A stretch of DNA of 50,105 bases, taken from contig QHSL01000043.1 in assembly GCA_003220435.1 (NCBI GenBank), positions 1 to 50,105 of the forward strand. Direction: 5' to 3'. The DNA comes from Candidatus Rokuibacteriota bacterium (GTDB lineage: Bacteria; Methylomirabilota; Methylomirabilia; Rokubacteriales; CSP1-6). The notes under the pieces were generated by a model that worked only from the letters and a program-made list of their open reading frames with translations, made no database searches and was not told where the DNA came from. Position 1 is the first letter of the stretch; every line of letters starts with the position of its first letter. The translations under genes and the position numbers were made by a program. Below, piece after piece: positions 1 through 50,105 of this stretch.

Positions 1-557
1 AACGGTGAGCCCTCGTCGTAGAAGGGGTCGCGCTTGCGCACGAGGTCGGCGCGGACCAGCGTCGCGGTCTGACTCCCCCACACGTACAGCGACTCCAGCA
101 GGAAGCGGCGGCAGATGTCGCGCCCGGGCATGCAGGCACTCGGGTACGCCAGGCCGTCGAGGTACACGACGTTCTGGAGCAGCGTGAACGCCCCGACGAT
201 GCCCACCGTCGGGTGCGCCTCCGCCACCCGCACCATCTCCTCGAGACAGCGCGGAAAGATCCAGTCGTCGGCCTGCACGACCTTGCAGTAGCGGCTCTCC
301 GGCGAGATCTGGCGGAGCGCGCCGTTGTAGTTCCGGCTCTGGCCCACGAACGTCGCGTTGTCGAGCAGCCGGATGCGCGGGTCGGCGGCCGCGTACTTCT
401 CCACGATCGCCCGCGACCCGTCGGTGCTGCAGTTGTTCACCAGGACGTACTCGTAGTTCTGGTACGACTGGGCCAGGACGCTCTCGATGCACTGCGCGAG
501 ATAGGCTTCCGTGTTGTAGAACGGCGTCACCACGGACACGAGCGGCTCACGCTCCAC
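1..557 (-). CDS. Family 2 glycosyltransferase, partial (3' end outside window)
   Basis: Transfers a sugar from a nucleotide donor to a growing glycan at the cytoplasmic face. Only the first 185 residues are present; the gene runs off the left edge. The N-terminus reads PLVSVVTPFYNTEAYLAQCI, the classic GT-A opening, followed by VLVNNCSTDGS and, near residue 90, the metal-binding QADDW (DxD-like). The start chosen is GTG at 557, with GAAGGAG about 8 bases upstream; it overlaps the end of the preceding gene by 11 bases, so the two are probably translationally coupled. The acceptor and donor cannot be read from the sequence. The family call is secure; the role in this EPS is inferred from its neighbours. 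Confidence 0.9.
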   Translation of the reverse strand, partial: MEREPLVSVVTPFYNTEAYLAQCIESVLAQSYQNYEYVLVNNCSTDGSRAIVEKYAAADPRIRLLDNATFVGQSRNYNGALRQISPESRYCKVVQADDWIFPRCLEEMVRVAEAHPTVGIVGAFTLLQNVVYLDGLAYPSACMPGRDICRRFLLESLYVWGSQTATLVRADLVRKRDPFYDEGSP

Positions 558-2097
558 GCGGTGACTCCTTCAGATGCAGGAGGGCGTCGCCGGCGAACGG
601 CGCGCGGAACGTGAGCCGGCGCCCACCGGTGACCCCGGCGCCCGGGACGACCACGCCCCGCTCCACGTCCACCCACGCGACCTCGAGATTGCCGGAGGCC
701 GCGGTGAGATCGGCCTCGACGCGCTCGCCCGCGAGCCCGCCCAGCACCCGGCCGGCGAGGCTCCGCAGCCGGCCGCCGCGCGACGGCAGATAGATCAGGT
801 ACTCGCGTCCCGGCGCGGCGAGGCAATAGCCGGTCGACGCCAGCTCGTCCATCGGGCGCATGGATGCTAGATCCACGCGCTCGGAGACGGCGCGCGCATA
901 GCCCATGGCTTTGCGGATCCCGTCCCAGTTACCGTCGGTTGGCCGCGTGGCGGCGGTTTGCCCGGCGGGCCACACCGGAAGGTTGTTGTGAATCGTCGTC
1001 ACGTACGGATCCATGAGGATCGGATGAAGCCCTCGCAGGAAGCTCTTCCAGACCCAGCTCGGGTTCCCCCCCAGGCCCCAGAGGTGATCCGTGTCCGACA
1101 CGACGAGCTTCGGGCGCGCCGTCGACCGCGGCGGGTCGCTCTGGTACGGATCCTTCGAATTGTCGTTGGGCGAGACCCAGTCGGCGGGGCTCGCGAAGAG
1201 GGACGCGTTGTGGTCCGCGGGCGCCGGCCACAGCGCGGTCATCCCGACCGGGTGCCGCTTGCCGCGCGCCGACTCGAGCTGCTGGACGGTCCGGATGAAC
1301 TCGTATTGCCACGCGTCGGCTCCGGGCGGGCTCTCGTTGCTGATCTCCCACAGGACGTTGTCGAGGTCGCCGACAGTGTCCACGACCTTGCGCACGTACG
1401 CCTTCTGCAGCGCCGTCACCGCCGGGTTCGCGAGCGTGTGAACCTCCTTGCCCTCGCCGTCGCCGTTCACGTCGCCATCGATTCCGTTGACGTTGTTCTC
1501 ACGGTTGAACGGATGCCCGCGCCAGGGATTGCCCGACTTCTTGCCCTTGAGCTCGATGCTCCAGCCGTTGAAGAGCATGATCGAGACGTAGATGCCACGC
1601 GCGCCTGCCATGGCGACACGCTCACGCAGCCGGCTGAAGTAGCCGGGCTCGAATCGCTCGAGATCGAACCGCGGGCCGCCGTCCAGCGCCCGCCCTGGGC
1701 CCGTCCGCGCGTATGGAAGCGGCGCGACGACGACCTTGTCCGGCGTGTCGGGAAACCAGGCGGCCTGCTCCCAGACGTAGAGGCGGATGAAGTTGTGGCC
1801 GTGACGCTCGAGGAAATCGAGATAGCCCGGGAAATCGAGCGCCGCCGGCGGGTCGGCCAGGCCCCAGTCCTGGAAGTTGTTCCAGGTGTGAGAGCCGGTG
1901 AGCAAAACCGCGTGCCGGCCGCCCGCCCCCGTGACGAACCACGTGTGCCCCGGACCGACGACGAGTGGCCCCTCGGCCGCGCCTCGACGGTGCGGGGTGG
2001 CCGAGAGCGGTGTTCCCGGCGACCCACAGCCGCATCCGAGCAGGACCGCAGCGAGGACGACGAGCAGCGCATGGCGGCGTCTAAGCGTCGAGCCCAT
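547..2097 (-). CDS. Apiosidase-like TIM-barrel glycoside hydrolase, putative lipoprotein
   Basis: A secreted glycosidase-like protein of 516 residues. The N-terminus has RRR, a hydrophobic stretch and LLGC (Cys22), a likely lipobox, so it is probably anchored in the envelope. The rest resembles the DUF4038/apiosidase barrel (GH-A clan): HTWNNFQDWG near 70-79, FIRLYVWEQ near 103-111 and LWEISNES at 249-256, whose N254-E255 matches the acid/base pair. The expected nucleophile Glu is not obvious; the matching strand reads LVVSDTDHLWG (331-341). A C-terminal beta domain (about 430-510) resembles the collagen-binding-2 domain found behind DUF4038. Residues 207-214 (DGDVNGDG) look like a calcium loop. 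It overlaps the upstream GT4 gene by 17 bases. It may trim the EPS; the substrate is unknown. Confidence 0.75.
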   Translation of the reverse strand: MGSTLRRRHALLVVLAAVLLGCGCGSPGTPLSATPHRRGAAEGPLVVGPGHTWFVTGAGGRHAVLLTGSHTWNNFQDWGLADPPAALDFPGYLDFLERHGHNFIRLYVWEQAAWFPDTPDKVVVAPLPYARTGPGRALDGGPRFDLERFEPGYFSRLRERVAMAGARGIYVSIMLFNGWSIELKGKKSGNPWRGHPFNRENNVNGIDGDVNGDGEGKEVHTLANPAVTALQKAYVRKVVDTVGDLDNVLWEISNESPPGADAWQYEFIRTVQQLESARGKRHPVGMTALWPAPADHNASLFASPADWVSPNDNSKDPYQSDPPRSTARPKLVVSDTDHLWGLGGNPSWVWKSFLRGLHPILMDPYVTTIHNNLPVWPAGQTAATRPTDGNWDGIRKAMGYARAVSERVDLASMRPMDELASTGYCLAAPGREYLIYLPSRGGRLRSLAGRVLGGLAGERVEADLTAASGNLEVAWVDVERGVVVPGAGVTGGRRLTFRAPFAGDALLHLKESPRGA

Positions 2098-3169
2098 CGA
2101 GGAACGCTCGAGCCGAGTCGATCCAGCTGAACCGACGTACGTGCGCCAGGATCGCGTCCTCGTCGAAATGGCGCTTTCTCACCTCGACCAAGGCCCGAGC
2201 CAGGCCGTCAGGATCGTTTGGATCGAACAGCAGGCCGACCTCTTCATTCACGACGTCCTTCAAGAATCCCCGGGCCATCGAGACCACCGGTCGGCCGAAG
2301 CTGAAGGCCAGGATGACCGACCCGGATGTGAGGACCTCGAGGTAGGGCAGCACCATGCAATCGCAGGCGAGCAGGAAGTCCTGGATCTCGTCGTCCGGGA
2401 TGTACTGCGGATAGAGTCTGATCCGCGCGTCGCCCTCGGCGAGGGCCACGATCTTTCGCCGGTACTCGTCGCGCTGGAACTGGCCGGCGATCAGCAGCAG
2501 CGAGTCGCCGGACAGTGCGCGGAAGGCCTCGATCAGCCCGTGGACGTTCTTGTAGTGCTTGCACTGACCGATGAACAGAAGCACGTGGGCTTCCGGTGCG
2601 ATTCCGAGCTTTGCTCGCGCCTGCAGCCGAGACCGTGTGCGTGGGTAGAGGTCGAACACGGGCCCGTGCTGAAGGAGGGGGGTGAGCTTGCGCTTCACCT
2701 GGGGGAAGCGCGCCTCGACGATCGCCGCGGCGCTCGGGCCGTGAACGAAGATGCGGTGGCTGAGCGCGATGACGATCCATCGCCCCAGGCGATCCATGCC
2801 GGGAAACGGCGTCGGGTCGTGCGGCATCACATTGTGCGCGGTCCAGACCAATCGGGCACCGCAGAGCCGCGCGAGCAGCAGCAAGGCCACGAACCGGGCG
2901 AACGACCGGAGCAGCCCGAGCCGTGAGCGCGCCGACGCATAGAGGAAGGACGGCCACTGCAGGTGCAGGACGTCGCCCGGGCGCAGCTCGCGCCAGAGCC
3001 AGCTCCCCTCGAACACGCCCTCGATGACCTGGGCTCCGAGGTTCTCGAGCGCCGGATAGAAGCACCGGTCATAGGCGTGGTCGTGGCGGGTCAGCGCGAC
3101 GACCCGGGTGCGCGCGCGCACGGGCGGATGGACGCCCACCGTGACGACCTCGGTCGACACCACGCTCAC
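2081..3169 (-). CDS. Family 4-type (GT-B) glycosyltransferase
   Basis: A 362-residue GT-B glycosyltransferase expected to act on a lipid-linked glycan at the inner membrane. LHLQWPSF and RLVWTAHNVMPHDP in the N-terminal half resemble the acceptor domain of GumK/mannosyltransferase-like enzymes. The C-terminal half has VLLFIGQCKHYKNVHGLIEA, then LPYLEVLTSGSVILAFSFGR, where the usual E-x7-E nucleotide-sugar motif would be; only the first Glu is clear. The hydrophobic patch FVALLLLARLCGARLVW may touch the membrane. The start is GTG at 3169 in a GTGA overlap with the stop of the upstream gene. Donor and linkage are not predictable. Confidence 0.85.
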   Translation of the reverse strand: MSVVSTEVVTVGVHPPVRARTRVVALTRHDHAYDRCFYPALENLGAQVIEGVFEGSWLWRELRPGDVLHLQWPSFLYASARSRLGLLRSFARFVALLLLARLCGARLVWTAHNVMPHDPTPFPGMDRLGRWIVIALSHRIFVHGPSAAAIVEARFPQVKRKLTPLLQHGPVFDLYPRTRSRLQARAKLGIAPEAHVLLFIGQCKHYKNVHGLIEAFRALSGDSLLLIAGQFQRDEYRRKIVALAEGDARIRLYPQYIPDDEIQDFLLACDCMVLPYLEVLTSGSVILAFSFGRPVVSMARGFLKDVVNEEVGLLFDPNDPDGLARALVEVRKRHFDEDAILAHVRRFSWIDSARAFLDGLDA

Positions 3170-4149
3170 CGCGCCGACTCGGCTCCCTGCGTCGCGCGTC
3201 TGAGCCAGATCTCGTGCCAGTACGGATAGATGTTACGCGGGCAGAACAGTCGGTTCGTGCTGAAGCACCCGCTGCACGTCACGTCGTCGAGGATCAAGCA
3301 GGCGCTGCGCATCCGGAGCATCCGGCCGGTCCGATCGTCGACGATCCGCTCGACCCGGCGGAGCACGCGGAAGGTCCGGCCGCAGAAGGGCAGCATCTCC
3401 ACGTCGAACGCGAGCCCTCGGTTCTTGCGGTCGCCGTCCAGCGTGGGCATGATCTCCGCTTTCGATCGGACCTGCACCAGCTCGCCGGGCTGGAGGTCGA
3501 GCACTTCCTTCGGCGTCTTGTCCCGGGCGAGCCCGCGCACGTTCGGGTACGGCCGGAGGCGCCAGTGCCGGCGCATCAGGGCGTTGAACATCGCGAGCGG
3601 CACGTAGCGAAGGAAATCCCGCAGCCGCACGTTGCCGGAGAGGAGATCCCGCGCGTACTGCCGCGGATCCCACCAGCGGAGCGGCGCGGTCGCCCGTAGC
3701 AGCTCGGTCGCCTGGCAGCGATAGCGCTCCTCGCCGTCGTCGCCGGCCGGCGCGCGGGTCGCGCGCGCGAGCGCCTCGCGATCGCAGCCGGCAGGTCCCG
3801 TCGGCGACACCGGCGCGGACCGCGGGTGTCCGTTGGACGCGGCGGCCGTCGCGGGTCGGAGCCACGCTGCTTTCCAGAACAGGAGACAGCCGGCCTGGCA
3901 TCCCCCGTGCGCGCCGCCGTCGCACCGCAGCCCCTCGAGGTGCACCGCGTCTGTCATGGACCGCCCGTGATAGGTCTTGATCGTGTCGCAGGTCTTGTGC
4001 GCCGCTTTGAACACGCGGAAGCGCCGGCCGCAGTACTGGAGCATCTCCGGCATGAACGGCAGCGCGTCGAGCTCGCCGCGATCGTCGAGCGTCGCCTGGA
4101 TCTCCTCGGCGCTCCTCACCTCGACCCAGTCGCCGGCGCGCAGGCTCAT
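3166..4149 (-). CDS. Unrecognised cysteine-rich protein with an internal duplication
   Basis: No function recognised. The 327-residue protein consists of two diverged copies of one unit. Residues 6-55 (GDWVEVRSAEEIQATLD, later MLQYCGRRFRVFK) align with 222-272 (GELVQVRSKAEIMPTLD, later MLPFCGRTFRVLR). Each copy then has a Cys cluster and ends in W...WLR: C76, C84, C88 before WKAAWLR, and C284, C292, C295, C303 before YWHEIWLR. The Cys spacing suggests a metal or Fe-S site, but no known motif fits exactly. There is no signal peptide or clear membrane segment, so it is probably cytoplasmic. Its ATG abuts the stop of the Wzt-like gene and its end overlaps a glycosyltransferase start, so it is made together with the export and assembly genes. 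Confidence 0.8.
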   Translation of the reverse strand: MSLRAGDWVEVRSAEEIQATLDDRGELDALPFMPEMLQYCGRRFRVFKAAHKTCDTIKTYHGRSMTDAVHLEGLRCDGGAHGGCQAGCLLFWKAAWLRPATAAASNGHPRSAPVSPTGPAGCDREALARATRAPAGDDGEERYRCQATELLRATAPLRWWDPRQYARDLLSGNVRLRDFLRYVPLAMFNALMRRHWRLRPYPNVRGLARDKTPKEVLDLQPGELVQVRSKAEIMPTLDGDRKNRGLAFDVEMLPFCGRTFRVLRRVERIVDDRTGRMLRMRSACLILDDVTCSGCFSTNRLFCPRNIYPYWHEIWLRRATQGAESAR

Positions 4150-5358
4150 CTATTCGATGTCGAAGGCCGCGAGCCGCGGCTGGAGCGTCACGACGCCGCG
4201 CACCTCCGGCGCTCCGGTGACGAAGAAGGTGGCGGCCGAGTGCCAGCCGTCGTAGTTCGTGCTGGTGACGTAGCGGTAGAGAAACGCGTCCACGTGGAAC
4301 GTGCCTTCGGCGAGGTGCAGGTTCAGCTCGAAGGTGCACGAGACGGCCTGGCCGGCCTCGAGGTTGATGGGGCCCGCGCCCAACCGCTGGGTGCAGGTGT
4401 CGAAGACCGGATAGCGGTGGTCGTCGACGATCCGGATGACCACGGCCAGGTCTTCGTGGCGGGTCCGGGCGCGCGCCTCGACCGTCAGGCGCAGCTTGCC
4501 GCCCGACTCGAACTCGACGCGGGGGCCGGCGTCGTCGTGCGTCGTGACGCGAGTGAGCACCACGCCCGTCTCGGCGTCGATCGCACGCTGCTCCTGGCTC
4601 CGGCTGAAGTAAGTCCGGATCACCTCGGCGGTCGGGCCGATCAGCTGGACCCGGCCCTTCTCGAGCAGGAGGCTGCGCCGGCAGAGGTTCGCGACCTCGC
4701 GGAGGTTGTGCGAGACGAAGACGACGGTGGCGCCGTTCGCGATCACCGAGTTCATGCGCTCGACGCACTTGCGCTGGAACAGATAGTCGCCGACGCTCAG
4801 CACCTCGTCGACCAGCAGCACGTCGGGGTCGACGTGGGCAGCCACCGAGAAGCCGAGCCGGGCGTACATGCCCGACGAGTAGCGCTTGACCGGGGTGTCG
4901 ACGAACTCCTCGAGCCCGGAGAACTCGACGATCGCGTCGAAGCGCCGCCGGATCTCGTCGCGCTTCATGCCGAGGATGGCGCCGTTGAGGTAGATGTTCT
5001 CGCGCCCGGTCAGATCGGGGTGAAAGCCGGCGCTGACCTCGATGAGCGCCGAGATGCGCCCGGCGACGCGGATCGACCCGCTGGTCGGGCGCATGATGCC
5101 GGTGAGGAGCTTCAGGATCGTGCTCTTGCCGGCGCCGTTGCCGCCGATGATCCCGAACGCCTCCCCGCGCTGGATGCTGAACGAGACGTCCTGGAGCGCC
5201 CAGAAGTCACGCTGCTCGAGCTGCCCCGGGCCCTCGCGGCGCGCCAGGCGGCGCGTGAGCCCCGGGATCAAGTCGCGCAGCGAGGTGTAGAGCTCGCCAC
5301 GCCGGAACTTCTTGAACAACCCCTGAACGTCGAGAACGGTGTCGGCCATGGTTGTCAT
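4150..5358 (-). CDS. wzt: ABC transporter ATPase of polysaccharide export, Wzt type
   Basis: Powers export of a lipid-linked polysaccharide through the Wzm pore. Walker A is IGGNGAGKST (71-80), the signature is YSSGMYARLGF (160-170), Walker B is VLLVDEVLSVGD (180-191), and the switch His is in VFVSHN. At 402 residues it is longer than a bare ATPase. The extra C-terminal part (about 270-402) is beta-rich and matches the Wzt C-terminal domain, which in known systems binds the modified non-reducing end of the O-polysaccharide and selects finished chains. The ATG at 5358 overlaps the permease stop (ATGA). Family assignment is firm; the exported polymer is inferred. Confidence 0.95.
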   Translation of the reverse strand: MTTMADTVLDVQGLFKKFRRGELYTSLRDLIPGLTRRLARREGPGQLEQRDFWALQDVSFSIQRGEAFGIIGGNGAGKSTILKLLTGIMRPTSGSIRVAGRISALIEVSAGFHPDLTGRENIYLNGAILGMKRDEIRRRFDAIVEFSGLEEFVDTPVKRYSSGMYARLGFSVAAHVDPDVLLVDEVLSVGDYLFQRKCVERMNSVIANGATVVFVSHNLREVANLCRRSLLLEKGRVQLIGPTAEVIRTYFSRSQEQRAIDAETGVVLTRVTTHDDAGPRVEFESGGKLRLTVEARARTRHEDLAVVIRIVDDHRYPVFDTCTQRLGAGPINLEAGQAVSCTFELNLHLAEGTFHVDAFLYRYVTSTNYDGWHSAATFFVTGAPEVRGVVTLQPRLAAFDIE

Positions 5359-6149
5359 ACGCTTTCAGCGAAGAAGGGCTCGAGCTTCCTGAACATGAGC
5401 ACGGAGGCCGTGAAGAGCAGCGCCGTCATGAAGAGGCTGTAGACGATCCAGAGAACTGGCGGGCCCTGATGCAGAATGACCGTCGTCGAGAGCCCTTCCA
5501 GCAGGGGCGACACGGGATTGACGAGCAAGACGGGGGCCCACCGACCGAACAGCGCCGAGTCGTAGAAGACCGGCGTGAAGAAGATGGCGAACGTCAGGAA
5601 CACCTCCACGAGGTACTTCACATCGCGGAAGAAGAGGCTGGCAGCCGAGAACAAGATGGCGAGCGCCATCGCGAGCACGATCAGGGACAGGAGCAGCACC
5701 GGGAGCCAGAGGAGGTACACGCTGAGCCCCACGCGCGCGACCCCGAGCACGACGCCGATGACGACGCCGGCGATCAGGAAATCGATGAGCTGCGAGAACA
5801 CCGCGGCCAGCGGAAAGATCAGCCGCGGCAGGTAGATCTTGGTGACCAGGTTGGCGTTGGTGACGAGGCTGTTCGTCCCGAAGCGCAGCGCGGACACGAA
5901 GAACGCCCACGGCGCCGCCTTCACCGTCACGGACGTGAAGTCCGACATCGCCAGGGGCGTGCCGGAGGCGGTCGCGAAGGCGTAGCGGACGACGAGCCCG
6001 GCGCACACGATGACCAGTGGCATCAGGACCGCCCAGAGCATGCCCATGACGGACTGCTTGTACTTCACCTTGATCTCGCGCCAGGTGATCATGTAGAGGA
6101 GATCGCGGTGATCGAGGATCTCCCGCAGCGAATGACGCATTTCGTTCAT
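5355..6149 (-). CDS. wzm: ABC-2 type polysaccharide export permease, Wzm type
   Basis: Inner-membrane pore partner of the Wzt ATPase. It has 264 residues, about the usual length, with six hydrophobic segments after an N-terminal amphipathic stretch containing LLYMITWREIKVKYKQSV, typical of Wzm/TagG/KpsM permeases. A late PVFYDSALFG and LLVNPVSPLLEGL fit the family. ATG at 6149 is given, but ATG at 6140 has the better-placed AGGA (8 bases upstream) and may be the real start. Its start faces the plus-strand VanZ-like gene with only 8 bases between the two ATGs, so any promoter for this end of the locus would lie inside the neighbour. Confidence 0.93.
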   Translation of the reverse strand: MNEMRHSLREILDHRDLLYMITWREIKVKYKQSVMGMLWAVLMPLVIVCAGLVVRYAFATASGTPLAMSDFTSVTVKAAPWAFFVSALRFGTNSLVTNANLVTKIYLPRLIFPLAAVFSQLIDFLIAGVVIGVVLGVARVGLSVYLLWLPVLLLSLIVLAMALAILFSAASLFFRDVKYLVEVFLTFAIFFTPVFYDSALFGRWAPVLLVNPVSPLLEGLSTTVILHQGPPVLWIVYSLFMTALLFTASVLMFRKLEPFFAESV

Positions 6150-6157
6150 CCTACCGT

Positions 6158-7324
6158 ATGAGGGCGTCGCGCCTGTTCTTGATTCTCTGGCTCGGCGTGA
6201 TTTCCGGATCGACGCTGGTCCCCGTCGGAGGGGTGGAGCAAGTTCCCTCGTTCTTTTGCGTGCTGTGCGGCCACGGGGCGGTGGCCGACATTCTGTTGAA
6301 CGTGGCGCTGTTCCTCCCGCTGGGCCTGGCCCTGAGCGCCGACGGCTGGCGGCCGCTCCGCGCCCTCACACTGGGCGCGGCGTTCTCGCTCGCGATCGAG
6401 ATCGCGCAGTTCGCCATTCCCGGGCGCGACCCGAGCCTGTCCGACGTGCTGTCCAACACGCTGGGGACGGCGCTCGGCATCGGGCTCGTGCGCTCTGCTC
6501 GCGTCTGGTGGCGGCCCGGCCCACGACTCGCGAACGCTCTCGCGATCGCCGCCGCGGGCGCCGCGACGGCGGTGCTGGTCTCCACGGGCGCGCTGTTCGC
6601 GCCGTCGTTTCCGGAAGACACCTACTACGCCGGATGGACCCCGCGATTCGGCCACCTCGCATGGTACGGCGGTCGTGTCCAGGACGTCGCGCTCGACGAC
6701 TTCCCGCTTCCCGAAGGGCGGATCGCCGCGTCGGCTCAGGTGCGCCAGCATCTCGCGTTGCCGTACGTGCTCGTCGTGCGCGCCCGCGCCGGGCCGCACC
6801 CGGCAGGCCTCGCTCCCCTGTTCACGATCAACGACCGCCACACGCGCGAGATCGTGCTGGTCGGCGTCCGCGGGGATGATCTTGTCTACCGCTATCGAAC
6901 ACGCGCCGTCGCCTGGGGGCTCAGGGCGCCCGCGATCCGCGTCCGCGGCGCCCTGCGCGACGTCGCCGCGCAGAGCCCCCTGCTGATCACGGTTCGCCGA
7001 ACGAGCTCCACCTACTGCCTTACCGTGAACACGGCGGAGCGCTGCGGACTCGGCCACACGCCCGGTGGAGCCTGGGCGCTGGTCCTGGGCGGCCAGCCCA
7101 TTCCGATCTGGCTTCAACCCGCGCTCCCGATCGTCTGGCTCGCCGCGTTGTTCGTCCCGATCGGCCTGTGGGCGCGGCTCGACCTGGCGTCCGCGCTCGC
7201 CATCGCCCTCCCGCTCGCTACCGCCATTCTGCTCGCTCCGCCGGTCGAGACTCTCGGCGCAGTGGCGGGGCTCGTCGCCGGAGGGCTGAGCGCGCACGCG
7301 CGACTCAAATCAGGCGCTCCCTGA
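6158..7324 (+). CDS. VanZ-like membrane protein with an extracytoplasmic LamG-like insert
   Basis: A 388-residue membrane protein, one of the few genes on the plus strand. Residues 1-115 form a VanZ domain: short helices with ILLNVALFLPLGLAL and SLAIEIAQFAIPGRDPSLSD, where the acidic residues are conserved in the family. A further helix (about 124-147) leads to a roughly 180-residue soluble segment rich in beta strands that resembles concanavalin/LamG folds (YCLTVNTAERCG near its end). Two or three C-terminal helices close the protein. VanZ family members are linked to glycopeptide tolerance and cell-envelope glycan handling, but most have no known activity. No clear ribosome site precedes the ATG. 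Its 3' end overlaps the convergent heparinase-like gene by 20 bases. Confidence 0.8.
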   Translation: MRASRLFLILWLGVISGSTLVPVGGVEQVPSFFCVLCGHGAVADILLNVALFLPLGLALSADGWRPLRALTLGAAFSLAIEIAQFAIPGRDPSLSDVLSNTLGTALGIGLVRSARVWWRPGPRLANALAIAAAGAATAVLVSTGALFAPSFPEDTYYAGWTPRFGHLAWYGGRVQDVALDDFPLPEGRIAASAQVRQHLALPYVLVVRARAGPHPAGLAPLFTINDRHTREIVLVGVRGDDLVYRYRTRAVAWGLRAPAIRVRGALRDVAAQSPLLITVRRTSSTYCLTVNTAERCGLGHTPGGAWALVLGGQPIPIWLQPALPIVWLAALFVPIGLWARLDLASALAIALPLATAILLAPPVETLGAVAGLVAGGLSAHARLKSGAP

Positions 7325-9554
7325 TGACGACGAGCCAGGCTCCGAGGCCGATCCAGGCGATCATGCTGAGGCCTCGCAGAAGGGCGTAGCGGCCGCGCGT
7401 GTAGTACGCGCCCGCGAGCCTCGCGTAAGCCGCGAAGAAGAGTTCTTGCAGCAGCAGGGCGCCGATCACGACGTACGTGGCCTTGAGTCGGTAGTCGATC
7501 ACGTCCCGGAACGGCGGGTACTTGGCGATCGCTCGCTGATAAGACGCTCGAATCTCGGCGATCTTCTGGTCGACACTCTCCGGCCGCGCCAGCATGACGT
7601 GCACCGGGTCGCGGGCGCCGCCTGCTCGCACGAAGACCTTGTCCACCTCGCGCGACAACTCGACGGTGCCCTTCTCCGCCGGCACCAGGAGCGTCCACTT
7701 CTCCGGCCCGGCCCATGCGCGCATCTCGGGCTGAGCGACCACCCGCCGAGCACCGGGGCGGTCATCGCTCAACGACCAGACGGTCGCCGCCCACGCGTCG
7801 TTCGCCGGCTGCTCGACCACGATCGCGGACGCGGGGCGGCCGCCCGCGGGGCCGGCAAGCCAGCCGACGAACGGGGCCTCGCTGCCTCGATACGCTCGCG
7901 CGCTCGTGCCGGCCGAACCGACGATGAACGCCGTGAGCGCGTCGCCCGTCGACACTTGTCGAAGCTCCCACGACGCGGCAACGGGCCCGTCGCTCATCGT
8001 GACCTCATAGGTGGTGGTCCACACGGTCGTCGTCCGGTCGCCCGGCCTGCCCGTCGTGTGGTCGAGCACCAGCCAGAGCGTCTTGTCGGCGTGAAGGACC
8101 TGCCGGCGCGCCGTGTACCCGTTCGGCCCCTTCCGCTCGAGGTCGATGTACGCCACGCCTTCCGTCGCGGCCTCGGCAAGCATTCGCGTCGTCCGGAGGC
8201 TGGCGTCGCTCTCGCCGGCGAGATGAGGCGCGTTCGACCCGCCCCACGACTCGGCTTCGCGCCGCCCGCCGACGCCGTAGGGCCAGTACCCGACATTCGT
8301 CCACCACGTGCTTCCCCTGGCCCAGAGCAGGACGCTCATCTCGTCGGCGAGCTTGTGCGCCTGGCCGGGGAAATACGACCAGGCGACAACCGTCTGGGCG
8401 AGCTCCCGTGACGCCGGCCAGCGCTGGAGCCCATCCCACCAGACCGAGTAGCCGGTGACCGGATACGACACATGGACCCGCGCAGGCGACCAGTCGGCCC
8501 GGTGGTGCAGCGGCGCCGCCCGCCCGTCATCGCCAAGATCGGTAACAGCCGGGCAGCGGGCGTTCGGTCCGTGGCCGGTGTCGCCGAACACGGGCAGCGA
8601 TCCGTCAGGGCGCCGCAGCTCGGCATAGACGTCAGCGGCGCGGCGATATTTCTCCCGCCACTCGGCGGGAATCGGAATATCCAGCAGCGACAAGTACCGG
8701 AACGCCAGGCTGAGGAACTGCACGCCGGCCTCGTGGTAGCCGGCCGAGTGCTCGAGCACGACGCCCTCGTCGTTCACGTAGAAGGCCATCTGCTCGCGCA
8801 GCCGCTCGAGGGCGAGCTGCCGATATCGCGACGCGTCCGGGAGAGACGGGAACGCGACGCTCAGGTGCCAGAGGGCCAGGTTCTGCATCACGCCGTGATT
8901 CGTCGCGACGGTGAAGTGCGAGGGATCGGCCAGCAATCGGCCGCTGCGCGCGACGAAGGTGAGGACGTCTCGGGCCGTCTGCGCGTCGTAGCGCGGGTGA
9001 TGGCGGTAGAGCGTCCAGAACTCGGCCAGCGCCAGCATCCGCTCGGCGACCGCATGGTCGTTCCAGAGCTTCCCCTTCGGGAGCACCGTACGCCGCTCGT
9101 AGCTCGCCAGGCCGAGGATCATGTCGCGCGCGGCGAACAGAAAATCGTCCCGCCCCGTGATGCGGTAGGCTCCGAGCAACACGCGCGGAACGACAAGAGT
9201 GGACAGACGCAGCTGCCAGCTCGGTGGCCCCTGGTCGATGTCTCGGGGATCGAACTGGAGGCTGATCTTCCGAGGACTTTCCCCCGGCAGGGCAAGCTCG
9301 CCCTGGAGAATGCGCTCGGCGACCGCGACCGTCTGGGCGCGGTCGAGCGCCGCGAACTCGTTCGCAAAGAAGCGAATGCCGCTGAGCTCGTCGAGGACCG
9401 GGTCGGCGGGTGCCTCGCGGGCCTGGTCGATCAGGGCGGCCGTGATGGTCGGCCTTGAGACGTAGTAGTGGTCGACAAGGGAGAACCAGATCGCGCCCAA
9501 GACGAAACCAGGCAGGCTATAGTAAAACGCACGCCGGAGGAGAAAAATAATCAT
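7305..9554 (-). CDS. Heparinase II/III-alginate lyase-like protein, membrane anchored
   Basis: A likely polysaccharide lyase or EPS-processing enzyme of 749 residues. An N-terminal helix (about 5-27) anchors it, and two more helices at the C-terminus (about 690-715 and 727-745) are unusual for the family. The alpha/alpha-toroid part has LWNDHAVAERMLAL and TNHGVMQNLALWHLS, followed by VLEHSAGYHEAG, which match the conserved Asn/His/Tyr regions of heparinase II/III and PL15/17 enzymes. The beta-sandwich part follows (about 400-660). Such proteins near EPS genes may trim uronic-acid-containing polymer in the periplasm, which suits the AlgD-like dehydrogenase at 17.3 kb. Substrate is inferred; the gene may equally be a processing rather than a degrading enzyme. 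Confidence 0.82.
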   Translation of the reverse strand: MIIFLLRRAFYYSLPGFVLGAIWFSLVDHYYVSRPTITAALIDQAREAPADPVLDELSGIRFFANEFAALDRAQTVAVAERILQGELALPGESPRKISLQFDPRDIDQGPPSWQLRLSTLVVPRVLLGAYRITGRDDFLFAARDMILGLASYERRTVLPKGKLWNDHAVAERMLALAEFWTLYRHHPRYDAQTARDVLTFVARSGRLLADPSHFTVATNHGVMQNLALWHLSVAFPSLPDASRYRQLALERLREQMAFYVNDEGVVLEHSAGYHEAGVQFLSLAFRYLSLLDIPIPAEWREKYRRAADVYAELRRPDGSLPVFGDTGHGPNARCPAVTDLGDDGRAAPLHHRADWSPARVHVSYPVTGYSVWWDGLQRWPASRELAQTVVAWSYFPGQAHKLADEMSVLLWARGSTWWTNVGYWPYGVGGRREAESWGGSNAPHLAGESDASLRTTRMLAEAATEGVAYIDLERKGPNGYTARRQVLHADKTLWLVLDHTTGRPGDRTTTVWTTTYEVTMSDGPVAASWELRQVSTGDALTAFIVGSAGTSARAYRGSEAPFVGWLAGPAGGRPASAIVVEQPANDAWAATVWSLSDDRPGARRVVAQPEMRAWAGPEKWTLLVPAEKGTVELSREVDKVFVRAGGARDPVHVMLARPESVDQKIAEIRASYQRAIAKYPPFRDVIDYRLKATYVVIGALLLQELFFAAYARLAGAYYTRGRYALLRGLSMIAWIGLGAWLVVIRERLI

Positions 9555-9602
9555 TGAGACGAAGTTGATCTAAGGCGCGCAGGACTTGCGATCGGCTAGC
9601 GG

Positions 9603-10778
9603 CTAGGCGTGGCGCAAGTAGAGCTGTTCATAGCTTCGCGCCATTATCGCGGCGCTGAATTCACGGTCAAACAGCGTTCGGCCATTGCGGCCGAACTCCT
9701 CGCGTTGGCGGCGGTCACTCAGCAATCCGATAACGCGCGTCGCGAGCGCATCCGGATCCCTGGCTGGGACGAGATAGCCGTTGTAGCCGTCGCGCACCGC
9801 GTCGGGGTTGCCGCCCACGTTGGTTGCCACAATGGGGCATCCCGCGGCCATCGCTTCGAGCAACACCATAGGTAGACCTTCCCAGATCGACGGTAGGACG
9901 TAAACGTCGAACAGCTGAAGAATGTCCGGCATGTCTGTACGCGGCCCAAGGAAGTGCACGTGTGAGCCAACTCCCACACGCTGCGCTTCTTCCTCGAGGT
10001 TCCGCCGAAGCGGCCCGTCACCGGCGATCACGAGCCTCAAGTCTCGTTGCGCTCGTAGCACCGCCGGTAGAGCTTGGAGCAGGAAGGTAAGCCCTTTCTG
10101 CTCCGTCAGCCTGGCGGCGAGGCCGATGACCGGGGCCGAGCTTGGGATGCCGAGCTCCGCGCGCTTTGCAAATTTGTTGATGGGACGCTGAAACGTGTCG
10201 CCGACTACGCCATTTCTTATCGTTACGATCTTCTTTGGCGAGATCTTTTCGTAGTCGACCAGGTTCTTTGAGGTTTCGTTCGAAACTCCTACTATCCGAT
10301 ATACCCAGTGCGATAGTACCCACTCTGCGAACATGTACCTGCGCTTGTCAGGAAACTGTCGGGCGTGATCGGTGTGTACTATCGTGCGGACACCGCCGAC
10401 GAGTAATCCACCGAGGGTCCCATCTACAAGTGGCTGAGTGTTGTGAGTGTGTATGACGTCGAATTTGCGGTCGCGTAGGAACTTGGCGACCTTGAGGAAA
10501 GAAAAATAGTCGGTATGCCGCGGATTCTGTGGCAGGACCGTCACGGGTATGCCCAGACGCTCGATCTCGGGTGCGAACTCACCTGGAGCGCGAAGGCAAA
10601 GGACTTCGATGTCGAAGATGCTTCGGTTGAGAGTCCGACACAGGTTTACAACGACTTGTTGCAGACCACCGATTGCCAGATCGTGGGTGATCTGCAGCAA
10701 TCTGATCTTGGGGGCGCTCGAACGTGACGACCGACGATCGGTTCGGTCGGCGTTTGCGAGAGCTGTTGACGAGGTCAA
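9603..10778 (-). CDS. Family 4 glycosyltransferase
   Basis: A 391-residue GT-B retaining glycosyltransferase. HDLAIGGLQQVVVNLC near the N-terminus is the typical glycine-rich GT4 opening, VIGLAARLTEQKGLTFLLQA begins the donor domain, and LPSIWEGLPMVLLEAMAAG holds the E-x7-E donor-binding motif. The layout resembles glycosyltransferases associated with exosortase systems, but I cannot assign a subfamily. The start is TTG at 10778, overlapping the stop of the upstream ligase/polymerase gene (TTGA). Base composition is clearly poorer in GC than in the genes further left and right (28 of 60 bases are G or C at 10201-10260), shared with the next gene upstream. Confidence 0.9.
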   Translation of the reverse strand: MTSSTALANADRTDRRSSRSSAPKIRLLQITHDLAIGGLQQVVVNLCRTLNRSIFDIEVLCLRAPGEFAPEIERLGIPVTVLPQNPRHTDYFSFLKVAKFLRDRKFDVIHTHNTQPLVDGTLGGLLVGGVRTIVHTDHARQFPDKRRYMFAEWVLSHWVYRIVGVSNETSKNLVDYEKISPKKIVTIRNGVVGDTFQRPINKFAKRAELGIPSSAPVIGLAARLTEQKGLTFLLQALPAVLRAQRDLRLVIAGDGPLRRNLEEEAQRVGVGSHVHFLGPRTDMPDILQLFDVYVLPSIWEGLPMVLLEAMAAGCPIVATNVGGNPDAVRDGYNGYLVPARDPDALATRVIGLLSDRRQREEFGRNGRTLFDREFSAAIMARSYEQLYLRHA

Positions 10779-12109
10779 CGGAGTCCCGTTGGGTTCTCAC
10801 CTCGAGCCTGCTCGACCGCCATGCGATGAGAGGCGACGGTCAAACCAGTGAGGTAGTAGAGATGAGGAAAATCTAGGACAGAAAGAAACGTCGCTGATAC
10901 GAGAAACCCGACCCAGCTCGCCTGGAGCGACGACGCAAGCAACCCAAGCGAAGCTACCACGTCTCCACGTTTGCTGAGGCGAACAACCTGGCTCAGGCAG
11001 CGAAAGTTGAGCACCAGAGTCGAGCCGATCAATACGACACCCACTATCCCGAACTCGGCAAGAAGTTGGAAGTACATGCTGTGAACGGCCTTTCCCCACA
11101 GATTCTCGCGCATTTCCGGCGCAAAATCGAGACCGTAGTTTGGGACATGTATGCCGAAATTGTTTGCGCCGACCCCCCAAATCGGCGAATCGTAAAACAT
11201 CCCTCGTGCGGCGGCCCAAAGGGATTGCCTTTCCCACGCGGTGCCTTGGTCCGTTGCCGCTATGGTCGATATCCGGTCCCAGTACTGCGGTGGGGCGACA
11301 ACCGCGACCAGGATGATTCCCGAGATCAAAGCGAGAATCGCTAGCTGCCTCCTTTGGCTGATGATGACCCAATAGATCGCCATGGCAGCCAAGCCGACGA
11401 AGCCGCCTCGCGAGAAAGTGAAGACCGAAGTCAAGACGAGGACCGCAGAAGCTCCCCTCCACAGCAGACGCGGGACTCCGGACCGCGCCTGGACGGCCAG
11501 ATAGAGAGCAAAGGGAAGAATGACGTTAATCGCAAGCGCAAAATCGTTCTCGTCCTTCAAGAACCCCCCACCGACGTAGCCTGTGGAGGCATATCCGACG
11601 TCATTGTATTGTGTGTGAAGAAAGGCCAGGATGCCTCCGAAACTCAGATAGACGTGAATGACTACGAGCACAGCCAGCAGCTTTTTGAAGTCCCGAGGAT
11701 CGCGGAGAAGGTAGGCGATCGCTAGAAACCCGATCATCGTCACTGCTACGGTGTAAGTGAATTTGTACGCCCGGAACCAATTCGCGGCATAGAGCGCGGA
11801 GAGCCCGGAGAGCGCCACGAAGCCGAGCAATAGCCAAGTTTGTCCTGCGATTCGTGCAGAGCCGTTCAATACCCGTGGGATCGTCACAATGAGGAGGAGT
11901 GCAAGTGCGACCCCTGGCAGTTGCAGGGCGCCGAGAGGAGGCCAGAAGGTTTGAGGACGCAAGTACTCGAGCACGATGTGGCATAGCAGGAGACCCATGG
12001 CGAACCGGGTCGGCCCCACAAGCGATCGTCGGATAGCGATGCCCGAGTCTTGGGGACGCGAGCCCGGGCCAATCGCAGGGTCTTTTCGCGGAAGTAGAGC
12101 GTCACTCAT
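10775..12109 (-). CDS. O-antigen ligase/polymerase (Wzy-type) membrane protein
   Basis: A polytopic inner-membrane enzyme, 444 residues from the ATG at 12109 (a TTG at 12139 would add 10). It joins lipid-linked repeat units (Wzy) or ligates glycans to acceptors. About ten to twelve hydrophobic helices are visible. Family marks are FTFSRGGFVGLAAM, WGVGANNFGIHVPNYG in the large periplasmic loop, and HSMYFQLLAEFGIVG after it. The early YLRPQTFWPPLG resembles the putative ligases associated with exosortase A systems. With Wza- and Wzz-like genes in the same locus, polymerase is the better reading, but sequence alone does not separate polymerase from ligase. It lies in the GC-poor stretch. Confidence 0.85.
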   Translation of the reverse strand: MSDALLPRKDPAIGPGSRPQDSGIAIRRSLVGPTRFAMGLLLCHIVLEYLRPQTFWPPLGALQLPGVALALLLIVTIPRVLNGSARIAGQTWLLLGFVALSGLSALYAANWFRAYKFTYTVAVTMIGFLAIAYLLRDPRDFKKLLAVLVVIHVYLSFGGILAFLHTQYNDVGYASTGYVGGGFLKDENDFALAINVILPFALYLAVQARSGVPRLLWRGASAVLVLTSVFTFSRGGFVGLAAMAIYWVIISQRRQLAILALISGIILVAVVAPPQYWDRISTIAATDQGTAWERQSLWAAARGMFYDSPIWGVGANNFGIHVPNYGLDFAPEMRENLWGKAVHSMYFQLLAEFGIVGVVLIGSTLVLNFRCLSQVVRLSKRGDVVASLGLLASSLQASWVGFLVSATFLSVLDFPHLYYLTGLTVASHRMAVEQARGENPTGLR

Positions 12110-12139
12110 CAGAAACACCGTACGCCAATTCCGCTCCAA

Positions 12140-12377
12140 TCCGAATCAGATGACCCAGGATCTGACAGCTGCTGGATGCCAAAATGGCGGAACATGTACT
12201 CCTCTTTGACAGGTAAGCATTTCTTGTGGACGAGGGGTGATGCATTGCATCTGTGCGGTAGTACTTGGGGAAATACGGCTCAAGCCATGACATTAGGTGA
12301 CAGCATACCTCTTGCAGGTGATCCTTTCAGATCCAACCTAAGGGGTTGGTCGGTGGGAAGACATACGGAGGAGCGAG
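12140..12377. other. Divergent intergenic region, 238 bases
   Basis: Lies between the outward-facing ligase/polymerase gene and the secreted lyase-like gene, so it should hold promoters for both. Visible items are TTGACA at 12206-12211 without a convincing -10 partner, a short palindrome GATGCA-T-TGCATC at 12239-12251, a weak sigma-54-like element at 12301-12316, and a strong ribosome site GGAGG just before 12378. No reading frame here looks like a gene. The region is GC-poor compared with the rest of the window. Confidence 0.6.
12301..12316 (+). promoter_or_regulatory. Weak candidate sigma-54 promoter for the secreted lyase-like gene
   Basis: CAGCATACCTCTTGCA matches the consensus TGGCAC-N5-TTGCA in the complete -12 half and in three of six positions of the -24 half, with correct spacing. 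The -24 GG pair reads AG, which weakens it. It would start transcription near 12328, about 50 bases before the ATG at 12378. Confidence 0.3.
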
Positions 12378-13379
12378 ATGTTCCTGACGGACTTGGGGCG
12401 CGGAAGGGAGAGAGGGTCGAGTTCTTCCATAGAGAAGGTGAGCAGGACCATTATCCGACCCGTGGCCCTTCTTCTTTTTGTCGTATTTCTCGGGATTCCA
12501 GTGCTTCATCGCGCCTTGGCTGCGGAGTCGATCTGCAACCGCGGCGACATCTTCATCTGCGACGACTTCGCAACCATCACTCAGGACAGCACAGCGGGCG
12601 GGTGGTACGACTGGAACGATGTCTCCAAGATCCCCCAGGTCGACACGACGGTCGGCCTCACGGACAGCCGATCGATTCGCCTGGACCTCGCGGCAGCTTC
12701 GGTGCCTATCAATCCCGACAATGGCACCGGGGCAATCTCCACCGGAACCATACGACACCAGATTCCAAACATCAGTACGGGCCAGACGCTCTACTGCCGC
12801 TGGTACGCCAAGTGGTCGAACAACTTCCAGTTCGTGCCCGGCGGGAGCGGAGCAAAGCATTTTTACATTTGGGCTTATGCGGGGAACGGCGGCCCAACCC
12901 ACGGGGACTGGCAGCACCGGTTCCGATTCTCTTACCGCAACCCTACCGGCTGCTGTTCTGGGCCGTTCTCCAACCCGAACATCGCCCGCCTTCAATGGGA
13001 CGTGTCCGACAATGAGCTCGGCGAAAATATCGCCCAGACGAACCTGACGGCGGGCCCCTGGTACGCTATCGAGCTCTACATCAAGGTCAACACAGTCAAT
13101 GTCAACGATGGCGAGGTGAAGTGGTGGATCAATGACGTGCTCCAGGGATCGTATACCGGTGTGAACGTCCGCGGCGTGAACGGCGACGGATACACCAAAG
13201 ATGCTACGGTGCCGTTCAACGCAGTCTCGTTCGACGGCTACTTCGGCGGTATTGAAACAAACGTTCATCCTGCGCAGTCGATTTACTACGACAACATTGT
13301 GTGTTCGAGCAACAAGGTCGGTCTGGCGGGGAGCAGCAACGTATCTCCGTCGGTAGCCACCGGGCTCACGGCGCAGTAG
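12378..13379 (+). CDS. Secreted polysaccharide-lyase-like (jelly-roll) protein
   Basis: A 333-residue exported protein. After about 24 polar residues comes a hydrophobic core (IIRPVALLLFVVFLGIPVL) and a likely cleavage after ALA near residue 48. The mature part is a beta-rich single domain with CDDFATI, TGQTLYCRWYAKWS, GAKHFYIWAYAGNG, and, near the end, FDGYFGG and IYYDNIVCSS. This order resembles PL14/heparin-lyase-I-like concanavalin folds, but catalytic residues cannot be assigned and it may only bind glycan. GGAGG six bases upstream supports ATG 12378; a later GTG at 12438 would give a more ordinary signal peptide. It sits alone on the plus strand in the GC-poor stretch and ends 21 bases from the convergent CapK-like gene. 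Confidence 0.65.
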   Translation: MFLTDLGRGRERGSSSSIEKVSRTIIRPVALLLFVVFLGIPVLHRALAAESICNRGDIFICDDFATITQDSTAGGWYDWNDVSKIPQVDTTVGLTDSRSIRLDLAAASVPINPDNGTGAISTGTIRHQIPNISTGQTLYCRWYAKWSNNFQFVPGGSGAKHFYIWAYAGNGGPTHGDWQHRFRFSYRNPTGCCSGPFSNPNIARLQWDVSDNELGENIAQTNLTAGPWYAIELYIKVNTVNVNDGEVKWWINDVLQGSYTGVNVRGVNGDGYTKDATVPFNAVSFDGYFGGIETNVHPAQSIYYDNIVCSSNKVGLAGSSNVSPSVATGLTAQ

Positions 13380-13400
13380 CGTTCAGCAACCTGAAGGGTT

Positions 13401-14798
13401 TCAGAACCGGAGCGGGACCCGCGAGACGACCCAGCGGAACTTGCCACTCCGCTCGCGGGGAATCTCCGACAGAAACTCGAGGTCCACCCGCACGCCGTCG
13501 CCGAGCCGCTCTTGGAGGCCGGCGACCAGCTGCTTCGTGTCCTCGTCCGTGTACTCCGGACGAGGGACGATCTTCACCACAATCCGGTCAGGCTCCGACT
13601 GGACGATCTGGGACTCGCGGATGTTGTGCATGGGCTTGAAGGGGTGTGTCAGTGTCGACGATGAAATGTGGCGGCCGTCGGGCGTGACGACGATGTCCTC
13701 CGCCTTCGTGGTCACCGCGGTCATGAGGGGAAAGCCCCGCCCGCACGCGCACGGCGCCCCGCCCAGCGCGGTCACGTCGCTCGTCTCGTACCTCAGCAGC
13801 GGCATCGCCCAGTTGTGGAGCCCGGTCGTCACGGCGCGCCCCATTTCCCCCGAGGCCACGTGGTTGCCGTCGGCGTCGACCAGCTCCGTGATCCCGTAGT
13901 CCATGTTGACGTGGTGCCCCGCGTGCTTCTCGCACTCGGTGGCGAACACCGTCCGCTCGGCCAACCCGTAGTAGTCGAAGACCTCGCACACGAACGCCTG
14001 CTCGATGATCTCACGCTGCTGCGGAAGCAGCGTCTCCGACGACGTGAAGACCCCGCGTAGCGGAATCGTCTCTTTGCGGCTCACGACGTACCGGGCCAGC
14101 ACGTAGGCCGTGGAGGGATAGGCGTCCATGAAGCGGGGCCCGAAGCGCCGGATCGCCTCGACGTAGTGCGGCAGCGCGTCCTCCGACAGGTGGAACGCCG
14201 AGAGGAAGAGCTGGTTGAGCGCCCGGTTGTACCGCCAGTACGGCGGTGTCTTCTGCGCGAGAGGAACGATCACGTTGCCCGTCAGCTTCAGGAACGGGTC
14301 GCCGATCTTGAACCCGGCGCAGGCGCGGTGCCGCCACAGCACGACGTTGGTCATGACCACGACCGGGTTGTCCCAGTAGAACTCGAGCGGTGAGCCGGTG
14401 GTGCCGCTGGTGTGACCGAGCCAGAGCTGCTTGGGATTGACGCCGTCGGCGACGAGCCGGGCGAAGTTCCGGCGAACGCCGTCGCGCGTGAGGATCGGCA
14501 GCTTGGGCAGGTCCGCCACCGAGCGGAAATCGCCCGGCGCGAGGTGCAGCCGCTCGGCGATCTCCCGGTAGTACGGCACCTGTGTCAGCGCATGGGCAAC
14601 GAGCCGCTGCAGCTGCTCGCTCTGCCACTGGCGAATCTGACCCTCGGACTGGCGCTCGCGCGTCAGCCCTTCATCCAGGAGGCGGCGGAACTCCTTGCCG
14701 TAGCGCTGGCGGCGAATCTGCAGGCCGCGCAGCGTCACCGCCCACTCCTGCACGGGCACCGGCACCTTCGCGTAGATCTTCTGGAGGGTCGCGTTCAT
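13401..14798 (-). CDS. Phenylacetate-CoA ligase family protein (PaaK/CapK-like)
   Basis: A 465-residue adenylate-forming enzyme of the type found in capsule and EPS clusters (CapK). The ATP-binding loop is LGHTSGTTGSPLEF, the later FDYYGLAER corresponds to the YGxTE motif, and CACGRGFPLM has the paired cysteines typical of the family. C-terminal GKFRWVVSRV holds the Lys of motif A10. CapK proteins are thought to activate a carboxylic acid for attachment to the polysaccharide, though this is rarely shown. Start ATG at 14798, overlapping the upstream glycosyltransferase stop (ATGA); longer in-frame extensions run through that neighbour and are not real. It ends 21 bases from a convergent gene. 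Confidence 0.88.
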   Translation of the reverse strand: MNATLQKIYAKVPVPVQEWAVTLRGLQIRRQRYGKEFRRLLDEGLTRERQSEGQIRQWQSEQLQRLVAHALTQVPYYREIAERLHLAPGDFRSVADLPKLPILTRDGVRRNFARLVADGVNPKQLWLGHTSGTTGSPLEFYWDNPVVVMTNVVLWRHRACAGFKIGDPFLKLTGNVIVPLAQKTPPYWRYNRALNQLFLSAFHLSEDALPHYVEAIRRFGPRFMDAYPSTAYVLARYVVSRKETIPLRGVFTSSETLLPQQREIIEQAFVCEVFDYYGLAERTVFATECEKHAGHHVNMDYGITELVDADGNHVASGEMGRAVTTGLHNWAMPLLRYETSDVTALGGAPCACGRGFPLMTAVTTKAEDIVVTPDGRHISSSTLTHPFKPMHNIRESQIVQSEPDRIVVKIVPRPEYTDEDTKQLVAGLQERLGDGVRVDLEFLSEIPRERSGKFRWVVSRVPLRF

Positions 14799-16030
14799 GT
14801 GGCGGACCTGGCACCGTTCGCGACGGAGGCGGCGGTGTCGTTCAGCTGCCGGCCGATCGTCTCCCACGAATATCTGGCCTCGACGGCCGTGCGAGCCGAC
14901 CGCCCGAGGCGCTCGCGCAGTGTCGCATCTTCGATGAGCCGCCCGATCTGGGCGACGAACTCGGCGGGCCGATCGGCGACCAGAATGTTCTGCTCCGGCT
15001 CGACATCGAGGCCTTCGCAGCCGATCGATGTGGACACGATCGCCTTGCCCATCGCCATCGCGTCCAGGACCTTCAGCCTGGTCCCGCCCCCATCGCGGAT
15101 CGGGCACACGTAGACCGCGGCCCCCGCGATCAGCGGTCGTACGTCGTCGACGTAGCCGGTGAGCCTGAGCCCGGCGTCGCGCTGTGCCAGGGCCACGAGC
15201 TCGCCGGGGGGCTCACGCCCGATCACCGTGAAGGTGACGTCCGGATATTCTCTCTTCAACAACGGCCAGACTTCCCTGACGAAGAACAGCACCGCGTCGC
15301 GGTTCGGGTACCACTTCATGCCCCCGGCGAACACGAGGCTCCTTGGAGCGCGCGGCGGATCTCCCGGCCGGAAGTAGTGTGTGTCGACGCCGTTGGAGAT
15401 CACGTCGACATTCACTCCGGGCGCGAGCTGCCGCAGGATCTGCCGGTCCGACTCCGAGACCGTCAGGTGGGCGTTGAACCGCGGCGCCACCTCGATCTCA
15501 TAACGCTCGAGCTTCGCGGCCTCCACGTGAAAGTAGAGCTTCTTGAGCGGATTCCGCTCCTTGCGTGCGCGCCGGCGCATCATCGCGGACTCGACGTTGT
15601 GGTGGTTCAGGATCCTCGGCAGGCCGCCGACCAGCGGGGTGTACTCGGCCAGGCTGATCGTGTCGAAGTGCACCACGTCGAAGCCCCCACGCTCCACGAC
15701 CGTGGTGATCTGGCGCGCCATCTCTCGTGAGCGCAGCCAGTTGATCGTGTAGGGATGCCGGGTGACGAGGCTCCGGACCACGAGGCTTTGCCAGCTCAGC
15801 CGGGATGCGTCTGACGGGATCGAGACGACCTCCACGTCCTGACAGAGCTCCTTGAGAGCCTCGACGCTCCGACGCACTTGCTCCTGCGTGCGCAGCAACG
15901 CCTTCTGGTTGAAGGCGACGAGCCAGACCTTGTTCTGGCGCGCGATCTCCTTGATGAGGTTGTGGCTCCGCTGCAGCACACCGCCCTTCGGGGGATACGG
16001 GAGCAGATGCGAGAGCCAGAGGATGTTCAT
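14795..16030 (-). CDS. Family 4 glycosyltransferase, exosortase-locus type
   Basis: A 411-residue GT-B enzyme. The start MNILWLSHLLPYPPKGGVLQ and the following SHNLIKEIA closely resemble the glycosyltransferases often associated with XrtA/PEP-CTERM EPS loci. The donor domain begins at RSLVFAGGMKWYPNRDAVLF; the variant motif PIRDGGGTRLKVLDAMAMGK replaces the usual E-x7-E region, as is normal in this subgroup. ATG at 16030 overlaps the stop of the next GT4 gene (ATGA). It is followed by the CapK-like gene with another ATGA overlap. Donor sugar unknown. Confidence 0.9.
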   Translation of the reverse strand: MNILWLSHLLPYPPKGGVLQRSHNLIKEIARQNKVWLVAFNQKALLRTQEQVRRSVEALKELCQDVEVVSIPSDASRLSWQSLVVRSLVTRHPYTINWLRSREMARQITTVVERGGFDVVHFDTISLAEYTPLVGGLPRILNHHNVESAMMRRRARKERNPLKKLYFHVEAAKLERYEIEVAPRFNAHLTVSESDRQILRQLAPGVNVDVISNGVDTHYFRPGDPPRAPRSLVFAGGMKWYPNRDAVLFFVREVWPLLKREYPDVTFTVIGREPPGELVALAQRDAGLRLTGYVDDVRPLIAGAAVYVCPIRDGGGTRLKVLDAMAMGKAIVSTSIGCEGLDVEPEQNILVADRPAEFVAQIGRLIEDATLRERLGRSARTAVEARYSWETIGRQLNDTAASVANGARSAT

Positions 16031-17241
16031 GAGCGCTTCACCGCGGCGACGGCGAACTCTCGCTCGAACGCCTCCGCCTGGGCCGCCCACGAGTAGCGTT
16101 CCCGGACCAGCCGGTAGCCGTTCTCTCCGAGCTGCCGCGCGAGGCTCTCGGTGGTCAGCACGCTCGCCACCTCGTCGGCGAACGCCTGGGGCGTGTCGGC
16201 GCAGAGGACGTCGTTGCCGGGCTTGGCGTCGATGCCTTCCAGGCCCACGCTGGTGGTCACGACCGGCTTGGCCATCGCCATCGCGGCGAGGATCTTGTTC
16301 TTGATCCCGGCGCCGAAGCGGATGGGACACACGCACACGGCGGCCTCGTGGACGTAGGGCCGCACGTCGTCTACCTTGCCGGTCACGTGCACGCCGCTTC
16401 GCTCACCGAGCCTGTACACCTCCGGCGCCGGATCCGCCCCTACCAGCCAGAGCTCAGCGTCCGGGACTTTTGCGCGCACCAGCGGGAAGATCTCGTCGGC
16501 GCAGTACCGGGCCGCGTCCACGTTCGGGCCGTAGTCCATCACGCCCGTGAAGACGATCCGGTGCGAGGGGTGCCCGTTCGGCGCGGGCGCCCAGTACTCG
16601 CAATCGACGCCGTTGGGGATCGTGACGACGCGTCCTGCCGGCATCAGGCGCCGCAGCTCGGCTTCGTCCACCGTCGAGTTCGTGATGACCACGCCGTAGC
16701 GCTTGGCCAGCGAGCGCTCGAGGCGGGCGATGCTGCGCGCCTCGAGGGCGAGGGCCACCCGGCGCAGCCGGCGCGCCTCGGCCCGCGCCGAGCGCGCGAA
16801 CAGGAGCGAAAAGCAATCGTGCACGTCCGCGACCATCGGCAGACCGATGCGTCGATCGAAGTACTGCGTCATCGAGAGGCCGTCGACGTAGACCAGATCG
16901 GCGCGGCTCTTCGCCACGAGGTCTTCGAGGAGTCGTTCGAGGCGCCGGTGGTATTCCGGGTTCCGATACCGGGTCTCGAGATAGCAGGCCCCGCGAAGCC
17001 GATGATGCTGCAGACCCCACCATGGGATGGGCGGCTCCAGGGGCACGCGGGTGACCTCGGCGAACACCCGAGAGACTTCGGGGTTCTGCAGGAACCACTG
17101 CCACCGCTCTTCGGATTCACCGCGCACCGCCAGGAACAGCCGGTGCCGCCGGGACAGCTCGCGGCAAAGATTCCAGAGCCGCGGAGAGCCGGGCATCCCC
17201 GAGGTCGCCGGCACGTCCCCTGTCACCACCAGAATGTTCAT
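16027..17241 (-). CDS. Family 4 glycosyltransferase, paralogue of its neighbour
   Basis: A 404-residue GT-B enzyme related to the adjacent gene at 14795-16030: both start MNIL, both have a GV(M/K) block beginning the donor domain (IVFTGVMDYGPNVDAARYCA here), and both have a CPIR..G...K.L.AMAM.K motif (CPIRFGAGIKNKILAAMAMA here). The pair probably arose by duplication and now adds different sugars or links. It lies 24 bases after the AlgD-like dehydrogenase gene and its stop overlaps the next ATG. Donor and acceptor are not predictable. Confidence 0.9.
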   Translation of the reverse strand: MNILVVTGDVPATSGMPGSPRLWNLCRELSRRHRLFLAVRGESEERWQWFLQNPEVSRVFAEVTRVPLEPPIPWWGLQHHRLRGACYLETRYRNPEYHRRLERLLEDLVAKSRADLVYVDGLSMTQYFDRRIGLPMVADVHDCFSLLFARSARAEARRLRRVALALEARSIARLERSLAKRYGVVITNSTVDEAELRRLMPAGRVVTIPNGVDCEYWAPAPNGHPSHRIVFTGVMDYGPNVDAARYCADEIFPLVRAKVPDAELWLVGADPAPEVYRLGERSGVHVTGKVDDVRPYVHEAAVCVCPIRFGAGIKNKILAAMAMAKPVVTTSVGLEGIDAKPGNDVLCADTPQAFADEVASVLTTESLARQLGENGYRLVRERYSWAAQAEAFEREFAVAAVKRS

Positions 17242-17265
17242 CGCGCGAGCCTCACCGCCCCGCCC

Positions 17266-18579
17266 CTACCACGACATCCCGACGTAGCGCCCGGCGGTGC
17301 GGAGGTCGCGCGCGCCTCCGACCAGGTCGAGCACGATCTGCTCGGGCCGGGCGGCGAGCGTCGCCGCCCGCGCGTGCTCGGAGGCGTGGCCGAGCACGAG
17401 GACCTCGGACGCCGCCATCAGCTCCTCGAGCGAGTCGACCAGCAGCGACGACAGGTGCGGCAAGTGCTCGGCGACGTATTTCCGGTTCGCACCGACCAGC
17501 CGGTTCATCGACACGTAAGGATCGAAGACGCGGACGGCGTAGCCCTTGCCCAGTAGCGTCTCGATCATGGCGACCAGCGGGCTCTCGCGCAGGTCGTCGC
17601 TGGCCGGCTTGAAGCTCATGCCGACGAACCCGATGCGCTTCTTTCCAAAGCCGATCGCACGCTCGACGCCCAGGCGGATCTGGTGCCCGTTGCTCGCCAG
17701 GATCGCCCCGAGCACCGGGCTCTCCAGGTCGAAGCGGCGGGCCTGGTAGGTCAGCGCTCGCAGGTCCTTGGGCAGGCACGAGCCGCCGAAGGCGAACCCC
17801 GGCTTCAGGTAGGCGGGCGAGAGGTTGAGCTTCCGGTCCATGCAGAAGATCGACATGACCTCGTGGCTGTCGACGCTCGCCTGCTTGCAGATGTTGCCGA
17901 TCTCGTTGGCGAAGCTCACCTTGAGCGCGTGGAAGGCGTTGTCGACGTACTTGACCATCTCCGCGGTCCGGATCGACGTCCGGACCACCGGCGCCTCGAG
18001 CCCCGTGTACATCTCGGCGACGGTGCGGCCGTTGGCGGCGTCGTCCTGGCCGATCACGATCTTCGGCGGGTTGTAGAAATCCTTCACCGACGATCCCTCG
18101 CGCAGGAACTCGGGGTTGTAGCAGACACCGAGCTCGGGCCCGTGCCGCCGGCCCGAGGTGGTCTCGAGCCTGGGGATCAGCAGCGCGTCGGTCGTCCCGG
18201 GCAGCAGCGTGCTCCGGATCACGACCAGGTGCGGCGTCACCTTGCGCCGGAGCGCGCCGCCGATCTCGGCGCAGGCGCTCTCCACGTGCGACGAATCCAG
18301 GTTGCCGTTGGGCAGGCTCGGGGTGCCCACGCAGACCAGCGAGACGTCCGAATTCAACACGGCGTGGCCGGCGTCGGTGGTGGCCGAGAGCCGTCCCTTG
18401 CGCACGCCCTCCTCTATGAGCGCGTCGATCTCCGGCTCGATGATCGGCGCCTGGCCGCCGTTGATGCAATCGACCTTCTGCGGATTGATGTCCACTCCGA
18501 TCACCGTGTGGCCGGAGGCCGCGAGGCAGCCGGCCGACACCGCGCCCACGTAGCCCAGCCCGAAGACACTGATCTGCAT
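17266..18579 (-). CDS. algD: GDP-mannose 6-dehydrogenase (AlgD-like)
   Basis: Oxidises GDP-mannose twice with NAD+ to GDP-mannuronate. The 437 residues match AlgD across their length: MQISVFGLGYVGAVSAGCLA (Rossmann fold), VCVGTPS, VIRSTLLPGTTD, YNPEFLREGS, and the catalytic Cys in PGFAFGGSCLPKDLRALTYQ. C-terminal VGMSFKPASDDLRESPLV and DLVGGARDL fit the family. This region separates it from UDP-glucose dehydrogenases, which read differently around the catalytic site, although a related GDP- or UDP-sugar cannot be ruled out. Three bases separate it from the upstream GT4 gene. It implies an acidic, mannuronate-containing EPS. Confidence 0.88.
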   Translation of the reverse strand: MQISVFGLGYVGAVSAGCLAASGHTVIGVDINPQKVDCINGGQAPIIEPEIDALIEEGVRKGRLSATTDAGHAVLNSDVSLVCVGTPSLPNGNLDSSHVESACAEIGGALRRKVTPHLVVIRSTLLPGTTDALLIPRLETTSGRRHGPELGVCYNPEFLREGSSVKDFYNPPKIVIGQDDAANGRTVAEMYTGLEAPVVRTSIRTAEMVKYVDNAFHALKVSFANEIGNICKQASVDSHEVMSIFCMDRKLNLSPAYLKPGFAFGGSCLPKDLRALTYQARRFDLESPVLGAILASNGHQIRLGVERAIGFGKKRIGFVGMSFKPASDDLRESPLVAMIETLLGKGYAVRVFDPYVSMNRLVGANRKYVAEHLPHLSSLLVDSLEELMAASEVLVLGHASEHARAATLAARPEQIVLDLVGGARDLRTAGRYVGMSW

Positions 18580-18582
18580 TCC

Positions 18583-19743
18583 CTACCCTTTCTCGCGCGC
18601 CACGCTGGGCGCGCCGACTTCCCGCGGTGCGCGAGCCGAATCGGACAGCTCCTCGTAGAGGCGGCGGTACGCGCGGGCCATCGACGACGCGCCGAAGTGC
18701 GCGCGCGTCCACGCTGACGCCCGCTCCCCGAGGCGACGGCGGAGCGGCTCGTCACGCATCAGGGCCAGGCACCGCTCGGCAAACCGGTCGGGGTCGCGCC
18801 CCTCCACCAGGAACCCGTGCTGTCCGTGGGTCACGATCTCCGGAATTCCGCCCACCGCGCCCGACACGACCGGCAGGCCGCAGGCCATCGCCTCGAGCAC
18901 GCTCAGCGGGATGCCCTCGTGGAGCGAGGTGTTCACGTAGAGATCGAGGCTCCGGTAGTACGGCAGTGGATCCCACCGCGGCGCCATGAACTCGACGCAA
19001 TCCTGGACGCTCAGCGCGACGGCCCGCCGGGCCAGCTGCTCGCGCAGCGGCCCGTCGCCGAGCAGGCTGAAGCGGACCGACGGCGACTCACGACGCAGCC
19101 GCGCCGCGACCTCCAGGAACAGGTCGAAGCCCTTCACCGGCACGAACCGTCCGACGGTGCCGATGTGGAAGCCTTCGCGGCGCGCGCCGGCCGGCGCACT
19201 GGACGGCAGCAGTAACGCGACACCGTTGCGGATCACCGCCAGCCGGTCCTCGCGGAAGCCGTGCCGTCCCACCAGGACCCGCTTCATCTCGTCGGACACG
19301 GCCACCGCGCAGCTGAACGCGCGCTTCACGAGAGCGTAGTTGAGGCGGGTCCGCCCGCGATCGAGCCATGTCTTGCGGGCGCCCGGCACCGCCGACTCGG
19401 GCAGGCCGTGCATCGTGGTGACGAGCTCGCGCACGCCCAGCCGCCGCGCCAGGCGCCACGCCAGCAGGTTCTCCTTGTAGCGGTGCGAATGAATGACGTC
19501 GATCGGCGTGTCCTTCAGCAGCCTCGTGGCGTGGCGCAGGATCGCTCTGAACGTGTGGCTCTTCTCCGGAATCACGCTGGTCGAGATGCCGAGCGCGCGC
19601 AGCTTGTCGACGAGCACGCCTTCGTTCAAGGACAGGGCGATCACCTTCACGGCCCCGTCCTCGTGCAGGCGGCTCAGGAGGTTGAAGATCATCACCTCCG
19701 CCCCTGCCCAGAGGTCGCCCGAGAAGATATGGAGGACGGTCAC
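18583..19743 (-). CDS. Family 4 glycosyltransferase
   Basis: A 386-residue GT-B retaining glycosyltransferase. The opening is VLHIFSGDLWAGAEVMIFNL, followed by DVIHSHRYKENLLAWRLA. The donor domain has IGTVGRFVPVKGFDLFLEVA and ends with VNTSLHEGIPLSVLEAMACG, where the E-x7-E motif is intact. GTG at 19743 is the start; it lies 4 bases after the preceding GT2 stop. It immediately precedes algD. The sugar transferred is unknown. Confidence 0.92.
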   Translation of the reverse strand: MTVLHIFSGDLWAGAEVMIFNLLSRLHEDGAVKVIALSLNEGVLVDKLRALGISTSVIPEKSHTFRAILRHATRLLKDTPIDVIHSHRYKENLLAWRLARRLGVRELVTTMHGLPESAVPGARKTWLDRGRTRLNYALVKRAFSCAVAVSDEMKRVLVGRHGFREDRLAVIRNGVALLLPSSAPAGARREGFHIGTVGRFVPVKGFDLFLEVAARLRRESPSVRFSLLGDGPLREQLARRAVALSVQDCVEFMAPRWDPLPYYRSLDLYVNTSLHEGIPLSVLEAMACGLPVVSGAVGGIPEIVTHGQHGFLVEGRDPDRFAERCLALMRDEPLRRRLGERASAWTRAHFGASSMARAYRRLYEELSDSARAPREVGAPSVAREKG

Positions 19744-19747
19744 GCTG

Positions 19748-20896
19748 TCATCTCGTTGGGGTGATTTCCGGACGCTTGGACGGCTCCCAGGTCACCTGCT
19801 GCTGGCCGAGCGCGTACCGTATCCAGGCTACCAACATGGCCCACTGCACCATGACGAAATAGTGGGTGACGCGGACCAGGCGGTAGCGCTGCATCGCGCC
19901 GATGCGGCCGCCCGCGGCCCCGATCAGATAGAAGGCCACCTGCAGCGCGAAGAGCCCACGGTAGAGGGGCTCGGCCCGCAGCGCTCCGCTGGCCGCCAGG
20001 GCGGCCAGTAGTAGCCACGGCGCGCTGAACCGCAGGAGCTTGTGGCTCGCCAGCTGGAAGGCGAACCGACCGTGGCGCAGCGGATTCATGAGGTCCAGAT
20101 TGGCCATGAGAACGGTGATGCCCCGGAGGAACGTGCGGATCTTCCGCTGCAGCTCCGCGTGGGAGGACTTCACCGCCAGGAAGCGGCCCCGCACCGATGG
20201 ATCGGCGATCGCCCGATAGCCGCCGCGCGCGGTGCGCAGGGCCCCCATGAAGTCGCTCGCCAGCACCGACGACCAGGGCGCGCACAGATCCTTGCGGATC
20301 GCGAAGCAGGAGCCGCTGAGCCCCACCAGCGAATGGAAGCTCCCCTCGAGCCGCCGCACCCACATCTCGTACTTCACGTAGAGCCCCTCGGCCGTCGGGT
20401 TGCCGGCGGCGTCCACCAGCGCATCCTCGGTGCTGACCGCTCCGACGGTCGGGTCGGAGAAGTTCTGGATCAGACCCAGGAGCGCGTCGGGCTCCAGGAT
20501 CGTGGCCGCGTCGGTGAACACCACGATCTCGCCCCGCGCCGCCGCGAGCGCGAGCCCCTGCGCGTGCTCCTTGCCGTTGCGCTGGCGCGCGCGTACGAGG
20601 ATGACGCCACGCGCGGCGTACTCGCGGACGATGGCGTCGGTCGCGTCGTCCGACGCGTCGGAGGCCACCAGGATCTCGAGACGGTTCTCCGGATAGGCCA
20701 GGGTGAGCGTGTGCTCGATCTTGGTCCGGATCTTGTCCGCCTCGTTCCGGGCCGCGATGACGATCGAGATCGGCGGGTAGATCTCCGCCCGCCGGACGGC
20801 CCGCGGCCGGAGCCGCGTCACGATCCACAGCACGAGCGGATATCCCACGTAGGTGTACCCCACGAGGAGCACGGAGACCCAGAAGAGCGCTTTCAT
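19748..20896 (-). CDS. Membrane-bound family 2 glycosyltransferase
   Basis: A 382-residue processive-type GT2. An N-terminal helix (MKALFWVSVLLVGYTYVGYP), a GT-A domain with PPISIVIAARNEADKI, VASDASDDATD and VVFTDAATI, then the acceptor-side GLSGSCFAIRKDL, followed by R/K-rich segments and three or four C-terminal helices. The order resembles IcaA/HasA-like synthases, but the QxxRW motif is not evident; the matching place reads LQRKIRTFLRG, as in related enzymes that add single sugars. Start ATG at 20896 overlaps the deacetylase stop (ATGA); longer extensions in this frame run through other genes and are false. Confidence 0.88.
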   Translation of the reverse strand: MKALFWVSVLLVGYTYVGYPLVLWIVTRLRPRAVRRAEIYPPISIVIAARNEADKIRTKIEHTLTLAYPENRLEILVASDASDDATDAIVREYAARGVILVRARQRNGKEHAQGLALAAARGEIVVFTDAATILEPDALLGLIQNFSDPTVGAVSTEDALVDAAGNPTAEGLYVKYEMWVRRLEGSFHSLVGLSGSCFAIRKDLCAPWSSVLASDFMGALRTARGGYRAIADPSVRGRFLAVKSSHAELQRKIRTFLRGITVLMANLDLMNPLRHGRFAFQLASHKLLRFSAPWLLLAALAASGALRAEPLYRGLFALQVAFYLIGAAGGRIGAMQRYRLVRVTHYFVMVQWAMLVAWIRYALGQQQVTWEPSKRPEITPTR

Positions 20897-21969
20897 CGAC
20901 GGCCTGCCCGGTAGAGCCAGTAGTAGAGCAGCGAATCGTCGAAGGAGCGCCCGTCGCCACAGACTCCCTCGTGCATCCCGAGCCGCCGCAGCAGCCGGAT
21001 GCCGCGCGGCTCGGCGCCCTCCGCGATGCCGCCGGCGCACACGCTGCGATACCCCGCCGTCTCCGCCGCGGCCAGCAGCGCCGGGCTCGCCGCCTCGTTG
21101 GGGAATGCGAAGTGCGGGACCTGACGGCCGACGCGGCGCTCGATCTCGGCCTTCGATCGCACCATCTCGGCGCGCGCGTCCTCGACGGGCAGGCGGGTCA
21201 TGATCCGGTGCGAGCAGCCGTGCGAGGCGATCGACACGCCGCAGGCCGCCATCTCGCGTACCTGCCCCCAGTCCAGGAAGAACTTCCGGTCGGGAATGAT
21301 CGGCTCCGACGCGCCGAGCGCCCGGCCTAGCGTGCTGACCAGCGCCTCGATGGCGTCCTCGTCGCACGACGCCTTGACGGCCTCGATGAAGGCGTCGAGG
21401 TCGCGCGCGGCCGGCGCGCGGCCGAGCCGGGCCAGCGCCGCGAGCCCGTCGCGCACGGGGGCCGGATAGCTCCGCAGCTCGGGCGGGCACTCGAGCAATC
21501 GCGACGGATCTCCGTGGACCAGCAAGTGGATGAGGCGTGTGTGCCAGAACGTTCGGTCGGTGCCGATGAAGTCCGTCGCCAGGAAGATGGTCGCGGGGAC
21601 GCGGAGTCTCCGCACGATCGGCAAGGCCACCTCGTAGTTGTCGCGCCAGCCGTCGTCGAACGTGATCGCGCAGCGCGGACGGCGCCCCGGGGTGTCGTTG
21701 CTCTGGTCGACGAGGAGGGCATCGAGGGTCACCATCTCGAAGTCGTCCTTCAGGACGGCCAGCTGGCGCTCGAAGTTCGCGGCCGTCACGACCATGCCGG
21801 GCTGCGAGTAGCCGAGCGTGTCGTCCCACTTCTCGATCACGCGGTGATAGGTCAGGATCAGCGTCGTGCGCCGCCGGGCCCACGTCTGCAGCGTCCGCGC
21901 CCAGAGGCCCGTCCGGACCAGCGCGCGCCCCAGCGCGGCCTTCGCGGTGCGCTTCACCGCGGCCTCCAT
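20893..21969 (-). CDS. Polysaccharide deacetylase (NodB fold)
   Basis: A 358-residue carbohydrate esterase family 4 protein, expected to remove N- or O-acetyl groups from glycan. The metal and base motifs are ITFDDGWRDN (Asp pair) and SHGCSHRIM (His-x3-His). RRTTLILTYHRVIEKWDD at the front is typical of the family. No clear signal peptide; the N-terminal ALGRALVRTGLWARTL may be a weak membrane contact, so location is uncertain. It overlaps the upstream aminotransferase by 16 bases and precedes a GT2 by an ATGA overlap. It is one of three deacetylases of this fold in the window. Confidence 0.9.
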   Translation of the reverse strand: MEAAVKRTAKAALGRALVRTGLWARTLQTWARRRTTLILTYHRVIEKWDDTLGYSQPGMVVTAANFERQLAVLKDDFEMVTLDALLVDQSNDTPGRRPRCAITFDDGWRDNYEVALPIVRRLRVPATIFLATDFIGTDRTFWHTRLIHLLVHGDPSRLLECPPELRSYPAPVRDGLAALARLGRAPAARDLDAFIEAVKASCDEDAIEALVSTLGRALGASEPIIPDRKFFLDWGQVREMAACGVSIASHGCSHRIMTRLPVEDARAEMVRSKAEIERRVGRQVPHFAFPNEAASPALLAAAETAGYRSVCAGGIAEGAEPRGIRLLRRLGMHEGVCGDGRSFDDSLLYYWLYRAGRR

Positions 21970-23153
21970 GATCCGCGCACGATCGCGACGGTCCGCTCGA
22001 TGTCATCGGGCGTGACGCCGGGATGGGTTGGTAGCGTGAGCATTCGCGCCGCGACCGCCCGGGCCCCCGGGCACGCTTCCTGGTCAGGGGCCAGGTGCCG
22101 CCCGATGTCGGGGATCTCCTCGATCGAGGTCGGGTAAGACGCGCTCGCGCCGATGCCGGCTCGCGTGAGCCGCTCGAGCAGATCGCCACGGTGCGTCTCG
22201 TCGCGGGCCAGGATCGGGAACCGGAGGTAGATGGGGCTCGTCCCGTCGATCGGGCGAGGCACCTCGATGCCTTCGACGCCCCCGATCCCGGCCCGCAGAC
22301 CCTCGGCGTTCGCTCGGCGAATCCGGTTGTACGCGTCGACGTGGGGCCACAGCTCGACCGCCAGGCGCCGCTGGTACGCCGACAGCGCCGCGATCGGGAA
22401 GTCGGGCTCGAAGTGCGAGCGGCCGAGCCCGAGGAACGGGAGGCGATCCAGCATCCAGTATCGTGACGGCGCGAGCATGGCGGCGTACACGAGCGAAGTC
22501 GCGACGGCGACACCGACCTCCAGGGTCGAGGCGCGGGGCAGCCGCTCGACGTGGCGCTCGATCTTCCGGGCGAGAGCGCCTTGTCGGGTGACGAGAATGC
22601 CGCCACCCATCGTGGTGATCCCCTTCCCTCTCCCGAGGCTGTAGAAGCCGGCGTCACCGAAGGTTCCACAGGGCTTGCCCGCCTGGGTCGCGCCGAGACA
22701 CTGCGCCGCATCGTCGACGAGTGCGGCGCCGGCGCTCCGGGCGATGGGCTCCAGCGCGGCCAGGTCGGAGGGCAAACCGTAAAGCCCCGACGGCACGATG
22801 CAGAGCGCCCTGGAGAGATCGAGCCGCGCGAGCGCGTTCTGGTCCAGGTCGAGCGTCTTGGGGTCGACGTCGCACAGCCGGATCGTGAGCCCGGCCCGGG
22901 CCACCGCGGAGGGCACCGAGAAGCACGTGTAGGCCGGCATCACCACCTCGCGCCGGTCCGAGCCCTCGCGCAGGGCCGCGAGGAGTACCGCGAGCGCGGC
23001 GCGCCCCGAGGACGCGAAGAACGCGTACCTCGCGCCGAGCCGCTCCTCCAGCAGCCGGGCCAGACGGCGGTCGTTGCGCCTGAAGAGGGCGGGCAGCACC
23101 GTGCGCACCGGCAGCGGCGCGCCGGCCGGGGCTACGAGGCGGTGAGCGCCCAT
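21954..23153 (-). CDS. DegT/DnrJ/EryC1/StrS-type sugar aminotransferase
   Basis: A 399-residue PLP enzyme that aminates keto-sugars on nucleotides. Family marks are FFASSGRAALAVLLAAL, VMPAYTCFSVPSAV, ALVDDAAQCLG (Asp that holds the PLP pyridine ring) and GFYSLGRGKGITTMGGG, whose Lys should form the Schiff base. It lacks the VTGFHTPLP and related blocks expected of a strict RmlC-linked FdtB/DesV, so the substrate stays open. The C-terminus (LPTHPGVTPDDIERTVAIV) is typical. ATG at 23153 overlaps the end of the upstream deacetylase by 22 bases. Confidence 0.88.
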   Translation of the reverse strand: MGAHRLVAPAGAPLPVRTVLPALFRRNDRRLARLLEERLGARYAFFASSGRAALAVLLAALREGSDRREVVMPAYTCFSVPSAVARAGLTIRLCDVDPKTLDLDQNALARLDLSRALCIVPSGLYGLPSDLAALEPIARSAGAALVDDAAQCLGATQAGKPCGTFGDAGFYSLGRGKGITTMGGGILVTRQGALARKIERHVERLPRASTLEVGVAVATSLVYAAMLAPSRYWMLDRLPFLGLGRSHFEPDFPIAALSAYQRRLAVELWPHVDAYNRIRRANAEGLRAGIGGVEGIEVPRPIDGTSPIYLRFPILARDETHRGDLLERLTRAGIGASASYPTSIEEIPDIGRHLAPDQEACPGARAVAARMLTLPTHPGVTPDDIERTVAIVRGSWRPR

Positions 23154-24118
23154 GGGTCCAGGTGTCGAACGTCCGCGAGCTTCATCGACTCGATGCCAGT
23201 GTCACGGGCGAAGACGAGGAACTCCTGCAGACGGAGGAAGAGCTGCTTCTCGTCGCCTGTCGTCCGGGTGAACGGCGTCAGACCCGCTTTCAGCGATGGC
23301 GAGTGGAACATCATGTTGAGGACGCGGTAGCCGTTGGCGATCATGTTCCTGGCGAGGGCGATCATCGCCGCGCTGCTCGACTGCTCCGGCGAGAGCCACA
23401 CCTTGTTGACCAGGCGGAGGTGGTGGAGCATCCCCGCGAGCTTGAGCCTCCGGAGGGGCGCGCGCGTCACCGTCCTGAGAATCGCGCTGCTCCGCGCGAA
23501 GTCCCGCTGGAGAAAGCCCACCGTGGCCGGCACCTGCGTCAGCTTGCCGTCGGCGCTCTCGCGAAAGGCGTCGTCGCTCGAGAACCTGAACGCGCGGGGT
23601 GTGCTCGCGGTGAAGTCCGGGCCGTGCTCTCTCGTCCAGTCGACGTACGGGGTGATCGACGTCTCGACCTGGTAGCCGAGCCGGTCGAGATTGCGCGCGA
23701 CGTCGGTGCTGTAGCCGAAGCGGCCGCTCCGGAAGGACACGGGCTTCACGCCCAGCCGGCGCTGGATCGCCTCGTCGAGATGCTTCATCTTTTCGTATTG
23801 CAGGTCGGCCGGCAAATTACAGAGCATGCTGTAGGCGGCGCTGTTCTCTTCGATCAGCGGCGGTGTGTTCCAGGGATGGCAATGCGCCCCGATCTCGCAC
23901 TTCTGTGTGTCGTGGATGGCCTTCAAGAGGGCCACCGCCCTGTCGTCGGTGGCGACGGGATAGGTGACGAGATAGGTCGGTGTCACGGCGAAGTCGTCGA
24001 ACAGCGCCTGAAGCGAGGGAATCCGACCGACGTTCTCGCACGTCCAGCGGCCGGGCTCCGCCCATCCCCAGTTGTCCTCCTCGGTATCGATGGTGACGAC
24101 GAGCTTGATCGGCTTCAG
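23132..24118 (-). CDS. Polysaccharide-deacetylase-like protein with a CTG start
   Basis: A 328-residue NodB-fold protein. The N-terminal motif is KLVVTIDTEEDNWGW, where Asp-Thr-Glu stands for the usual Asp pair, followed by EIGAHCHPWNTPPL and SFRSGRFGYS. It may deacetylate the EPS, or bind metal without activity. No ATG, GTG or TTG exists in frame before the conserved motif; the only reasonable start is CTG at 24118, which overlaps the stop of the upstream FemAB-like gene (CTGA) and has AGGA nearby, exactly as ATGA and GTGA overlaps are used elsewhere in this locus. A long extension in this frame through the neighbours is not credible. It ends inside the aminotransferase gene. Confidence 0.85.
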   Translation of the reverse strand: MKPIKLVVTIDTEEDNWGWAEPGRWTCENVGRIPSLQALFDDFAVTPTYLVTYPVATDDRAVALLKAIHDTQKCEIGAHCHPWNTPPLIEENSAAYSMLCNLPADLQYEKMKHLDEAIQRRLGVKPVSFRSGRFGYSTDVARNLDRLGYQVETSITPYVDWTREHGPDFTASTPRAFRFSSDDAFRESADGKLTQVPATVGFLQRDFARSSAILRTVTRAPLRRLKLAGMLHHLRLVNKVWLSPEQSSSAAMIALARNMIANGYRVLNMMFHSPSLKAGLTPFTRTTGDEKQLFLRLQEFLVFARDTGIESMKLADVRHLDPWALTAS

Positions 24119-25152
24119 GGGATATTCCTGACGATCAACGGCCCGACGACCCGCGTGAGGGCGATCGGCAGCCGCTGCCAGATCTTGATGGCGAGGTGAT
24201 AGCGCGAGTTCTCCTTGCTCACCTCGCGAACGGGTCGGCCGTCGGCCGACCAGTGGTACCAGTAGAGCGGCACGGGCCGGGCGCCCCACTGCTCCTTGAA
24301 GCGGTACGGCCCGGTGTTCGGGCTCGAGCGTCCGAAGTCGAACACCTCGAACCCCTCGCGGCAGGCGTATTCGAGCACCGAGCTGTACAGCAGCATGTTC
24401 GGCGCCAGGTGGTTGTAGCGCCGGTCGGCCGAGGCCCACGGGATCTCGAGCGTGTTCAGGTACCCGTACAGGAAGCCCGCCGCCACCGGCTCTCGATTCC
24501 GGTAGACCACGCAGATCCGGACGTCCTTCGGAAAGACTTCGAGAATCGTCTCGAAGAAGCGGAGCCCATACACCGGGGTGCCGAGGTCGCGCATGTTCCG
24601 GGCGAACACGCGGTAGAAATCGTCGAGAATCTCGGTGGTTTCGATGCGGACGGTGAGGTGTTCCTTCTGCGCCCGCCGGACCTGGCTCCGGAGCTTCGAC
24701 GGAAACCGCTTCCAGAGCGTCTCGAACTCGCGTGGTAGATCGAGCCGCATCGAGACCTTGTGCTGCCTGGCCTTCCAGTCGAGGTCCATGGGTGCCTGGT
24801 GGCGCAGCTCGACCTGCGTGGCGCCGAGGTGCTTCGCGTGGTCGACCGCGGCATTGAGCAGCGCCCGCTGGGCGTCGGCGCGATCCGAGAGGACGCCGCC
24901 GTAGTTGACGGCCGGCATCGAGACCAGTTGACGCCCGAACAGAGGGCTGGAGACGAAGACCATCGGCAGGACGCCGCGGATCTGCTCGGACCGATCGCGC
25001 GCCATCAGGTAGAGCGTGAGGTGCCCCAGCGCCTGCTCCGCGATCCGGCGCCAGCCGATCAGCTGATAGCCGCAGGCGCTGGGGTGGTTCTGGACATAGC
25101 GGTCCCAGGCGACGCCCTCGTCGTAGGTGGTGACCTGCCCGACGGTGATCAT
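24115..25152 (-). CDS. FemAB-family protein associated with XrtA/PEP-CTERM loci
   Basis: A 345-residue protein with two GNAT-like halves. WDRYVQNHPSACGYQLIGWR at the front, SMPAVNYGGVLSD in the middle and YNHLAPNMLLYSSVLEYACR with EVFDFGRSSPNTGPYRFKEQ (each quoted in part) match the FemAB-like family defined from exosortase A/PEP-CTERM EPS loci (TIGR03019). FemAB proteins transfer aminoacyl groups from tRNA to cell-wall peptides; for this subfamily the acceptor and donor are not known. It starts 3 bases after the stop of a second GNAT protein and its TGA overlaps the CTG start of the next gene. A strong locus-type marker. Confidence 0.9.
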   Translation of the reverse strand: MITVGQVTTYDEGVAWDRYVQNHPSACGYQLIGWRRIAEQALGHLTLYLMARDRSEQIRGVLPMVFVSSPLFGRQLVSMPAVNYGGVLSDRADAQRALLNAAVDHAKHLGATQVELRHQAPMDLDWKARQHKVSMRLDLPREFETLWKRFPSKLRSQVRRAQKEHLTVRIETTEILDDFYRVFARNMRDLGTPVYGLRFFETILEVFPKDVRICVVYRNREPVAAGFLYGYLNTLEIPWASADRRYNHLAPNMLLYSSVLEYACREGFEVFDFGRSSPNTGPYRFKEQWGARPVPLYWYHWSADGRPVREVSKENSRYHLAIKIWQRLPIALTRVVGPLIVRNIP

Positions 25153-25155
25153 GAT

Positions 25156-26274
25156 TTAGCGGACCAGCGCTTTCACCGCGTCCCGACCGCTCGCCAGCAA
25201 CTTGGCGGCCGAGGCACGGACGTTGTGGTTGTAGTGTCGAAGCGTCAAGCAACGCTCGAGCCGATCGGCCCAGACCATCTTGTAATCGGCCACGCCCTGC
25301 AGGAGGTCGAACTGTCGATCGCCCTCGCGAACGGCCTCGCCCGCGCAACGAAGCAGCAGGAGGATGCCCGGGCTCATCCGCGGCAGCACCGCCGGATCGA
25401 ACCCAGGGAGATAGAAGGAGTAGCGTCGCCGGTAGCTGTAGCCGTACACGCCGGCGATCGCCTCGCCGTTCAAGCGCAGGAAGTCGAGGCGGAGCCAGCC
25501 CAGCTCGCTGAAGACCTTGGCGATCTCCTGGTGAAACGCGAGGAACCGCGGGCTCGCGAAGGCTCCACCGGGCGCCGTCTTCACCCACCGCTTCTGGTGC
25601 AGCTGGATGAACGTCGCCAGCGCCTCCTGCACCTCGTGCTCCGAGGCGACGCGCTCGTAGACGACGCGCCCGGCCTGCTCGAGACGCTTGCGGCTTCGCA
25701 GCAGGTTGTAGCGCGCCTTGGCCCCCATGCGCTCGGTGAGGTCCTCGGCGCTTGCCGGAAGCTCCATGACGGGGCAGGCGGTCGTCGCGACGACGTCGAC
25801 GACCTTGCCCGCGTCCTGGATCAACCGATCCCACAGATCGATCGTCGATGAGCCCGCGGGGATCTCGGGCAGCGTGACGGTATCCCAGATCGCACTCACC
25901 TCCTCGTGCAGGTAGCGGTAGAGCCGGCTCACGACGGCGGCCTGGTCTCGCCGGGACACGATGAAGTCGAGATAGGCCGAGCAGACCTCGTCGGATCCGA
26001 GGAAGCGCAAGTCGCGCAGCGGGATCCCGTGCGCGCGGCCCCGGCGGATAAAGAACGGGGCGATGCCGACGAGCCGGTCGGGCTCGCGATAGACCAGCGC
26101 GATCCAGAGCCGGTCGGCGCCGAGGTAGTGCTTGGCCCACGTGTAGAGCCACTCCCAGGTGAGGAAGACGTTGTCGACGCCGGCTTGTCGAAGCAACGCA
26201 GTCCAGGGGCCGGCCAGCGTCTCGAACTCCTCCAGCGTGGTCACTGCCCGCACCGAGAGCGCGTCGGGTTTCAT
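25156..26274 (-). CDS. GNAT N-acyltransferase (BcsL/CelD-like)
   Basis: A 372-residue protein of the Acetyltransf_6 group. VFLTWEWLYTWAKHYLG at the front and GEAIAGVYGYSYRRRYSFYL with SPGILLLLRCAGEAVREGDR in the C-terminal half are typical of CelD/BcsL-like acyltransferases next to EPS genes. It probably transfers an acyl or aminoacyl group to a sugar or lipid-linked intermediate. It differs from the adjacent FemAB-like gene in sequence, so it is not a recent duplicate. ATG at 26274 overlaps the exosortase stop (ATGA). Donor and acceptor unknown. Confidence 0.82.
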   Translation of the reverse strand: MKPDALSVRAVTTLEEFETLAGPWTALLRQAGVDNVFLTWEWLYTWAKHYLGADRLWIALVYREPDRLVGIAPFFIRRGRAHGIPLRDLRFLGSDEVCSAYLDFIVSRRDQAAVVSRLYRYLHEEVSAIWDTVTLPEIPAGSSTIDLWDRLIQDAGKVVDVVATTACPVMELPASAEDLTERMGAKARYNLLRSRKRLEQAGRVVYERVASEHEVQEALATFIQLHQKRWVKTAPGGAFASPRFLAFHQEIAKVFSELGWLRLDFLRLNGEAIAGVYGYSYRRRYSFYLPGFDPAVLPRMSPGILLLLRCAGEAVREGDRQFDLLQGVADYKMVWADRLERCLTLRHYNHNVRASAAKLLASGRDAVKALVR

Positions 26275-27746
26275 GGGAAGTACGTCCGGAGCTGCGGGAG
26301 CAGCTCGCGCGCGAAGACTTCGAGCCGCCGCGCCGTCGCCCGGTCGTCGCCGCGCTCGCTGGCGATGAGCACCAAGGCGCCGTTCGTGCGGCCGTGCACC
26401 AGCGCGCTGCGCATCGTCTCCAGCCGGGCCAGATAGCGGTTCGTGATGACGCGCCCGTCGATGTCGTACCAGAAGAGGATCGGGCGGTCACCGCTCGGGC
26501 CGTGCAGATGACCCCGGTTGACCGCCACGGTATGCCCGGGCCGGAGTGCGATCTCGGCGATTTCCGCGCCCTCGTGCAGCTGCGCGGTCCGGTAGTCCAC
26601 GATCTTCTTGCCGTGCTGCTGCGAGGCCAGGTACGCGACGTAGAGCTGGAGCGCCGAGCTCTCCGGGTGCTCGTAGACGCGCACCAGCTCCTGGTCGGCG
26701 CCCTCCACGCGGAAGACCGCGTCGCGGGCATCGGCCCTCCGCCCGAGCCAGTCGCCGACGGAGGTCGGGAAGGCCGTGAGATCCTCCTTCGGATCGACCG
26801 GCCCACGATCGAGCAGCGTGGTGTACACGCCCAGGACGACGAGCACCGCGAGGGCCGCTTGCCAGCCGCGATGGGGCGCCGCCAGGGAGCCGCGCGGCCC
26901 GGAGGCTTGCGGAACCGCAATCGCCACCGGCGCAGCGGCCCCCTGCAGCTTCGAGAGACCCCAGGCGGCGGCCACCAGCGCCGCGACGCCGATCCAGGAC
27001 ACGAACATCGCGCGGAAGACCTCGAAGGGGCCGTGGAGCACCTCGCCGCCGCGGCTCGCCCAGATCCCGATGAGGATCACGCGGACCCAGTTGGCCATGA
27101 CGCCGATCGCCAGCGCCCAGAGGACGAGGGCCAGCCGACTCCACCAGGTCCTCAGGACGAGATACCCCAGGGGCAGCCCGATCGCCGTGATCGAGATCAA
27201 ATAGGTCGTCCCGCTGCAGGCGCTCGCCACTTCCAGCGTCTTGCCGGCGAGGACGACGAAGTTCTGCTCCAGCAGCGCGGAGACGCCCAGCGTCTGCAAG
27301 AAGCCCACGGTCACCCGCGCGGTGGCCAGCTGCAGCGGCCAGCGAAGCGGGACGAGCAGCTCGTCGAAGACGGGGACCATGAACAGCAGGTACGCGATCG
27401 GGAACGCGAGCGCCCTCAGATAGCTTCCGCCCAGGACCGCGAGAACCAGCCCGGCGGCCATCACCACGAGCGAGAGGCCGCTGAGGCTGATCGCGCGACC
27501 GGCGGCGCCGACAACCAGGAGGGCCGCGGCCCCCAGGACCAGGGCGAATCCCCAGACACTCCCCCCTCTCAGGGGGAGTGGCCGGAGCGCCGACCTCCGG
27601 GCCCACACCATGTACGCCGCGATCGGGAGCACGAGGAAGCCGTGAGAGTAGTCGTCACGGCTCCACCAGATGCTCGCCAGATCGCGCAGAACGGGGGCGT
27701 ACACCGCGGCGAGGACGCCGCCGAGCAGCCCCAGGCGCAGGATCAC
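26271..27746 (-). CDS. xrtA: Exosortase fused to an EpsI domain
   Basis: Sorting transpeptidase of the PEP-CTERM system: it cleaves the C-terminal tail of exported proteins in the inner membrane and passes them on. The first ~270 residues have eight or more hydrophobic helices, with catalytic Cys177 in VASACSGTTYL, Arg222 in ANWVRVILIG and His238 in VLHGPFEVFRAM, all three expected. Residues ~290-491 are the EpsI (DUF3485) domain (GDWLGRRADARD, VAYLASQQHGKK, FWYDIDGRVITNRYLARLET), which is often a separate protein. The start is GTG at 27746, overlapping the epimerase stop (GTGA); the much longer reading in this frame runs through two other genes. The symbol follows the XrtA-type neighbours. 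Confidence 0.93.
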   Translation of the reverse strand: MILRLGLLGGVLAAVYAPVLRDLASIWWSRDDYSHGFLVLPIAAYMVWARRSALRPLPLRGGSVWGFALVLGAAALLVVGAAGRAISLSGLSLVVMAAGLVLAVLGGSYLRALAFPIAYLLFMVPVFDELLVPLRWPLQLATARVTVGFLQTLGVSALLEQNFVVLAGKTLEVASACSGTTYLISITAIGLPLGYLVLRTWWSRLALVLWALAIGVMANWVRVILIGIWASRGGEVLHGPFEVFRAMFVSWIGVAALVAAAWGLSKLQGAAAPVAIAVPQASGPRGSLAAPHRGWQAALAVLVVLGVYTTLLDRGPVDPKEDLTAFPTSVGDWLGRRADARDAVFRVEGADQELVRVYEHPESSALQLYVAYLASQQHGKKIVDYRTAQLHEGAEIAEIALRPGHTVAVNRGHLHGPSGDRPILFWYDIDGRVITNRYLARLETMRSALVHGRTNGALVLIASERGDDRATARRLEVFARELLPQLRTYFP

Positions 27747-28774
27747 GCCCGGATCCACCTCAGCGTCTCGTCGATTCGCTGCTCGGCTTGAAGCTTCTTG
27801 ATCTGCTTGAGGCGGAGGTACTTCGTGCTCTGGAACTCGTCGATGGTCAGCCCGTGCTCCTTGAACGCGCCGTAGAGCTGCTCGACGCCGCGGCGCACGG
27901 TCCACTGCGGCCGGAACTCCGGGAGCGTCCGGGCGATCTTGTCGCAGTTCACCCGGTAGCAGCGCGGGTCGGGCCCGCCGCCCTCGGCGTACCTGATCCG
28001 GCTGCCGGGGACGACGTCCTTCACCATGTCGGCGACGTCCCGGATCTGATAGTTCTCGGCCGTCCGGCCCACGTTGAACGACTGGTTGTGGACGAGCTCG
28101 CGGGGCGCCTGCAGCACGGCCAGGAACGCGCGCGAGATGTCCTCGATGTGCACCAGCGGCCGCCAGGGCGTGCCGTCGCTCGCGATCAGCACCTCGCCGG
28201 TCGTGTACGCGAACGCGACCAGGTTGTTGACGACGAGATCGCCGCGGAGCCGCGGCGAGACACCGTATGCCGTGGCGTTGCGCAGGAAGGTCGGACTGAA
28301 CGTCTCGTCCGCGAGGGGCGACACGTCCTGCTCGACGCGGACCTTGGACGTGCCGTAGGCCGTGACCGGGTTGAACGCGGCGTCCTCGGCCAGGAGCCCG
28401 TCGCCGGCCGCGACGCCGTAGAGGCTGCACGAGGACGAGAACAGGAAGCGCCCGACGCCCGCCTCCTTCGCCAGCCGGGCCAGGCGCACCGAGGCCCGAT
28501 GGTTGATGTCGTAGGTGCAGTCGGGGTTCAGGTCGCCCAGCGGGTCGTTGGACAGCGCGGCCAGGTGCAGGACCGCGTCGAAGCCCGCCAGCGCCTCCAC
28601 GCCGATCTCGCGGAGATCGGCGCGGAGCGTGGGCACCTCGGCGAGGCCGTCGCTGAAGTCGCAGCCCGCGAAGAATTCGGTGTCGAGACCGACGACCTCG
28701 TGGCCGGCCGTCCTCAGCATGGGGACGAGCACGGCGCCGATGTAGCCGGTGTGGCCGGTGACGAGAACCTTCAT
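27743..28774 (-). CDS. NAD-dependent nucleotide-sugar epimerase/dehydratase
   Basis: A 343-residue extended SDR. The Rossmann motif is VTGHTGYIG at the N-terminus, then LHLAALSNDPLGDLNP, SSSCSLYG and the catalytic AYGTSKVRVE (Tyr and Lys intact). FNVGRTAENYQIRDVADMV belongs to the C-terminal sugar-binding part. Substrate is not predictable; since a cytidylyltransferase lies two genes upstream, a CDP-sugar is possible. ATG at 28774 overlaps the stop of the PIG-L gene (ATGA), and its own stop overlaps the exosortase GTG. A longer in-frame reading to 29128 runs through the PIG-L gene and is rejected. Confidence 0.88.
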   Translation of the reverse strand: MKVLVTGHTGYIGAVLVPMLRTAGHEVVGLDTEFFAGCDFSDGLAEVPTLRADLREIGVEALAGFDAVLHLAALSNDPLGDLNPDCTYDINHRASVRLARLAKEAGVGRFLFSSSCSLYGVAAGDGLLAEDAAFNPVTAYGTSKVRVEQDVSPLADETFSPTFLRNATAYGVSPRLRGDLVVNNLVAFAYTTGEVLIASDGTPWRPLVHIEDISRAFLAVLQAPRELVHNQSFNVGRTAENYQIRDVADMVKDVVPGSRIRYAEGGGPDPRCYRVNCDKIARTLPEFRPQWTVRRGVEQLYGAFKEHGLTIDEFQSTKYLRLKQIKKLQAEQRIDETLRWIRA

Positions 28775-29454
28775 CGAGTCTCCAATCCCAGGACGGCCTT
28801 GCGGCAATAGAAGCCCTCGGCAAACGCCGTCGGCGAGTTCGCCTCCATGCCGCGCAGGCGGAGGAGGGCCGTGAACAGATCGCGCGAAAACCAGGTGTGG
28901 TCGACCTGGCTCCGGTAGCAGTCGAGGATGGAGTCGATCTTTCGCTGGCAGATCGCCTCCTCGAGCGGGACGAACGTGTTGGGCGCGCCGAGATCGCCGT
29001 CGTACTTGGGGATCTCGTACTCGAGAATCAGGTGGCGCCGGAACGTGTTCCAGGTCAGCTCGGAGATCAGCCGGTGGTCCTGGTGCAGGTCGTTGCGGTA
29101 GTGCGTGAGGACGAGATCGGGGGTGCACGTGCGCTTCAGCCGCTCGAACTCGTCCTTGATCTCGCCGCCGATGTACGGAAAGAAGCCGTCCCGGAAGGAC
29201 ATCACCGTGACGGTCTTCTCCTTGGCGGCGGCCAGGAACGCATCGGCGCTCGCCCGGGCCTCACGCTCCCGCTCGGGCGTCGAGCTCCACACCACCCAGT
29301 CCACCGCGACGTTGCGCAGCTGCTCTGTCAGCGCCAGCACGGTGCCGCCGCAGCCGATCTCGATGTCGTCGCAGTGGGCGCCGAGGCAGAGCACCCGCAG
29401 CGGGCGGTCGGACGGGACGTTCGGGACGAGCGACAGCATCGACGTGGCGCTCAC
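28771..29454 (-). CDS. PIG-L family deacetylase
   Basis: A 227-residue zinc-dependent N-deacetylase of the PIG-L/MshB fold. LGAHCDDIEIGCGG (residues 25-38) supplies the AHxDD zinc site, and HYRNDLHQDHRLIS supplies the second His pair. VVWSSTPERE follows the first strand as in sugar deacetylases of polysaccharide loci. It probably deacetylates an N-acetylated nucleotide sugar or lipid-linked sugar. GTG at 29454 overlaps the stop of the upstream gene (GTGA) and gives 227 residues; ATG at 29439 would remove five. Short, no membrane segment, so cytoplasmic. Confidence 0.88.
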   Translation of the reverse strand: MSATSMLSLVPNVPSDRPLRVLCLGAHCDDIEIGCGGTVLALTEQLRNVAVDWVVWSSTPEREREARASADAFLAAAKEKTVTVMSFRDGFFPYIGGEIKDEFERLKRTCTPDLVLTHYRNDLHQDHRLISELTWNTFRRHLILEYEIPKYDGDLGAPNTFVPLEEAICQRKIDSILDCYRSQVDHTWFSRDLFTALLRLRGMEANSPTAFAEGFYCRKAVLGLETR

Positions 29455-30275
29455 CGGCCCGCCGTCACCGCGCGGCCGTCGCGCGCCGGGCCGCGCCCGT
29501 TCCCCTTCCAGAGCTCCCACGGGGCGCCGCCGCGCGCGTACAGCTCGTCGAGCACCTGCTTGTCCTTGAAGGTATCCATGCACGCCCAGAAGCCGTCGTA
29601 CTGGAACGCGACCAGCTGTTGGGCCTTGAGCAAGCGCTGGAAGGGCTCGTGGAGCAGCTCCTCTCCCGCCTTGATGTGCTCGAAGATGCTCTGCTTGAAC
29701 ACGAAGTACCCGCCGTTGATCCGGAGATTCGCCTGCTGGACGTCGGCGATGGACTGGACGAGCCCGTCGGGGCTGGCGGACACGAAGTGAACGCTCAGGT
29801 TGGGCCGGACGCACGCGAAGCTGGCGATCTTGTCCTTGCGGTGGAAGTCGGCCAGCTGGGCGTCGAGCGGCAGATCGGTCAGCCCGTCGGCGTAGTTGGC
29901 CAGGAACACCTCCTCGCCCGCCACGTGCTTCTCGACGGCCTTGAGGCGCTGGCCGATGTTCGAGGTCGTCCCCGTGTCGACGAAGGTGATCCGCCAGTCG
30001 TGGATGTCGCTGTTCAGGAGCTCGAGGTCCTTGCCGCCGCCGGAGAGGACGAAGTCGTTCGAGAGGCACTCGCTGTACGTGAGGAAGTAGTTCTTGATCA
30101 CGTCCGCGCCGAATCCGAGGCACAGGATGAAGTCGGTGTGTCCGTAGTGGGCGTAGTACTTCATCACGTGCCACAGGATCGGGCGGTACCCGATGTTCAC
30201 CATCGGCTTCGGGATGTGCTCCGAGTACTCCCGCAACCGCATGCCGAGACCGCCGCAGAACAGAACGACTTTCAT
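29451..30275 (-). CDS. rfbF: Sugar-1-phosphate cytidylyltransferase-like nucleotidyltransferase
   Basis: Makes a nucleotide sugar, probably CDP-glucose, from the sugar-1-phosphate. The 274 residues match glucose-1-phosphate cytidylyltransferase over most of their length: VVLFCGGLGMRLREYSEHIP, KPMVNIGYRPILWHVMKYYA, FVDTGTTSNIGQRLKAVEKH, NYADGLTDLPL, and FQYDGFWACMDTFKDK near the end. The last ~25 residues (from GRGPARDG) are low-complexity. No CDP-glucose 4,6-dehydratase follows, which is the usual partner, so the product may enter another route. ATG at 30275; GTGA overlap with the next gene. Confidence 0.85.
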   Translation of the reverse strand: MKVVLFCGGLGMRLREYSEHIPKPMVNIGYRPILWHVMKYYAHYGHTDFILCLGFGADVIKNYFLTYSECLSNDFVLSGGGKDLELLNSDIHDWRITFVDTGTTSNIGQRLKAVEKHVAGEEVFLANYADGLTDLPLDAQLADFHRKDKIASFACVRPNLSVHFVSASPDGLVQSIADVQQANLRINGGYFVFKQSIFEHIKAGEELLHEPFQRLLKAQQLVAFQYDGFWACMDTFKDKQVLDELYARGGAPWELWKGNGRGPARDGRAVTAGR

Positions 30276-30300
30276 GCCGGGGACCTCCCGTTCACCTGCG

Positions 30301-31032
30301 TCAATACGACTTGATCGCCGGCCGCATAGCGATCTCCGTCACTTCGGCCCTGGCCGGCAGCGTCAACACGTGCGTCACGGTCGCCGCGACGTCGTCGGGG
30401 CTCAGCAGGAGCTCGGGCCGATACGGCCGGTTCTCCGCCTGGAAGATCGCCGCCTGGCGTGGGGTGGCCGTGCGCCCGAGGTAGATGCTGAGCACCCGAA
30501 CGCCGTCGGCATTCACCTCGTCCCGGAGGCTGTCGGCGATCGCCTTCACGGCGTGCTGGGTCGCCGCGAACTGGCCGACCGTCGCGCGAGCCTTCAATCC
30601 GACCGTCGAGTTGATGAAGATGACGTCGCCGCCGCGCTTCTTGAGCATCGGCAGCAGCCCCTGGGTCAGGGCGTACGGCCCACGCACGTTGGCGCGATAT
30701 TGGCGGTCGAGGTCGGCCACCGACGCGCTGTCGACGGCGCCCGAGGCGATCGCGCCCGCGCTGTGGACGAGGACGTCGACGCGCCCGAAGTCTCGCTCGA
30801 TCGCGGCGACGAGCTCGGCGATGTCGCCGTCGTCGGTGAGATCGGTGCGATAGGCGCGGGCCCGCGACCTGGCCGGGCCGGCGGCCCGCACGACCTCGTC
30901 CAGCGCCTCCACCCGGCGGGCCACCAGACAGACGGTCGCCCCGGCGGCGGCGAGGTGCAGCGCGATCGCCCGGCCGATCCCGCTGGATGCGCCGGTCACC
31001 ACCGCGACCCGCTCGGCGAGTCCACCGCTCAT
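30301..31032 (-). CDS. Short-chain dehydrogenase-like protein lacking the catalytic Tyr and Lys
   Basis: A 243-residue classical SDR fold. The cofactor motif VVTGASSGIG (11-20), the SAG near 91-93 and Asn115 are present. In the active site, where YxxxK is expected, the sequence reads QFAATQH: Phe155 replaces Tyr and Gln159 replaces Lys. Ser142 (INSTVG) is kept. Loss of both key residues suggests that it is no longer an oxidoreductase of the usual type and may bind a nucleotide or serve as a partner. The reading was checked on the opposite strand. ATG at 31032 overlaps the stop of the PhyH-like gene (ATGA). Probably cytoplasmic. Confidence 0.88.
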   Translation of the reverse strand: MSGGLAERVAVVTGASSGIGRAIALHLAAAGATVCLVARRVEALDEVVRAAGPARSRARAYRTDLTDDGDIAELVAAIERDFGRVDVLVHSAGAIASGAVDSASVADLDRQYRANVRGPYALTQGLLPMLKKRGGDVIFINSTVGLKARATVGQFAATQHAVKAIADSLRDEVNADGVRVLSIYLGRTATPRQAAIFQAENRPYRPELLLSPDDVAATVTHVLTLPARAEVTEIAMRPAIKSY

Positions 31033-31943
31033 CGGCCGGTCCCGACTCCAGACGCGGCCTCGGGGGCCGGGGTGTCGTAGAGAGCTATCAGGTCCTCGGG
31101 GAGATGGCTGAGGTCGCTCGCCCGGAGGTAGTCGCGCATCGTGGTGCCGGTGCAGTCCGAGTCGATGTTCGGCGCGCCCGCGCGGCTCTGGACGTCGTCG
31201 AGGTGCACGGTTCTGAAATCGATGCTGAACCGCGTGTAGCCCGACGTGTTCGGCACCGTCGAGTGCAGGTGCGCGCCCGAGAACACGAGCAGGCCCCCGA
31301 CCTGCGCGATCACCCTGATCTGCGGGTCGAGCTCGACTGGCTCCTCGGGTTTCGGCTGCTTGCGCGTGTCGCTCTTGATGTGCTGCGCCGCCGTCTTGCG
31401 GCTGGTACGGTTCCACTCGTCGTAGTTGTACTCGCGCGAGCCGTTGCGGACCGGCTGGCTCCAGTACCGCAGGTGGAACGCCATCGAGTTCGCGGGCTCG
31501 ATGTCGTAGATCGGCATCCAGAAGTTGATTTGCGAGAACGGCGCCGAGTACCAGGTGTCGCGGTGCGGGTGGAAGGCGTACGCGATGCCGGTGGTGAGGT
31601 AGTCGCCGTGCGTCGCCGAGCGCATCCGGGGGACGTCGAAGTAGGTCTTGTGCGGGTCGCACCCGAGCTCGCCGAGGATCCCCTGGATGAACTGCTTGGA
31701 CTTCGGGTGGTGGATGAACGCCGGCTTCAGCTCCGCCAGGATCGCGGCGTACTTCTCCACCGGGAGGTCGTACTGCGCCGTGCGTGGGTCCCGGGGCGCG
31801 AAGGCGTCCGCGATCATCGAGCGCGCGTGATCGCAGAGCCCGAGCGAGCTCGGACCCGCCGAATACACGAACAGCTGCCCCTGATAGAGCTGCTTGCGCC
31901 GGGTGTCGTCGTCCACACGAGCATCGAAGAAGATCGCGTCCAT
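31029..31943 (-). CDS. Phytanoyl-CoA dioxygenase-like Fe(II) oxygenase
   Basis: A 304-residue protein of the PhyH-like cupin type, expected to hydroxylate a substrate with 2-oxoglutarate and O2. The iron site is HPHRD (H127, D129) with the distal His in FSGAHLHST (225 or 227), followed by an Arg in YTRFSIDFR for the oxoacid. Such enzymes modify sugars or lipids in antibiotic and polysaccharide clusters. Its ATG overlaps the stop of the DUF4910 gene by one base (TGATG). The upstream in-frame extension through the neighbour is not real. Substrate unknown; it may act on a nucleotide sugar of the surrounding block. Confidence 0.8.
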   Translation of the reverse strand: MDAIFFDARVDDDTRRKQLYQGQLFVYSAGPSSLGLCDHARSMIADAFAPRDPRTAQYDLPVEKYAAILAELKPAFIHHPKSKQFIQGILGELGCDPHKTYFDVPRMRSATHGDYLTTGIAYAFHPHRDTWYSAPFSQINFWMPIYDIEPANSMAFHLRYWSQPVRNGSREYNYDEWNRTSRKTAAQHIKSDTRKQPKPEEPVELDPQIRVIAQVGGLLVFSGAHLHSTVPNTSGYTRFSIDFRTVHLDDVQSRAGAPNIDSDCTGTTMRDYLRASDLSHLPEDLIALYDTPAPEAASGVGTGR

Positions 31944-33286
31944 CAGACCGCCCTCCGTGGATTCGCAGCGCCGGGAGTCGTCGTCACCGGCTCGAGCAGC
32001 TGGTGTTGGTGGAGAAGGTCGGCAGCGCGCCGGATCGGCTCGAACGCGCAGCCCGAGCGCTCGGCGATGTCGAGCAGCGAGTGGCGGCCGTCCGAGAGGT
32101 TCAGCACCCACAGCATGGCGAGCTCGCTGGCGGCGGCGTCGGTGCCGCCGATGGTCCGGTAGATGCCGCGCCGCCCGAGCTGGGGCTCGCACTTCGGGTT
32201 GAGGTTGAGGTACGTCCGGTTGTGCTCGAGCGCCGAGAGCACCGCTCGCACGGTCGTGTACGAGTCGGCCAGCGCCTCCGGCCGCACGAAGTCGAGGTTG
32301 TCGGCCGACGTGTGGTACTCGGGGAACCGGCTGTGCGGCGTGCGCATGAAGCAGCCGACGGGCAGGTCGAACCCCGGCGAGCAGAACTGGCGCTCGTCGT
32401 AGCCGTACGGCGAGAAGTCGAGGATCTCGCTGCGACGGCCCGAGTGCTTGAGCACCCACGCGACGGTCCGGTCGATCTCGGCGTCGCCACGGCGGCTCTT
32501 CTTGTAGGTCAACGGTCCGGGGTCGCCCGCGCAGGCCAGGACGAGGCCGTGGCGGATGTTCGCGGTCGCCGCCTCGTTGCGGCTGAGCCACGTGATCGAC
32601 CCGATCGTGCCTGGAATAAAGAGGAACCGGTACGAGTAGCGCCGCGGCTGCTCGGCGAGGTGCCTGGCCAGCGCCACGGCCAGGGCCACGCCGGCCATGT
32701 TGTCGTTGGCCAGCGACGGGTGGCAGACGTGGCACGAGAGCAGGACCTCGTCGGTCGTCTCCCCGGGCAGCAGGTACTCGCCGTACGTCAGGTGACCCGG
32801 CACGAGGGTCGAGTCGATGCACACCTCGTACTCGTCCTCGGTCAGGTCGGCCAGACGATTGTGGGCGAGGCAGAAGCCCCAGGTCTCGTTGTAGTAGGAC
32901 GTCCGCCACGGGATCCAGTCCGGTCGGTCCGGGAGCGTGTGCAGGTGCTTGGCCAGCTCCTCGCGCGAGACGCGCCGGCGCACCGGCACGCTGTAGCCGA
33001 CGACGTGGAGGTTCGACCGCTGGAAGTCGATGACGCGCTCGCCCCGGCCGTTCTTCACCCACGCGTCGGCGACGTTCCACTCCTTCGGCACCGTCCAGTC
33101 GAACACCGGGGTCCCGGTCGGCACCTCGTGGATCGCCAGCGAGATGTGCTTCTGCACGAGACGCAGGGTCTCGCGGACGCCGTTGCCGGTGATGCTCCGG
33201 CAGATCGGATAGAGCTCGGCGACCAGGCGATGCATCTCGTGGCCGATCTCGTCCGGGTTCACCGCGGCGGGAGTGAAAGACGTCAT
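31943..33286 (-). CDS. DUF4910 aminopeptidase-like protein
   Basis: A 447-residue protein of the aminopeptidase-like DUF4910 family, common in sugar-modification clusters next to rfbC, PIG-L and C-methyltransferase genes. LYPICRSITGNGVRETLRL starts the domain. Likely metal ligands are SCHVCHPSLANDNMAG (His and Asp) and EYHTSADNLDFV (His, Asp), with a Glu in SRNEAAT between them. The C-terminus (from about 380) is a winged-helix-like tail. Activity on peptides is not shown for the family; hydrolysis of an amide on a sugar is possible. ATG at 33286 was chosen over 33391 because it fits the family's length and does not extend into the RfbC gene. Confidence 0.82.
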   Translation of the reverse strand: MTSFTPAAVNPDEIGHEMHRLVAELYPICRSITGNGVRETLRLVQKHISLAIHEVPTGTPVFDWTVPKEWNVADAWVKNGRGERVIDFQRSNLHVVGYSVPVRRRVSREELAKHLHTLPDRPDWIPWRTSYYNETWGFCLAHNRLADLTEDEYEVCIDSTLVPGHLTYGEYLLPGETTDEVLLSCHVCHPSLANDNMAGVALAVALARHLAEQPRRYSYRFLFIPGTIGSITWLSRNEAATANIRHGLVLACAGDPGPLTYKKSRRGDAEIDRTVAWVLKHSGRRSEILDFSPYGYDERQFCSPGFDLPVGCFMRTPHSRFPEYHTSADNLDFVRPEALADSYTTVRAVLSALEHNRTYLNLNPKCEPQLGRRGIYRTIGGTDAAASELAMLWVLNLSDGRHSLLDIAERSGCAFEPIRRAADLLHQHQLLEPVTTTPGAANPRRAV

Positions 33287-33293
33287 GGGGGGC

Positions 33294-33824
33294 TCAGCCC
33301 GCGAAGTCCGGGTAGGCACGGTCACGGTCGTTGATGATCCGGTCGGCGTCCGGCCAGACGATGCCGAAGGCGGGATCGTCCCACCGCACACCCCGCGCCG
33401 ACTCCGGCGAGTAGAACTCCGACATCTGGTAGAAGATCTCGGTGCCGTCCTCGAGCGTCTGGAACCCGTGGGCGAACCCCTCGGGGACGTAGAGCATCCG
33501 GCGGTTCTTGGCGCTCAGGCCGGCCGCGAAGTGCCCGCGGAAGGTCGGTGAGTCGCGGCGGAGGTCGACGATCACGTCGTGCAGCGCGCCGGCCGTGCAG
33601 CGTACCAGCTTCGCCTCCTCGTGCGGCGCCGCCTGATAGTGCAGCCCGCGCAGGGTCCCACGGCGCCGGTTGAACGAGACGCTGCACTGCACCAGCCGGG
33701 GGTTGAGCCCGTGCTGCTCGGCCTCGCGCTGGCACCAGGTGCGCGCGAAGAAGCCGCGGGCGTCCGCCAGGGGCTCGGGCTCGATCACGAAGGCGCCCTT
33801 GAGCGGGGTCTCGGTGAAGATCAC
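33294..33824 (-). CDS. rfbC: dTDP-4-dehydrorhamnose 3,5-epimerase family protein
   Basis: A 176-residue cupin epimerase, the normal length. ADARGFFARTW holds the start of the conserved region, FNRRRGTLRGLHYQ the catalytic His, and RDSPTFRGHF, VPEGFAHGFQTLED and EIFYQMSEFYSPESARGVRW the rest of the site (Tyr and Asp present). The enzyme epimerises a 4-keto sugar nucleotide. No rmlA, rmlB or rmlD lies in the window, so it may work on a CDP- or dTDP-sugar made elsewhere or act at one carbon only. The start is GTG at 33824, in a GTGA overlap with the adenylation protein; longer readings in this frame overlap that gene. Confidence 0.9.
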   Translation of the reverse strand: MIFTETPLKGAFVIEPEPLADARGFFARTWCQREAEQHGLNPRLVQCSVSFNRRRGTLRGLHYQAAPHEEAKLVRCTAGALHDVIVDLRRDSPTFRGHFAAGLSAKNRRMLYVPEGFAHGFQTLEDGTEIFYQMSEFYSPESARGVRWDDPAFGIVWPDADRIINDRDRAYPDFAG

Positions 33825-36430
33825 GCCGAGAGCCTCTCGTCGGCGATCGACGGCCGAATCGCCATCGTCTCGTCGAGGCACTGACTCAACTGCTGGGCGA
33901 GCTCCGAGATGTGGGGTTCGTGAAAGAGGGAGTCGCGGTCGCAACCAATGACGTGGGTATCCACACTACCCGCTACGAGCTTGGCGAACTTGGCGGTCGC
34001 GGCCTCGGCCGGTGGGGAGCCTGGATTCGCATCCTCGGCGACGAAGAGAGTGACACGGCCGGGGTAGGACGCTCGCACCTGCGTCATCGCGTCGTGATTG
34101 ATCTCATGGACCGTCTGTGAGACTTCCGAGACCGACATCGGAATCGACCGGGGAGCCTTGACAGGCTCAGACACGAATTGTTGGAGAGTCGCCCGCCCGA
34201 GCCCTTTGCCAAGAGCCCATAGTGTCTGCAGGATGCGGCCGAGCCCTTCACCCGCGGGGAGCGACGACATGGTCCGCCAGTACGAGCCGAGAGTGTGGCC
34301 GTAGCTCGGCGCGATGATCGCGAGGAGAGCGACGTCCTGGTCGAGGTTCAAGAGCGCTTGCGCGAGCTGGAGCGCCACGACGGCGCCGGCACACCACCCA
34401 CCGACGAAATACGGGCCCTCTGGCTGGACAGCCCGGATCTCGCGGATGTATTCCTCGACCGCCTGCTCGGGCGCGTACTCGCTTTGCGCTTCGGCCATGT
34501 GCGCGGGGCACAGAGCGTAGAACGGCTGCTCCGGTGCCAGATGCCTTCCGAGGTTGAGCAGGTAGGAGAATTCCGCGCCGGCCGGGACGCAGAAGAACGG
34601 CGGCCGGTGTCCGGAGGCCTGGATGGGCACCAGACACGGAAACGCCGGGCCGCGCTCGCTCTCGAGGATGGCCTGGGCCTGCGCTGCGATCGTCGGCACC
34701 TCGAAGAACCGCGTGAGCGACGGCTGGACCCCGCACGTCGCGGCCACGCGGAAGAACAGCTCGGTCGCCAGGAGCGAGTCGCCACCGAGATCGAAGAAGT
34801 CGGCGTCGACGTCGACGTTGTCGAGCTTCAGCAGCTCGCACCAGATCGCCGCCAGCGTCTTCTGCAGCGGCGTGCGCGGCGCCGCCGGCTCCGCGGGCCG
34901 CGACGGGGCGGCGCTTTCCTGGCCGGCCAGCGCCACGCGCTCGGCCATCCCGATGCGCTGCAGCTTGCCGGTCGGGCCCTTGGGAATCTCGTCCACGATC
35001 GTGACGCGCTTCGGGACCTTGAAATCCGCGAGGAATCGCGCCGCGAACCGCCGGATCTTCGCCGGCGTGGCCGTGGCGTCCTTGCGCAGCACGACCGCGG
35101 CGGCGACGTCCTCGCCGAGGGTGGCGTGCGGCATCGCGAACGTCACGGCCTGGGCAACCGCCGGATGATCCAGGAGGACCTCGTCGACTTCCGCCGGGGA
35201 GATCTTGCTCCCGGCCCGGTTGATCATCTCCTTGAGGCGGCCGGTCAGGAAGATGTACCCGTCGCGGTCGATGAAGCCTTCGTCGCCGGTCCTGAGCCAA
35301 TCCGCCTCGACGCCGCCTTCGTAGCCCCGGGTGACGCTGGCGCCCCGGATCGCGATCTCCCCGGGCTCGCCCGGCGGCAGGCTTTCGCCGGCCGAGTTCA
35401 GCACCGTCACGTCGACGCCGAACGGCACTCCGACCGAGCCGAGCTTCCGGTCACGAGGGGGCAGCGGATTGCTCGCGATCTGGTGGGCCGCCTCGGTCAT
35501 GCCGTACGCCTGGATGACCGGGATCCGGAACGTCGCTTCCAGCTCGAGAGCGACCCGCAGCGGCAGCGGCGCCGAGCAGGAGCGAATGAGCCGGAGCTTC
35601 GTGCGCGTGAACCGTTCGTGGTCTCGAGCGGCGCTGGCGACGATGGCCTGGTGGATCGTGGGAACAGCGGTGTACCAGGTCGCCCCACTCTGCTCGAGCC
35701 ACTCGAGGAATCGAGACGCCTGGTACCCCGGCGCGCAGACGACCGTGCCGCCGGCGGCGATCGAAGAGAGCAGGGCGCCGATCAACCCGTGGACGTGAAA
35801 CAGGGGCATGACGTTCAGGCATCGGTCGGCGGCAGACAGCGCCAGCGCGCGGCCGACGTTGTGAGCCGAGGCGCAAATGTTGGCCTGGGTCAACGGCACG
35901 ACCTTGGCCGTCGCCGTCGTGCCAGACGTCGAGAGGGTCAGCGCCAGGTCCCCGTCCGTCGCAAAACCGCTCGCCGCCGCCGGCCCCAGGCGTGCGCCGT
36001 CGAGCGTGAACACCCCGGCCTCCGACTCCTGCTCGGGTGTCAGGCGAATGACCGGGATGCCGCGCTTCCACGCCGCCGCGATCGCCGGCGAGTCCTCGCC
36101 GGCATGCGCGACGAGCGCGGAGACGCCCAGCTCCGTCAGCTGGCTGTCGAACTCGCGCGCTCGATGAGCCGGATTCAGGGGCGCGCACGGGGCGGACGCC
36201 GCGACGGCCAGGAACGAGACCGCCGCCTCGGGACCGTTGGGCAGCACGACCGCGACGCGCGTGGTTCGGCCCAATCCCATCTCGTTCAGGGCGCGGGCCG
36301 TTTCCTCGATCTGGCGCAGCAGGCGCCCGTACGTCAGCGGAGCCCGCCCGGGCGCCGCGATCGCCACGGCATCGGGCGTCGCCTGAGCCCACGCGCTCAC
36401 CAGCGCGTGGATCGACCGCCCTGCGCTCAT
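33821..36430 (-). CDS. Three-domain adenylation-carrier-thioesterase protein
   Basis: An 869-residue NRPS-like protein. Residues 1-500 are an AMP-forming ligase (STSGTTATAKVVPL at 168-181, YGMTE at 309-313, GRLKEMI, and Lys489 in PTGKLQ) whose middle part resembles oxalate/acyl-CoA synthetases (MPLFHVHGLIG, GATWYTAVPTIHQAI). Residues 515-590 are a carrier domain with the phosphopantetheine Ser552 in DFFDLGGDSLL. Residues 600-869 are a thioesterase; its nucleophile elbow reads GGWCAG, so Cys680 replaces the usual Ser. There is no condensation domain. It could load and release a small carboxylic acid to decorate the EPS. ATG at 36430 overlaps the methyltransferase stop (ATGA). Confidence 0.88.
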   Translation of the reverse strand: MSAGRSIHALVSAWAQATPDAVAIAAPGRAPLTYGRLLRQIEETARALNEMGLGRTTRVAVVLPNGPEAAVSFLAVAASAPCAPLNPAHRAREFDSQLTELGVSALVAHAGEDSPAIAAAWKRGIPVIRLTPEQESEAGVFTLDGARLGPAAASGFATDGDLALTLSTSGTTATAKVVPLTQANICASAHNVGRALALSAADRCLNVMPLFHVHGLIGALLSSIAAGGTVVCAPGYQASRFLEWLEQSGATWYTAVPTIHQAIVASAARDHERFTRTKLRLIRSCSAPLPLRVALELEATFRIPVIQAYGMTEAAHQIASNPLPPRDRKLGSVGVPFGVDVTVLNSAGESLPPGEPGEIAIRGASVTRGYEGGVEADWLRTGDEGFIDRDGYIFLTGRLKEMINRAGSKISPAEVDEVLLDHPAVAQAVTFAMPHATLGEDVAAAVVLRKDATATPAKIRRFAARFLADFKVPKRVTIVDEIPKGPTGKLQRIGMAERVALAGQESAAPSRPAEPAAPRTPLQKTLAAIWCELLKLDNVDVDADFFDLGGDSLLATELFFRVAATCGVQPSLTRFFEVPTIAAQAQAILESERGPAFPCLVPIQASGHRPPFFCVPAGAEFSYLLNLGRHLAPEQPFYALCPAHMAEAQSEYAPEQAVEEYIREIRAVQPEGPYFVGGWCAGAVVALQLAQALLNLDQDVALLAIIAPSYGHTLGSYWRTMSSLPAGEGLGRILQTLWALGKGLGRATLQQFVSEPVKAPRSIPMSVSEVSQTVHEINHDAMTQVRASYPGRVTLFVAEDANPGSPPAEAATAKFAKLVAGSVDTHVIGCDRDSLFHEPHISELAQQLSQCLDETMAIRPSIADERLSA

Positions 36431-37701
36431 GGGTAGATCTTCACCTCGGGAATGGGCACGACGAACTGGCCGCCCCACTCCCGGACGTGGGCCATCTGCT
36501 CCATGATCTCGTCCTTGATGTTCCACGGCAGGATCAGGACGTAGTCCGGCCGGGTCTCGCTGAGCTTGTCGGGGTGGAAGATCGGCACGTGAGTGCCCGG
36601 CAGGAACTTCCCCTGCTTGTGCGGGCTGCGGTCCACCGTGTAGTCGAGGAAGTCGGTCCGAATGCCGCAGTAGTTCAGGAGCGTGTTGCCCTTGCCGGGC
36701 GCGCCGTAGCCGGCCACGGTCTTGCCCTGGCGCCGCGCCGTGATGAGGAAGTCGAGCAGCTTGCGCTTGGTCTCCTTGACCTGCTCGCCGAACGTCGCGA
36801 AGCGCTCGAGGCGCGTGAAGCCGGCCATCTCCTCGCGCGCCCGGAGCTCGTGGACCCGCGGCCCCACCGGCCGCCCGTCGTCCTCGAGGTGGCGCGCGTA
36901 GATGCGCAGCGAGCCCCCGTGGGTGGGCAGCTCCTCCACGTCGAAGATGACCAGGCAGTGGGCGCCGAAGATCCGCTCGGCGGTGATGAGCGAGAAGTAC
37001 GAGAAGTGCTCGTGGTAGATCGTGTCGAACTGGTTCTCTTCCATCAGCCGCATGAGGTGCGGGAACTCGATCGTGACGACGCCCCGCGGCTTGAGGAGGA
37101 TCTTGAGCCCCGCGACGAAGTCGTTGAGGTCACTCACCTGGGCCAGCACGTTGGCGCCGCAGATCAGATCGGCCTGGGTGCCGTCGGCGGCCAGCGTGCG
37201 GGCGACCTCGGTGCCGAACATCGCGGTGAGGGTCGGCACGCCGCGGTCGACGGCCACCCGTGCGACGTTGGCGGCCGGCTCGATGCCGAGCGCCGGGATG
37301 CCCTGCGCCACGAAATACTGGAGCAGGTACCCGTCGTTGCTCCCGACCTCGACGACCTGGCTGCGCGCGCTCAGGCCGAAGCGCTTCGCCGCCAGCTCGG
37401 CGTACCGCTTGGCGTGCTGCAGCCAGCTGTCGGAGTACGACGAGAAGTACGCGTAGTCGCTGAAGATCTGCTCCGGCCGCACGTACTCCTGCACCTGCAC
37501 CAGGAAGCACTCCTCGCACACCCACACGCGCAGCGGATAGAAGGGCTCCATCTGGTTGAGCTGGTCCGCCGCGAGGTAGCTCTCGCAGAGCGGCGACATC
37601 CCGAGGTCGACGAGGGTGTGGCGCAGCGGGGCCCGGCAGAACAGGCACGCGGCGTCGGCGTCGAGGGAGCAACCGGCGATGGGACGACCAGGCGTGGTCA
37701 T
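36427..37701 (-). CDS. Sugar C-methyltransferase (NovU/TylCIII type)
   Basis: Transfers a methyl group from S-adenosylmethionine to a carbon of a 4-keto nucleotide sugar. The 424 residues have the N-terminal zinc-binding part (CLFCRAPLRH with C-x2-C, and CEECFLVQ), a SAM-binding core (VVEVGSNDGYLLQYF), EFPHLMRLMEENQFDTIYHE (quoted in part), and the C-terminal half with GYGAPGKGNTLLNYC, as in NovU-like enzymes. The active-site EHFSYFS is present. Start ATG at 37701. It sits between a deacetylase and the adenylation protein and is the first gene of the unusual-sugar block in transcription order. Confidence 0.9.
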   Translation of the reverse strand: MTTPGRPIAGCSLDADAACLFCRAPLRHTLVDLGMSPLCESYLAADQLNQMEPFYPLRVWVCEECFLVQVQEYVRPEQIFSDYAYFSSYSDSWLQHAKRYAELAAKRFGLSARSQVVEVGSNDGYLLQYFVAQGIPALGIEPAANVARVAVDRGVPTLTAMFGTEVARTLAADGTQADLICGANVLAQVSDLNDFVAGLKILLKPRGVVTIEFPHLMRLMEENQFDTIYHEHFSYFSLITAERIFGAHCLVIFDVEELPTHGGSLRIYARHLEDDGRPVGPRVHELRAREEMAGFTRLERFATFGEQVKETKRKLLDFLITARRQGKTVAGYGAPGKGNTLLNYCGIRTDFLDYTVDRSPHKQGKFLPGTHVPIFHPDKLSETRPDYVLILPWNIKDEIMEQMAHVREWGGQFVVPIPEVKIYP

Positions 37702-37717
37702 GTCGGCGTTGTATCCC

Positions 37718-38560
37718 TCAGATCGCGAGAATGTTTCGGATCGGCGCAAATGCGATGTCGCGAAGCAGGCGAGCGAGCTTTCGCTCTTCCCGCTCGATTC
37801 CCACATACAGGCGAAAGCGATGCCGCCACGACATCGTCGGGCGAGGCTGGTCCGGATCCAGCTCCCACGGGTGAAAATAGAAGAGGGTCGCCTGCCGCTC
37901 GCGCGCGTTCACCCGCCGGATACCGGCGCGGGTCAGCGCCAGCGGGAGCAGCCGGAAGTAGCCGCCGCCGCCGATCGGGAGATTGACGCCGGCCACGCGG
38001 ACGGTGCTGATCGGGAACTCGACCAGCGCGCGACTTCCCTTGCGCCAGATCTCGTACGGGAACCGCGGGGCTTCGCGGTCGCCGTAGTGGTCGTGCACGA
38101 TCGGGTAGATGCTGGAGTCGTAGCGGAACCCTTCCTGCAGCAAAATGTCGTACGCCCACGCCTGGGCCCGGCCGATGGAGAAGCTGGGGGCGCGGTAGCC
38201 GACGACGGGCTCGCCGATGATGTCCTCGAGGACGGCCTTGGCCCGGCTCACGTCGGCCCGGAATTCTGTCGGGGTCTGCCGGAAGACCGGCTCGTGCGCG
38301 TGGCCGTGACAGGCGATCTCGTGCTTCTCGCCGGCGATCTTCCGAACGAGCGCCGGATGGGCGGCCGCGACCTGCCCGAGGATGAAGAACGTCGCCTTCG
38401 CCGCGCCGGCCGAGAGCAGCTCGAGCACCCGCTCGGTGCTCGCCTCGACCCGGCTCTCGAGACCCTCGCGCATGCCGTTGGTGCCGTCGCGGTAGACCTC
38501 GGCGTGGTAGTACTCCTCCACGTCCACGCTGAGGGCGTTCGTGATCACGGAGGGGGCCAT
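37718..38560 (-). CDS. XrtA-locus polysaccharide deacetylase (DUF3473 type)
   Basis: A 280-residue NodB-fold deacetylase of the group linked to exosortase A EPS loci. ALSVDVEEYYHAEVY (Asp-Val-Glu in place of the Asp pair), HEIACHGHAHEPVF, VGYRAPSFSIG and the C-terminal FYFHPWELDPDQPRP are characteristic. It probably deacetylates the polymer or a lipid-linked unit. No signal peptide is evident. ATG at 38560 overlaps the dehydrogenase stop by one base (TAATG); an upstream ATG at 38602 lies inside that gene. Sixteen bases follow before the C-methyltransferase. Together with the FemAB-like gene and exosortase it marks the locus type. Confidence 0.92.
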   Translation of the reverse strand: MAPSVITNALSVDVEEYYHAEVYRDGTNGMREGLESRVEASTERVLELLSAGAAKATFFILGQVAAAHPALVRKIAGEKHEIACHGHAHEPVFRQTPTEFRADVSRAKAVLEDIIGEPVVGYRAPSFSIGRAQAWAYDILLQEGFRYDSSIYPIVHDHYGDREAPRFPYEIWRKGSRALVEFPISTVRVAGVNLPIGGGGYFRLLPLALTRAGIRRVNARERQATLFYFHPWELDPDQPRPTMSWRHRFRLYVGIEREERKLARLLRDIAFAPIRNILAI

Positions 38561-39870
38561 TACAGGGCGACCACGTTGCCCCGGGGGGCGCGAATGGACC
38601 ACGTGGCGTTGCGGGTGTCGACCACGAGCGGGGCCTGCGCGACGATGCTCGGATAGTCGAACTCCGGGTGATCGGTCAGGATCAGCGCACAGTCGGTCGC
38701 CGCGAGGGCTTCCGGGGTGGCCTCGATCGCCTTGATCGGCGTGCCGTCGAGCACGATCGTGGGCACGTGGGGATCGGCGTACGAGACCTCGGCCCCCTTC
38801 TCACGCAGCTGCTTGAGGATCTCGAGGGCCGGCGACTCTCGGATGTCCCCGACGCCCCGCTTGTAGGCGACGCCGAGCGCCAGGATCCGAGCGCCGTTCA
38901 GGCAGCGCCGACGGTCGTTCAAGGCGTCGGTGACCATCTCGATCACGTAGACCGGCATCGCCCGGTTGATGTCGTCGGCCAGCGCGATGAAGCGCGACTC
39001 GTAGCCGTCGAGTCGAAGCTTCCACGAGAGGTAGAGCGGGTCGACGGGGATGCAGTGGCCGCCGATGCCGGGGCCCGGATAGAAGGCCATGAAGCCGAAG
39101 GGCTTGGTCGCCGCGGCGTCGATGACCTCCTTGGTGCTCACGCCCAGGCGCCGGCACATCAGCGCGAACTCGTTGGCGAGCGCGATGTTGACGTTCCGGA
39201 ACACGTTCTCGTAGAGCTTGGCCAGCTCGGCGACCTTCGGGCTCGAGACCTCGTGGACGCGCGGGACGATCTGGCCGTAGAGCGTCGCGGCCAGGCGCGT
39301 GCACGCGGGCGTCACGCCGCCGACGACCTTCGGGATGTCCTTGACCTTGAAGGTCGGGTTCGCGGGGTCGATCCGCTCCGGCGAGAACGCCAGGAAGAAA
39401 TCCTCGCCGACCCGCGCGCCCTTCGCCCGGAAGATCGGCAGGAGGAGCTCTTCGGTGGTCTCCGGGTACGTCGTGCTCTCGAGGATCACGAGCTGGCCCG
39501 GACGGTACCGCGCCACGACTTCCGAGCCGGCGGCCACGATGTAGGAGATGTCCGGGTCCTTGGACTTGCCGAGCGGCGTGGGCACGCAGATGATCACGAC
39601 GTCGCTGCGCTCGAGCACGGCGAAGTCCGTGGTCGCCTCGTAGCGTCCCAGCCGGATCAGCTCCCTCAGGTCGTCGCTGTCGAGATCGGGAATGTAGGAC
39701 CGGCCGGCCTGGAGCGCGCCGACCCGGTCCAGGTCGGTGTCGACGCCGGCCACCGAGAACCCGGCGCGGGCGAACTCGATCGCCAGCGGCAGGCCGACGT
39801 AGCCCTGCCCGATGACGGCCAGCCGCGCGGTCCGCTCCTCGATGCGTGCCTTGAGCGACGCGTCCTTCAC
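38560..39870 (-). CDS. Nucleotide sugar dehydrogenase (UDP-HexNAc type)
   Basis: Oxidises C6 of a UDP-sugar to the uronic acid with NAD+. The 436 residues match the WbpA/TviB/WecC group: LAVIGQGYVGLPLAIEFA, IICVPTPLGKSKDPD, LESTTYPETTEELLLP, FSPERIDPANP, and the catalytic Cys in GPGIGGHCIPVDPLYL. ILALGVAYKRGVGDIRESPA begins the C-terminal domain. The length and the GHCIPVDP motif separate it from the AlgD-like enzyme at 17.3 kb. Substrate is probably UDP-GlcNAc or UDP-ManNAc. GTG at 39870 overlaps the sugar transferase stop (GTGA). Confidence 0.9.
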   Translation of the reverse strand: MKDASLKARIEERTARLAVIGQGYVGLPLAIEFARAGFSVAGVDTDLDRVGALQAGRSYIPDLDSDDLRELIRLGRYEATTDFAVLERSDVVIICVPTPLGKSKDPDISYIVAAGSEVVARYRPGQLVILESTTYPETTEELLLPIFRAKGARVGEDFFLAFSPERIDPANPTFKVKDIPKVVGGVTPACTRLAATLYGQIVPRVHEVSSPKVAELAKLYENVFRNVNIALANEFALMCRRLGVSTKEVIDAAATKPFGFMAFYPGPGIGGHCIPVDPLYLSWKLRLDGYESRFIALADDINRAMPVYVIEMVTDALNDRRRCLNGARILALGVAYKRGVGDIRESPALEILKQLREKGAEVSYADPHVPTIVLDGTPIKAIEATPEALAATDCALILTDHPEFDYPSIVAQAPLVVDTRNATWSIRAPRGNVVAL

Positions 39871-41294
39871 TTGGTGGCCTCCGCCGTCAGCTTGGTGGGC
39901 CCGCTGCCCGGCAGCATCACGGCCGCCTCCCGACCCGCCTCGACCGACTGGGAGCCGAAGAGGACGGTCTTGACCGTGTCGAACAGGATCCGCACGTCGA
40001 ACGACAGCGAGAGGTGCTTGATGTAATAGAGGTCGTAGCGCATCTTCTCGGTCTCTTCGTCGAGGTTGTTCGCGTAGCCGTACCGCACCTGCGCCCAGCC
40101 GGTGATCCCCGGGCGAACGCCCGACCGGAGCGAGTAGTACGGGATGCGTGCGGTGAAGAGCTCGAAGTTCGAGACCGGGTGGGGCCGCGGCCCCACCAGG
40201 TTCATGTCGCCCCGGATCACGTTGAAGAACTGCGGCAGCTCGTCGAACCTGAACTTGCGCAGCCACTTGCCGACCCGGGTGATGCGCTCCTCGTTGTCAC
40301 GCACCCATTCCGACGGTGCCGCGTCGACCAGGTGCATGGTCCGGAACTTGATGAGCTTGAAGCGCCGGGCCGCCATGCCCACGCGCTCCTGGACGAAGAA
40401 CACCGGGCCGTGAGAGTCCCACTTGATCAGCAGCGCGATCAGGCCGAGCAGGGGCGCCAGCACGATCATCCCCAGGCCCGCGACGATCAGGCTGATGGCC
40501 CGGCCCAGCGCCAGGTCCAGGCGCGACTTCTTGAAATCGCCGGAGAAGATCAGGTTGCTCGGCGTGAGGGACTCGATGGCGAGCTTGCCCATGAGCCGCT
40601 CGTAGACGTTCACTCCGTCTTCGACGATGCAGCCGCGCATCCGCGCTTCCAGGAGCTCGCGCACCGGCAAGCGCGCGCGGCGCTCGGCGAGCGCGACGAT
40701 CGCTCGGTGAGGCTGGAGGTCCCCGAGAATGGCGCCGAGCCGATCCAGCGACCCCAGCAGCACGTCGCCGAACATCGGGAAGCCGCCGGCGGGCGCGCTG
40801 CCGTCGCTGACCCCGTAGATGGAATAGCCGAGGTACGGACGGGCCTTGATCTCCCGAACGAGCGTGTGGGCCAGCGGCGTCGTGCCCAGGATGAGGACGC
40901 GCTCCAGGAACGCCTTGCGCCGCACGACGACGTAGCAGAGCGCGCGCAGCGGGACCACGATCGCCAGGATGATGACCAGGCTCAGCACGAACGGCCCGGT
41001 CGAGACCTTGATGTGTGGGAACACGGCGTAGGAGACGGCGAGCAGGATGAAGGCGACGCCGAAGCCCTGGAGGAGCCGCGGCGCGAAGTCGCCGAAGGTC
41101 CGGACGATCCGCAAGTCGTAGAGGTCGTTGTAGTAGAACGAGACCCCGAGGCAGAAGGCGATCGCGATCGCCTTGCCGAGCAGCACCGGGATGTCGCCCC
41201 AGCCGGCCGCCAGCGGCAAGTCCCAGCCGAAGATCGCCGCCAACGCCGCGGCGAACAGCGAGAGCCCTTCCAGGACCGCCAGCGTCACGCTCAT
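39867..41294 (-). CDS. Initiating polyprenyl-phosphate sugar-phosphate transferase
   Basis: Starts repeat-unit assembly by moving a sugar-1-phosphate from UDP-sugar to undecaprenyl phosphate. At 475 residues it has four or five N-terminal helices, a Rossmann-like middle (VLILGTTPLAHTLVREIK), then one more helix and the catalytic bacterial sugar transferase domain: KWDSHGPVFFVQERVG, RFKLIKFRTM, RKFRFDELPQFFNVIRGDM, VGPRPHPVS, RSGVRPGITGWAQV. This is the WcaJ/EpsB-like arrangement used in exosortase A loci. Start ATG at 41294 overlaps the glmS stop by one base (TGATG). The donor is inferred as UDP-glucose or UDP-GlcNAc. Confidence 0.93.
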   Translation of the reverse strand: MSVTLAVLEGLSLFAAALAAIFGWDLPLAAGWGDIPVLLGKAIAIAFCLGVSFYYNDLYDLRIVRTFGDFAPRLLQGFGVAFILLAVSYAVFPHIKVSTGPFVLSLVIILAIVVPLRALCYVVVRRKAFLERVLILGTTPLAHTLVREIKARPYLGYSIYGVSDGSAPAGGFPMFGDVLLGSLDRLGAILGDLQPHRAIVALAERRARLPVRELLEARMRGCIVEDGVNVYERLMGKLAIESLTPSNLIFSGDFKKSRLDLALGRAISLIVAGLGMIVLAPLLGLIALLIKWDSHGPVFFVQERVGMAARRFKLIKFRTMHLVDAAPSEWVRDNEERITRVGKWLRKFRFDELPQFFNVIRGDMNLVGPRPHPVSNFELFTARIPYYSLRSGVRPGITGWAQVRYGYANNLDEETEKMRYDLYYIKHLSLSFDVRILFDTVKTVLFGSQSVEAGREAAVMLPGSGPTKLTAEATK

Positions 41295-43126
41295 CACTCG
41301 ACCGTCACGCTCTTCGCGAGGTTGCGGGGCTGGTCCACGTCGCACCCGCGCAGCACGCCCAGGTGGTACGCCAGGAGCTGGAGCGGCGCGGCCACCAGGA
41401 CCGGCTGCAGGCACTCCATGGTCGCGGGCACCGGGACGACGACGTCGGCGGTGGCGCGGATCTCGTCGTCACCGTCCGTGGCGAGAGCGATCACGAAGCC
41501 GTCGCGAGCCTTGACCTCTTCGAGGTTGCTCGCCATCTTTTCGTACATCGAGCCCTGCGGCGCGATGGCGACGACCGGGGTGTGCCGGTCGATGAGGGCG
41601 ATCGGGCCGTGCTTCATCTCACCCGCGGCGTACCCCTCGGCGTGAATGTAGGAGATCTCCTTGAGCTTGAGGGCGCCCTCGAGCGCCAGCGGGAAGTGGA
41701 GCCCGCGCCCGAGATAGAGGAAGTTCCGCCGGTCGGCGAAGCGCTCGGCGATCCCGCGGATCGCGTCGCTCTGCCGGAGTGCGACGGACAGGAGCTCCGG
41801 CAGCTCCAGCAGCCCCTTGATCAGCTGACGCGCCAGCGCCGGGTCGAGGAAATTCCGCGCGAGGCCGAGCTTGAGCGCCAGGAGGGTGACGGCGACGATC
41901 TGGGCCGTGAAGGCCTTCGTCGAGGCCACGCCGATCTCGATGCCCGCGCGGGTGTAGATCACGCCGTCCGACTCGCGCGCCAGCGAGCTGCCGACCACAT
42001 TGCAGATCGCCACGACCCGCGAGCCCTGGTCCCTGGCCTCGCGCGACGCCGCCAGGGTGTCGGCGGTCTCGCCCGACTGCGAGATCGGAACCGTGAGCAC
42101 GCGCCCGTCGACGACCGGCCGCCGGTAACGGAACTCGGAGGCGATGTCCACCTCGACCGGCAGCCGGGCGAACGTCTCCACCAGGTACTTGCCGACCAGC
42201 GCCGCGTGCCACGAGGTGCCGCAGGCGACGAAGCAGAGCCGGTTCAGTCCCGCGAGGTCGCGGTCCTTGAGGCCGAGCTCGGGGATCCGGACCTCGGGCC
42301 CCTCGGCGTCGACCCGCTCCCGAAGGGTGTTCTGCACGGTCTCGGGCTGCTCGAAGATTTCCTTGAGCATGAAGTGGGGATAGCCCGATCGCTCGGCCGC
42401 CTCCCCGTCCCAGGGGACGGTGGTCGGGCGGCGTTCGACGAGCGTGCCGTCGAGCGTGCGCACGGTGACGCCACCGGGGGTCAGCATCGCGAGCTCGCCG
42501 TCCTCGAGGACCAGGATCTCGCGCGTGTGTCCCAGCAGGGCGGGAATGTCCGAGGCCACGAACATCTCGCCGTGCCCCAAGCCGATGACCAGGGGCGAGC
42601 TGCCGCGCCGCAGCACGACCAGCGTGTCCGGCGCATCGTGCCTGATGCAGGCGATCGCGTAGGCGCCGTGCAGCTCGCGGGCAGCGCGGCCGACCGCCGT
42701 CGCCAGATCCTCACCCTCATGGCGCTCGATCAGGTGGGCGATCACCTCGCTGTCGGTCTGGGAGCGGAAGCGATGGCCTTCGGCGGCCAGCGCCTTTCGG
42801 AGCTCGCGGTAGTTCTCGATGATCCCGTTGTGGACGACGGCCAGCCGTGACCGACAGTCGACGTGCGGATGCGCATTGGCGTCCGACGGCCGTCCATGAG
42901 TCGCCCACCGCGTGTGGCCGATACCGAGCGTGCCCCGCGGCGGGTCGCCGGCCAGCAGCGCCTCGAGGTCGACGATCTTGCCGATCGTCTTCCTGACGTC
43001 GAGGATCCCCCCGGAGATCGTCGCGATGCCTGCCGAGTCGTATCCTCGGTACTCCAGGCGATGCAGACCGGGCAGGACGAAGCCGGCTGCGTCGCGATGG
43101 CCGGTGTAGCCAACGATTCCACACAT
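41294..43126 (-). CDS. glmS: Glutamine-fructose-6-phosphate aminotransferase
   Basis: Makes glucosamine-6-phosphate from fructose-6-phosphate and glutamine, feeding UDP-GlcNAc. The 610 residues are the usual length. MCGIVGYTGHRDAAG supplies the catalytic Cys2 after Met removal, and LGIGHTRWATHGRP, HNGIIENYRELR belong to the glutaminase domain. Two SIS domains follow with ISQSGETADTLAA and FLYLGRGLHFPLALEGALKL, and the protein ends in PRNLAKSVTVE, the classic C-terminus. Its presence inside the EPS operon suggests extra demand for amino sugars. It starts 3 bases after the NusG-like gene. No glmS ribozyme is evident in that tiny gap. Confidence 0.97.
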   Translation of the reverse strand: MCGIVGYTGHRDAAGFVLPGLHRLEYRGYDSAGIATISGGILDVRKTIGKIVDLEALLAGDPPRGTLGIGHTRWATHGRPSDANAHPHVDCRSRLAVVHNGIIENYRELRKALAAEGHRFRSQTDSEVIAHLIERHEGEDLATAVGRAARELHGAYAIACIRHDAPDTLVVLRRGSSPLVIGLGHGEMFVASDIPALLGHTREILVLEDGELAMLTPGGVTVRTLDGTLVERRPTTVPWDGEAAERSGYPHFMLKEIFEQPETVQNTLRERVDAEGPEVRIPELGLKDRDLAGLNRLCFVACGTSWHAALVGKYLVETFARLPVEVDIASEFRYRRPVVDGRVLTVPISQSGETADTLAASREARDQGSRVVAICNVVGSSLARESDGVIYTRAGIEIGVASTKAFTAQIVAVTLLALKLGLARNFLDPALARQLIKGLLELPELLSVALRQSDAIRGIAERFADRRNFLYLGRGLHFPLALEGALKLKEISYIHAEGYAAGEMKHGPIALIDRHTPVVAIAPQGSMYEKMASNLEEVKARDGFVIALATDGDDEIRATADVVVPVPATMECLQPVLVAAPLQLLAYHLGVLRGCDVDQPRNLAKSVTVE

Positions 43127-43129
43127 GCT

Positions 43130-43657
43130 TTAGGCGGCCTCCAGGACCGTGCAGTCGAGCTGGACGGCTACGCTGCGTCGGAGCAAGTCGACCGAGACCA
43201 CCAGGAGCCCCTTCTTGGGGTTCACCCGGAGCACGAAGCCCTCGACGTCGGCCAGCGGCCCGTCGGTGATGCGTACCCGCTGCCCCTCCCGGAGATACGG
43301 ATAGGGCAGGATCGGCAGGCCACAGTGGACGAGCTTCTGGATCGCCTCGACCTCGGAATCGGGAACGACGTCGAGGTGGTCCCACCGTTCTCCGAGCAGG
43401 CGCACCAGGCCGCGCGCCTTCCGGACCTCGAGGTAGCTCAACTTGTCCACGGCGTGCCGAAGGAAGAGATATCCGCGGAACAGGGGGACGCGCTCACGGC
43501 GCCGGATCCCACCCCGTCTGGACCACGACTCGATGTGGGGCAGGAAGAGGTCGAAGCCCTTCGCCGCCAGCTGGTCGTAGACGAGCTGCTCGAAATTGCT
43601 GCGCGTCCATAGGACCCGCCAGGGCGCGGTGACCGTGTTCGCGACGACTTCTGCCAA
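43130..43657 (-). CDS. NusG/RfaH-like transcription antiterminator
   Basis: A 175-residue NusG paralogue, of the kind (RfaH, LoaP, UpxY) that keeps RNA polymerase going through long polysaccharide operons. WRVLWTRSNFEQLVYDQLAA starts the NGN domain, VPLFRGYLFLRH and LVRLLGERWDHLDVVPDSEV continue it, and REGQRVRITDGPLADVEGFV is the KOW domain. The chosen start is TTG at 43657, preceded by AGGGGG at 7 bases; an ATG at 43855 in frame would overlap the kinase gene and run through low-complexity sequence. It is the first gene after the export block and lies just before glmS and the ~40 kb of minus-strand assembly genes. Confidence 0.88.
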   Translation of the reverse strand: MAEVVANTVTAPWRVLWTRSNFEQLVYDQLAAKGFDLFLPHIESWSRRGGIRRRERVPLFRGYLFLRHAVDKLSYLEVRKARGLVRLLGERWDHLDVVPDSEVEAIQKLVHCGLPILPYPYLREGQRVRITDGPLADVEGFVLRVNPKKGLLVVSVDLLRRSVAVQLDCTVLEAA

Positions 43658-43787
43658 GGCTTCGCCCCCTTTGGTCTGGTTCCCCTCACCGGGGTTCCGG
43701 CCACTTTTGTGAATCGGTATTTGCGCGCGGCCGAACCTCGAGCCGCGCGTCACCGCCTCGCCGTCACAGGTGCCTCGCGTGAGGGCG
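43658..43787 (-). promoter_or_regulatory. Structured leader of the NusG-like gene
   Basis: A 130-base gap, the longest between minus-strand genes in the right half. It holds a perfect 8-base stem CGCGCGGC / GCCGCGCG with a 10-base loop at 43724-43749, and a CCCC / GGGG hairpin with a 5-base loop at 43682-43694, close to the ribosome site. The large hairpin is not followed by a U-tract, so it is not a normal intrinsic terminator. It could be a pause or antitermination signal or the base of a regulatory RNA. No known riboswitch was recognised. Confidence 0.5.
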
Positions 43788-44705
43788 TTATTCGTCAGAG
43801 GCGGCGTGTCTCTTCCGCGATCCGTTCGGAAAACCCCGCCAGCGTCTCGACGCATAGGAACCTCTCGAGAGGTGACGGTCGTCTCCGTTGAAGACCATGC
43901 CCACGATCTTGGCGGGCTCCAGGAGGTTCAGGGCCTCCTCGAGCAGCCGGCGGGGCGTGCGGTCGGCCGCGACCACAATCAAAAAGCCATCGACCCATTT
44001 TCCGATGATGCGACTGTCGGGGACCGACACCAGCGGCGGGGTGTCGACGATCACGTAGTCATAGGCCCTGCGCGCCTCGGCGAGCAGCTCCACGACGCGG
44101 GGCGACTTCAGCACCTCGTACGGGGCTGACGGGCGGCGCCCGGCCGGCAGCACCGACAGATTCAGGTGCGCGAGGGACTGGGTGACGGCGCCCAATCGCA
44201 GACTCGGATCCAAAATCGCGTCGACGAGGCCGCGGGCGGCCGACTCGGCGAGGCCGAGCTGCGCGACCAGATTCGCCGCCCGAAGATCCGCGTCGATGAG
44301 CAGCACCCGGGCGTCAGGGGCCTGGGCGAGCGCGCCCGCGAGGTTGATGGCCGTCGTGGTCTTGCCGTCAGCCGTGTCCGGGCTCGAGACCGCGATGACC
44401 GAGAGATCGGTCGTCCGGCGAAGCTGCTCGATCTGGTGGCGCAGCGCCCGATACTGTTCGGCTCCAAACGACGCCGGTGCCAGCAGACTCACCAAGTGCC
44501 CGTCGATTTCCGCGGTCAGCTCCGGCTCCGGCACCCGCCGGGTCGCTTCGACCGGGGGTCGGGAGAACGGCGATGCCCGGGGCGCTTCCACCTCCTGCGG
44601 GACCGGGCTCGTCGTCGGCTCGCTCACCGCCGCCGGCGGCGGCGCGGGCTGGCGAAGGGCCCGATCGTGCTCAGCGCGCTCGAGAGCTCTGAAAAATGTG
44701 CTCAT
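43788..44705 (-). CDS. CpsD/CapB-like bacterial tyrosine kinase (BY-kinase), cytoplasmic part
   Basis: Partner kinase of the Wzz-like chain-length protein. The 305 residues begin with MSTFFRALERAEHDRAL, as in exosortase-locus BY-kinases, followed by a Pro-rich linker (about 20-65). The P-loop is SSPDTADGKTTTAINLA, Walker A' VLLIDADLRAANL and Walker B YDYVIVDTPPLV. The C-terminus (RGSYASRRWRG...) has only one Tyr, whereas typical BY-kinases end in a Tyr cluster for autophosphorylation. ATG at 44705 overlaps the ATPase stop (ATGA). Regulation of chain length by phosphorylation is inferred from the family. Confidence 0.88.
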   Translation of the reverse strand: MSTFFRALERAEHDRALRQPAPPPAAVSEPTTSPVPQEVEAPRASPFSRPPVEATRRVPEPELTAEIDGHLVSLLAPASFGAEQYRALRHQIEQLRRTTDLSVIAVSSPDTADGKTTTAINLAGALAQAPDARVLLIDADLRAANLVAQLGLAESAARGLVDAILDPSLRLGAVTQSLAHLNLSVLPAGRRPSAPYEVLKSPRVVELLAEARRAYDYVIVDTPPLVSVPDSRIIGKWVDGFLIVVAADRTPRRLLEEALNLLEPAKIVGMVFNGDDRHLSRGSYASRRWRGFPNGSRKRHAASDE

Positions 44706-45682
44706 GGGACCAGCAGCTGCCGCACGGACTGGACGACCCCCAGCGCGGCCGAGTTGGATTTCACTGCCAGGGCGGCGACCAGGCTCGCGAGGGTGACGGC
44801 GAGGGTGCCGAGGCCCCAGCGCACCACGAGCTCGGCACGTGGCCTGCGCAACTCCGTGCCCTTCCGCTGCGGCCGCGTACCTTCCTCCAGATACTCGATC
44901 GCCTGGTTGACGATGTGCCGCTCGATCCGGCGCTTCTGGTCGGCGTAGCCGAACAGCAGGCAGTGATCACACACGGTGTTGATCAGTCGCGGGATCCCGC
45001 CCGAATACGCCGCGATGCGGTCCACCGCCGAGTTGGCGAACAGACCCAGGTCGCGGGCTCCGGCGATGCGGAGCCGTGTCCGGATGTAGGCGCGCGTCTC
45101 GTCGACGGTCAACGGCGGCACCTGGCAACGCAAGCCGAGGCGCTGCTTGAGCTGCGCCAGCCCGGGCAGGTTGAGCTTGGCCTTGAGCTCGGGCTGGCCC
45201 ACAAGGAGGATTTGCAAGAGCTTGCTCGAGGCGGTCTCGAAGTTCGACAGGAGCCGGATCTGCTCCAGCGTCGGCGCATCGAGGTTCTGGGCCTCGTCGA
45301 TGATCAGGACGGTGTTCTGCCCGGCGCGCTCGCGCTCGATGAGGAAGTTGTTCAGCGCGATCAGCCGCTGCGCGCGGGACTCGCCCCGCTTGGCGATGCC
45401 GAGGTCCTCGAGGACGTACTCGAGGAGCTCGTCGAACGGGAGCGTGGAGTTGACGACGAACGAGATCGCGCTCTGCCCGTTCAACCGCTGGCACAGGGCG
45501 CGCAGGAGGGTGGTCTTGCCGGTGCCGACCTTGCCGGTCAGCACGATGAAGCCCTTCCGCTCCTGGACGCCGTACAGGAGCTGGGCCAGCGCCTCGCGAT
45601 GCCCGGGGCTCATGTAGAGAAACCGGGGATCCGGAGTCGCGTTGAAGGGCTTCTCCGTGAGTCCGTAGAACGTCAAATACAT
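44702..45682 (-). CDS. ExeA-like AAA ATPase of XrtA/PEP-CTERM loci
   Basis: A 326-residue ATPase found near exosortase EPS genes. MYLTFYGLTEKPFNATPDPR is the family's opening, Walker A is TGKVGTGKTTLL, Walker B is VLIIDEAQNL, and sensor parts follow (LLVGQPELKAKLNLPGL, YSGGIPRLINTVCDHCLL). A single helix near the C-terminus (VRWGLGTLAVTLASLVAALA) probably ties it to the inner membrane. ATG at 45682 is chosen because GAGGA lies 8 bases upstream; the start at 45766 lies inside the chain-length gene. It may power assembly of the export complex; the exact role is not known. Confidence 0.92.
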   Translation of the reverse strand: MYLTFYGLTEKPFNATPDPRFLYMSPGHREALAQLLYGVQERKGFIVLTGKVGTGKTTLLRALCQRLNGQSAISFVVNSTLPFDELLEYVLEDLGIAKRGESRAQRLIALNNFLIERERAGQNTVLIIDEAQNLDAPTLEQIRLLSNFETASSKLLQILLVGQPELKAKLNLPGLAQLKQRLGLRCQVPPLTVDETRAYIRTRLRIAGARDLGLFANSAVDRIAAYSGGIPRLINTVCDHCLLFGYADQKRRIERHIVNQAIEYLEEGTRPQRKGTELRRPRAELVVRWGLGTLAVTLASLVAALAVKSNSAALGVVQSVRQLLVP

Positions 45683-45692
45683 TGCACAGTCC

Positions 45693-47342
45693 TCACGAGC
45701 CAACCCGCGCCAGCAACATGGCGAGGCGCTCATTGCCATTGGCCGCCAAATAGGCGATACCGACAATCAGAACGAGGGCGACGAACGTGGCCGCGCTGGC
45801 GAGTCGCATCCGCCACGAGCCGCGGCGCTGGTCCTCGAGCGTCATGATCCGGGGAATGCTGACCAGGACCGGGACGTTGCTGAACGCCCGCAGGGCGTCG
45901 ACCTCGTGGAACGAGGTGTCGATGTGCTCGGCCAGCAGCGCAGCGCCGACCGCGAGGCCGAGCGAGGCCGCCACGGTCAAGAGCAGGAGCCGCAGGCGAT
46001 TGGGCGCCGCCGGCTGCGGGCTCGGAACGGCCGGATCCAGCACCCGGAATTGCTCGCCCTTCTGCCGTTGCTCCATGCTCTCGGCGAGCTGAGCCTCCTC
46101 GTAGCGCTTGAGCAGTGACGCATAGAGCTCGCGCGTGCTCTCGTAGTCGCGCGACATCTCGCGGAACTCCTGCTCGCGCCTGGGCACGTTCTCCACTCGG
46201 GCCTGGTACGTCGCAATGCCCTCGCGCAGCCGGCCCTCCTCGGTCTTGAGGATCTTGAGGTCGGACTGGACCTCGCTGAGCGCCTCCTTCAAGCGGAGCG
46301 CGTACGGCGTGAGCGGAACGGCCGGCGGGGCCGGCGCCGACGTGGTCGCCGTCGCGCTCGGGTCGGGCTTGGGCCCCCGCGCCTTGGCCTCGGCGAGCTC
46401 GCGCTCGAGGGCCGCGACCTCGGCGGTCAACTGGACGACGTCCGGGTACTTGTCGCTGAACTGGATGCGGAGCTTGGCCAGCTCCTCCTTCTTCTGGGCG
46501 AGCCGGACCGCCTCGCGGAGCTCGGGCGAGGCAAACGTGGCGCCCGGCCCGGCGGCGGCGATGGCCGCCGGGGAGAGGAACTGCTCGGCCTCCGCGAGCT
46601 GGTTCGAGACCGCCTGCCGCCGCTCCGTGGCGCGCGTCTGGTTGTCGGAGTTCTGGCGCAGCTGCGCGTGCAGCCGCTCGAGGGTGGCGAGGTTGGCGTC
46701 CATCTGCTGGGGCAGCTCGCCGAGATACCGGCGCTTGAACGCGCTGACCCGCTGCTCTTGCTCGTCGAGCCGCACCTTCGTCTCACCCAGCTGCGCCTTG
46801 AGGAACTCGGTGGTGCTGGTCGCCTGGCGCTCGCGCGCCCTGAGGTTTTCCTCGATGTAGAAGGACGCCAGGGTGTTGGTGACGAGCGAGACCGTGGCGG
46901 CGTCCGTGCCCTGATAGCTGATCGTGAAGGCCACGGTCGCCTCGCGCAGCCCCCGCAGCTCGGCGCTCTTGATCTCGAGCTTGATGTCGTTGCGCATGCG
47001 CTGGACGACGTCTTCGAGCTGGGCCTTCTTACGCATCTCTCCGTAGAGGCCGAAGCGGTTGATCAGGGCCTCGAGGCGCGTGCGGCTCAGGACTTCCTGG
47101 CTGATCGTGTGCAGCCGGGTCTCCAGGGCGCTGGTCACCGTCGACCGCACGAAGGCCTCGGGGACCTGCTGGCGATCGACGAGGACGGTCGCCGCGGACC
47201 GGTAGATGTCCGGCAGGAACGAGATCAGGCTGACCCCCGCCGCCAGCGGGGCGACGAACGCGAGGATCGCCAGCCACTTCCGCCGGCTCCACACCGCCAG
47301 CAGCATGTCGAGCCCGGACTGTTGCCGTGTCTCTTCGGCCAT
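45693..47342 (-). CDS. Chain-length determinant (Wzz-like), XrtA-locus type
   Basis: A 549-residue inner-membrane co-polymerase controlling polysaccharide chain length. One helix near residues 22-41 (WLAILAFVAPLAAGVSLISF) and a second near 508-530, with a long periplasmic coiled-coil region between (EFLKAQLGETKVRLDEQEQR, EKEELAKLRIQFSDKYPDVV in part). A Pro-rich stretch lies near the second helix (PAVPSPQPAAPNRLR). The second half has VPRREQEFREMSRDYESTRE, a mark of the PEP-CTERM-type Wzz group. It has no fused kinase; the kinase is the gene at 43788-44705. It follows the Wza-like gene by 25 bases. Confidence 0.92.
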   Translation of the reverse strand: MAEETRQQSGLDMLLAVWSRRKWLAILAFVAPLAAGVSLISFLPDIYRSAATVLVDRQQVPEAFVRSTVTSALETRLHTISQEVLSRTRLEALINRFGLYGEMRKKAQLEDVVQRMRNDIKLEIKSAELRGLREATVAFTISYQGTDAATVSLVTNTLASFYIEENLRARERQATSTTEFLKAQLGETKVRLDEQEQRVSAFKRRYLGELPQQMDANLATLERLHAQLRQNSDNQTRATERRQAVSNQLAEAEQFLSPAAIAAAGPGATFASPELREAVRLAQKKEELAKLRIQFSDKYPDVVQLTAEVAALERELAEAKARGPKPDPSATATTSAPAPPAVPLTPYALRLKEALSEVQSDLKILKTEEGRLREGIATYQARVENVPRREQEFREMSRDYESTRELYASLLKRYEEAQLAESMEQRQKGEQFRVLDPAVPSPQPAAPNRLRLLLLTVAASLGLAVGAALLAEHIDTSFHEVDALRAFSNVPVLVSIPRIMTLEDQRRGSWRMRLASAATFVALVLIVGIAYLAANGNERLAMLLARVGS

Positions 47343-47367
47343 CGTTCAGTCGCCCCCTCGGGATTCC

Positions 47368-47961
47368 TTACGGCACCAGGACGATGTCGCCGTTGCGGAG
47401 ATAGAAGTTCTCCTGCTCGCCGGCGATGATCTTGTTGTAGTTGAACGCGGTCCGCTTCATGGTCGCGCCCTCCGGGTGCAGGACCACGATGCGCGAGCGT
47501 GACGCGAACTGAGTGAACCCCCCGGCGAGGGCGAGGACGTCCAGCACGGTGGCCCAGCTCTTCAGCTCGTAGCGGCCGGGCTTTACCACCTCGCCGATGA
47601 CGGACACCTTGAAGCTCCTGATGTCCGAGACGATCACGGACACCTCGGGGCTCGGCATGTACTCGGCGAGGCGCTTGACCAGCTCTTCGCGGAGCTCGAC
47701 GGCGGTCAGCCCGGCGGCCTGCACGTCATTGACGAGCGGGAGCGAGATCTTGCCGTCCGGTCTCACCGGCACGCTGCGGCTCATCGCGTCGTTCTTCCAG
47801 ACCGAGATCTGCAGCAGATCCTCGGGGCCGATCCGGTACACGTCCGGCGAGGCATTGCGATTGCCCTCCGCCGGTGCCTGGGCGCTGCTCGACCCCGCGG
47901 CGGCAACGACCGCGGCGACCAGCGCACCGGCGATCAGGGAGCGGACCTTGCCGTGCATCAT
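47368..47961 (-). CDS. Polysaccharide export protein (EpsE/Wza-like)
   Basis: Outer-membrane or periplasmic export channel subunit. The 197 residues have a signal peptide (SLIAGALVAAVVAAAGSSSA), a Poly_export domain (YRIGPEDLLQISVWKNDAMS, VRPDGKISLPLVNDVQAAG, in parts) and an SLBB domain (VSVIGEVVKPGRYELKSWAT). It is far shorter than Wza (~380 residues) and lacks the C-terminal helix that forms the outer-membrane barrel; no lipobox Cys is seen. This short form is usual in exosortase EPS loci. ATG at 47961 is preceded by GAGG; a GTG at 47976 would overlap the regulator stop (GTGA) but has no ribosome site. Confidence 0.92.
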   Translation of the reverse strand: MMHGKVRSLIAGALVAAVVAAAGSSSAQAPAEGNRNASPDVYRIGPEDLLQISVWKNDAMSRSVPVRPDGKISLPLVNDVQAAGLTAVELREELVKRLAEYMPSPEVSVIVSDIRSFKVSVIGEVVKPGRYELKSWATVLDVLALAGGFTQFASRSRIVVLHPEGATMKRTAFNYNKIIAGEQENFYLRNGDIVLVP

Positions 47962-47972
47962 GGTCTTTCGCC

Positions 47973-49367
<1,395 letters not shown>

Positions 49368-49393
49368 GTCCGTGAATTCACGACCAAACGAAG

Positions 49394-49409
49394 CGCAACT
49401 CCTGTGCCA
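49394..49409 (-). promoter_or_regulatory. Sigma-54 promoter of the prsR-like gene
   Basis: Read on the minus strand the element is TGGCACAGGAGTTGCG. It matches the consensus TGGCAC-N5-TTGC perfectly in both halves with correct spacing. The predicted start of transcription is near 49384, giving a leader of about 17 bases before the ATG at 49367. Confidence 0.8.
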
Positions 49410-49510
49410 CCGGTCAATTTCTGCCCGCCAGGGAGGGAGATATTACTGATTTTTCACAGAAACCTCCGGGCACCCGGCCATGTAAGAACCTTCACACCAC
49501 ACCGCGGCAA

Positions 49511-49567
49511 AGTGGGTAATTCGGGACCCACTGTGCAAGCGCTTTCCACTTCCGGAAAGTTGCACAG
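49511..49567. repeat. Inverted repeats, likely activator-binding sites
   Basis: The main repeat at 49531-49567 has outer arms CTGTGCAA and TTGCACAG and inner arms CTTTCC and GGAAAG around a 6-base centre; both pairs are exact. A second repeat, AGTGGGT / ACCCACT with an 8-base gap, lies at 49511-49532 and overlaps it by 2 bases. Such arms suit the dimeric Fis-type HTH of the adjacent regulator, so they are likely upstream activating sequences. Binding is inferred. Confidence 0.65.
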
Positions 49568-49576
49568 GGCTTACTG

Positions 49577-49657
49577 GAAACAGTTTCGCAACATTCGCTG
49601 CCCGGGGTGACGGTCGGCTGCGTACGAAGTGCACGGCGGTTTCCGGTTTGCGAAAAC
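49577..49657. repeat. Minor inverted repeats in the divergent region
   Basis: GAAAC-A-GTTTC at 49577-49587 overlaps GTTTCGCAAC (49583-49592), and a reversed relative GTTTGCGAAAAC sits at 49646-49657; the TTTCGCAA and TTGCGAAA cores are exact inverted copies 56 bases apart. They could be further half-sites for the regulator. They may also be chance similarities. Confidence 0.35.
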
Positions 49658-49728
49658 AATTTCAGATCCGGTGGGCGAACGCGTGCGTGATCTGCCGAGA
49701 AACTGCGGGTTTCGTTCGAGCGAGGGCT

Positions 49729-49744
49729 TGGCACACGGTGTGCT
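49729..49744 (+). promoter_or_regulatory. Sigma-54 promoter of the PEP-CTERM-like gene
   Basis: TGGCACACGGTGTGCT matches TGGCAC-N5-TTGCW with a perfect -24 half and four of five bases in the -12 half, at correct spacing. Transcription should begin near 49755, just before GGAGAG and the GTG at 49771. This supports the short form of the gene, since longer readings would start upstream of the transcript. Confidence 0.78.
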
Positions 49745-49770
49745 CAGTACTGTATGGAGAGTTTCGAGGA

Positions 49771-50094
49771 GTGAACCCGCAGCAACGAGAGGCAGCGGCG
49801 CTGAAAGCACTCGACCTTCGGTCTCTGACGATCGTGTGGGCTCTCGTGCTGGCCACGCCCGTCGCGGCGATGTCGCAATCGAGCGTCATCGTGAGCGTCT
49901 GTCCTGAAGGAAGTGGCCCGGCGTGTCAGACAAGCGCGCTTTCCGGCTCCTCGACCAACGTTGACGCCGGGGGAAGAGCCGGCTTCGCCGTCACCGACCC
50001 GGCGACGCTCGTGGTCCTTGGGGCCGGCCTGGTGAGCCTGGGTCTGTGGACGCGGAGGATCTTGCCGGGCCGGCGGGTGACCTCGAGCAGCTAG
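49771..50094 (+). CDS. Small secreted protein with a PEP-CTERM-like tail
   Basis: A 107-residue protein with no recognised domain between its two ends. A signal peptide (LRSLTIVWALVLATPVAA, about 16-33) leads to a short Ser/Gly-rich middle with two Cys (44 and 52). The tail VTDPATLVVLGAGLVSLG, then LWTRRILPGRR, follows the PEP-CTERM plan (PEPAT, helix, basic end), but the motif reads TDPAT. It is the likely substrate of the exosortase at 26-28 kb. GTG at 49771 has GGAGAG 9 bases upstream and fits the sigma-54 promoter; a TTG at 49648 in frame would start before the promoter and give no ordinary signal peptide. Confidence 0.7.
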   Translation: MNPQQREAAALKALDLRSLTIVWALVLATPVAAMSQSSVIVSVCPEGSGPACQTSALSGSSTNVDAGGRAGFAVTDPATLVVLGAGLVSLGLWTRRILPGRRVTSSS

Positions 50095-50105
50095 CTACAG
50101 GCCCC

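Follow-up and report, generated by a model that had tools for sequence, protein, structure and literature searches.

A duplicated cysteine-rich protein encoded in bacterial surface-polysaccharide loci and tied to a sugar cassette

What is the task of a protein whose gene is wedged between the genes of a glycan exporter and a glycosyltransferase? The question is raised by a locus in a stretch of 50,105 nucleotides from Candidatus Rokuibacteriota (hereafter the window), in which a minus-strand gene at 3166–4149 encodes a 327-residue protein predicted to consist of a pair of SH3-like repeats joined by a basic linker. The GC content of this reading frame by codon position (0.68/0.53/0.91) matches that of coding frames from high-GC genomes, and the gene is genuine. 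Immediately upstream on the same strand are the genes of a Wzt-type ABC transporter ATPase with a Wzt_C domain (4150–5358) and a Wzm-type ABC-2 permease (5355–6149), and downstream, also on the minus strand, is that of a glycosyltransferase (PF00534; 2081–3169). The stop codon of wzt ends at 4150 and the ATG start of the protein gene lies at 4149, leaving no spacer, and the TGA of the protein gene shares four bases (3166–3169) with the GTG start of the glycosyltransferase gene. These junctions bear out the placement of the gene between Wzt and a glycosyltransferase with zero spacing, as given in a preliminary description made from the sequence alone, and they support the co-translation with export genes that it proposed. 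The same locus holds, besides the Wzm/Wzt pair (4150–6149, minus strand), a Wzy_C protein of the O-antigen ligase/polymerase type (10775–12139, minus strand), and the cluster representative of the MOP flippases gave no match within the window.

In terms of architecture, the protein can be divided into an N-terminal repeat (residues 1–102; 3844–4149, minus strand) with Cys40, Cys54, Cys76, Cys84, and Cys88, a linker (residues 103–215; 3505–3843, minus strand) with an invariant Cys145-Gln146 pair and helices at 162–170 and 176–196, and a C-terminal repeat (residues 216–322; 3184–3504, minus strand) with Cys256, Cys292, Cys303, and NRG and W-x3-W motifs. BLASTP aligns the two halves with 32% identity over 111 residues (E = 1e-16), and comparison of the family profiles of the two halves covers 101 columns with 99.9% probability (E = 2.4e-31), against just 0.0–2.2% for ten column-shuffled control profiles. 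The earlier reading of two diverged copies of one unit is thereby confirmed, as are the motifs VRS..EI..TLD, CG..FRV, and W...WLR and the basic character of the linker, whose residues 160–215 bear a net charge of +8. A transmembrane linker was considered and rejected, as the hydropathy of the linker helix is too low in most members (median 0.88; above 1.6 in 8 of 85).

Three cysteines pair between the repeats (Cys40 with Cys256, Cys76 with Cys292, and Cys84 with Cys303), whereas Cys54 and Cys88 are confined to the N-terminal half and Cys145 to the linker. Seven cysteines show no variation at all in the 84–85 aligned sequences: Cys54, Cys76, Cys84, Cys88, and Cys145 occur in every one of the 84 rows covering those positions, and Cys292 and Cys303 in 85 of 85. 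Cys256 (84 of 85 rows) and Cys40 (79 of 84) are less strict. Judged from this conservation, a metal site in the protein is plausible. The motif of the CDGSH iron-sulfur domain is C-x-C-x2-[ST]-x3-P-x-C-D-G-[SAT]-H, and such a domain was rejected: the stretch RCDGGAHGGC of the protein has no upstream C-x-C, and its histidine comes one place later and is replaced by tyrosine in 20 of 84 sequences.

The full-length AlphaFold model has a pLDDT of 93 and a pTM of 0.89, and the N-terminal half modeled alone has a pLDDT of 89; two alignment rows from the plasmid collection were omitted entirely from the structure modeling. For each half, the best-ranked solved structure is an SH3 repeat of Mind bomb 1 (Pfam PF18346; PDB 4xi6, 4xi7, and 4tse): 4xi6 for the N-terminal half (Z = 7.7, 69 residues, 2.3 Å) and 4tse for the C-terminal half (Z = 7.1, 74 residues, 3.2 Å). 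The preliminary description had expected the halves to share one structure, and in the predicted models the same solved fold is indeed the best match of both. These Z-scores of 7.1–7.7 stand about 0.8–1.3 above the next unrelated rows yet fall below 8, a range in which a match may reflect a common barrel alone. SH3-like barrels of ribosomal and other proteins come next, at Z of about 6, and given these and the modest scores we claim a fold class and not common descent. In sequence, the PF18346 gathering cut-off of 24 bits compares with 13.1–13.8 bits for the members shown singly, and the window protein gives no match. Mind bomb 1 has been co-crystallized with a ligand-tail peptide, as the title of entry 4xi7 states. 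Unlike Mind bomb, the protein has no ubiquitin-ligase parts, carries invariant cysteines, and occurs in a bacterial polysaccharide setting. With the whole model as query, the top Foldseek rows are the C-terminal SH3-like domain of the nitrile hydratase beta subunit (E = 7.6e-3; the top row has 15% identity and a TM-score of 0.18; Z = 5.7–6.0 over 83–84 residues), a likeness that is probably that of the common barrel only.

No characterized family claims the protein, as the preliminary description had surmised: the window protein has no match over the curated cut-offs of Pfam, NCBIfam, or PHROGs. Pfam searches of 88 relatives give weak matches at most, foremost to the Mind bomb SH3 repeat (26 of 88, best E = 2e-4), and searches for solved relatives with full-length, N-half, and C-half profiles return chance-level matches alone. 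A viral or phage origin was rejected, as IMG/VR and phage records contain no relatives, and our literature search found no paper describing the protein or its job. It is nonetheless not an orphan. A scan of GTDB contigs finds 412 relatives, and the best 80, which were retained for analysis, span at least 10 phyla, with representatives in Actinomycetota, Acidobacteriota, Pseudomonadota, Nitrospirota, Verrucomicrobiota, Myxococcota, Planctomycetota, Gemmatimonadota, Eisenbacteria, and Rokubacteria. The protein represents a new family, unnamed in the searched libraries, whose fold class is known.

The seven invariant cysteines and the absence of an obvious set of catalytic residues would suit a cysteine sensor (redox, zinc, or Fe-S) that toggles polymer synthesis or export post-translationally, as would the single copy of the gene and its translational coupling with the exporter in the window. 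Domain searches of the protein and its relatives found no DNA-binding or known signaling domain, however, and no regulator gene regularly adjoins the protein gene in the neighborhoods, so that we regard a sensor as unlikely.

The neighborhoods were compared in the 59 relatives whose DNA exceeded 15 kb (long loci). Neighbor genes were called with a home-made script using homology support and clustered, and cluster representatives were named via Pfam and NCBIfam. An MOP flippase is found in 47 of the 59 long loci, a Wzt-like protein in 7, and a Wzm-like protein in 3; the ABC exporter of O-antigen and capsule glycans that lies directly upstream in the window is thus reachable in a minority of relatives. 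The preliminary description had tied the protein to the Wzm/Wzt glycan specifically, a role that this survey leads us to reject. Its more particular idea, a factor for the chain length or terminal residue (capping) of ABC-exported glycans, agrees with the position of the window gene between that of a Wzt with a Wzt_C domain and that of a glycosyltransferase, and Wzm/Wzt genes lie near the protein gene in two relatives (L044 and L077) as well. Most relatives, however, reside in MOP-flippase loci, some of which carry a Wzz-like gene of their own, and chain-end recognition by Wzt therefore cannot be the purpose of the protein in most of them. We consider capping quite unlikely. The other nameable neighbors are for the most part polysaccharide genes.

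The companion that the preliminary description missed is a sugar-nucleotide cassette, which the window carries 24–34 kb from the protein gene, at about 27.7–37.8 kb and on the same strand. It encodes an NAD-dependent epimerase/dehydratase-like protein (27758–28774) and a PIG-L deacetylase (28789–29415), 57% and 52% identical, respectively, to their counterparts in relative L088, followed by a glucose-1-phosphate-cytidylyltransferase-like nucleotidyltransferase (29505–30317), a DUF4910 protein (31994–33247), an RmlC-type 3,5-epimerase (33309–33824), and a C-methyltransferase (PF08421 and PF08484; 36427–37806), all on the minus strand. Linked to the cassette is a further protein (31071–31943, minus strand), which is 70% identical to a copy from Acidobacteria (L018), has no Pfam match at 1e-4, and may, to judge by its sequence, be a 2-oxoglutarate dioxygenase.

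Out of the 59 long loci, the counts are 42 for the nucleotidyltransferase, 40 for PIG-L, 37 for RmlC, 34 for the epimerase, 30 for the C-methyltransferase, and 23 for DUF4910; in 40 loci, no fewer than three cassette genes lie within 10 kb of the protein gene. Where the retrieved locus was missing most of the cassette, 17 of 20 genomes have a close nucleotidyltransferase (48–67% identity). Comparison of contig coordinates puts it 12–26 kb from the protein gene in six of these cases, the same contig being assumed for records without displayed contig numbering. In the phylum of the window, a close nucleotidyltransferase occurs in 8 of 95 genomes, including all three main-type genomes (hypergeometric P = 0.0004), and in five genomes it is present while the protein is absent. 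The protein family is strongly tied to the sugar cassette. The link is not absolute, as a divergent clade of four copies from the window's own family (L003–L006; 36–40% identical) keeps the invariant cysteines, and searches of their genomes found neither a close nucleotidyltransferase nor DUF4910; the neighbors of this clade are epimerase/oxidoreductase, asparagine-synthase-like, or cupin genes.

Das et al. (2014; PMC4000134) proposed a link between DUF4910 and a modified sugar of the cell surface, and the neighborhoods described there resemble the present ones in their nucleotidyltransferase, epimerase, methylase, and exporter genes; the account of these neighborhoods in that paper does not mention the protein. 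The nucleotidyltransferase, epimerase, methyltransferase, and DUF4910 that together mark such a locus are all found in the window. DUF4910 is tied less tightly to the protein than is the nucleotidyltransferase, and, unlike the described neighborhoods, the protein is found in DUF4910-free genomes too. An assignment to the bradyrhizose cluster of photosynthetic Bradyrhizobium (PMC4743980) was rejected, the gdh primer site given in that paper and the protein gene being on different contigs in the three Bradyrhizobium genomes in which the site turned up.

The position of the gene within its loci was compared with 2000 random simulations in the 49 loci left after dereplication at 65% identity. The protein gene adjoins an exporter gene in 14 of 35 exporter-bearing loci (random mean 5.8; 0 of 2000 simulations as high) and a GT2 gene in 13 of 32 GT2-bearing loci (random mean 6.3; P = 0.0035), figures to be read against a crude null, in that gene calls were home-made, the protein is always centered in the retrieved DNA, and the loci were picked by similarity to the window protein. 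Proximity to NTPt, CMeT, RmlC, and DUF4910, which served as internal controls, shows no enrichment over random in the same 49 loci. Together, these results indicate that the occurrence of the protein tracks the sugar, and its position tracks the exporter and glycosyltransferase.

We tentatively propose that the protein is a cytoplasmic, metal-stabilized tandem-SH3 adaptor that couples glycosyltransferases to the exporter of polymers containing the cassette sugar. It would be an accessory to surface-polysaccharide assembly on the cytoplasmic side, in which two Mind-bomb-type SH3-like barrels, each probably held by a cysteine-bound metal (zinc or Fe-S), are joined by a helical basic linker that could rest on the membrane. 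As an adaptor or regulatory subunit, most likely non-catalytic, it would dock glycosyltransferases onto the exporter of the lipid-linked glycan, which would be an MOP flippase in most species and Wzm/Wzt in the window, and it would serve those polymers whose sugar comes from the nucleotidyltransferase/PIG-L/RmlC cassette. This proposal starts from the observed duplication, conserved cysteines, polysaccharide loci, cassette link, and exporter and GT2 adjacency, and from a fold that is predicted. More broadly, the protein could be the founding example of a widespread class of tandem-SH3 adaptors, loaded with a metal or an Fe-S center, that would open or close glycan export according to redox or metal state in flippase and ABC pathways alike, a generalization that we regard as improbable.

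Against the adaptor, the near-invariant polar residues of the alignment (Lys52, Arg75, Gln146, Asn243, Arg244, Arg305, and Glu313) would suit an enzyme equally well. It is somewhat doubtful that the protein is such a new kind of enzyme, one that would carry out a single reaction on either the cassette sugar or the lipid-linked glycan and whose cysteines would bind a metal for catalysis or structure. The near-universal companionship of a close nucleotidyltransferase, the frequent presence of PIG-L, and the co-occurrence in all three main-type genomes of the phylum are consistent with this alternative. The sugar-nucleotide enzymes are not enriched as neighbors, however, and the five genomes with a close nucleotidyltransferase and no protein, as well as the divergent clade that does without the cassette, point away from it. 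SH3-like barrels on their own are seldom catalytic, which also counts against an enzyme.

The copy number is exactly one in each of 22 genomes searched, the genome of the window has one copy, and the gene is also carried on plasmid records of Mesorhizobium and Bosea. In the phylum of the window, the protein is found in 8 of 95 genomes, one of them through a short broken stretch. In the tree, the window copy clusters with one from Eisenbacteria (support 88) and, at a wider level, with Rhodococcus and Gordonia; the other main-type copy from Rokubacteria, which comes from a genome of the same genus (G007), is placed elsewhere. This placement suggests transfer along with polysaccharide islands. 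Such patchy spread and tree placement would also be expected of a mere passenger gene that travels with polysaccharide islands and has no role in the polymer, but the exporter and GT2 adjacency kept across phyla, the strong sequence conservation, and the single copy per genome make a passenger very improbable. A third genome belonging to the genus of the window (G002, contig C200; L103, 2146–4117) has the protein gene immediately adjoining nucleotidyltransferase and PIG-L genes, and the contig end cuts the locus off.

The family is wider than the preliminary description supposed, and its main partner, the sugar cassette, is a different one. A conserved protein in polysaccharide loci of at least 10 phyla that is missing from the searched family libraries points to an unrecognized assembly or export step for certain surface polymers. 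Being tied to a single sugar cassette as well as to both routes of export, the protein can be tested directly in culturable hosts, among them Bradyrhizobium, Mesorhizobium, Gordonia, and Nonomuraea.

Three further genes of the window lie in or near the polysaccharide locus. A heparinase II/III-like protein is encoded inside it (7305–9554, minus strand), and a NusG-domain protein on its upstream side (43130–43855, minus strand) is possibly an RfaH-like operon antiterminator. Adjoining the exporter genes on the opposite strand is an open reading frame (6158–7324, plus strand) whose product we take to resemble VanZ-like membrane proteins.
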